DNA of 35,039 bases from an uncultured Lachnospiraceae bacterium (GTDB lineage Bacteria; Bacillota; Clostridia; Lachnospirales; Lachnospiraceae), in assembly GCA_947039785.1 (NCBI GenBank), contig CAMQZX010000008.1, positions 1 to 35,039 of the forward strand, read 5' to 3'. Position numbers and translations under genes: made by a program. The notes beneath the pieces were generated by a model. That model searched no databases. It was not told the DNA's origin and worked only from the letters and a program-made list of their open reading frames with translations. This document shows positions 1 through 35,039 of the stretch, piece by piece. Each line of letters opens with the position of its first letter. Positions within the stretch are counted from its first letter, which is position 1.

Positions 1-126
1 TAATATAGGGGTTGTGGCTCAACTTTTTTGATTATATTATTATATTTATTTTGAAATGTTATTAAAGAATAAAATCGGTATCAGTCCGGCATAGAACCTT
101 AATAGAAAATATAAATTAGAAAAATC

Positions 127-171
127 AAACGACTGCAGAATGGAAAATGGTTTTGCAGCCGTTTTATTTTT
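127..171 (+). terminator. Rho-independent terminator of a gene upstream of the window
   Basis: Positions 127-137 (AAACGaCTGCA) pair with 154-164 (TGCAGcCGTTT) with one internal mismatch, and the right arm runs into TTTTATTTTTA. It probably ends a plus-strand gene that lies left of the window, because no coding region precedes it here. Confidence 0.6.
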
Positions 172-185
172 ATCATAAATTCCTG

Positions 186-280
186 AAAATAAGACACAAA
201 AATTCAAAACCTAAAAATAAGACACAAAAATAAGACATAAATTTTACTAAAAAAAGTAATTAAAAAAAAGACACATCAAT
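186..280. repeat. A-rich direct repeats of AATAAGACACAAAAA
   Basis: The 18-mer AAAATAAGACACAAAAAT occurs at 186-203 and again at 214-231, each preceded by CCT(G/A). A third overlapping degenerate copy (AAAATAAGACATAAAT) lies at 227-242 and a weaker one (AAAAGACACATCAAT) at 266-280. The stretch has no gene. It could be a set of protein-binding iterons or the remains of a mobile-element end; the sequence does not decide. Confidence 0.55.
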
Positions 281-329
281 ATTCCGCGTCTATCCAAATA
301 AAAAACGAAAAATCTAAAAAAAGTGCCAA

Positions 330-383
330 TTCCGAAAATTACATTCTCCTGTTATGATTTACTCACAAAGAAAACAAGCGTGC
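330..383 (+). promoter_or_regulatory. Candidate promoter and GCGTGC half-site for the first inositol unit
   Basis: TTCCGA (330-335) and TATGAT (353-358) are separated by 17 bp and could be -35 and -10 boxes. About 20 bp downstream, GCGTGC (378-383) matches the half-site found at the other inositol promoters in the window. The gene start at 425 lies downstream. The -35 box is weak, so this is tentative. Confidence 0.4.
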
Positions 384-424
384 TGAAAAAAATACAAAAT
401 AAAAGAATAAAAGGAGAAAATAAA

Positions 425-1324
425 ATGTTTAGCAAAGAAAAAGTAAAATTGGGGATTGCGCCCATTGCATGGACGAACGATGATCTTCCGGATCTGGGCG
501 GGGATAATACCTTCGAACAGTGTATCAGTGAGATGGCGCTGGCTGGATTTACCGGTTCCGAAGTGGGAAACAAATATCCCAGAGATCCCAAGGTGCTGAA
601 AAAGGCATTAGAACTTCGTGGAATAGAGATTTGTAATCAGTGGTTTTCCTCTTTTCTGATCACAAAGCCCTTTGGGGAAGTAGAGAAAGAGTTTCGCAGC
701 CAGCTGGAGTTTTTAAAAGCCATGGGGGCGAAGGTGATTGGCGCTTCCGAGCAGAGCTACAGTGTTCAGGGAATGCAGGATATTCCTATCTTTGGACAGA
801 AATATGTGATGAACGACCAGGAATGGAACAGATTCTGTGATGGAATGAATCGTCTTGGAAAAATTGCCAAAGAGGAATACGGTATCGCATTGACGTTCCA
901 TCACCATATGGGAACTGTAGTTCAGAATCCAGATGAAGTGGAACGTATGATGGAAAATACAGATCCGGAATATGTAAGCTTGTTATTTGACACAGGACAT
1001 TTTACATACTGTGGAGCCGATCCTCTGGAGATGGCAAAGAAATATATTGGAAGAATCAAGCACGTGCATCTGAAGGATATCCGCAGAGAAGTGGTGGAAA
1101 AGGTGAAAGCAGAAGATTTAAGCTTTCTGGAAGGCGTGAGACTGGGAACTTTTACAGTTCCGGGAGATGGATGTATCAATTTTGATCCTATTTTCCAGGT
1201 TTTGGAGGAGAATGAATATGAGGGGTATATGCTGGTAGAGGCAGAGCAGGATCCTGTCAGGGCAAATCCGCTGGAATATGCCATGAAAGCCCGGAAATTT
1301 ATTGCTGAGAAAACAGGTTTGTAA
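425..1324 (+). CDS. iolE: Inosose dehydratase-like TIM-barrel protein (IolE paralogue 1)
   Basis: A 299-residue sugar-isomerase-like TIM barrel, about the length of Bacillus IolE (297). IolE removes water from scyllo-inosose (2-keto-myo-inositol) to give 3D-trihydroxycyclohexane-1,2-dione in the cytoplasm. Visible landmarks are the opening GIAPIAWTNDD (residues 10-20), HHHMGT (159-164), FDTGH (188-192), HVHLKD (213-218), GDG (247-249) and VEAEQDP (271-277), which fit the metal and substrate positions of the family. I chose ATG 425 because AAGGAG (411-416) lies 8 bp upstream; an in-frame ATG at 323 would add 34 basic residues that are not family-like and has no ribosome site. The dehydrogenase follows 60 bp later. 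A second, closely related copy lies at 7599, so this one may serve another inosose isomer (inference). Confidence 0.9.
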   Translation: MFSKEKVKLGIAPIAWTNDDLPDLGGDNTFEQCISEMALAGFTGSEVGNKYPRDPKVLKKALELRGIEICNQWFSSFLITKPFGEVEKEFRSQLEFLKAMGAKVIGASEQSYSVQGMQDIPIFGQKYVMNDQEWNRFCDGMNRLGKIAKEEYGIALTFHHHMGTVVQNPDEVERMMENTDPEYVSLLFDTGHFTYCGADPLEMAKKYIGRIKHVHLKDIRREVVEKVKAEDLSFLEGVRLGTFTVPGDGCINFDPIFQVLEENEYEGYMLVEAEQDPVRANPLEYAMKARKFIAEKTGL

Positions 1325-1384
1325 GATCAAAGAGTTATTTCATTTTATAAAAAATCAAGAGTATGGGAAAAGGAGATTAAGATT

Positions 1385-2398
1385 ATGGTAAACGTAGGAA
1401 TTATTGGTGCAGGAAGAATTGGACGGGTACATGTGGAGAGCATTTGCACTCAGGTGGCAAACGCGAAAGTGAAAATGCTGGCAGACCCTTTTATGACAGA
1501 AGAGACAGCTGCATGGGCAAAGGATATGGGCGTAGCAGGTGTGACTAAGGATTATAAAGAGATTTTGGCAGATCCGGAAATTGATGCAGTGTTAATCTGC
1601 TCTTCCACAGACACACATTCCCCAATCTCTGTGGAGGCTATTCATGCAGGAAAACACGTATTTTGTGAAAAGCCAATCGATCATGATGTGGAGAAAATCC
1701 AGGAAGTGATTGAAGCCTTAAAAAACAGCAATGTAAAATACCAGGTTGGCTTTAATCGCCGTTTCGACCACAATTTTGAGGCTGTTTGGGCAGCAGTTGC
1801 ACAGGGAAAAATCGGTGATCCTCAGATTATCAAAGTAACTTCCAGAGATCCAAAGCCGCCTTGTGCAGAATACGTGAAAGTTTCCGGCGGAATGTTTTTG
1901 GATATGACTATTCATGATTTTGATATGGTACGCTTCCTGGCAGGCTGCAATGCAGAAGAGGTTTATGTACAGGCTGCTGTTTTGGTGGACCCCGCCATCG
2001 GTGAAGCAGGAGATGTGGATACTGCAGTGATTACTCTGAAAATGGAAAATGGAGCAATCGCAGTTATCGACAATTCCAGAAAAGCAGTTTATGGATATGA
2101 TCAGAGAGCAGAGGTATTTGGCTCCGCCGGAATGGTGGCAACATCCAATGATACCAGTTCGTTGGCAGTCATCAGCAATGCAGAAGGTGTGACAGGAGAG
2201 AAACCGTTGTATTTCTTCCTGGAGCGTTACATGGCTGCATATGCAAAGGAGATTAAGTGTTTTATTGAAGCCATTGAGAAGGATACCGAGACGCCTCTCG
2301 GCGTTATGGACGGACTGGAACCTGTATTAATGGGACTTGCCGCCAAAAAGTCATTTGAAGAGCATCGCCCTGTAAAAATCTCAGAGCTTAGAAAGTAA
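1385..2398 (+). CDS. iolG: Inositol 2-dehydrogenase, Gfo/Idh/MocA family (IolG paralogue 1)
   Basis: A 337-residue NAD(P)-dependent oxidoreductase that would oxidise an inositol to an inosose. The N-terminal Rossmann fold has GAGRIG (8-13), the family EKP motif holds K96 (95-97), and the catalytic pair fits D173 and H177 (the DxxxH pattern in LDMTIHD). These correspond to K97, D172 and H176 of Bacillus IolG. Overall it resembles the proteobacterial-type inositol dehydrogenases more than the copy at 5553, which is closer to Bacillus IolG. AGGAG (1371-1375) precedes the ATG by 9 bp. It sits between an iolE-like gene and a symporter gene, so one transcript probably makes uptake, oxidation and dehydration. 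Specificity for myo-, scyllo- or chiro-inositol cannot be read from the sequence. Confidence 0.88.
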   Translation: MVNVGIIGAGRIGRVHVESICTQVANAKVKMLADPFMTEETAAWAKDMGVAGVTKDYKEILADPEIDAVLICSSTDTHSPISVEAIHAGKHVFCEKPIDHDVEKIQEVIEALKNSNVKYQVGFNRRFDHNFEAVWAAVAQGKIGDPQIIKVTSRDPKPPCAEYVKVSGGMFLDMTIHDFDMVRFLAGCNAEEVYVQAAVLVDPAIGEAGDVDTAVITLKMENGAIAVIDNSRKAVYGYDQRAEVFGSAGMVATSNDTSSLAVISNAEGVTGEKPLYFFLERYMAAYAKEIKCFIEAIEKDTETPLGVMDGLEPVLMGLAAKKSFEEHRPVKISELRK

Positions 2399-2430
2399 CT
2401 CATGAAGTCGTTTTAAAATTGGAGAAAAGT

Positions 2431-3825
2431 ATGGGAAATAGAAATATGGAAAAAGGTATAGAAGGAAAGAGACTGACCTGGCCGATCAGAATCTCCTATG
2501 CCGGAGGAGATGTGGCCTGCAATGTGATTTTTGGTATGATTGGTACGCTGCTGACACTTTTCTATACAGATTATGTGGGGATTAATCCAGCTACGGTAGG
2601 TATTGTGATGCTGCTGTCCCGTCTGTTTGATGGAGTTTCCGATTTGATCATGGGGGTGATCGTAGAGAATACCATGTCCAAATGGGGAAAGTCAAGACCT
2701 TGGATTTTATGGATGAGTGTACCTTATGCATTGTCTGCAATACTTTTGTTCACTGTGCCTCATTCGACCGGAATGGTGCAGGCGATTTATCTGTTTGTTA
2801 CTTATAATTTCTGCACTACAGTTTGCTATACAGCGATCAACCTTCCATATGGAAGCCTCTCCGCCATGATGACACGTCTCTCTTCCGAGAGAGACATGCT
2901 CAGTGTGGTGAGAATGGGATTGTCTCCTCTGGGAAGAATCATGGCAGTTACCTGCACACTGCCTCTGGTGAAATTTTTTGGAGACGACCAGGCTGCCTGG
3001 GTTAAGACCATGTCCATCTGGGCAGTGGCTGCATTATTCCTTCTGGTGAACTGCTTCCTGAAATGTGAAGAGACAGTAGTAATTGCTGCCAAGAAGGACG
3101 AACAGAAGATTCCTCTGGGAAAATCCTTAAAGGCGTTGGTTACGAATCAGTATTTCTGGGCGGTTCTGGTATTGTGGATGCTGCAAAGTGTGTCCTTTGG
3201 GATATCAGGAACAATCCTGCCTTACTATTGCAAGTACATTTTTAACAACGACACATGGATGTACAGTGCGTTGTACCTAACTGAGACATTGGTGCTGGTG
3301 GCCTGTGTATTTCTGTGTGCGCCTCTGATCAGGAAGTACGGCAAGCGAAACGTAGCTCTGGCGGGAGCTATGATTGCTCTGGCGGGACAATTGCTGTTCT
3401 TCTTAAATCCTTACAGCTTTACCTGGATGGTAATGAGCTGTGTGGCACGTGCCATTGGACTGGCACCGTTGAATGCGGCTGTGTTTGGTATGATTGGAGA
3501 TGTGGTGGAATTTGGTCAGTGGAAGACGCACATCCGACAGGAAAGTCTGATTTTCGCAGGCGGTTCCATCGGAACAAAAGTAGGCTCTGGTGTGGCGTCA
3601 GCAGCTATGACAGGACTTCTGTCTGTGGCAGGATATGTAAGCTCCGCAGCAGGAACAGTAGTTCAGCCAGATACAGCGTTGGATATGATTGTTACGATTT
3701 ATAAGTTCGGTCCATTGGTGGTGGCAGTGCTGGCTGTGGTTACACTTGCTTTATATAAACTGGATCGTCAGTATGATTCAATTATGAAGACTCTTATGGA
3801 ACGAGAAGCCAGAGGAGTGCTGTAA
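2431..3825 (+). CDS. GPH-family sugar:cation symporter (probable inositol uptake)
   Basis: A 464-residue polytopic membrane protein with about 12 hydrophobic segments. The glycoside-pentoside-hexuronide:cation symporter signature is visible as SRLFDGVSD (63-71), then MG, SKWGK and RPW just after it, and a later EFGQWKTHIR loop. GPH carriers import sugars or polyols with Na+ or H+. Inositol as the substrate is inferred from its place after iolE- and iolG-like genes. GGAG (2421-2424) is 6 bp before ATG 2431; an upstream TTG at 2419 would place the ribosome site inside the gene, and ATG 2446 is a weaker alternative. The gene is followed by a terminator at 3892. Confidence 0.87.
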   Translation: MGNRNMEKGIEGKRLTWPIRISYAGGDVACNVIFGMIGTLLTLFYTDYVGINPATVGIVMLLSRLFDGVSDLIMGVIVENTMSKWGKSRPWILWMSVPYALSAILLFTVPHSTGMVQAIYLFVTYNFCTTVCYTAINLPYGSLSAMMTRLSSERDMLSVVRMGLSPLGRIMAVTCTLPLVKFFGDDQAAWVKTMSIWAVAALFLLVNCFLKCEETVVIAAKKDEQKIPLGKSLKALVTNQYFWAVLVLWMLQSVSFGISGTILPYYCKYIFNNDTWMYSALYLTETLVLVACVFLCAPLIRKYGKRNVALAGAMIALAGQLLFFLNPYSFTWMVMSCVARAIGLAPLNAAVFGMIGDVVEFGQWKTHIRQESLIFAGGSIGTKVGSGVASAAMTGLLSVAGYVSSAAGTVVQPDTALDMIVTIYKFGPLVVAVLAVVTLALYKLDRQYDSIMKTLMEREARGVL

Positions 3826-3891
3826 CAAAAAAAGAATAAAAAACATTTGGCAAAGGGGATTGCGAATATCCGCTTAACTATGAGAATATTA

Positions 3892-3930
3892 AAAAGGTCA
3901 TGTTTGTATATAGGCATGGCCTTTTCTAAG
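3892..3930 (+). terminator. Rho-independent terminator after the first inositol unit
   Basis: AAAAGGTCATG (3892-3902) pairs with CATGGCCTTTT (3915-3925) with one G-U pair, and the right arm ends in a T run. It separates the symporter gene from the regulator promoter that starts at 3948. Confidence 0.75.
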
Positions 3931-3947
3931 TCATTTTATATTTAAGG

Positions 3948-3976
3948 TTGAGTTTTTTGAAAAACCCGTATATAAT
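3948..3976 (+). promoter_or_regulatory. Promoter of the first lacI-type regulator
   Basis: TTGAGT (3948-3953), a 17-bp spacer and a perfect TATAAT (3971-3976) form a near-consensus sigma-A promoter. The operator-like palindrome begins 3 bp after the -10 box, where transcription should start. Confidence 0.8.
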
Positions 3977-3978
3977 AT

Positions 3979-3998
3979 ATGCGTGCGCGAAAACGCGA
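3979..3998. promoter_or_regulatory. Operator-like palindrome (ATGCGT-N8-ACGCGA)
   Basis: ATGCGT (3979-3984) and ACGCGA (3993-3998) flank an 8-bp core. The site covers the expected start of the lacI-type transcript, so autorepression is likely. A further half-site, GCACGCA, lies at 4033-4039 in the leader. The same motif recurs at 5351, 6593, 11805 and 11939. Confidence 0.7.
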
Positions 3999-4068
3999 GA
4001 TGTGTAGGAAATTTGGAGAGATATATAGGATTGCACGCATATGGAATGTTCAGGGGAGGAAGATAAAA

Positions 4069-5094
4069 ATGGCTGTTACGTTACAGCAGATTGCAGAAAA
4101 AGCAGGAGTGTCCAGAGGAACTGTGGACAGAGCTTTGAATAATAGAGGTAGAATCAATGCCGAAGTAGCAGAAAATATCCGGAGAATTGCCAGAGAAATG
4201 GGATATCAGCCCAACCGCGCAGGAAGGGCATTGGCCATGTCACGCCATAATATTACCATAGGAGTTATCATACAGGCAGCAGATACTCCTTTTATGGAGA
4301 AAGTTCTGGAGGGTACGATGGAGGCTAAGGCGGAGGTAGAACGTCTGGGAGCATCGGTGATTGTTGAGAAGATTCACGGCGTAGATGCAGATCAAGTCGT
4401 AGATACCATGCAAAGGCTAAAGGAAGCAGGATGTAATGGTATTGCCATGGTTCCGGTGGAGGACGATAAACTGAAGGAGACAGTGAATACGTTTATCGGG
4501 GAGAATATTCCTGTGGTGACGTTCAACTCAGATATTGAAGATACGGGCAGACTTTGTTTCATCGGACAGAATGCGCTGCAAAGCGGTAAGGTTGCCGCCG
4601 GCTTAATGGCGGAAATCGTACCAGTGGAGTCTAAGATTTTAATTATCTCAGGATATCCATCCAATCAGTCCCATAAGAACAGAGTCAAAGGCTTTGCCGG
4701 AGAGATGGCAGCCTGCCGGGAGGATGTGAAGGTTCTGGATGTGCAGTATGCGTTTGATGATGATAAGGTTGCGGAGCGTATTACAGAGGAAATGCTGAAA
4801 GAACATAAAAATCTGGCAGGTATTTATCTGGCGGCTTCCGGAGTTGGCGGTGTATGTAAAGCGCTGGACGCCAAAGACCTGGGAGGTAAGGTGAAAGTGA
4901 TTTCCAACGACCTTACCGTCAGAAATGAAGAGTGCCTGAGAAAAGGAACTATTCAGTTTCTATTGGGACAAAATGCCTATGTTCAGGGATATGAGCCGAT
5001 TATGACTTTGTTTAACAAGCTGTTTGACGGCAAAGAACCGGAACAGGAATATGCTTATACAGAGATTGTGATTAAGAATCGCTATAATTTGTGA
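4069..5094 (+). CDS. LacI-family transcriptional regulator 1
   Basis: A 341-residue regulator. An N-terminal LacI helix-turn-helix (about residues 3-50: VTLQQIAEKAGVS, then RGTVDRALN) is followed by a hinge and a periplasmic-binding-protein-like ligand domain with the ribose-binding type folds (VTFNSD, about residue 146). The effector is probably an inositol or inosose, inferred from the neighbours. ATG 4069 is chosen because GGGGAGGA (4053-4060) lies 8 bp upstream and the protein then starts exactly at the HTH; an earlier in-frame ATG at 3979 falls inside the operator. The operator at 3979 and half-site at 4033 suggest it represses itself. Its recognition helix is the same as that of the regulator at 16208. 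Confidence 0.92.
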   Translation: MAVTLQQIAEKAGVSRGTVDRALNNRGRINAEVAENIRRIAREMGYQPNRAGRALAMSRHNITIGVIIQAADTPFMEKVLEGTMEAKAEVERLGASVIVEKIHGVDADQVVDTMQRLKEAGCNGIAMVPVEDDKLKETVNTFIGENIPVVTFNSDIEDTGRLCFIGQNALQSGKVAAGLMAEIVPVESKILIISGYPSNQSHKNRVKGFAGEMAACREDVKVLDVQYAFDDDKVAERITEEMLKEHKNLAGIYLAASGVGGVCKALDAKDLGGKVKVISNDLTVRNEECLRKGTIQFLLGQNAYVQGYEPIMTLFNKLFDGKEPEQEYAYTEIVIKNRYNL

Positions 5095-5225
5095 TAGTGA
5101 ATGGAAAATAAGTACGCGGAGCACCAGAGGGGGTTTGATGGGAAGGCTTGTTTTTCGTTTATGGGCAACAGTAAAGTGGATTCTAAATGTTCAATTTACT
5201 GGTAGACTTTGTGAAAAGTCACGAA

Positions 5226-5287
5226 AAACTGTGTGAAATGACTGGAATTTAGAACGATAACGTGGTCATTTTTCACAGTTTTTTTGT
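5226..5287 (+). terminator. Rho-independent terminator after lacI-type regulator 1
   Basis: The arms 5226-5242 (AAACTGTGTGAAATGAC) and 5265-5281 (GTCATTTTTCACAGTTT) form a 17-bp stem with two mismatches, directly followed by a T run. It ends the regulator transcript 130 bp after its stop codon. The rest of 5095-5225 shows no gene or clear signal. Confidence 0.75.
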
Positions 5288-5350
5288 TTTCTTTTTAACA
5301 ACCAGTAAAATTGAATAAAAAATTTACCGTCATTTTGTATAAAATGAGTA

Positions 5351-5379
5351 TTGCGTTCACGAGCACGCAATGATAGAAT
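5351..5379 (+). promoter_or_regulatory. iolG promoter with embedded operator palindrome
   Basis: TTGCGT (5351-5356) and TAGAAT (5374-5379) are 17 bp apart and form a plausible promoter. The same TTGCGT is the left arm of a perfect 6-bp palindrome with ACGCAA (5365-5370) across an 8-bp core. A repressor bound at 5351-5370 would cover the -35 box and spacer. The leader from here to the iolG start is about 170 bp long and otherwise featureless. Confidence 0.75.
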
Positions 5380-5552
5380 ACACATAAAGCAAAGGAAATA
5401 AAAAAAGAAGTTAAGTAACATCAACAAAGCTGAAATTGTAATCATACATTGCTTATGCAATTTAAAATTACAGTTAAAGCACACAAATGTAACGAAGAAA
5501 TGACAGGTTAAAACCAAATAACGAAAAGGAAAAAAGAAAGGCGGAAAAAATT

Positions 5553-6557
5553 ATGTTAAGAGTTGGAGTTATCGGATGCGGTGGAATGGGAAGAGATCAC
5601 ATTAAGAGAATTACAGAGAGAACCCAGGGAGCAGAAGTAGTTGCAGTATCAGATGTATTTGAGGAAGGTGCTAAGAAAGCTGCCCAAATCGCAGGGGGAG
5701 CTAAGGTTTACACAGACAGCAAGGCACTGATCAATGACCCGGATGTAGATGCCGTATTAATCGTATCCCCAGGATTTGCACATGTAAATGACTTGTTGGA
5801 GGCCATCAAAGCGGGTAAGAGAGTATTCTGTGAGAAACCTCTTTGTACTACAGCAGAGGACTGCAAGAAGGTTATGGAGGCAGAGGAAGCTTCCGGAAAG
5901 CACCTGATTCAGTTGGGATTTATGCGTCGTTACCACAAAGGATACAATCAGATCAAAGATGCCATTGCAACAGGTGAGTTCGGAGAGCCTCTGATGATGC
6001 ACTGTACACACAGAAATCCGGAAGTTGGAACCAACTACAACACACCTATGGCTGTACATGACACAGTAATTCATGAGATTGACCTGTGCCACTGGCTGGT
6101 AAATGATGATTATGACAGCGTTCAGGTAATTATGCCGAAGGTAACAAAATACTCACACTCTGAGCTGAAAGATCCACAGATCATGTTACTGCGTACCAAG
6201 AGCGGAATCTGCATCGACGTTGAGTGTTTTGTAAACTGCAAGTTCGGATATGACATCAACTGTGAAGTTGTCTGCGAAGACGGCGCGCTGAAAATGGGAA
6301 CTCCAATGGCTCCATCCATTAGAAAGAATGCACAGTGCTCTACAGAAATTACCACTGACTGTTTTGTGTTATTCAAGGATGCTTACGATGCTGAGATTCA
6401 GAACTGGGTTGACTGCGCTGCAAGCGGCGTAATTGAAGGACCTACCACATGGGATGGCTATCTGGCAGCAGTGACAGCAGACGCTCTGGTAAAAGCTCAG
6501 GAGACAGGCAACATTGAGAAGGTAGTTACTGTTGAGAAACCGGAATTTTACAAATAA
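5553..6557 (+). CDS. iolG: myo-Inositol 2-dehydrogenase (IolG paralogue 2)
   Basis: A 334-residue Gfo/Idh/MocA protein very like Bacillus IolG along its whole length (for example MAVHDTVIHEIDLCHWLVND near residues 166-185 and the C-terminal EKPEF). It oxidises myo-inositol to scyllo-inosose with NAD+. The Rossmann motif GCGGMG is at 8-13, EKP with K95 at 94-96, and D170 and H174 match Bacillus D172 and H176. AAGGCGG lies 7-10 bp before the ATG. It is the first gene behind the operator-controlled promoter at 5351. The gap to iolI holds another operator (6593), so iolI and later genes may also be transcribed independently. It is clearly diverged from the paralogue at 1385 rather than a recent copy. 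Confidence 0.94.
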   Translation: MLRVGVIGCGGMGRDHIKRITERTQGAEVVAVSDVFEEGAKKAAQIAGGAKVYTDSKALINDPDVDAVLIVSPGFAHVNDLLEAIKAGKRVFCEKPLCTTAEDCKKVMEAEEASGKHLIQLGFMRRYHKGYNQIKDAIATGEFGEPLMMHCTHRNPEVGTNYNTPMAVHDTVIHEIDLCHWLVNDDYDSVQVIMPKVTKYSHSELKDPQIMLLRTKSGICIDVECFVNCKFGYDINCEVVCEDGALKMGTPMAPSIRKNAQCSTEITTDCFVLFKDAYDAEIQNWVDCAASGVIEGPTTWDGYLAAVTADALVKAQETGNIEKVVTVEKPEFYK

Positions 6558-6592
6558 ATAGCAGTGATGACTGAAAAATATTTTTTTACTTA

Positions 6593-6612
6593 ATGCGTGC
6601 GCGAGAACGCAA
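6593..6612. promoter_or_regulatory. Operator-like palindrome upstream of iolI (ATGCGT-N8-ACGCAA)
   Basis: ATGCGT (6593-6598) and ACGCAA (6607-6612) flank GCGCGAGA. The site and the A/T-rich DNA before it (from about 6568) resemble 11914-11958 upstream of the third symporter. No convincing -35/-10 pair was found next to it, so it could be an internal promoter or a roadblock site. Confidence 0.6.
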
Positions 6613-6718
6613 TAAAACATATTTGTATCAACTATAAAGAAAATAGATGGAATCCTCTTTTGCTGCTGGTCAGATATACTGGCAGTGAAGGAGAATGGAA
6701 AAACAGGAGGAACAGACA

Positions 6719-7552
6719 ATGAAACTTGGATTTAACGAAGCAACTGCACTGGAATGCAAAGGACAATCCCTGATGGCTGATTTGGAAGCTTGTGAAAAAT
6801 ATGGATTTGATTACATCGAGATTCGATTTGACTGCGTCAAAGATTATCTGAAAGAGCACACACTGGAAGAACTGGCCGACTGGTTCAGGAACCATCACCT
6901 GAAACCATGGGCATACAATACTCTGATTTTCTTCAACCAGAGAGATGAGGAAGGCGTAAAAGAAATCGATGAAGAGACAGAGTTTATTATGGAAGTATGC
7001 AAGGCAATTGACATGAAAATGCTGATTACAGTACCTCAGTTTGACGTAAAAGACAAGAGCGTGACCGAGATTAAAGAAGAGGCTGTTGAGCGTTTAAGAT
7101 ATCTGTCCGATAAAGTAGGCAGCGACATTAAGATTTCTCTGGAATTCTGCGGGGCGCCAAACTGCTCCATCAACCAGTTCGGTACAGCATACGATGTTGT
7201 AAAAGCTGTTGACAGAGACAACGTAGGTATAACGGTGGACACCTTCCATTTCCATGAGATGTGCTCTAAGCTGGAGGATTTGAGAAATGCGGACGGCAGG
7301 AAAATTTTTGCATATCACTTAAATGACTGTGAAGATTTGCCTCTTGGTTCCTGCGGAGATGACAAGCGTCTGTGGCCGGGCGAAGGTGTGGTTGATCATG
7401 CCGGAATCGCCGGGGCGCTGAAGGAAATCGGTTTTGACGGAGTATGCACTATTGAAGAGTTCCGCCCGGAATACTATGCAATGTCCCATGAGGAGAACGT
7501 AAAGAAAGCAGCAGAAGTGACAAGGGAATTTGTAGAGAAATATTTTGGATAA
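6719..7552 (+). CDS. iolI: Inosose isomerase (2-keto-myo-inositol isomerase, IolI)
   Basis: A 277-residue xylose-isomerase-like TIM barrel, one residue shorter than Bacillus IolI and similar throughout (opening KLGFNEAT, later TFHFHEM, closing FRPEYY). IolI interconverts 2-keto-myo-inositol and 1-keto-D-chiro-inositol, letting D-chiro-inositol enter the pathway. The four metal ligands known from Bacillus IolI are present at identical numbers: E142, D174, H200 and E246. ATG 6719 is chosen because AGGAGG (6705-6710) lies 8 bp upstream; an in-frame ATG at 6695 would put that ribosome site inside the gene. It is followed 46 bp later by iolE. Confidence 0.92.
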   Translation: MKLGFNEATALECKGQSLMADLEACEKYGFDYIEIRFDCVKDYLKEHTLEELADWFRNHHLKPWAYNTLIFFNQRDEEGVKEIDEETEFIMEVCKAIDMKMLITVPQFDVKDKSVTEIKEEAVERLRYLSDKVGSDIKISLEFCGAPNCSINQFGTAYDVVKAVDRDNVGITVDTFHFHEMCSKLEDLRNADGRKIFAYHLNDCEDLPLGSCGDDKRLWPGEGVVDHAGIAGALKEIGFDGVCTIEEFRPEYYAMSHEENVKKAAEVTREFVEKYFG

Positions 7553-7598
7553 GATAAAGGGATGAAAGCGTATGATACGCTTTTAGGGAGAGGAAAAA

Positions 7599-8495
7599 AT
7601 GTTAGATAAGAATAAAGTATTTTTAGGAATCGCCCCCATTGGCTGGACCAATGATGATATGCCGGATTTAGGAAAGGAAAATACATTCGAGCAGACGGTC
7701 AGTGAGATGGCTCTGGCAGGATTTAAGGGCTCTGAAGTGGGAAGTCACTACCCCACCGATCCCCAAGTCCTGAAAAAAGCGCTCGATTTGAGAGGCCTTA
7801 CCATTTGTAATCAATGGTTTTCCTCTTTTCTGATCAGCAGACCCTATGAGGAGACAGAAGAAGCATTCATTAAACAATGTGATTTTCTCACACAGGTTGG
7901 AGCAAAATGCATTGGAGTTTCCGAGCAGAGCTACAGCATCCAGGGTATGCTGGATCACCCGATTCAGGAGGGGAAATATGTGATGAATGACGAAGAGTGG
8001 GACAGACTTACCACAGGACTGAACAAGCTGGGTGCCATTGCAAAGGAAAAAGGCATGGTGCTGACCTTCCATCATCATATGGGAACTGTCGTTCAGACAG
8101 AAGAGGAAATTGACCGTTTTATGGCATCTGTGGATCCTGAACTGGTATTCTTACTTTTTGACAGCGGTCATTTGTCCTTTGCCGGAATTAACCCGGAGAA
8201 GGTTTTGACAAAATATGTAAATCGTGTTCGCCACGTACATCTGAAGGATTTGAGAAAAGACGTGGTGGAGCAGTCCAGAAAAGAGCAGTGGAGCTTTTTA
8301 AAAGGCGTCCGCGCAGGTACCTTTACCGTTCCTGGTGACGGAGATGTGGATTTTGCACCGATTTTCAGAATATTGGAAGAGGCAGATTATGAGGGATGGA
8401 TCGTGGTGGAGGCCGAGCAGGACCCTGCTGTTGCAAATCCTCTGGAATATGCCATGAAAGCAAGGAAATATATAGCTGAACATACAGGTTTATAG
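7599..8495 (+). CDS. iolE: Inosose dehydratase (IolE paralogue 2)
   Basis: A 298-residue IolE that converts scyllo-inosose to 3D-trihydroxycyclohexane-1,2-dione. It keeps GIAPIGWTNDDMPDLG near the N terminus (Bacillus IolE has GIAPIGWRNDDMPE), VSEQSYS, HHHMGT, FDSGH, HVHLKD, VPGDGD and VEAEQDP. AGGGAGAGG precedes the ATG. It aligns without visible gaps to the protein at 425-1324 and shares most positions, including the same C-terminal NPLEYAMKARK segment, so the two arose by duplication. Because it lies with iolG, iolI and iolH, this copy is the more likely main myo-inositol enzyme (inference). Confidence 0.93.
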   Translation: MLDKNKVFLGIAPIGWTNDDMPDLGKENTFEQTVSEMALAGFKGSEVGSHYPTDPQVLKKALDLRGLTICNQWFSSFLISRPYEETEEAFIKQCDFLTQVGAKCIGVSEQSYSIQGMLDHPIQEGKYVMNDEEWDRLTTGLNKLGAIAKEKGMVLTFHHHMGTVVQTEEEIDRFMASVDPELVFLLFDSGHLSFAGINPEKVLTKYVNRVRHVHLKDLRKDVVEQSRKEQWSFLKGVRAGTFTVPGDGDVDFAPIFRILEEADYEGWIVVEAEQDPAVANPLEYAMKARKYIAEHTGL

Positions 8496-8539
8496 TAAAA
8501 TAAAGGAAACGATTCCCGCTTACATAGCAATCCCCATTG

Positions 8540-8578
8540 TACTGACTGGCTGGTAACGATAGTGTCAGCCAGTCTGTA
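8540..8578. other. Stem-loop between iolE and iolH
   Basis: GACTGGCTG (8544-8552) pairs perfectly with CAGCCAGTC (8566-8574), and TAC/GTA extend the stem beyond one mismatch. No T run follows, so it is not a standard terminator. It may affect mRNA processing or stability between the two genes. Confidence 0.5.
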
Positions 8579-8595
8579 CTTTGGAGGAACACAGA

Positions 8596-8640
8596 ATGGT
8601 TTCCGTGAAGGGAGAGCAAACTTATGAAGATAGCATTTGA
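8596..8640 (+). CDS. Possible 14-residue leader peptide overlapping the iolH start
   Basis: GGAGGA (8583-8588) is followed after 7 bp by ATG 8596 and a 14-codon frame (MVSVKGEQTYEDSI) that stops at 8640, 17 bp inside iolH. The iolH start has its own site (AGGGAGAG, about 8609-8616). Translation of this frame could couple to iolH, or the strong GGAGGA may be fortuitous. It has no recognisable homology. Confidence 0.25.
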   Translation: MVSVKGEQTYEDSI

Positions 8641-9532
8641 TGTGGATGTATTGGCAAAGCAGATGAGTATCAATGATATGGTACATCAGGTGGCAGACTG
8701 GGGTTATAAATATATTGAGCAGTCCCCACATCCCCGGATCAATCCGTTTTATAAGCATCCTCTTTTCTCTAAGGAATGTGAAGCGGAATATAGAAAGGCA
8801 CTGAGAGAGACTGGCGTGGAAATTTCCTCCTTTATTGTTGTTTACCGCTGGTCCGGCCCCACAGAGGAACAGAGAAAAATGGCAGTTGCCAATTGGAGAA
8901 GAATGGTGGAAATTGCAGTGGATATGGGAGTTTCGGTTATTAATACAGAGCTGTCCGGCGATCCCAATCAACAGGAAATCTGCAATGGTATGTGGTTCCG
9001 TTCCATGGACGAATTGCTTCCTCTGTTTGAGAAGGAAGGAATCCGTGTGGAGATCCAGTCCCATCCATGGGATTTCTGTGAGCTGAACAATGAGACTTGT
9101 GACATGGTAAAAAGTTACCGTTCCGATAACCTGAAATACGTATATTCCGCCCCCCACGGATTTTTCTACGATCAGGGAGTGGGTGATGTACGTTCCATGC
9201 TGGAGTATGCGGGAGATGATTTAAGCCATGTATTGTTCGCAGATACCTTTAATCAGACAAAGGACTGCCGCTATATTTTAAATCCACCATGGTTAAACAA
9301 AATGGGAAGAGAGGACGTATCCATTCATCAGCACAATCCCATGGGTGAGGGAGATGTGGATTTTGAAGGAATTTTTGAGACATTACGGAAGATGGATTTT
9401 GCGAATAAGACATTTAAAGTAGGCCAAGATGCAATATCCTGTGTATCCATTTTTGGATATCCTGAGAGAATGAACGTAGAAGCACCGCGCGCCAGAGAGA
9501 TCATAGAGAGTGAACTTCTGGGCCGATCATAA
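8624..9532 (+). CDS. iolH: Sugar-phosphate-isomerase-like TIM-barrel protein IolH
   Basis: A 302-residue TIM-barrel protein strongly resembling Bacillus IolH (289 residues): the opening KIAFDVDV, then WGYKYIEQSPHPRINPFYKHP (residues about 26-46), SSFIVVYRWSGP, INTELSG, HPWDFCE and SHVLFADT are all family landmarks. IolH is encoded in many inositol operons, but its exact reaction has been less clear than those of IolE, IolG or IolI. It is cytoplasmic, with no signal peptide. GGGAGAG lies about 8 bp before ATG 8624. The fusion transporter gene follows 15 bp downstream, which suggests tight co-transcription. Confidence 0.9.
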   Translation: MKIAFDVDVLAKQMSINDMVHQVADWGYKYIEQSPHPRINPFYKHPLFSKECEAEYRKALRETGVEISSFIVVYRWSGPTEEQRKMAVANWRRMVEIAVDMGVSVINTELSGDPNQQEICNGMWFRSMDELLPLFEKEGIRVEIQSHPWDFCELNNETCDMVKSYRSDNLKYVYSAPHGFFYDQGVGDVRSMLEYAGDDLSHVLFADTFNQTKDCRYILNPPWLNKMGREDVSIHQHNPMGEGDVDFEGIFETLRKMDFANKTFKVGQDAISCVSIFGYPERMNVEAPRAREIIESELLGRS

Positions 9533-9547
9533 GACCGGAGGAAAAAT

Positions 9548-11632
9548 ATGAAATCTGTACCAGAATTATTGAATTTTAAACAAGCCGGAAAGGATATGGA
9601 CGAGTTTATAAAGGTGCCTACCAGTGAAAAGCTGGCGTATTGCTTTGGTGACCCGGCGCTGACTCTGATGTATACCATGACCACCACACTGTTGATTTAT
9701 TTCTATACCAATGTGGTGGGAATCTCTGCAGGAGCCGTGGGAATGATCATGTTGGTCTCCAGAGTATTTGACGGATTTTCCGATGTGTTGATGGGAACCA
9801 TTATTGACAGGACTCATTCCAAGTATGGCAAGGCCAGGATCTGGATCCTGCGGCTGGCAGTTCCCTATGCACTTGCAGCAGTTGTGCTGTTTACCATGCC
9901 AAACATGGGAGACACAGGAAAGGTGATTTACGCCTTTGTAACTTATAACATTATGAATACCGTGGTTTATACTGCCATCAGCCAGCCCTTCCATGCCCTT
10001 GGTTCTCTGATGAGCCGTGACCGGAGGGAGAGAGATGTCATCTGTAACATCCGAATGGTGCTGTCTATCACAGCCAGCATGATCATTACAGCCTTTACTC
10101 TGCCTCTGATCAATAAGGTGGCGGCCGTGATACATAATGAGCAGGCGGCCTGGATCACAGTTACAGCAGTCTACGCAGTCATCTCTGTATTTGTTCTTCT
10201 GAATACCTATATGACCTGTACCGAGCGTGTGCAGACCGCGCAGAAGGCAAAGGAAGACATTCCATTCTGGGTTGCATTGAAAGCGACTGTGACCAATCCG
10301 TACTTTTTGATTGCATTGGGACTGATGCTGTTTTACACCGTTTACCAGATTATTATCGGTACAGATTTGACTTACTATTGTCAGTACGTATTGAATGATG
10401 TAAACCTGGTTATGCCTCTCTCAGCATCTGAGAAGATTGCGACGATCGTTGGTATCGCCCTTCTTCCAAAGCTGCTTCCCAGATATGGAAAGAGAAATAT
10501 GATCTGTGCTGGATGCCTGTTGGGAATCGCCGGACAGCTTGTGTTCCTCTTGAACAGCACCAGCGTTGGTCTGGGCGTGGTTACCTGTATCATGAGAGGC
10601 TTTGGAATCGCTCCGTTCTATGGCGTGCAGTATTCACTGCCAAGTGATGCCATTGAATACGGACAGTGGAAGACGGGACTTCGTATCGAAGGACTGATGT
10701 TCTCCTCTATGAGCATGGGACAGAAAGCTGGTTCCGGCTTTACCTCAGCAATCATGGGAGCAATTTTATCCATGGCTGCCTTCGACGGCTTGAAAGCCAC
10801 AGCGGCAGAACAGACAGCTTCTGCCATCAGCGCCATCAAAGCATTTTATCTGTATGTGCCTGTGGCTATCTGGATTATTATGTTTTTGATTGCAGCATGT
10901 TACCGTCTGGATAAAAAATATGATCAGATGATGAAGGAGCTGATTGCCAGAGAGCAGGGAAATCAGCCAGAGAGCGCAGATAGTATTCAGGATATGATTC
11001 CCGAAGGTCAGGGAAATCAGATTAATATCGCTCTGGGACGTCTTTATGGAGCCAGCGGCCGTCAGATTGCGGAGGGTCTGGCTGGAAAATTGGGATGCAG
11101 AGTGTATGACCGCCAGATTATCTGTCTGCTAGGTGAAAAATTGGGAATGGATTCTGCGAATATTGAGCAGATACAGAAATATCTGGATTCTTATAACGAA
11201 AATACACCTCTTACCTTTTCACCTTATGCCTATCCGGCAGCAGGTGTGGCAGGAGATGTGACGGACATTCAGATGTTTGAGGAGCAGAGCAAGCTGATTC
11301 TGGAAATTGCAAAGAGAGCGCCGGGTATCTTCCTGGGAAGATGTGCCAATTTCGTGCTGGCAGGACAGCCTCATACCTATTCATTCTTTATCTATGCGGA
11401 CGATGATTACCGGGAGAAAGAAGGAAAAGAGTACTATAAAGGCCAGAGCCTGGAGACGTTAAAGCAGCGTGATGAGCAGAGAAATGAATATTATCAGCGA
11501 TTTACAGGTGCAAAACGCGATGATCCGAAGCATTATGATATGGTGGTCAACGTCAGCAAGACTGGTGTAGATGGCGCTGTACAGATGATTTTGGATTATG
11601 TAAATCAAAAAGAGGCGGAAGAAGCTATCTAA
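9548..11632 (+). CDS. GPH-family symporter fused to a cytidylate-kinase-like domain
   Basis: One uninterrupted 694-residue frame. Residues about 25-465 are a GPH symporter with about 12 membrane segments (SRVFDGFSD, then SKYGKARIW, and later EYGQWKTGLR). After a polar linker (about 470-491), residues 492-690 resemble the cytidylate-kinase-like family (Pfam Cytidylate_kin2): GRLYGASGRQIA (497-508) where the family usually has SREFGSGGREIG, VYDRQII, GRCANFVL (597-604) and DDPKHYDMVVN (658-668). The P-loop-like stretch reads GASGR rather than GSGGR, so catalysis is uncertain. CGGAGG (about 9535-9540) sets the ATG. The carrier probably imports inositol or a relative (inference from neighbours). 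The soluble domain would lie in the cytoplasm and could sense nucleotide or phosphorylate something. A terminator follows at 11681. Confidence 0.85.
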   Translation: MKSVPELLNFKQAGKDMDEFIKVPTSEKLAYCFGDPALTLMYTMTTTLLIYFYTNVVGISAGAVGMIMLVSRVFDGFSDVLMGTIIDRTHSKYGKARIWILRLAVPYALAAVVLFTMPNMGDTGKVIYAFVTYNIMNTVVYTAISQPFHALGSLMSRDRRERDVICNIRMVLSITASMIITAFTLPLINKVAAVIHNEQAAWITVTAVYAVISVFVLLNTYMTCTERVQTAQKAKEDIPFWVALKATVTNPYFLIALGLMLFYTVYQIIIGTDLTYYCQYVLNDVNLVMPLSASEKIATIVGIALLPKLLPRYGKRNMICAGCLLGIAGQLVFLLNSTSVGLGVVTCIMRGFGIAPFYGVQYSLPSDAIEYGQWKTGLRIEGLMFSSMSMGQKAGSGFTSAIMGAILSMAAFDGLKATAAEQTASAISAIKAFYLYVPVAIWIIMFLIAACYRLDKKYDQMMKELIAREQGNQPESADSIQDMIPEGQGNQINIALGRLYGASGRQIAEGLAGKLGCRVYDRQIICLLGEKLGMDSANIEQIQKYLDSYNENTPLTFSPYAYPAAGVAGDVTDIQMFEEQSKLILEIAKRAPGIFLGRCANFVLAGQPHTYSFFIYADDDYREKEGKEYYKGQSLETLKQRDEQRNEYYQRFTGAKRDDPKHYDMVVNVSKTGVDGAVQMILDYVNQKEAEEAI
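10955..11020 (+). repeat. In-frame 12-bp direct repeat in the transporter-kinase linker
   Basis: CAGGGAAATCAG occurs at 10955-10966 and 11009-11020, 54 bp (18 codons) apart, bracketing the linker between the symporter and the kinase-like domain. Both copies read QGNQ. It could mark the fusion event or be chance. Confidence 0.5.
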
Positions 11633-11680
11633 TGGATTTTAATTCGGATATAAATTAAATATTTTGTGGATAATCACGAA

Positions 11681-11742
11681 AAAAGCTGTGTGAAATGACT
11701 GAAATAATATCATAAAATAGTCATTTTACACAGTTTTTTTGT
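11681..11742 (+). terminator. Rho-independent terminator after the iolG-iolI-iolE-iolH-transporter unit
   Basis: The 20-nt arms 11681-11700 and 11719-11738 pair almost completely (two mismatched or wobble positions), and the right arm ends in a T run. It lies 48 bp after the fusion gene stop and is the counterpart of the terminator at 5226. Confidence 0.8.
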
Positions 11743-11804
11743 TTGCTTTTTAACAAATAGTAAAAGTAAATGAAAATCGACAGTTTTTTTCTATAAAACG
11801 TGCA

Positions 11805-11833
11805 TTGCGTACTCGTGCACGCGATGATAAAAT
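11805..11833 (+). promoter_or_regulatory. Promoter with embedded operator upstream of the third symporter
   Basis: TTGCGT (11805-11810) and TAAAAT (11828-11833) are 17 bp apart. The operator-like palindrome TTGCGT-N8-ACGCGA occupies 11805-11824, one mismatch from perfect symmetry. It is homologous to the iolG promoter at 5351. The leader from here to the start at 12039 is about 200 bp. Confidence 0.75.
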
Positions 11834-11938
11834 ACATGTAAATTTATGTTGAGCTAAAATATTGACCTGGGAAGGAGTGGAGGGAATTTAGGCACAAGAA
11901 AACATTCAAAAGAGCTGAAATAATTTTTTTTTAGACTT

Positions 11939-11958
11939 TTGCGTGCGCGAGAACACAT
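11939..11958. promoter_or_regulatory. Second operator-like site before the third symporter
   Basis: TTGCGT (11939-11944), then GCGCGAGA and ACACAT (11953-11958); the right arm is degenerate. The core and the A/T-rich DNA before it match the site at 6593. It lies 134 bp after the first operator, a distance at which a looped repressor could contact both. Confidence 0.55.
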
Positions 11959-12038
11959 GGGGTTTTGAATAGCAGATCAGTAAATTTTAAGTGATCGTAC
12001 AAAATTTAAAAAGAGTGTGGATAAAGAAAGGACAAATT

Positions 12039-13424
12039 ATGAAAAGAGAATACGAAATAAAAGATAAAATTAGTGTTGGGGAGAAAATTGCATATGCCAT
12101 AGGTGACCCCGCCTGTAACGTGGTATTTGCATTAACCACATCGCTGCTTACCTTCTTCTATACGGATTATATTGGCATATCCGCAGGACTGATTGGCGCG
12201 ATCATGCTGATATCGAGAATCTTCGATGGCGGCTCCGATGTCGTTATGGGGTTGATCACAGACAGAACAAATTCTAAATACGGAAAAGCACGTCCATGGA
12301 TTTTATGGATGTGTGTGCCATATGGCCTGTCGGCAGTTGCGTTGTTTTTGATTCCGGCAGGAGCGTCGGAAATGCTGCAGGCAGTGTATATATTTGTCAC
12401 TTATAACATAGTTACTACGGTTGTATACACGGCGCTTACACTTCCATATGGAACGCTGGCCTCACTTATGACGCGCAGTCAGCATGAACGTGCGATTATC
12501 AATGTATTGCGAATGGGATTGTCCCCATTTGGAAGAATGACAGTCACAACTCTGACTTTACCCATGGTAAAAAAATTGGGAGATGACCAAAGAGCTTGGG
12601 TGATTGTGACATCAATATTTGCGGCAATTGCCATGGTAATGCTTTTTATATGCTTTTCCTGCACGAAGGAAAGAGTTTGTGTAGTGAAGAATGAAGACAA
12701 AGTGAAAATACCGGTGAAAGACAGCTTAAAAGCGCTGGTACAGAATAAATATTGGGCGATTAGTATGGCTTTGTGGGGGATGTTATCCATCTATTCAACG
12801 GTAATCGGAACGGATCTGGCATATTACTGCAAATATATTTTGGGCAATTCGGACAATTATCAGTCTTACGTGAGCGCTCTGACTGTGGCGGAGCAGGGAC
12901 CAATGATTGTAGTAATCTTTCTCCTGCCATTGGGCTTAAAAAAATTTGGTAAAAGAAATCTTGCACTGGCAGGAGCCTTATTTACAGTAATCGGGCAATG
13001 TATCTTGTTGTTAAATCCCTATAGTTATACATTGGCAGTCATTTCTGCGGGGATAAAAAGTATAGGGCAGGCACCACTATTCGGCGTGATTTTTTCGTTG
13101 ATTGCAGACTCTGTGGAGTATGGACAATGGAAAACGCACTTGCGTTTAGAGGGTATTATTTATAGTGCAGCGTCGGTAGGTTCAAAAGTTGGTGCCGGAT
13201 TAACAAGTGCTATTTTGGGAGGTATTTTATCAAAAGCGGGTTATGATGGCCTTTCAGCTGTCCAGACGACTTCTGCTCTGGCTGCCATTAAAGGGATTTA
13301 TTTGTGGATTCCCATTGGCGTGTGGATAGTCACAGCATTATTACTATGGATCTATAAACTGGATAAAGAATATCCCAGCATTATGGTTGAATTAAAGGAA
13401 CGTGAAAAACAGGGCAGATTGTAG
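12039..13424 (+). CDS. GPH-family sugar:cation symporter
   Basis: A 461-residue membrane protein with about 12 hydrophobic segments and the GPH motifs SRIFDGGSD (59-67), SKYGKARPW (79-87) and EYGQWKTHLR. It is clearly paralogous to the carriers at 2431 and 9548 and, unlike the latter, ends right after the transporter part (EREKQGRL). AAAGGAC about 6 bp upstream supports ATG 12039; an in-frame ATG at 11991 lacks a ribosome site. Two operator-like sites (11805 and 11939) put it under the same control as iolG. It is followed by the uroporphyrinogen-decarboxylase-like gene with no terminator between. The substrate is probably an inositol or a derivative (inference). Confidence 0.87.
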   Translation: MKREYEIKDKISVGEKIAYAIGDPACNVVFALTTSLLTFFYTDYIGISAGLIGAIMLISRIFDGGSDVVMGLITDRTNSKYGKARPWILWMCVPYGLSAVALFLIPAGASEMLQAVYIFVTYNIVTTVVYTALTLPYGTLASLMTRSQHERAIINVLRMGLSPFGRMTVTTLTLPMVKKLGDDQRAWVIVTSIFAAIAMVMLFICFSCTKERVCVVKNEDKVKIPVKDSLKALVQNKYWAISMALWGMLSIYSTVIGTDLAYYCKYILGNSDNYQSYVSALTVAEQGPMIVVIFLLPLGLKKFGKRNLALAGALFTVIGQCILLLNPYSYTLAVISAGIKSIGQAPLFGVIFSLIADSVEYGQWKTHLRLEGIIYSAASVGSKVGAGLTSAILGGILSKAGYDGLSAVQTTSALAAIKGIYLWIPIGVWIVTALLLWIYKLDKEYPSIMVELKEREKQGRL

Positions 13425-13582
13425 GCAAGTTCAGAAGCACATACCTGAGAGTTTATATGTAATAAGGCATTCGCGTTTTGTGCTAGTTTTACGTGGTTCT
13501 GTACTAATGGGTGAAAAGCGTTCTGTGATACAATGAATACAATTTAAAAGCGGAAAATAAAGGAAGAACAGGAGGAAATAAC

Positions 13583-14806
13583 ATGACAAATGTAGAACGT
13601 GAATTTTTAACATTAAGCTTTTCAAATGAAGGTTTGGACAGAGGGGCAAAACAAGAGACATTTGAGCCTTGGGATATGACAGTGGCAGACTGGGAAAAAG
13701 AAGGGCTGGTAACCGATTTTAACCAGAAATTGACGGTACCGCGGGTTCCCACCGAAGTTGGATATATTGCGAAGGATCGTGAAGTTGTCCCGGTTGATCA
13801 TTACTATATGACCATGCTGGAGGATCCGATTTTCAGACTGGAGAAGCAGCTCGGATATGACCCGGTAAGACGTATGGCATTTCGTATTCCTTTTCTCAGC
13901 TATGAGGAGGAGATTCTGGAAGATACGGACGAATATTTTGTAAGACGTGATATTGATGGATGGATCAGAAAATATTATAAGCACAGAAGTTTGTTTTTGA
14001 ATGTACAGCCTGTAGTGAAGGATGAAGAAACCTGGGAGATTCACAAGGCACACACCCTGGAGGCTTATAAAAAATACTGTACCGATGAAAATATGCACAA
14101 AGCCTATGACAAATATCATGAAAGTAATGCCAAGGGCGAGTACCCCATTCGTTTCCGGCTGATGGGATTCTTCTGGATTCTGAGAGATTTGATGGATAAC
14201 GAACCTATGCTGTATGCTTTCTACGATTATCCGGAAATGATTGAAGATATTCACCGTTTCCAGTTGGATATTTATAAAGAACAAATGGGAAAGATATTAG
14301 ACATTATCAAACCGGATATTCTTTTCTTTGAAGAGGATTTGAGTGGAAAAAATGGTCCTATGATCTCTCCAGATACATTTGATGAATTTATTGCACCTTG
14401 CTATCGTGAGATTATTCCATTTTTGAAGGAACGCGGTGTGAAACAGATTTTTGTAGATACGGATGGTGATTTCACAAGATTGATACCCAACTTTGTAAAT
14501 GCTGGCGTGGATGGTTTTCTTCCGGTGGATGTAAATGCGGGAGTTGATATTGTAGATGTGAGACGCCGCTTTCCCACTGTTAAATTTATCGGCGGTTTTA
14601 ATAAGCTGAAGATTTTGGAGGGAAAAGAAGCAATTGATGAGGAATTTAAGCGTCTGGAGCCAGTGATTCGGCAAGGTGGTTATCTCTGCGGTATTGACCA
14701 TCAGGCAGCGCCGGATACGCCCTATGAAAATTATTTGTATTACATTAAACGTCTTGGAGAAGTGATGGAAGAATGCCGTGGAAAGAAGGCGCTGGAAGAT
14801 GAGTAG
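13583..14806 (+). CDS. Uroporphyrinogen-decarboxylase-like protein (URO-D superfamily)
   Basis: A 407-residue protein with the URO-D superfamily barrel in its C-terminal two thirds (for example DILFFEEDLSGKNGPMISP, FLPVDVNAG, FIGGFNK and GIDHQAAPDTPYENYLYY). The superfamily includes true URO-D and methyltransferases such as MtaA, CmuA and some O-demethylases. The HxC zinc motif of those methyltransferases is not seen: the matching strand reads FVDTDGD, and the C-terminal position reads GIDH. A heme role is unlikely without other heme genes nearby. Its place after an inositol-type symporter suggests it acts on an imported cyclitol or derivative, possibly a methylated one (speculative). CAGGAGG about 8 bp upstream supports ATG 13583. 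The 158-bp gap before it holds no clear terminator, so it probably shares the symporter transcript. Confidence 0.75.
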   Translation: MTNVEREFLTLSFSNEGLDRGAKQETFEPWDMTVADWEKEGLVTDFNQKLTVPRVPTEVGYIAKDREVVPVDHYYMTMLEDPIFRLEKQLGYDPVRRMAFRIPFLSYEEEILEDTDEYFVRRDIDGWIRKYYKHRSLFLNVQPVVKDEETWEIHKAHTLEAYKKYCTDENMHKAYDKYHESNAKGEYPIRFRLMGFFWILRDLMDNEPMLYAFYDYPEMIEDIHRFQLDIYKEQMGKILDIIKPDILFFEEDLSGKNGPMISPDTFDEFIAPCYREIIPFLKERGVKQIFVDTDGDFTRLIPNFVNAGVDGFLPVDVNAGVDIVDVRRRFPTVKFIGGFNKLKILEGKEAIDEEFKRLEPVIRQGGYLCGIDHQAAPDTPYENYLYYIKRLGEVMEECRGKKALEDE

Positions 14807-14890
14807 ACGAAGGGAGGTCCGGATAAAATTTTTGCGGAGATTATAGTAGAAATCAGCAATTCCAGGAGTTTTAGGAAAGAGGAAAAAGCT

Positions 14891-14932
14891 ATGTCGAAGA
14901 TAGAGGAAATTGCAAAGGCTCTTGTGGATTAA
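14891..14932 (+). pseudogene. Possible truncated start of a corrinoid-protein gene
   Basis: After AGAGGA and a short spacer, ATG 14891 opens a 13-codon frame, MSKIEEIAKALVD, that stops at 14932. The sequence resembles the first residues of methyltransferase corrinoid proteins, which often follow URO-D-type methyltransferase genes. Nothing recognisable as the cobalamin-binding domain follows. It is too short for a firm call; it may be a remnant or chance. Confidence 0.25.
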
Positions 14933-14978
14933 ACGTTTATACAGATTTAGAAGAAGCATATAGAATCCCATAATATCG

Positions 14979-15020
14979 GGCTCCAATTCTGACATAGAAA
15001 GCAGGATTGGAGCCTTTTAC
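14979..15020 (+). terminator. Rho-independent terminator after the URO-D-like gene
   Basis: GGCTCCAAT (14979-14987) pairs perfectly with ATTGGAGCC (15006-15014), followed by TTTTAC. The T run is short. It also separates this unit from the convergent araC-type gene that ends at 15065. Confidence 0.65.
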
Positions 15021-15064
15021 ATGCCAAGCATGCGTTTTAGAGGACCTTTTTAAATGAGAGATGT

Positions 15065-16000
15065 TTAATTGATTTTTTTGAAATATCTCGGTGAGTAGCC
15101 CATGACTTTCTTAAATAACCTGGAATAATAATTGGCATCATAGATACCTACCTTACCGGCGGCATCGGCGATGGACAGACCTTCATATTCCAGATACTCC
15201 AGAGATTTTACTATACGCATTCTGTTGAGATAGGCTATGGGCGTCAGTCCGGTGACATCCTTGAAAATAGCCCGAAAATAACTGGGGCTTAGATTTACAT
15301 TCTGGGCAATTTGTGAGAAGGAAATATCTTCATCCAAATGTGCTTCAATATAGCTGATGGCATCGTAGATTAATTCTCTTTTGCGGTCAGAATAATTACA
15401 GAGCTGAGTGTATTTTTTGATCTGAACGCGATTGAAAATTACGAGTATGACTTGCAGATAAGCTGCTTTCACATATTCAACTCCCATATCTTTCTTCGTC
15501 TGCTCGTCTACCATGGAATTTAATAAAGATTCCACATGGGAAGCCTCCAGACTGTTTAAATGAAGAATCCCCTGGATTTCCTGATCAGTAATGGAGGCAC
15601 TGCTGTCTGTGGGGGATTCAATAAGTGTTACGTACTGAAGTAGACTGTCCCATTGGTATTTGATGTTTTCACTTCCAGAGGAAATATTGGCATCGGATGT
15701 GACTGTCTCCAGCATTTTATTCCAGTCAGCTCCCATTTTTTCAGGGTAAAAGTGGCAGTTAATGATGGTCACTTCTGATTGAAGTTCATAACTGTGAACC
15801 TGGTGTGGAGGAATTAAAAATACGTCTCCTGGAACGAGAAGAGTTGTGACTCCCTTGAATGTGTGCTTGCACGAGCCTCTCGTAATCAGAGCAAATTCGT
15901 AGTAAGAATGACAGTGCGGAATTACAGAGTCCTTTCCTGTGAATGAGATGACAGAAATCGCAGTGCCATCCGTAGTGGGAAAATCAAAATATGTTTTCAT
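15065..16000 (-). CDS. AraC-family transcriptional regulator with cupin sensor domain
   Basis: A 311-residue regulator. The N-terminal half has cupin-like features (HCHSYYEFALITRGS, residues 29-43; VPGDVFLIPPHQVHSY, 56-71), typical of sugar-sensing AraC proteins. The C-terminal 100 residues carry two helix-turn-helices (DISFSQIAQNVNLSPSYFR, then GLSIADAAGKVGIYDANYYS and a closing GYSPRYFKK). The start is set by AGGAGG (complement of 16009-16014), 8 bp before the ATG whose first base is 16000; an upstream in-frame start at 16150 would add 50 residues unlike the family. It is divergent from the second lacI-type gene and convergent with the URO-D-like gene. It probably regulates one of these neighbours, but its target is not visible. 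Confidence 0.9.
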   Translation of the reverse strand: MKTYFDFPTTDGTAISVISFTGKDSVIPHCHSYYEFALITRGSCKHTFKGVTTLLVPGDVFLIPPHQVHSYELQSEVTIINCHFYPEKMGADWNKMLETVTSDANISSGSENIKYQWDSLLQYVTLIESPTDSSASITDQEIQGILHLNSLEASHVESLLNSMVDEQTKKDMGVEYVKAAYLQVILVIFNRVQIKKYTQLCNYSDRKRELIYDAISYIEAHLDEDISFSQIAQNVNLSPSYFRAIFKDVTGLTPIAYLNRMRIVKSLEYLEYEGLSIADAAGKVGIYDANYYSRLFKKVMGYSPRYFKKIN

Positions 16001-16046
16001 GTCAGGAACCTCCTCGTAAAAATTTACAGATTTTATATTATGATAA

Positions 16047-16075
16047 ATTATACTGAGTTTGTTTGGGATTATCAA
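16047..16075 (-). promoter_or_regulatory. Promoter of the araC-type gene
   Basis: On the minus strand, TTGATA (complement of 16070-16075), a 17-bp spacer and TATAAT (complement of 16047-16052) make a near-consensus sigma-A promoter about 50 bp before the start codon. Confidence 0.8.
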
Positions 16076-16128
16076 TGGGCATATGTGCTTTATCCATTTA
16101 AAAAGATAAAAAGCGTAAGAGAATTCCC

Positions 16129-16157
16129 TTGTAAAATGGCGTGTCCCCATTTATAAT
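16129..16157 (+). promoter_or_regulatory. Promoter of the second lacI-type gene
   Basis: TTGTAA (16129-16134), a 17-bp spacer and TATAAT (16152-16157). Transcription would start near 16164, just before the CACGC repeats. Confidence 0.75.
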
Positions 16158-16169
16158 GTAGTAAGAAAA

Positions 16170-16187
16170 CACGCATTATGCACGCGA
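16170..16187. promoter_or_regulatory. CACGC direct repeats at the start of the second lacI-type transcript
   Basis: CACGCA (16170-16175) and CACGCG (16181-16186) lie 11 bp apart just after the expected transcription start. They match the half-site of the operators at 3979 and 5351 but as a direct rather than inverted repeat. Autoregulation is likely (inference). Confidence 0.55.
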
Positions 16188-16207
16188 TTAGAGAGAGGTA
16201 TAAGATT

Positions 16208-17230
16208 GTGGGAGTGACAATACAGCAGATTGCAGAGGCAGCAGGCGTATCCAGAGGTACGGTGGACCGTGCTTTAAACGAGCGGGGGCGGATTAACCCG
16301 GAGGTTGCCGAGAAAATTAAGAAGATTGCCGATGAACTGGGCTATAAGCCGAAGCATCCTAAGAACAAAAAGGATAAAAAACAATGGAAGATAGGCGTAG
16401 TAACCCAGCTTGCCCGTTCATCCTTTATGTTGGAAGTAAACAGAGGCATTCAGGATGCGAAGGAAGAGTTGGCAGAACGGGGAGTTCAGGTGATTCTCCG
16501 GGAAGGATTGTCTGTGGATGAAGAGGAGCAGCTGAAAGCCATTGAGTCGTTGGAGAAGGAAGGAATAGATGCTCTGGCATTGATGCCTGTGGACTGTGAA
16601 GGAATTCGCGGGAAAATGAATCAATTGATCAACGAGAAGCACATCCCGGTGGTAACCTTTAACTCAGATATTGTGGGAACGAAGAGAAGCTGTTTTGTGG
16701 GTATGGATAATCGCAAGAGCGGCAGGGCCGCCGCCGGGCTGATGGGAATGCTCACACGGGGCAATGGAAAAGTGCTGGTGATTACCGGATTTTTCAGCAA
16801 CCATGTAAATAACATGCGAGTGGATGGTTTCGTGGAAGAGGTGAAGAAATCTTATCCCGGTCTGGAGCTGGCGGGAGTTCAGGGAAGCTTTGATGATGCC
16901 AGTGAGGTAGAGAGAATTATTTCCAACACCATGCTGAATGTACCGGGAATCAATGGAATTTTGGTGATTTCCGGCGGACAGGCGGGAATCGGCCGCGCAT
17001 TTGATAATTTGAAACTGGAGAAGCGTCCTTATGTGATTATCTATGACCAGACGCCTAAGAATGAGAATGCCCTTCGGAACAATGTGGCAGACTTCCTTAT
17101 TGACCAGGAAGGCTACGTACAGGGCTACCGTCCACCGTGTATTTTGGCAGATGTGCTGTTGAAAAAGCAGCTCCCGGAGGTGGAATTCCAGTATACGGAT
17201 ATTAATATTAAGACCAAGTATAATATATAA
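16208..17230 (+). CDS. LacI-family transcriptional regulator 2
   Basis: A 340-residue regulator whose N-terminal HTH (VTIQQIAEAAGVS, then RGTVDRALN) is nearly identical to that of regulator 1 at 4069, with the same predicted recognition helix. The ligand domain (VTFNSD, about 151-156) is related but diverged, so the two may sense different effectors. I chose GTG 16208: GAGAGAGG (16191-16198) lies 9 bp upstream and the product then begins MGVTIQQ, matching MAVTLQQ of regulator 1. The in-frame ATG at 16178 sits inside the CACGC repeats and lacks a ribosome site. It is divergent from the araC-type gene and is followed by 610 bp with no intact gene. Confidence 0.9.
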   Translation: MGVTIQQIAEAAGVSRGTVDRALNERGRINPEVAEKIKKIADELGYKPKHPKNKKDKKQWKIGVVTQLARSSFMLEVNRGIQDAKEELAERGVQVILREGLSVDEEEQLKAIESLEKEGIDALALMPVDCEGIRGKMNQLINEKHIPVVTFNSDIVGTKRSCFVGMDNRKSGRAAAGLMGMLTRGNGKVLVITGFFSNHVNNMRVDGFVEEVKKSYPGLELAGVQGSFDDASEVERIISNTMLNVPGINGILVISGGQAGIGRAFDNLKLEKRPYVIIYDQTPKNENALRNNVADFLIDQEGYVQGYRPPCILADVLLKKQLPEVEFQYTDINIKTKYNI

Positions 17231-17392
17231 TGTGGAAGTAAAGTTTGGAAGAGGAGAACGTACCATTGTATGAGAAAGTGAAGTAAAAGTAAGCTTGTAC
17301 TGGATATATATCAATTTCGTTTCAGGCGGGAATCCAGCTGTACTGGCTGATTATGTCACTGGTTCATTATCCGTGCTGCATGTGTCAGGTAA

Positions 17393-17518
17393 TATGGTAC
17401 CTTCAAAGAAGGATATTCATATTTGCAGAAACAGATAAAAATGGAACAGCTCGGAAACTTGTATCAATTCATTGAAAACGGTGCCTCGTTTGAGGTTGTT
17501 TTAGAATTAGTAGAGTAG
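17393..17518 (+). pseudogene. Short open remnant in the gap after lacI-type regulator 2
   Basis: The gap 17231-17840 has no intact gene. A 41-codon open stretch (17393-17518) has protein-like composition (for example GYSYLQKQIKMEQLG and FIENGASFEVVLELVE) but no start with a good ribosome site before ATG 17441. A second short frame around 17325-17440 overlaps it. I do not recognise either. They could be the decayed end of a lost gene. Confidence 0.25.
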
Positions 17519-17572
17519 TTTTGTGCAAATTATAATATTTTCTTATTTATAGTTGTTAATAAACTTTTAAAT

Positions 17573-17635
17573 ATAAAAACCACCTTTTTGATATCATGAT
17601 TATTGGGAGTGTCAAAAAGGTGGTTTTTATAAAGT
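17573..17635. terminator. Perfect 19-bp inverted repeat, bidirectional terminator
   Basis: The arms 17573-17591 and 17612-17630 are exact complements across a 20-nt loop. The right arm ends in GGTTTTTAT, and the complementary strand likewise ends in GGTTTTTAT, so it could stop transcription in both directions. It isolates the inositol regulators from the peptide-transport module. Confidence 0.75.
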
Positions 17636-17747
17636 TTAAAAAAAGATGCTTATGGAAAGCTTCTATGGCATTTGTTTATTTTTGAGTATGCTATAGATGA
17701 ATTACAATTTCAAGAAGCGGGATTCATAAGACACCAGGGATTTTCGA

Positions 17748-17792
17748 TTTTGCAAAATATATATTGCAAAAGAAATAGAGCCATGATAAACT
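17748..17792 (+). promoter_or_regulatory. Promoter of the peptidase-transporter module with overlapping inverted repeat
   Basis: TTGCAA (17764-17769) and TAAACT (17787-17792) are 17 bp apart. TTTTGCAA (17748-17755) and TTGCAAAA (17764-17771) form a perfect 8-bp inverted repeat covering the -35 box, a likely site for a regulator. It is unlike the CACGC sites, which suggests separate control. Confidence 0.5.
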
Positions 17793-17840
17793 AAAAACCA
17801 TAGAAAAAGGAAAAACAGATAATAAAAGGGAGTGGATAGA

Positions 17841-18851
17841 TTGAGAGATGAGAAGCTGTTAAAGGATTTGACACAGCTCTGGGGAGTGGCAGGTTTTGAA
17901 AAGCAGGTGCGTCAGTTTATTGAAAAGCAAGCAGCTCCTTATGCGGATGAAATCTTTACAGATGCAATGGGAAATCTGATTGTTCATAAGAATGGGACAG
18001 GCAAAAAAGATGCTAAAAAGATTATGTATGCCGCTCATATGGATGAAATCGGGTTTATGGTGAAGACTATTGAAGCAGACGGGAGGCTTCGCGTGTGTAA
18101 CCTGGGTTGGAATTGGACGGGATCTGCTTATAATGGAAGAGTTCAGTTTAAAAACGGTGTAAAAGGTGTAGTTAGCTGTATCGGCCCCATTGAGGAGGCA
18201 AACAACAAAGCAGGAAAGCTCTATATTGATATTGGTGCAACCTCAAAAGAGGATGCTATGAAGGTAGTTCATCTGGGAGATGCCTGTGGTTATATGGGCG
18301 AGTATCTGGAGCTTCAAAATGACAGAATCTGTTCAAAGAGTTTGGACAACCGCATTGGATGTTATCAGCTTCTGGAAGCATTAAAGGAGAATAAAGATTG
18401 CTTTAATGATATTTATTACGTGTTTTGTGTACAGGAAGAGCTGGGCTGCCGTGGTTCCAAGCCTGCAGCAGAGAGGATTAGACCGGATATCGGCATTGCA
18501 GTGGATATTACTCCGGCCCATGATTATCCCTGTGACCTGGAGGGAAGCAATGAAGTAGATGGAGGAATTGGTATTAAGATCTGTGACCCGTCTGTAGTAA
18601 GCGATGAGGATGTGGTGGAAGCGATGATTGCATGTTGTGAGAATAACCATATTCCCTATCAGAGAGAAGTGATTGACCAGGGCGGTACAGATGCTTCCAG
18701 TATGAATATTTCAGGGCTTGGTGTCCGCACCGGTGGAGTGGTAGTGGTAACAAGATATCCGCACTGTCAGAGTGCAGTTGCATCAAAGAAGGATATTGAG
18801 GCGGGGATTGATCTGATCAATGCCTTTTCACAATATGAATTTAAGTTTTAA
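17841..18851 (+). CDS. M42-family metallo-aminopeptidase
   Basis: A 336-residue cytoplasmic peptidase of the M42 (glutamyl aminopeptidase/cellulase M/FrvX) family. The two-metal site is visible: H66 in AAHMDEIGF, D169 in SLDNRIGC, catalytic E199 and E200 in VQEELGCRG, D222 in VDIT and H308 in TRYPH. M42 enzymes release N-terminal residues from peptides, often as large tetrahedral assemblies. I chose TTG 17841 because AAGGGAG (17826-17832) is 8 bp upstream and the product begins MRDEKLLKDL as in relatives; GTG 17832 overlaps that ribosome site. It is the first gene of the unit and lies 14 bp before the solute-binding protein gene, so imported peptides may be its substrate. Confidence 0.88.
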   Translation: MRDEKLLKDLTQLWGVAGFEKQVRQFIEKQAAPYADEIFTDAMGNLIVHKNGTGKKDAKKIMYAAHMDEIGFMVKTIEADGRLRVCNLGWNWTGSAYNGRVQFKNGVKGVVSCIGPIEEANNKAGKLYIDIGATSKEDAMKVVHLGDACGYMGEYLELQNDRICSKSLDNRIGCYQLLEALKENKDCFNDIYYVFCVQEELGCRGSKPAAERIRPDIGIAVDITPAHDYPCDLEGSNEVDGGIGIKICDPSVVSDEDVVEAMIACCENNHIPYQREVIDQGGTDASSMNISGLGVRTGGVVVVTRYPHCQSAVASKKDIEAGIDLINAFSQYEFKF

Positions 18852-18865
18852 GGAGGAGAGAAATA

Positions 18866-20407
18866 ATGAAAAAGATGATGGCAGTTTTGCTTACTGCTGT
18901 TCTGACGGTATCCATCGTAGGATGCGGAGATTCTGGTGGTCAGAGCGGGGAAGCGGCAGAGACGAAAACAGAGGTGGAATCTCAGGCGGGTAAAGACAGT
19001 ATTGTAATAGCAACGGATGTGGATATGGATACCTTGCATCCTTCTGATTTCAGTACAACCATTGAGCACACGATTATTAAGCAGCTTTATGACACATTAA
19101 TGTATATGAATCCGGACGGAGCACATGATCCTGAGGAACGAATTGCAGAGAGTTATGAAATCAGTGAAGATGGAATGGATTATACATTTACTTTGCGTGA
19201 TGATGTTACATTCCACGATGGTTCTGCTGTGACTGCAGAAGATGTTAAATTCTCTTTAGAGCTTTATATGGATTCTGAGTATCAGGGTTCGCAGGTGACA
19301 GGACTGGAAAGCGTAGAGGCATTGGATGATACAACAGTTGTCTGCCATTTGAGCAATCCATACTCTCCATTTTTACTTGGCGTATGTCAGGTGCCCATTG
19401 CCTCCAAAGCGTATTATGAGCAGTCGGAAGATGATTTTGTAAACACACCGGTTGGCAGCGGTCCATATAAATATGTGGGAAGAGAAAAGGGAAGTAAGAT
19501 TACGCTGGAGTCTTATGAGGATTATTACAGAGGAGCAGCGACAATTAAAAATGTGACTTTTGAAGTAATTCCAGATCAGTCTACAACAGCAGTAGCCCTG
19601 AAAACAGGAGAAGTGGATTTTGCAATGATTGAATCTTCTGTTATTGCTCAGCTTACAGGAGATAATTCACTTACAGTAGAGGAAGTTGCTGCGTCCGGAT
19701 TTACATATATTTCTATGAATACGGAAAAAGAACCGTTTATCGATCCAAAGGTTCGTCAGGCAATCAATTATGCCGTAGACAGAGAGAATATCATTGCAGT
19801 TTGCTATGATAATGAAGCGGAAGTTAACTCCAACATCTGCTCCAAAGAGAGATTTGGTTATTCTGATGACCAGCCTCAGTACACGTATGATCCTGAAAAA
19901 GCCAAAGAGCTGCTTTCTGAAGCAGGAGTTACCACACCTCTTGATCTTGGAAGTATTCTGGTTGCAGAGAAATATTCCAATCTTGCCACAGTAATTCAGA
20001 GCAATCTTGCGGATGTCGGAATTAATGTCAGTATTGACGTGAAAGAATTTAATGCATATATTGACGATCTGACAAGCGGTAACTACACCATTACGGCTTT
20101 GGAAATGACGCTGGATGGCGATACACAGCAGCTTGAAATGGCGTTTATCTCTGACTATATCGGAACTGCCAACAATGCCCGCTATTCTGATCCGGAAATG
20201 GATGAATTGTTTAGTCAGGCAAGAGCAGAGACAGATAATGATGCCAGAGAAGCAATTTTTGATCAGATTTTTACAAAAGCTCAGGATGAGGCAATCTATG
20301 CGGTAATTGGTAATCCATTGACGCTTTATGCTCATAACGAGAGTCTGGAATGCAAAGAAATTCCATTTGAAGGAATTTATTCAATCTATGACTTTAGCTG
20401 GAAATAA
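18866..20407 (+). CDS. ABC transporter solute-binding lipoprotein, SBP_bac_5 family
   Basis: A 513-residue family-5 extracellular solute-binding protein (Dpp/Opp type). A lipoprotein signal with lipobox IVGC puts the lipidated cysteine at residue 20. The mature part has typical family segments such as YTFTLRDDVTFHDGSAVTAEDVKFSL (residues about 108-133, partly quoted), VGSGPYKY and FIDPKVRQAINYAVDR. Family members bind di- or oligopeptides, but some bind nickel, opines or oligosaccharides, so the ligand is open. AGGAGGAGA precedes the ATG. Permease and ATPase genes follow in order, so this is a complete importer. Confidence 0.9.
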   Translation: MKKMMAVLLTAVLTVSIVGCGDSGGQSGEAAETKTEVESQAGKDSIVIATDVDMDTLHPSDFSTTIEHTIIKQLYDTLMYMNPDGAHDPEERIAESYEISEDGMDYTFTLRDDVTFHDGSAVTAEDVKFSLELYMDSEYQGSQVTGLESVEALDDTTVVCHLSNPYSPFLLGVCQVPIASKAYYEQSEDDFVNTPVGSGPYKYVGREKGSKITLESYEDYYRGAATIKNVTFEVIPDQSTTAVALKTGEVDFAMIESSVIAQLTGDNSLTVEEVAASGFTYISMNTEKEPFIDPKVRQAINYAVDRENIIAVCYDNEAEVNSNICSKERFGYSDDQPQYTYDPEKAKELLSEAGVTTPLDLGSILVAEKYSNLATVIQSNLADVGINVSIDVKEFNAYIDDLTSGNYTITALEMTLDGDTQQLEMAFISDYIGTANNARYSDPEMDELFSQARAETDNDAREAIFDQIFTKAQDEAIYAVIGNPLTLYAHNESLECKEIPFEGIYSIYDFSWK

Positions 20408-20422
20408 AATAAGTAAATAATC

Positions 20423-20459
20423 ACTGCCAGACTGCGTTTTCGAAATACAGCCTGGCAGT
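20423..20459. other. Stem-loop between binding-protein and permease genes
   Basis: ACTGCCAG (20423-20430) pairs perfectly with CTGGCAGT (20452-20459), with three more pairs inside after a mismatch. No T run follows. A stem-loop in this position often stabilises the upstream message so that the binding protein is made in excess over the membrane parts (known for similar operons; inferred here). Confidence 0.5.
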
Positions 20460-20488
20460 ATAATTATCTCAGTAAAGGAGTGAGCTTT

Positions 20489-21439
20489 TTGTATAAATAT
20501 GTGGCAAAGCGTTTGTTATATATGATTCCGGTTCTGCTTGGAGTTGCTTTTCTGGTATTTGCAATATTGTCACTGACACCGGGTGATCCCGGGTCTATTA
20601 TTCTCGGTATTACTGCAAAGCCGGAAGATATTGCGGCATTAAATGCGGAGTTTGGTTATGACAAACCCTTTTTGATTCGGTTTTTTAATTACATAGGGGA
20701 TGTTGTGCTTCATTTTGATCTTGGGACTTCTTATCAAAGCAGACAGCCGGTGATTAATGACATCCTGGCACGTTTTCCCAACACATTTTTACTGACCGTA
20801 TTGTCCATGTCTGCAGCTTCTGTCATAGGCATTTCTCTGGGAATCATTTCTGCTGTTAAGCAGTATACAGCCCTTGATCAGACTCTGGTGGTTGTGGCCC
20901 TGATCTTTGCATCTATTCCCGGATTTTGGCTGGGATTGATGTTGATGCTGTTTTTCTCCATGAAGCTTGGCGTTTTACCTTCTTATGGAGCAGATAGCCT
21001 GAGGCATTTCGTTTTGCCCACAATAACGGTTTGTATGACTTCGGCGGCAGGACTTCTGCGTCTGACCAGATCTGCCATGCTGGAGACCATCCGGCAGGAG
21101 TATATACGGACTGCAAAGGCGAAAGGGGCATCACAGAAACGTATCATCTGGAAACATGCACTTCGCAATGCTATGCTTCCGGTGGTGACAACCCTTGGCA
21201 CCAGCTTTGGTGCTTCTCTGGGCGGAGCGATTATTGCAGAGACTGTGTTTGCCATGCCGGGTATGGGAACACTGATCACCACGGCGATCCGGCAGAAAGA
21301 TATTCCCGTGGTAATGGGATCTACATTGTTCCTTGCCGTGTTATTCAGTTTGATTATTCTGATTGTAGATGTGATTTATGCATTTATTGATCCGCGTATT
21401 AAAGCAAAATATGAGAATGGGGGTAGGAGCCGTGAATAG
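20489..21439 (+). CDS. ABC transporter permease, DppB type
   Basis: A 316-residue inner-membrane protein with about six transmembrane segments and the permease EAA loop (EYIRTAKAKGASQKRIIWKH, about residues 208-227) that contacts the ATPase. The N terminus (YKYVAKRLLYMIPVLLG) and LTPGDP are typical of DppB/OppB. I chose TTG 20489 because AAAGGAG (20474-20480) lies 8 bp upstream; GTG 20480 would use the last base of that site. It overlaps the next permease gene by 8 bp. Confidence 0.88.
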   Translation: MYKYVAKRLLYMIPVLLGVAFLVFAILSLTPGDPGSIILGITAKPEDIAALNAEFGYDKPFLIRFFNYIGDVVLHFDLGTSYQSRQPVINDILARFPNTFLLTVLSMSAASVIGISLGIISAVKQYTALDQTLVVVALIFASIPGFWLGLMLMLFFSMKLGVLPSYGADSLRHFVLPTITVCMTSAAGLLRLTRSAMLETIRQEYIRTAKAKGASQKRIIWKHALRNAMLPVVTTLGTSFGASLGGAIIAETVFAMPGMGTLITTAIRQKDIPVVMGSTLFLAVLFSLIILIVDVIYAFIDPRIKAKYENGGRSRE

Positions 21440-22298
21440 ACAAAAATCAAGAACACGGGAACAATTTCGAGAATTCTGGCGCCGCTACCGCAAAAATAAA
21501 TCGGCAGTTGTCGGGTTGATTATCCTTGTTTTTCTCATTGGGATGGCGCTTTTTGCAGATCTGATCATCCCCTATTCCAAATGTGTGGAGCAAGTAGGCG
21601 CAGAGCGTCTGCAGCTTCCCTCAGCAGCCCACTTCTTTGGGACGGATGAGTTTGGACGTGACCTGTTTGCACGTGTGGTCCATGGTTCCAGATATTCTTT
21701 GTTTATCGGTGTGGCAACAAGCCTGATGGCGCTGGTTGCAGGAGCGATTCTTGGAGCCAGTGCCGGATATTTTGGAGGAATGGTGGATAATATTATTTGC
21801 CGAATTATTGATGTGTTTATGTGTGTGCCTCCGATTCTGCTGTCACTGGCTGTGGTAGCCGCTATTGGAACCAGTATGCAGAATCTGATCATCGCCATTA
21901 CCATATCCTGTATTCCGGGAAATGTGCGCTTGATTCGTTCTGTGGTGCTTACAGTTGCGGAGCAGGATTATGTGGAGGTGGCCAGGTCTTACGGAGCCTC
22001 TAATGCCCGTATTATCTTTCGGTATGTACTGCCCAACGCCATGGGACCTATCATTGTAAATACCACAATGGCAATTTCCGATATGATTTTGTCTGCGGCA
22101 GGACTTAGCTTTATTGGAATGGGAATTCAGCCTCCCTCGCCAGAGTGGGGAGCACTGCTCTCAGCAGCTCAGAGCTATATTTTTACTTCACCGTATTTGT
22201 TATTCTTTCCGGGTATTTTTATTGTGTTAAGCTCTTTATCTTTTAATCTGGTAGGTGATGGTTTGACAGATGCTCTTGATCCCAAGTTAAAGAATTAA
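21432..22298 (+). CDS. ABC transporter permease, DppC type
   Basis: A 288-residue DppC/OppC-type permease with an N-terminal basic stretch (EFWRRYRKNKSAVVG), about six membrane segments, the HFFGTDEFGRDLFARV segment and the EAA loop (DYVEVARSYGASNARIIFRY). I chose GTG 21432, which overlaps the stop of the previous gene (GTGAATAG) and is preceded by GGGGGTAGGAG; ATG 21411 or 21417 are possible alternatives with poorer ribosome sites. It pairs with the DppB-type protein to form the membrane channel. Confidence 0.85.
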   Translation: MNRQKSRTREQFREFWRRYRKNKSAVVGLIILVFLIGMALFADLIIPYSKCVEQVGAERLQLPSAAHFFGTDEFGRDLFARVVHGSRYSLFIGVATSLMALVAGAILGASAGYFGGMVDNIICRIIDVFMCVPPILLSLAVVAAIGTSMQNLIIAITISCIPGNVRLIRSVVLTVAEQDYVEVARSYGASNARIIFRYVLPNAMGPIIVNTTMAISDMILSAAGLSFIGMGIQPPSPEWGALLSAAQSYIFTSPYLLFFPGIFIVLSSLSFNLVGDGLTDALDPKLKN

Positions 22299-22318
22299 AG
22301 GAAAGGCGGTAGAGATCA

Positions 22319-23302
22319 ATGAACAAAGTGTTAGAAGTGAAAAACCTTTCTATTCAATATAAGACAGACCTGGAGACTGTTTATGCAGTAAATAGTATCA
22401 GTTTTTCCCTGAATGCAGGAGAGACGCTGGGGCTTGTGGGAGAGACAGGAGCAGGGAAAACCACCACAGCCCTTGGTATTATGGGGCTGCTTCCGGAAAG
22501 GACAGGAAAGGTGCCTTCTGGAGAGATTCTATTTGAAGAGAAAGATTTGCTTACCCTGAAAGAGCAGGATATGATGAAAATCAGGGGAGGTAAAATTTCC
22601 ATGATTTTTCAGGACCCTATGACGGCGCTGAATCCGGTACTGCCAGTGGGAAAACAGATTGGAGAGGCATTGCTTCTTCACAATACAGAGAACCTGTCTA
22701 ACGACGAGATTGAGAAAAAGGTAGAAGAGACACTGGAACTTGTTGGTATTCCCAAAGCAAGAAAGGTAGAATACCCCTATCAGTTTTCCGGAGGAATGCG
22801 CCAGAGAGTTGTCATTGCCATTGCACTGATCTGCAATCCGAATTTATTGATTGCGGATGAGCCCACCACTGCTTTGGACGTAACCATTCAGGCTCAGATC
22901 CTTTCTATGATCTGCAATCTGCAGAGAATGTATAAAACGTCGGTAATTATGATTACCCATGACTTGGGCGTTGTGGCAGAAACCTGTGATAAGGTGGCAA
23001 TCATGTATGCGGGAGAAATCGTGGAGTATGGAACTCTTGGTGATATTTTTACAGGAGAGATTCATCATCCATACACAATCGGTCTTTTCAATTCTCTTCC
23101 CAGTCTTACTAAGGACAGTCATCGTCTCCATCCCATCGAGGGTCTGATGCCGGATCCTACTGTAAAACCAGAAGGTTGCTGGTTTGCCCCCAGATGTAAA
23201 TATTGTACGGAGCAGTGCAAAAAGCAGAAGCCGCCAGTGGTGGAAGAGAATGGACATCAGGTTCGATGTCACTTTCCGGTGCATCAGAAAGGAGTGGAGT
23301 AG
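22319..23302 (+). CDS. ABC transporter ATPase, DppD type
   Basis: A 327-residue ATP-binding subunit. Walker A is GETGAGKTT (41-49), the ABC signature FSGGM (156-160) and Walker B LLIADE (176-181). The C-terminal oligopeptide-transporter extension carries several cysteines ([14 protein letters not shown]), as in this family. AAAGGAAAGGCGG precedes ATG 22319. It works with the DppF-type subunit encoded 2 bp downstream to power import. Confidence 0.92.
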
Positions 23303-23304
23303 TT

Positions 23305-24264
23305 ATGTCTGAGAAGCTTATTGAAGTGAAACACCTTAAGAAATATTTTAATACTCCGGCCGGTATCCTTCATGCGGTGGATGATGTGAACTTTGAAATT
23401 CCTCAGGGAAAAACGCTGGGAGTAGTGGGAGAATCCGGTTGCGGTAAGTCCACCCTCGGACGCACATTGCTTCAATTGGACGCGCCTACAGAAGGCGAGA
23501 TCCTCTTTAAAGGGACGAATCTGGTTACCGTTGGCAGGAAGGAAATGAGATGCATCAGGCCAAAAATTCAGATGGTATTTCAGGATCCATATGCCAGTTT
23601 AAATGGCCGTATGAATGTAAGACAGCTGATTGCAGAGCCGTTGATTGTCAATAAAGTCTGCAAAAACAAAAGGGAGCTGGAAGATCGTGTCAGTGGTATG
23701 ATGGAGACAGTGGGACTGGCAGAGCGTCTTTCCATGGCATATCCCCACGAGCTGGATGGGGGCAGGCGACAGAGAATCGGTATTGCCAGAGCATTGATTC
23801 TGGAGCCGGAGTTTGTCATCTGCGATGAGCCGGTATCTGCCCTTGACGTTTCCATTCAGGCACAGATTCTAAATCTGCTGATGGATCTACAGGAGGAAAT
23901 GAAGCTGACGTATATGTTTATTACCCATGATTTGTCGGTGGTGCGCCATATTTCAGATGAGATTATGGTTATGTATCTGGGAAAATGTGTGGAGAAGGCG
24001 GATGCAAAAGAGATTTTCAAAAATCCGGTGCATCCATATACGAAGGCACTTCTGGCTGCCATTCCCATTCCCAGCATTGAATCCTGCCACAAAGAGCGGA
24101 AGCTGCTGAGGGGCGAGGTGGTGAGTCCGGTGAATCCTGCTTCGGGATGCCGTTTTGCTGCCAGATGTCCTCGTGCTGCGGAGTCGTGCCGGCAGGGGGA
24201 TATTCCCTTTACAGAGATTTCTCCAGGTCATTATTGTGCGTGCAGCAGAATCGGAGAAATATAA
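23305..24264 (+). CDS. ABC transporter ATPase, DppF type, with altered signature motif
   Basis: A 319-residue ATP-binding subunit with Walker A GESGCGKST (42-50), Walker B FVICDE (170-175) and a cysteine-containing C-terminal oligopeptide domain. The ABC signature reads LDGGR (150-154) where the family has LSGGQ; in a heterodimeric ATPase this would weaken one of the two ATP sites, while the DppD partner keeps FSGGM. AAGGAG (23289-23294) lies 10 bp before ATG 23305. A longer frame open from 23203 overlaps the previous gene and is not needed. Confidence 0.9.
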   Translation: MSEKLIEVKHLKKYFNTPAGILHAVDDVNFEIPQGKTLGVVGESGCGKSTLGRTLLQLDAPTEGEILFKGTNLVTVGRKEMRCIRPKIQMVFQDPYASLNGRMNVRQLIAEPLIVNKVCKNKRELEDRVSGMMETVGLAERLSMAYPHELDGGRRQRIGIARALILEPEFVICDEPVSALDVSIQAQILNLLMDLQEEMKLTYMFITHDLSVVRHISDEIMVMYLGKCVEKADAKEIFKNPVHPYTKALLAAIPIPSIESCHKERKLLRGEVVSPVNPASGCRFAARCPRAAESCRQGDIPFTEISPGHYCACSRIGEI

Positions 24265-24299
24265 AATGTTACACATTAAAAAATCAGGGAGTTGTGAGA

Positions 24300-26261
24300 A
24301 TGAATCGATCAGAATATAAATGGCCTTATGCAAATGAATCAGGAATGGAAGAAATGGTACAAAGCGATGTGTTGGTTCTCGGCGGCGGTTTATCAGGCTG
24401 TTTTGCTGCCATAGCGGCTGCCAGAAAAGGGCTTTCTGTTGCAATTGTGGAAAAGGGGGCCATTGAAAAAAGCGGTTCCGCAGGCACAGGCTTTGATCAT
24501 TGGGAATCTGCCTGTACCAATCCGTGTTCCGGAGTAACGGCCAAAGAAATCGCAGAGGCTTATGTGAGAGAACAGGACTGGTACAGCAATGGTATTGCTC
24601 ACTATATTGAATGCCGGGAGGGGTATGACCGGCTGCTGGATTTGGAGAGCTTCGGCGGAAAGGTAAGGGATACGGAAGACGAGTTCGTGGGAGCGGAATT
24701 TCGAGATGAGAATACAAAATTGATGTTCGCCTATGACTATAAAAATAAATTTACCATTCGTGTCTGGGGTTCTACGTTTAAACCTGCTTTGTACAGGGAA
24801 TTAAAAAAGCTGGGCGTAAAGATTTATGAGAGAACAGAGGCAACGGGACTTTTGGTTTCCTCCGATTCTGGCGGAACAGTTCGGGGAGCCGGAGCTATGG
24901 GAATGAACGTGAGAACCGGCAAATTTTATGTGTTTCGTGCAAAATCCACGGTTCTTGCCATGTCCCGGCCTGCCAGAGTCTGGCTGTTTGATCCGGATTT
25001 GACTGGGCTTTGTGAGTTTCGCCCTATGCAGAGTATTGGAAGCGGTCACGCCATGGGATGGAGAGCAGGTCTGGAATTTACCATGATGGAAAAGACGGTG
25101 CGTGCGGAGTTCTCAGCGGCGGGGAGAAGCTTTCCGCCGTATGGAGCCGGAAACAACCACAATACCTGGTATGCGGCAACCATGGTAGACGCGCGAGGTG
25201 TGGAGATTCCTTATGTGGATCGTGATGGAAGAGAGTTAAAGACTGTGTCGGAGCGTTACTATCCTGCGCCGGGGCAGAAGTTTTTCTTAAAAGGCGGCGT
25301 CATTGACAATCCCAAATACGAGTACCGGGGACCGGAAACTCTGGAATTTGATGAGTTGATTAAGCGTGGCTATCAGTTGCCCTTCTATGCGGATTTAAGC
25401 CGGATGCCGGAGAGTGAGCGTAAGGTGATTTGGGGAATGATGATTGGAGAGGAAGCCAAAACTAAGATTCCCATTTATCAGAACTATACGGATCGGGGCT
25501 TTGATCCCAGCAAGCATATGCTTCAGAGTTATGGAACCGGATGGCAATCTGCCAATTTTCTGGAACAGGAAAGACAGTTTTTCGGAGCACCCGGGGGTGT
25601 GATGCATGACTGGGACCTGAAGACAAATGTCGATGGAATCTATGCGTGTGGAGATCAGCTTTATGCCTCAGATTGCGCCGGATTTGCCTGTGCCACCGGC
25701 TATTATGCCGGAAGAAAGGCGTCCGATTACGCCAAAACAGTGGGTTTGGCAGAGATAAATTCTCAGGATGTACAGGCGGAAAAAGAGAGGCTGTATGCAC
25801 CTCTTTACGTCAGATCGGAAGAGGGGATTACCTGGAAGGAGCTAAACAGTGCGATTTCCAAAGCCATGCAGAATTATTGCGGAGGAGTTAAATGCGATTC
25901 CCTCCTTCTGGAAGGATTGGATTTGCTGAAAAGCTTCGAAAAGGATATTGTGCCGTCTCTTTATGCAGAGAATCCTCATGACTTGATGAGAACTCATGAA
26001 GTGATGGATATCTTAACGGTGGCGCAGATTGTTCTTCATGCTTCTCTGGCCAGAAAGTCAAGTTCCCAGCCTCTTTGCTTTATGAGAAGTGATTATCCCG
26101 AAATTGACCCTGCCTGTGACAGAAAGCATATCGTTCTTCGCCAGGAGGACGGAAAGCCCGTGACAAGGGAAGTTCCTCTTGATTTCTTTGGAGATCTGGA
26201 GGAGGAGTATGAAAAGCGGAATCAGAGATATATCAGAGAGGAGGCAGTGCATCATGAGTAA
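24300..26261 (+). CDS. FAD-dependent reductase flavoprotein (AprA/fumarate-reductase-like)
   Basis: A 653-residue flavoprotein of the succinate dehydrogenase/fumarate reductase/AprA superfamily. The FAD-binding start is LVLGGGLSGCFAAIAA (25-40), with acidic E51 after the second strand. GHAMGWRAGLEF and the C-terminal GIYACGDQ segment are flavin-binding landmarks, and AGNNHNTWYAATMVD resembles AprA-type subunits. There is no Tat or Sec signal, so it is cytoplasmic. AGGGAG (24286-24291) is 8 bp before ATG 24300. Its stop overlaps the ferredoxin start (ATGAGTAA), so the two are probably subunits of one enzyme. No sulfate-reduction genes are near, so adenylylsulfate reduction is unlikely. The substrate may be something carried by the ABC importer (inference). 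Confidence 0.8.
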   Translation: MNRSEYKWPYANESGMEEMVQSDVLVLGGGLSGCFAAIAAARKGLSVAIVEKGAIEKSGSAGTGFDHWESACTNPCSGVTAKEIAEAYVREQDWYSNGIAHYIECREGYDRLLDLESFGGKVRDTEDEFVGAEFRDENTKLMFAYDYKNKFTIRVWGSTFKPALYRELKKLGVKIYERTEATGLLVSSDSGGTVRGAGAMGMNVRTGKFYVFRAKSTVLAMSRPARVWLFDPDLTGLCEFRPMQSIGSGHAMGWRAGLEFTMMEKTVRAEFSAAGRSFPPYGAGNNHNTWYAATMVDARGVEIPYVDRDGRELKTVSERYYPAPGQKFFLKGGVIDNPKYEYRGPETLEFDELIKRGYQLPFYADLSRMPESERKVIWGMMIGEEAKTKIPIYQNYTDRGFDPSKHMLQSYGTGWQSANFLEQERQFFGAPGGVMHDWDLKTNVDGIYACGDQLYASDCAGFACATGYYAGRKASDYAKTVGLAEINSQDVQAEKERLYAPLYVRSEEGITWKELNSAISKAMQNYCGGVKCDSLLLEGLDLLKSFEKDIVPSLYAENPHDLMRTHEVMDILTVAQIVLHASLARKSSSQPLCFMRSDYPEIDPACDRKHIVLRQEDGKPVTREVPLDFFGDLEEEYEKRNQRYIREEAVHHE

Positions 26262-26559
26262 TCAGAAGAAAGTGGATTCTAAGGAAGCTTTTAATTTGGA
26301 ATACACCGTTTCGCCTGTTGCCAGCAGTGTCAATCCGATTATTTATAACCAGGAGTTGTGTATTGGATGCAATCGATGCGCTCAGGTCTGCCAATGTGAC
26401 ATTTTGTTTCCTTCCAAGGAGAAAGGGCGGCATCCCATCGTGATGTATCCCGGAGAGTGTTATTACTGCGGTGCCTGTGTTATGGTCTGTCCGAATCCGG
26501 GAGCGATTACCTTAAAGCATCCGCTGATGAACAGGGCGAAATTCGTTCCGGTGAAATGA
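26254..26559 (+). CDS. Ferredoxin-like 2[4Fe-4S] subunit
   Basis: A 101-residue protein with two CxxCxxCxxxC clusters: Cys 36, 39, 42 and 46, and Cys 69, 72, 75 and 79, the last followed by proline. This is the bacterial two-cluster ferredoxin pattern, here with a 30-residue N-terminal extension, similar to the small subunit of AprAB-type enzymes. GAGAGGAGG precedes ATG 26254, which overlaps the flavoprotein stop by 8 bp. It probably delivers electrons to the FAD subunit. Confidence 0.9.
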   Translation: MSNQKKVDSKEAFNLEYTVSPVASSVNPIIYNQELCIGCNRCAQVCQCDILFPSKEKGRHPIVMYPGECYYCGACVMVCPNPGAITLKHPLMNRAKFVPVK

Positions 26560-26613
26560 CAGGGAAAGAGATGAATTGAAAATAATATTATAAATTAGCG
26601 GTGAATATGAAAG

Positions 26614-26656
26614 ACGCTATGCAAATAGGAGAAACCTTTGCATAGCGTTTTTTTTT
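26614..26656 (+). terminator. Rho-independent terminator after the flavoprotein-ferredoxin unit
   Basis: ACGCTATGCAAA (26614-26625) pairs perfectly with TTTGCATAGCGT (26637-26648), followed by a run of T. It ends the module that begins at 17841. Confidence 0.88.
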
Positions 26657-26703
26657 GTTGCTGAATTGCATGATATAGAATGCGGGCGAGACCTGTATTT
26701 ATG

Positions 26704-26722
26704 TGCGTGCTATCTTGCGTGC
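26704..26722. promoter_or_regulatory. TGCGTGC direct repeats upstream of iolC
   Basis: TGCGTGC occurs at 26704-26710 and 26716-26722, 12 bp apart start to start. The element matches the inositol operators. No promoter was seen right next to it; it lies about 95 bp before the iolC promoter. Confidence 0.5.
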
Positions 26723-26811
26723 TGAATATAGATACGATTGTGCACTTTTGAAAAAAAAGGACCTTTTATCTTGTGCATTATGCGGAAGTTGAGAAAAAAA
26801 TAAAATAATAC

Positions 26812-26840
26812 TTGCTATTTTAGAAGACGCGTGCTATTAT
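26812..26840 (+). promoter_or_regulatory. iolC promoter
   Basis: TTGCTA (26812-26817), a 17-bp spacer and TATTAT (26835-26840). The spacer contains GCGTGC (26829-26834), so a bound repressor would block the promoter. Confidence 0.7.
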
Positions 26841-26857
26841 ACAAACATAAAACAAAA

Positions 26858-26896
26858 CACGCAATAAAACACGCAAAATAAATAAAAAGCACGCAA
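26858..26896. promoter_or_regulatory. Three CACGCAA direct repeats in the iolC leader
   Basis: CACGCAA is found at 26858-26864, 26870-26876 and 26890-26896 (spacings 12 and 20 bp), all in one orientation, just after the promoter and before the iolC start at 26919. With the two upstream repeats this is the densest cluster of the motif in the window. Confidence 0.65.
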
Positions 26897-26918
26897 TAAC
26901 GAAGCGGAGGACGAAGAA

Positions 26919-27953
26919 ATGAAATATATTGAATTTGATGAAGCAAGACCATTAGACCTGGTACTTCTTGGAAGAGTTGCCATTGATTTTAATCCGGCAT
27001 ACAACGATCAGGTAAAAGAAGAGTTTAAACCATTAAAGAAGGTTCATATGTTTGAGAAGTTTGTAGGTGGTTCACCGGCGAACATCGCAGTAGGTGTTAC
27101 AAGACACGGAATGAAAGCAGGATTCTTTGCAAAGGTTTCCGATGACCAGTTTGGAGAGTTTGTAGTAGATTACTTCAATGAGCAGGGAATCGACACCACC
27201 CGCATTTCCAGATGTACCAACGGTGAGAAGCTGGGATTGACCTTCACCGAGATGTTATCTCCAAAGGAAAGCAGTATCCTGATGTATCGTAACTGCATCG
27301 CAGATTTACAGCTTCATGTAGATGATATTGACGAGGAATACATCAAAAGTGCAAAGGCAATTTTAATTTCCGGTACAGCACTGGCAGAAAGTCCATCCAG
27401 AGAGGCAGCCATCAAAGCTGTGATGCTGGCTAAGAAGAATGACACAAGAATCATTTTCGATATTGATTACCGTGAATATAACTGGAAAAACAGCGATGAG
27501 ATTTCTATTTACTACTCTATCGTTGCCAAGGAAGCCGACATCATCATGGGATCCAGAGAAGAGTTTGACCTGACCGAGAAATTGATTCAGCCAGGTATGA
27601 CCGATGAGCAAAGCGCAGCTTACTGGCAGGGATATAACGCGAAGATCGTAGTGATCAAGCATGGCATGAAGGGCTCTACCGCTTACACCTGTGACGGACA
27701 GAATTTCAGCATCAAACCATTCCCCGTTGAGGCGAGAAAAGGCTTCGGCGGCGGCGACGGATATGGTTCCGGTTTCCTGTATGGACTGTATCAGGGTTGG
27801 GAAGTCATCGACTGTCTGGAATTTGGCTCCGCAGAGGCTTCCATGATGGTTCGCAGCAACAACTGTTCCGATTCCCTTCCGGGACCAGATGCAGTACACG
27901 CATTTATCAAAGAAGAAAAAGAGAGATTCGGCGAGATGATCGCAAGGGTATAA
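26919..27953 (+). CDS. iolC: 5-Dehydro-2-deoxygluconokinase (IolC)
   Basis: A 344-residue PfkB/ribokinase-family kinase that phosphorylates 2-deoxy-5-keto-D-gluconate with ATP. The sugar-binding start LGRVAIDFNP, the first PfkB signature GGSPANIAVGVTRHG (residues about 50-64) and the C-terminal catalytic motif GFGGGDGYGSGF (275-286, base D280) are present; the anion hole reads GGGD instead of the usual GAGD. GCGGAGG precedes the ATG. It is the first gene of the lower-pathway unit, under the CACGC repeats. Confidence 0.92.
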   Translation: MKYIEFDEARPLDLVLLGRVAIDFNPAYNDQVKEEFKPLKKVHMFEKFVGGSPANIAVGVTRHGMKAGFFAKVSDDQFGEFVVDYFNEQGIDTTRISRCTNGEKLGLTFTEMLSPKESSILMYRNCIADLQLHVDDIDEEYIKSAKAILISGTALAESPSREAAIKAVMLAKKNDTRIIFDIDYREYNWKNSDEISIYYSIVAKEADIIMGSREEFDLTEKLIQPGMTDEQSAAYWQGYNAKIVVIKHGMKGSTAYTCDGQNFSIKPFPVEARKGFGGGDGYGSGFLYGLYQGWEVIDCLEFGSAEASMMVRSNNCSDSLPGPDAVHAFIKEEKERFGEMIARV

Positions 27954-27987
27954 AGAAATAGATTAAGGAAAAAGGAGAAATAAGACT

Positions 27988-29919
27988 ATGGCAAAGACAA
28001 TCAGAATGACAGTGGCACAGGCCATTGTGAAGTTTTTAGATAATCAGTACGTATCCATGGACGGCGTGGAGACAAAGTTTGTGGAAGGCTTCTTCACCAT
28101 CTTCGGACACGGCATTGCAGTGGGACTTGGAGAGGCATTAGATACCAATCCCGGACAGCTTCGTGTACTTCAGGGAAGAAACGAGCAGGGTATGTGCCAT
28201 ACAGCAATTGCATTTGCAAAACAGAGTAACCGCAGAAAAATCATTCCCTGTGCTTCTTCTGTAGGACCTGGAGCAGCCAATATGGTAACAGCCTGCGCCA
28301 CAGCCACGGTAAACAATATTCCGCTTCTTGTGTTCCCGGCAGATACCTTTGCATCCAGACAGCCAGATCCGGTACTGCAGCAGCTTGAGCAGAGCAGCAG
28401 CCTGGCAGTGACCACCAACGATGCATTTAAACCAGTGTGCAAATACTGGGATCGAATTACAAGGCCGGAGATGATCATGACAGCACTGATTAACGCCATG
28501 AGAGTTCTCACGGATCCGGCAGAGACAGGTGCCTGCTGTATCGGTCTTTGCCAGGATGTAGAAGGTGAGTCTTATGACTATCCGGAATACTTCTTCAAGA
28601 AACGTGTACACAGAATCACAAGACCTGTGGCAGTGGAAGAAGAACTGAAAGACGTTGCAGAGATTATCGCAGGTGCTAAGAAGCCGCTGGTAATTGTGGG
28701 CGGTGGTGTTCGTTACTCCGAAGCTGGCGAGACGGTTGAGAAGTTTTGCGAAGAGTTCAAGATTCCATTCGGAGAGAGCCAGGCAGGAAAGAGTGCTTGT
28801 CAGTCCAGTAACCCATATTGTCTGGGTGGTATCGGTGTAACAGGAACTTACGCTTCCAATATTATTGCAAAGGATGCCGACGTTGTAATTTCCATCGGTT
28901 CCAGAATGTCTGATTTTACCACAAGCTCCAAGCGTCTGTTCAAGAACGAGAATGTACAGTTTGTGACCATCAACAATTGCAGATTCCATGCCTATAAGAT
29001 GGACGCGGTGAAGGCTGTAGGTGATGCCAAAGTTACAGTTGAAGCACTGGCTGAGAAGCTGAGAGAGAAAAATTACGTATCTGCTTATACAAATGAAATT
29101 GAAGAAGCTAAGAAAGTATGGGATCAGGAAATGGTAAGACTTGCCGGAATCGAGTATACAGGCGAAGATTTTGAGCCGATCATCAAGGCAAGAGACCCAA
29201 GAACTATTCCTGAGTTCGTAAAAATGACCAATGGAAAGATTACCCAGACGGCAGCGTTGGCAGCAATTCGCAGAGTCATTGATGAGGATGCAACCATCAT
29301 CACAGCAGGCGGCTCTCTTCCAAGCTGTATGCAGAGAATGTGGACCACAGACAAACGGGGTGGATATCATGCAGAGTACGGATATTCCTGTATGGGATAT
29401 GAAGTTGCCGCAACTTTGGGAGTGAAGTTTGCAGAGCCGGACAACGAAGTATACTGCGTTGTCGGTGATTCCAGCTTCCAGATGCTCCACAGCGAGATTA
29501 TGACTATTATGCAGGAACGCAAAAAAGTAAACATTCTTGTATTTGACAACTGTGGATTCGGATGCATTAACAACCTGGAGATGAACCATGGTATCGGAAG
29601 CATTGCCACAGAGTTCCGTTACACAGACGGAAAGAAACCATGCGGCGATCTGATTCCTGTAGATTATGCTAAGATCGGCGAGGGATATGGTTTGAAGACT
29701 TATACTTGCAAAACAATCGCAGAGCTGGAAGCAGCATTACAGGATGCAAAACAGCAGGAGGTTGCTTGTCTCTTTGATTTGAAGGTTATTCCGAAGACTA
29801 TGACAGATGGATATGAGTCCTGGTGGAATGTGGGTATTGCCACAACATCTGATAAGGAATCCGTAAGACAGGCTTGCGAAGGCGTCATGGAAGGACGTAT
29901 GGAAGCTAGAGATTATTAG
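27988..29919 (+). CDS. iolD: 3D-trihydroxycyclohexane-1,2-dione acylhydrolase (IolD)
   Basis: A 643-residue thiamine-diphosphate enzyme that hydrolyses the inositol ring intermediate to 5-deoxy-D-glucuronate. The catalytic glutamate is E66 in GRNEQGM, and the ThDP/Mg motif starts at GDSSFQM (493-499), followed by LVFDN about 27 residues later. The length is close to Bacillus IolD (637). AAGGAG precedes ATG 27988, 34 bp after iolC. A 483-codon open frame on the opposite strand is a shadow of this gene's codon use. Confidence 0.95.
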   Translation: MAKTIRMTVAQAIVKFLDNQYVSMDGVETKFVEGFFTIFGHGIAVGLGEALDTNPGQLRVLQGRNEQGMCHTAIAFAKQSNRRKIIPCASSVGPGAANMVTACATATVNNIPLLVFPADTFASRQPDPVLQQLEQSSSLAVTTNDAFKPVCKYWDRITRPEMIMTALINAMRVLTDPAETGACCIGLCQDVEGESYDYPEYFFKKRVHRITRPVAVEEELKDVAEIIAGAKKPLVIVGGGVRYSEAGETVEKFCEEFKIPFGESQAGKSACQSSNPYCLGGIGVTGTYASNIIAKDADVVISIGSRMSDFTTSSKRLFKNENVQFVTINNCRFHAYKMDAVKAVGDAKVTVEALAEKLREKNYVSAYTNEIEEAKKVWDQEMVRLAGIEYTGEDFEPIIKARDPRTIPEFVKMTNGKITQTAALAAIRRVIDEDATIITAGGSLPSCMQRMWTTDKRGGYHAEYGYSCMGYEVAATLGVKFAEPDNEVYCVVGDSSFQMLHSEIMTIMQERKKVNILVFDNCGFGCINNLEMNHGIGSIATEFRYTDGKKPCGDLIPVDYAKIGEGYGLKTYTCKTIAELEAALQDAKQQEVACLFDLKVIPKTMTDGYESWWNVGIATTSDKESVRQACEGVMEGRMEARDY

Positions 29920-29996
29920 AATTAAATTGCTGTTTTGATAAAAGGGCAATTTTCAGATAGATGTGAGAAATTAATGAGAAAGCAGAGGGATGGATG

Positions 29997-30782
29997 ATGA
30001 GTAAAGTATTTGGTTATCCTGAATTTAATTCAGAAGGCGAAATGATACTGACTACTTATGATAATGAATATAAAGCAATGATGATGGATATCCGTGTATA
30101 TCGGATGAAAGCCGGCGAGAAGAGAACCTTCTGCCGCACAGGAGAAGAGACGGCAGTCCTTCTCCTGTCAGGAAAAATTACTTATGCATGGGATGACAGA
30201 CAGGAGACAGTCAGCAGAAAAGACGTGTTCACCGAGGGACCCTGGTGTGTACATACAAGTACCGGAGTGGAGATTGCTGTGACGGCAGAGGCAGATTCAG
30301 AAATCCTGGTACAGTGTACTCAGAATGAGAGAGTGTTCCCAAGCCGTCTCTATGCACCAGAGGACGCTCCATGGGGTTACTCCTGTGTAGGGAAATTTGG
30401 AAATGTGGCAAAACGCCGTGTAAATACTATTTTTGATCACGACATCTCACCGGAGTCCAACATGGTACTGGGTGAAGTGTTAAACGACAGAGGAAACTGG
30501 TCTGGCTATCTTCCTCACAGACATCCCCAGCCAGAGACCTATCTTTTCAAATTTGATCGTCCGGAAGGGTTCGGAGCAAGCTTTGTGGGAGATCAGGTAT
30601 TTAAGAGTGTGGACAACAGCTTTTCCGCCATCCCCGGAGGAGAGCTTCATCCCCAGGCGGTTGCACCGGGATTCCAGATGTATACCTGCTGGATGATCCG
30701 TCATCTGGAAGGAAATCCATGGTTACAAACGGACCGCTGCGAAGATGAACAGTATGTATGGCTTCACGACGCAGAGTTTTAA
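29997..30782 (+). CDS. iolB: 5-Deoxy-glucuronate isomerase (IolB)
   Basis: A 261-residue double-cupin protein of the KduI/IolB family that isomerises 5-deoxy-D-glucuronate to 2-deoxy-5-keto-D-gluconate. The segments TGEETAVLLLSGK and the metal-binding-like LPHRHPQPETYLFKFDRPEGFG (residues about 167-188, partly quoted) are typical. ATG 29997 is preferred over the adjacent ATG 29994 because GAGGGA (29985-29990) then lies 6 bp upstream. A weak 7-bp hairpin (29924-29952) lies in the gap from iolD. Confidence 0.92.
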   Translation: MSKVFGYPEFNSEGEMILTTYDNEYKAMMMDIRVYRMKAGEKRTFCRTGEETAVLLLSGKITYAWDDRQETVSRKDVFTEGPWCVHTSTGVEIAVTAEADSEILVQCTQNERVFPSRLYAPEDAPWGYSCVGKFGNVAKRRVNTIFDHDISPESNMVLGEVLNDRGNWSGYLPHRHPQPETYLFKFDRPEGFGASFVGDQVFKSVDNSFSAIPGGELHPQAVAPGFQMYTCWMIRHLEGNPWLQTDRCEDEQYVWLHDAEF

Positions 30783-30918
30783 GCAGAAATTATAATTTGA
30801 CCAAAGCTGTCATCGGGAATTTGAATCAGGAAAAACAGGATTAAGAAAATAGATTTAGGAAAATAGAAACACAGAACTTGGAATTATAAATTTCGTATAG
30901 GAAAAAGGAGAAAAGGTT

Positions 30919-32070
30919 ATGGCAAGAGAATTTATTGTACCGGGACAGATTATTACCGGTTCAGGCGCATTGGATATGGCAGAAAATACAATTGGACAGT
31001 TGGGAAAGAAAGCTCTGATTGTAACAGACAAAGTAATGATTCAGTTGGGAAATTGTGCAAAGGTAGAAAATGCCCTGAAAAATCAGGGAGTGGACTATGT
31101 GATTTATTCTGAAATCGTTGGAGAGCCTACAGACGTTATGATTGAGAACGGGTTGAACATTTATAAAGAGGAAGGCTGCGACTTCCTGGTGGCTTTAGGT
31201 GGAGGAAGCCCCATTGACTCCATGAAAGCCATCGGCTCTCTGGTAGTAAACGGCGGAAATATTTCTGACTACATGGGTAAAGTGATTGACGTTGAGATGC
31301 CTCCAATGGTGGCAATCCCTACAACGGCAGGAACTGGTTCTGAGGCAACACAGTTTACGATCATCACAGATACCAAAAAAGATATTAAGATGCTTCTGAA
31401 AGGCAAAGTGCTGATGCCATCTCTGGCAGTCATTGATCCTCAGTTTACCATGACGGCACCGCCTAAGATTACAGCAGCAACGGGATTGGATGCTCTCTGC
31501 CATGCAGTGGAAGCTTATACTTCCAACAAGGCTCAGACTTTATCCGACACCTTCGCCTTATCAGCAGTAAAACGTATTTTCAAATATCTTCCTCAGGCAT
31601 TCCATGATGGACAGAACGAGACTGCAAGAGTGGAGATGTCTGTGGCAGCTTTAGAAGCAGGAATTGCATTTAACAACGCTTCTGTAACATTGATTCACGG
31701 AATGAGCCGTCCAATCGGTGCTCTGTTCCATGTGGCTCACGGATTGTCAAACGCTATGCTGATGAAAGAATGCTTAAGCTTTGCTCTGGAAGGTGCTTAT
31801 GATCGCTTTGCAGAGCTGGGAAGAAGCATTGGTGTGGCGGCAGCTTCTGATTCTGATCAGGAAGCCAGTGAGAAATTCCTGGCAGCGGTAGTTGCACTGA
31901 CGGAGGAGCTTGAAACACCGACTCTGGAAGAGTTTGGAATTGAAAAAGAAGCATTCTTCAACGTGATTGAGAAAATGGCCTACGATGCAATGGACAGCGG
32001 AAGTCCTCAGAATACCCGCAGAGCCATTACTCAGGCAGACGTGGAGCAGATGTATAGAAATCTGTTTTAA
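30919..32070 (+). CDS. Iron-containing alcohol dehydrogenase (group III), possible malonate-semialdehyde reductase
   Basis: A 383-residue NAD(P)-dependent dehydrogenase of the iron-type family. GGGSPID (94-100) binds the cofactor and D191, H195, H260 and H274 form the metal site, all in the expected places. Family members reduce short aldehydes such as lactaldehyde or succinate semialdehyde. In this operon the expected aldehyde is malonate semialdehyde, and no IolA is present, so reduction to 3-hydroxypropionate is a reasonable inference. AAGGAG precedes ATG 30919. The 136-bp gap after iolB shows no clear promoter or terminator. Confidence 0.88.
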   Translation: MAREFIVPGQIITGSGALDMAENTIGQLGKKALIVTDKVMIQLGNCAKVENALKNQGVDYVIYSEIVGEPTDVMIENGLNIYKEEGCDFLVALGGGSPIDSMKAIGSLVVNGGNISDYMGKVIDVEMPPMVAIPTTAGTGSEATQFTIITDTKKDIKMLLKGKVLMPSLAVIDPQFTMTAPPKITAATGLDALCHAVEAYTSNKAQTLSDTFALSAVKRIFKYLPQAFHDGQNETARVEMSVAALEAGIAFNNASVTLIHGMSRPIGALFHVAHGLSNAMLMKECLSFALEGAYDRFAELGRSIGVAAASDSDQEASEKFLAAVVALTEELETPTLEEFGIEKEAFFNVIEKMAYDAMDSGSPQNTRRAITQADVEQMYRNLF

Positions 32071-32088
32071 TCCATTAGGAAACCAGAG

Positions 32089-32170
32089 AAGCAGATTGGA
32101 AATATCTGCTTGAATGAATCATCAACAGGTGAGGCGGACATTTCGTGAAAGGTACAGATGTCCGCTTCAC
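32089..32170. other. Two tandem stem-loops before the OFA-type transporter
   Basis: AAGCAGAT (32089-32096) pairs with ATCTGCTT (32104-32111). A second, stronger stem joins GTGAGGCGGACAT (32129-32141) and ATGTCCGCTTCAC (32158-32170) with one G-U pair. Neither is followed by a T run. They may moderate read-through or protect message ends. Confidence 0.55.
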
Positions 32171-32188
32171 AGAATAGAGAGTGAATTT

Positions 32189-33487
32189 ATGGAATTGACG
32201 AAAACACAAAAAAGGCAAAGAAATTTAATGATGCTGTTCGGTGCCTTCGCGATTTTCTTTACAGGATATCCTCATGTGTGGTCCATCTATCAGCCATATG
32301 TGATGGAACAGGCGGGCTGGACGCAAGGACAGGCATCCATGTGTTTTTACCTGGCACTTAGCACCTTTGTATTCGGAAATATAGTGGGAGGACGCATTCA
32401 GGATAAGAAAAATCCCCGGTTGGTAGTATTGATCGGCGGTGGAATCTTTACAGTCGGCATTTTGGCATCGGCATTTCTCATTGTGCCATCTCCTCTTCCC
32501 ATCTATCTTACTTATGGAGTGATGCAGGGCTTTGGCCAGGGAATGATTTACACCACGATTATTTCCACGGCCCAGAAGTGGTTTCCGGGGCGTACAGGAT
32601 TTGCCTCCGGCGTGGTGGTGACAGCCAACGGACTGTGCGGATTCTTTCTTGCCCCCATCAGCCGTACCCTTCTGGAGACAGGTGGACCGAAACTGACCTT
32701 TCTGGTAATCGGAGCAGTGATTGCGCTTTCCTGGATACTTTGTACCTTATTCTTCTATGTACCGGACAGTGAGTGGAGACGGCAGGCGGAGGCTTTGGTA
32801 AATCAGACTTCTGGTGTTGTCAGAACAGTGGAGCAGAAGCAGTACACATCTTCTGAGATGATGAGAACCAAAAGCTTTTACTTCCTTCTGGCAACCATGC
32901 TGTTTGGACTGATTTCTTATTTCATGGTATCACCGGTTTCTCAAACACATCAGATTGAGATGGGAATCCCTTCTGCCATTGCGGTGAGTGCTGTAATGAT
33001 TGGCTCCATCGTAAATGCAGGAACAAGACTGGTACTTCCCACTCTGGCTGACAAAGTGGGAAGAGTGGTTTGTATCCAGGGTGTTTTGGTGGTATCCATT
33101 GTGGCTATGGCAGTGCTCAGTTTGTCACATTCTTATGCGGTTACCGCGGCCATTGTAATCATGTATGGATGTTACGGCGGAATTATGGGAAGCTTTCCCT
33201 CCTTCACCAGTTCTATTTTTGGAATTGAGCATTCGGGAGAAAATTATGGCTTTGTTATGTTTGGTATTGTTCTCGCAACCTTCGGAGCACCGGCGATTAC
33301 CGGATTGATTACAGGCAGCGGCTATGGAATGGAGACAGTATTTGCCATAGGTACTGGCTTTGCAGTGATTGCCCTGATCTGTATGCAGTTACTCAAAAGA
33401 GAGTTAAGCGGAGGCAGTATCGGAAGAAAGGAGAAAAGAAATGGCATTAGTAACCATGAAATCGCTGTTGGATCAGGCGAAGAATGA
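32189..33487 (+). CDS. MFS transporter, OFA (oxalate:formate antiporter-like) family
   Basis: A 432-residue membrane protein with about 12 hydrophobic segments. The N-terminal GYPHVWSIYQPYVMEQAGWTQ, GGRIQDKKNPR loop and YGVMQGFGQGMIYTT are typical of the OFA branch of MFS carriers, which move small carboxylates. Here it may export an acidic end product such as 3-hydroxypropionate, or import a related acid (inference). ATG 32189 has only a weak ribosome site (GAGAG); an in-frame ATG at 32114 would add a basic non-family segment read through the hairpins. Its last 47 bp overlap the aldolase gene in another frame. Confidence 0.82.
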   Translation: MELTKTQKRQRNLMMLFGAFAIFFTGYPHVWSIYQPYVMEQAGWTQGQASMCFYLALSTFVFGNIVGGRIQDKKNPRLVVLIGGGIFTVGILASAFLIVPSPLPIYLTYGVMQGFGQGMIYTTIISTAQKWFPGRTGFASGVVVTANGLCGFFLAPISRTLLETGGPKLTFLVIGAVIALSWILCTLFFYVPDSEWRRQAEALVNQTSGVVRTVEQKQYTSSEMMRTKSFYFLLATMLFGLISYFMVSPVSQTHQIEMGIPSAIAVSAVMIGSIVNAGTRLVLPTLADKVGRVVCIQGVLVVSIVAMAVLSLSHSYAVTAAIVIMYGCYGGIMGSFPSFTSSIFGIEHSGENYGFVMFGIVLATFGAPAITGLITGSGYGMETVFAIGTGFAVIALICMQLLKRELSGGSIGRKEKRNGISNHEIAVGSGEE

Positions 33488-34298
33488 GAATCGTGGAGTG
33501 GGAGCCTTCAGTGTGGGAAATATGGAGATGGTTAAAGGCGCTCTGCAGGCAGCAGAGGAGCTGAATACACCAATCATCCTGCAAATCGCAGAGGTGCGCC
33601 TGAAACATTCTCCTCTTGCTATGATGGGACCTATGATGGTTCAGGCAGCGAAAGAAGCGAAGGTAGATGTGGCAGTTCATCTTGATCATGGACTTACCAT
33701 GGAAGTGGTGGAACAGGCTCTGGAGCTTGGCTTTACCTCTGTTATGTTTGACAGCTCCACCTATCCTTTTGAGGAAAATATGATGCGCACCAAGCAGGTG
33801 GTTCAGGCTGCAAAGCAGTATGGAGCCACTGTGGAGGCGGAGCTTGGACTGGTGGGCGGAAGTGAAGACGGAAGCTGCGACCACGGAATCCGCTGCACCA
33901 ATCCCGAGGACGCCATGGTATTTTGTCAGCAGACAGGAATCGATGCTCTGGCAGTAGCCATTGGAAATGCCCATGGTAATTATCCTGTGGCACCAACTCT
34001 GGCATTTGATGTGCTGGAAGAAATTCAGCAGAAGACAAACGTCCCTCTGGTCCTTCACGGAGGAAGCGGAATTACAGACGCGGATTTCAGAAAAGCAATT
34101 TCTCTGGGAATTGTGAAGGTAAATATTGCCACAGCCAGCTTCAACAAGCTGACCCAGAGAGCAGAAGAATACTTAAAATCAGACGGTGCGCATAACTATT
34201 TTGCACTGAATGAAGCCATGGTGCTTGGAACCTATGAGAATGTGAAGCATCACATCGAAGTATTCAACTGCAAAAAGCCATTGGAAGAACTGGCTTAA
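33441..34298 (+). CDS. iolJ: Class II aldolase, IolJ-like (2-deoxy-5-keto-gluconate 6-phosphate aldolase)
   Basis: A 285-residue class II fructose-bisphosphate-aldolase-family protein. The zinc ligands are H83 in HLDHG (80-84), H178 in GNAHG and H206 in LHGGSG, with the catalytic D82 beside the first. In an inositol operon the reaction is cleavage of 2-deoxy-5-keto-D-gluconate 6-phosphate to dihydroxyacetone phosphate and malonate semialdehyde; a general glycolytic or tagatose aldolase cannot be excluded by sequence alone. AAAGGAG lies about 8 bp before ATG 33441. It overlaps the end of the transporter gene by 47 bp. Confidence 0.87.
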   Translation: MALVTMKSLLDQAKNENRGVGAFSVGNMEMVKGALQAAEELNTPIILQIAEVRLKHSPLAMMGPMMVQAAKEAKVDVAVHLDHGLTMEVVEQALELGFTSVMFDSSTYPFEENMMRTKQVVQAAKQYGATVEAELGLVGGSEDGSCDHGIRCTNPEDAMVFCQQTGIDALAVAIGNAHGNYPVAPTLAFDVLEEIQQKTNVPLVLHGGSGITDADFRKAISLGIVKVNIATASFNKLTQRAEEYLKSDGAHNYFALNEAMVLGTYENVKHHIEVFNCKKPLEELA

Positions 34299-34323
34299 TG
34301 AATTGTTCATATGATCCCCAAAG

Positions 34324-34372
34324 AAACCCGGCGTATTGGCAGTGGAAGCTGTTGATACGCCGGGTTTTTGAC
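34324..34372 (+). terminator. Rho-independent terminator after the iolC unit
   Basis: AAACCCGGCGTAT (34324-34336) pairs perfectly with ATACGCCGGGTTT (34355-34367), followed by T. It closes the lower-pathway operon. It may also stop transcription of the convergent ferritin gene, but the T run in that direction is interrupted. Confidence 0.9.
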
Positions 34373-34470
34373 AATCTTACATCTTTTTGAAAGTTTATCA
34401 GTCTTGGATTATCTTTTATTGCAACATGAACGGTTCTTCCGTATTTTGAGTCTGAGCAATGATACAATCA

Positions 34471-34983
34471 TCATAATACCAGAGATGGAGCAGAGTATAC
34501 GCGTGCGCCCAACTCATTGTCCAGCATGTACAGGCTCTTTGGATCGTCTCCGAACAGCTCGAATTTCTTAACCAGGTTGTCTGCGTTGGTTTCTTCCTCA
34601 CCCTGCTCTTTTACAAACCAGTCTAAGAACTGCATGGTACGGAAGTCTTTTACGGTGTATGCGGCATCGTAGATGGTGTGAATCAGGCTTGTTACGTACC
34701 GCTCATGCTTTAAGCCCTCTGCCAGAACAGCTTTGACACTCTCCAGAGTTACGCCTGGCTTTTCAATGGCGTCTAAGACCACAGTTTCTCCGTTGTTCTG
34801 TAAATACTGGATGAACAGCATGGCGTGATCTCTCTCTTCCTGTGCCTGAATCTTATACCAGTTGCCGAATCCGTCCAGTCCCTGATCGTAATAGTAGTTG
34901 GAAAAGTCCAGATATAAATATGCGGAATAGAATTCCTTATTTACCTGCTGGTTTAATAACTCTACAACTTTCTTGTCTAACAT
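34471..34983 (-). CDS. ftnA: Ferritin (non-heme iron storage)
   Basis: A 170-residue bacterial ferritin subunit. The ferroxidase residues are all at standard bacterial positions: E17, E50, H53, E94, Q127 and E130. The protein forms a 24-subunit shell that oxidises and stores iron in the cytoplasm. AAGGAG (complement of about 34992-34997) lies about 8 bp before the ATG whose first base is 34983. It is convergent with the inositol operon and is probably a housekeeping neighbour. The promoter is not clear in the remaining 56 bp of the window. Confidence 0.95.
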   Translation of the reverse strand: MLDKKVVELLNQQVNKEFYSAYLYLDFSNYYYDQGLDGFGNWYKIQAQEERDHAMLFIQYLQNNGETVVLDAIEKPGVTLESVKAVLAEGLKHERYVTSLIHTIYDAAYTVKDFRTMQFLDWFVKEQGEEETNADNLVKKFELFGDDPKSLYMLDNELGARVYSAPSLVL

Positions 34984-35039
34984 TTTTTTATCTCCTTATG
35001 TATTCCATTGATAAAATAATTTTTTTGTTATTCTTAATT

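Follow-up and report, generated by a model that had tools for sequence, protein, structure and literature searches.

The inositol genes of an uncultured Lachnospiraceae bacterium raised the question of why an iron-type alcohol dehydrogenase (ADH, here this open reading frame or its clade) is encoded among them. The original prediction, made from the window (the 35,039-nucleotide stretch of DNA analysed here), held that the enzyme acts in place of IolA, reduces malonate semialdehyde (MSA) to 3-hydroxypropionate (3HP) with re-oxidation of NADH, and could thereby feed propionate formation as reported for Anaerostipes. The ADH frame (30919-32070, + strand) starts with ATG, has a ribosome-binding site ahead of it and encodes an intact protein of 383 amino acids. 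It lies in a row of genes, all on the + strand, in the order iolC, iolD, iolB, ADH, MFS carrier and aldolase, with intergenic gaps of 34, 74, 136 and 43 bases and an overlap of 47 bases between carrier and aldolase. IolC (26919-27953), a 5-dehydro-2-deoxygluconokinase, scored 368.8 bits with TIGR04382 (cut-off 300), and IolD (27988-29919), a trihydroxycyclohexane-1,2-dione acylhydrolase, scored 918 bits with TIGR04377 (cut-off 715). The 5-deoxy-glucuronate isomerase IolB (29994-30782) is divergent and passed the Pfam KduI/IolB family only (162.8 bits), reaching just 89 bits with the NCBIfam IolB model TIGR04378, under the cut-off of 205. The class II aldolase (33441-34298; PRK06806, 442.7 bits, cut-off 396) is assigned the IolJ role, yielding DHAP and MSA, from its context. 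The predicted placement of ADH between iolB and the aldolase thus stands, with an MFS gene that had gone unmentioned (32114-33487, + strand, start maybe 32189) between ADH and aldolase. Its product resembles transporters of the lactate/oxalate-formate type, with scores below cut-off for both the L-lactate MFS model NF049980 (254.8 bits, cut-off 320) and TIGR00890 (196 bits, cut-off 374.85).

Further inositol genes occupy the upstream part of the window, again on the + strand. These encode the inositol 2-dehydrogenase IolG (1385-2398; TIGR04380, 472 bits, cut-off 355), the inosose dehydratase IolE (7599-8495; TIGR04379, 413 bits, cut-off 290), a second IolE-like protein (323-1324) that as a query retrieves the IolE genes of relatives' iol clusters, and an IolG homologue (5553-6557) similar to bifunctional inositol 2-dehydrogenase/D-chiro-inositol 1-dehydrogenase, at 468 bits with NF052679 (below its cut-off of 540). 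Between upstream iolG/iolE and iolCDB, positions 17832-26261 hold genes for an M42 peptidase and a fumarate-reductase-like flavoprotein, together with a solute-binding protein, two permeases and two ATPases that by eye look like a dipeptide transporter. At its end the iol row faces a convergent ferritin gene (34471-34983, - strand). A scan for regulatory sites gave 16 promoter-like sites compared with 14.2 in shuffled sequence and 3 terminator-like sites compared with 6.7, and no use was made of it.

The protein itself is a group III iron-type ADH, as judged from its Pfam domains, fold and metal ligands. That the gene encodes an enzyme of this type, as predicted, was borne out by an intact frame and by scores over the cut-offs for both Fe-ADH Pfam domains (PF00465, 167 bits; the C-terminal domain PF25137, 150 bits). 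None of 17 NCBIfam equivalog families, including lactaldehyde reductase, ErcA, 4-hydroxybutyrate dehydrogenase and SarD, was passed, the top score being 330 bits for ErcA (cut-off 550). The structure model (pLDDT 94.3) matched best to 3owo (Z 58.9, 378 residues, 1.3 Å), and it shares its fold with FucO, DhaT, Zymomonas ADH2 and Bacillus methanol dehydrogenase (Z 56-59, rmsd 1.3-1.7 Å, 32-38% identity). Sulfoacetaldehyde is the sulfonate analogue of MSA. The sulfoacetaldehyde reductase of Bifidobacterium kashiwanohense (6jko) has the same fold (Z 46.3, 2.8 Å) but is only 28% identical, and the SarD model gave ADH a score of 206 against a cut-off of 700.

The active site combines conserved and distinctive residues. 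ADH has D191, H195, H260 and H274 where FucO has its metal ligands D196, H200, H263 and H277 (listed in PMC10324492), and like FucO-type group III enzymes it carries the NAD-type Asp, its Asp37 aligning with FucO Asp39. Asp at this position goes with NAD and Gly with NADP according to PMC5125639, and DhaT D41G is tabulated among NAD-to-NADP changes in PMC5817062. Unlike those enzymes, ADH has a different gene context and has Arg264 where, by alignment, FucO has His267; the motif reads HGMSRPIGALFHVAHG in ADH and HGMAHPLGAFYNTPHG in FucO. FucO His267 hydrogen-bonds the catalytic water (figure legend in PMC10324492), and YugJ His271, which from its spacing we judge to occupy the same place, is described as binding a nitrate ion beside the nicotinamide (PMC8836905). 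The arginine was present in all 34 ADH copies from a sample of the bacterium's own family, which were selected on E-value alone as far as known, and in none of 11 paralogues in the window genome. The four ligands and R264 were kept in 114/114 copies (110 distinct; the 34 sample copies plus the best 80 of at least 589 relatives from named genomes), although for the 80 named-genome loci part of the R264 conservation was built into the selection, HGMSRPIG being one of the two patterns used in the scan. We suggest that Arg264 may bind the MSA carboxylate.

We then asked whether IolA is missing. In the window genome, a 4.10-Mb draft of 375 contigs that is 96% complete, no protein exceeded the TIGR01722 (MMSDH) cut-off of 448.5 bits, the best scoring 283 and the next 193 bits. 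Two matches were full-length and two partial, and both full-length proteins scored better with other ALDH families, lactaldehyde dehydrogenase coming first at 416 and 365 bits, still below cut-off. This genome-wide check agrees with the predicted lack of an IolA-type dehydrogenase, which, because the genome is a draft, is likely rather than certain. To see the relation more widely we surveyed the same family with 299 genomes, roughly one for each genus. ADH (E ≤ 1e-90) was found in 34, IolD over its cut-off in 39 and MMSDH over its cut-off in 28. Fifteen genomes had both ADH and IolD (Fisher p 1.3e-6), and in 12 of these 15 the two genes lie less than 10 kb apart, a proximity that exceeds chance.

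Replacement of IolA by ADH is true of the window genome, but it is no general rule, as 7/15 genomes with ADH and iolD have both enzymes. Among the 39 iolD-bearing genomes, 7 have ADH and IolA, 8 ADH only, 15 IolA only and 9 neither. Strict mutual exclusion was unsupported, IolA being present in 7/15 genomes with ADH versus 15/24 without it (Fisher p 0.51); when only iol-linked ADH genes were counted, the figures were 4/12 versus 18/27 (p 0.08). In two genomes (G028, G090) IolA is on the ADH contig, 5 and 9 kb away, and one inositol locus from a named genome (L134) also holds both. ADH therefore need not carry the whole flux where IolA occurs too, as in these seven genomes and L134. Five of the nine genomes with neither enzyme have a CoA-transferase 60-64% identical to that of a close relative's locus, L120 (G010, G058, G080, G081, G201); two have a remote one (G211, G238; 40-44%) and two have none. 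A CoA-transferase of 45-57% identity is also present in 4/15 IolA-only genomes (best copies: G038 46%, G084 57%, G104 47%, G214 53%). We read these distributions as pointing to three partly overlapping fates of MSA among inositol users rather than to a one-for-one replacement.

The genomic surroundings of ADH were compared at fixed score thresholds within a 10-kb radius. Regions around the other 33 family-sample ADH genes were fetched, and loci from named genomes were gathered by a scan with a 12-sequence alignment (A1), the best 80 of at least 589 relatives being taken, which is not a random sample; four had the same ADH sequence as another locus, leaving 76 distinct and, pooled with the family sample, 110 distinct loci (114 in total). 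In the family sample, 12 of the 34 loci (window included) were inositol loci, 12 had two or more pyrimidine markers, two had IolC alone, one a CoA-transferase module, one a single pyrimidine marker and six none, so that 28/34 had an MSA- or 3HP-linked neighbour. The 76 distinct named loci (from the best 80 of at least 589) comprised 27 inositol loci, 11 with two or more pyrimidine markers, 10 with one, eight with IolC alone, six with an MSA dehydrogenase, three with a CoA-transferase module and 11 with none. In the pooled set, with the same restriction on its named part, ADH stood near MSA- or 3HP-linked genes in 93/110 distinct loci: inositol genes in 39, reductive pyrimidine genes in 23 (strong) plus 11 (weak), IolC alone in 10, an MSA dehydrogenase in six and a CoA-transferase/propionate module in four, with three more such modules inside inositol clusters. 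The remaining 17/110 had no marker at the thresholds used; some of the contigs are short, and two marker-less loci (L119, L132) nonetheless hold IolE and aldolase genes.

The association with inositol genes extends beyond close relatives. The five ADHs most similar to that of the window among the best 80 of at least 589 (L119-L123, 84-88% identity) come from records labelled Lachnospiraceae or Lachnoclostridium, and ADH genes within iol clusters were also found in Selenomonadaceae, a Veillonellaceae record and Clostridium (L191, L188, L159, L161). An aldolase gene lies near ADH in many relatives, immediately behind it in L159, L161 and L188. The MFS gene is present in 3/114 ADH loci, including the iol loci L121 and L122. 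In six loci free of iol and pyd markers (L141, L142, L143, L148, L164, L170), an MSA dehydrogenase is encoded no more than 2.7 kb from ADH, that of L141 scoring 532 bits with TIGR01722, over the cut-off of 448.5; these six may represent a 3HP to acetyl-CoA module.

MSA is a product common to inositol and pyrimidine breakdown, and the route from uracil through beta-alanine and MSA to 3HP is known. A 2019 paper on PydD and PydE reportedly placed a malonic semialdehyde reductase beside the MSA-forming enzyme in reductive pyrimidine degradation. The ADH clade occurs in clusters with at least two pyrimidine markers in 23/110 distinct loci, usually in the order class III aminotransferase, ADH, transporter genes (identified by eye), dihydropyrimidinase, PreA-type dihydropyrimidine dehydrogenase and carbamoylase-type amidase; in L062 the pyrimidine genes scored 478 bits with TIGR02033 (cut-off 393), 574 with PreA (335) and 394 with TIGR01879 (204). 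The 11 weak loci each have a single marker gene, for an aminotransferase or a carbamoylase, which could be there by chance. In a figure legend of PMC7332683, PydD is the beta-alanine aminotransferase and PydE the malonic semialdehyde reductase. Compared by role only, ADH relatives in Clostridia occupy the same place next to the MSA-forming enzyme. Unlike in the inositol operon, the feeding enzyme is beta-alanine aminotransferase and the ADHs have Gly37, the NADPH type.

The coenzyme residue divides the two contexts almost completely. Asp37 was found in 39/39 distinct inositol copies, 10/10 IolC-only copies and 4/4 CoA-transferase copies, and Gly37 in 23/23 strong and 9/11 weak pyrimidine copies; the 23 marker-less copies, six of them from MSA-dehydrogenase loci, had 17 Asp, 5 Gly and 1 Ala. 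A tree built by a quick method placed all 34 pyrimidine copies, strong and weak, with six unmarked ones in a single group of 40 (SH-aLRT 88), and the Asp/Gly split is therefore close to one historical switch. Repeated evolution was rejected, with three changes needed on the tree for residue 37 and one for the pooled iol/pyd label, in which IolC-only loci were counted with iol, weak pyd with pyd, and other rows left out; unpooled, strong pyd took eight changes and iol 14. A single change under pooled labels amounts to two associations, not many. The root of the tree is unsure because the outgroup branches are very long. The pattern fits Asp37 marking an NADH sink in fermentation and Gly37 an NADPH enzyme in nitrogen salvage.

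The gene order and content, the conserved contexts, the metal ligands and the coenzyme-type residue are direct observations, from which we infer the substrate, the direction of the reaction, excretion and the carrier. With fair confidence, we conclude that ADH acts as an NADH-dependent MSA reductase (a 3HP dehydrogenase) in the inositol operon and that 3HP is most likely excreted. IolG, IolE, IolD, IolB and IolC with the aldolase would convert inositol to DHAP and MSA; ADH, standing where IolA would oxidise MSA, would reduce it to 3HP with NADH; and 3HP would be excreted, perhaps through the product of the intervening MFS gene, which we propose to be a carrier of 3HP or another monocarboxylate. 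By book-keeping, inositol to 3HP plus lactate would be exactly redox-balanced with one net ATP, assuming a lactate dehydrogenase: IolG and GAPDH would each give one NADH, and ADH and lactate dehydrogenase would each use one. The predicted reduction of MSA to 3HP with re-oxidation of NADH is thus supported by the gene contexts, in which ADH is encoded alongside MSA-forming enzymes of inositol and pyrimidine breakdown, and by Asp37.

Could the 3HP instead pass through 3HP-CoA, acrylyl-CoA and propionyl-CoA to propionate? In relatives the genes for this are at hand. A CoA-transferase and an enoyl-CoA hydratase are encoded near ADH in seven loci (L055, L120, L145, L151, L154, L159, L184), joined in four (L151, L154, L159, L184) by an acyl-CoA dehydrogenase, that of L159 being nearest to the acrylyl-CoA reductase AcrC (492 bits, cut-off 640). 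L120, whose ADH is 86% identical to that of the window, combines inositol genes with the CoA-transferase/hydratase pair on a single contig. Among the 15 sample genomes with ADH and iolD, three have a CoA-transferase 77-80% identical to that of L120 (G082, G126, G243) and three more a remote one (G028, G090, G250; 40-48%). An inositol to 3HP to propionate route via ADH may therefore operate in some relatives. The neighbours of ADH in L154 (Candidatus Anaerostipes avistercoris) include genes for Etf, a CoA-transferase, an enoyl-CoA hydratase and an acyl-CoA dehydrogenase, a set suggestive of a free 3HP intermediate there; a second, divergent Fe-ADH (8837-9976, best to PsrA at 229 bits, below the cut-off of 424) stands immediately ahead of the family ADH at this locus. 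In Anaerostipes butyraticus (L174) ADH is near an aminotransferase gene, and the CoA-transferase query found no match at E ≤ 1e-60. The window organism is a different case. PF00378, PF02771 and PF01144 (enoyl-CoA hydratase, acyl-CoA dehydrogenase and family I CoA-transferase) had no match in its 96%-complete draft but matched 13, 10 and 6 of 14 control genomes, respectively, and single-protein queries for propionate enzymes likewise retrieved nothing from it, the CoA-transferase query recovering its own source genome at 100%. The predicted feeding of propionate was rejected on this absence of the families searched and is very improbable for this organism, in which 3HP is probably the end product since none of those families matched in the draft.

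ADH could also be a general redox valve of the ethanol, propanediol or lactaldehyde type, co-regulated with inositol use by happenstance. Its closest solved structures are indeed methanol, ethanol, propanediol and lactaldehyde enzymes, and it passed no NCBIfam model, but tracking MSA genes through unrelated pathways, as this clade does, is not what one would expect of a general valve, the FucO histidine is replaced by R264, and two AdhE-length frames (893 and 878 amino acids) are present elsewhere in the genome; we consider this reading unlikely. We give similarly little credence to a reading in which MSA is reduced mainly by an enzyme of the 2-hydroxy-3-oxopropionate reductase family encoded elsewhere while ADH does something else. 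The genome does encode five PF14833 proteins, two of them over family cut-offs (L199, L200), and the Mitsuokella enzyme MJ_1291 bears that family's name (PMC7618129). None of the five is on the window contig, however; L199 adjoins a DapA-like aldolase and L200 an SDR, and Fe-ADHs of the ADH family stand in Selenomonadales iol clusters (L191, L193, L195, L196, the ADH of L196 being identical to that of L193). From the last point it follows that the Mitsuokella reductase assignment deserves a check. An NADH-dependent MSA reductase remains our preferred reading.

Two published systems bear on this assignment, and the original prediction's citation mixes the reports on them. The scheme given for Anaerostipes in PMC8355322 runs from 3-oxopropionate to 3-oxopropionyl-CoA by the CoA-transferase OxcT and on through EcdH and AcaD/Etf, and the main text of that paper never mentions 3-hydroxypropionate; appeal to Anaerostipes was therefore inexact. 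It is Mitsuokella jalaludinii for which 3HP formation from inositol or phytate is described. MJ_1291, a 2-hydroxy-3-oxopropionate reductase, is named as the enzyme responsible, and the locus number of a 3HP permease, MJ_0911, directly follows those of the iol operon (MJ_0906-0910); the same source has A. rhamnosivorans converting 3HP to propionate (PMC7618129). 3HP as an end product is thus already known from Mitsuokella and is here predicted likewise. The gene content of the window fits the Mitsuokella type (iol upper pathway, candidate MSA reductase, putative carrier) and the reductase family differs: MJ_1291 is not numbered with its operon, whereas here an Fe-ADH lies inside it. With Anaerostipes the window shares the iolCDB order and a predicted reductive use of MSA, but the families of CoA-transferase, enoyl-CoA hydratase and acyl-CoA dehydrogenase searched for had no match in the draft genome. 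The upper steps are those of the Bacillus subtilis-type iol pathway, from which the draft differs in having no IolA over cut-off. A literature search, mostly excluding subscription papers, found no Fe-ADH described as an MSA reductase in an iol cluster, nor any description of this ADH family in an iol operon, of its place in pyrimidine clusters or of its coenzyme switch.

ADH thus has an ordinary fold and an informative place; it is most likely the MSA reductase of the inositol operon, with 3HP its probable product. On a wider reading we are evenly divided: many anaerobic Clostridia and Negativicutes may share one Fe-ADH clade as their MSA/3HP oxidoreductase, which would serve inositol and pyrimidine modules as well as MSA-dehydrogenase and acrylyl-CoA/propionate ones; residue 37 (Asp or Gly) would adapt it to NADH or NADPH, and Arg264 would bind the carboxylate. 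If this is true, free 3HP rather than 3-oxopropionyl-CoA would be the normal intermediate from inositol to propionate in ADH-bearing Anaerostipes and relatives, and the Mitsuokella reductase assignment would have to be re-examined; the published assignment of the MSA to 3HP step, as reported in PMC7618129, rests on annotation together with transcript data. Both 3HP and propionate, when formed from inositol or phytate in the diet, are gut metabolites for which antimicrobial and host-health effects are claimed (PMC7618129, PMC8355322). As a marker, the family could help to sort inositol degraders in genomes and metagenomes by likely product, that is acetate (IolA), 3HP (ADH) or propionate (CoA-transferase module), and ADH would offer an NADH-type candidate enzyme for producing 3HP.

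Some loci of the clade have unusual arrangements. In L058, L138, L063 and L165, ADH, aldolase and IolC occur without iolB or iolD. A GntP-type permease gene adjoins the three in L058 and a gene for a 437-amino-acid protein takes the same place in L138, while PTS EIIC/EIIA genes and a PRD regulator lie beside them in L063, with the same order in L165. These arrangements suggest that a gluconate-like acid is taken up directly and fed into the lower inositol pathway. The selenomonad iol cluster L191 has genes for a Fer4-domain aldo/keto reductase (11183-12295) and a transaldolase-family protein (13151-14206) between ADH, aldolase and IolC.
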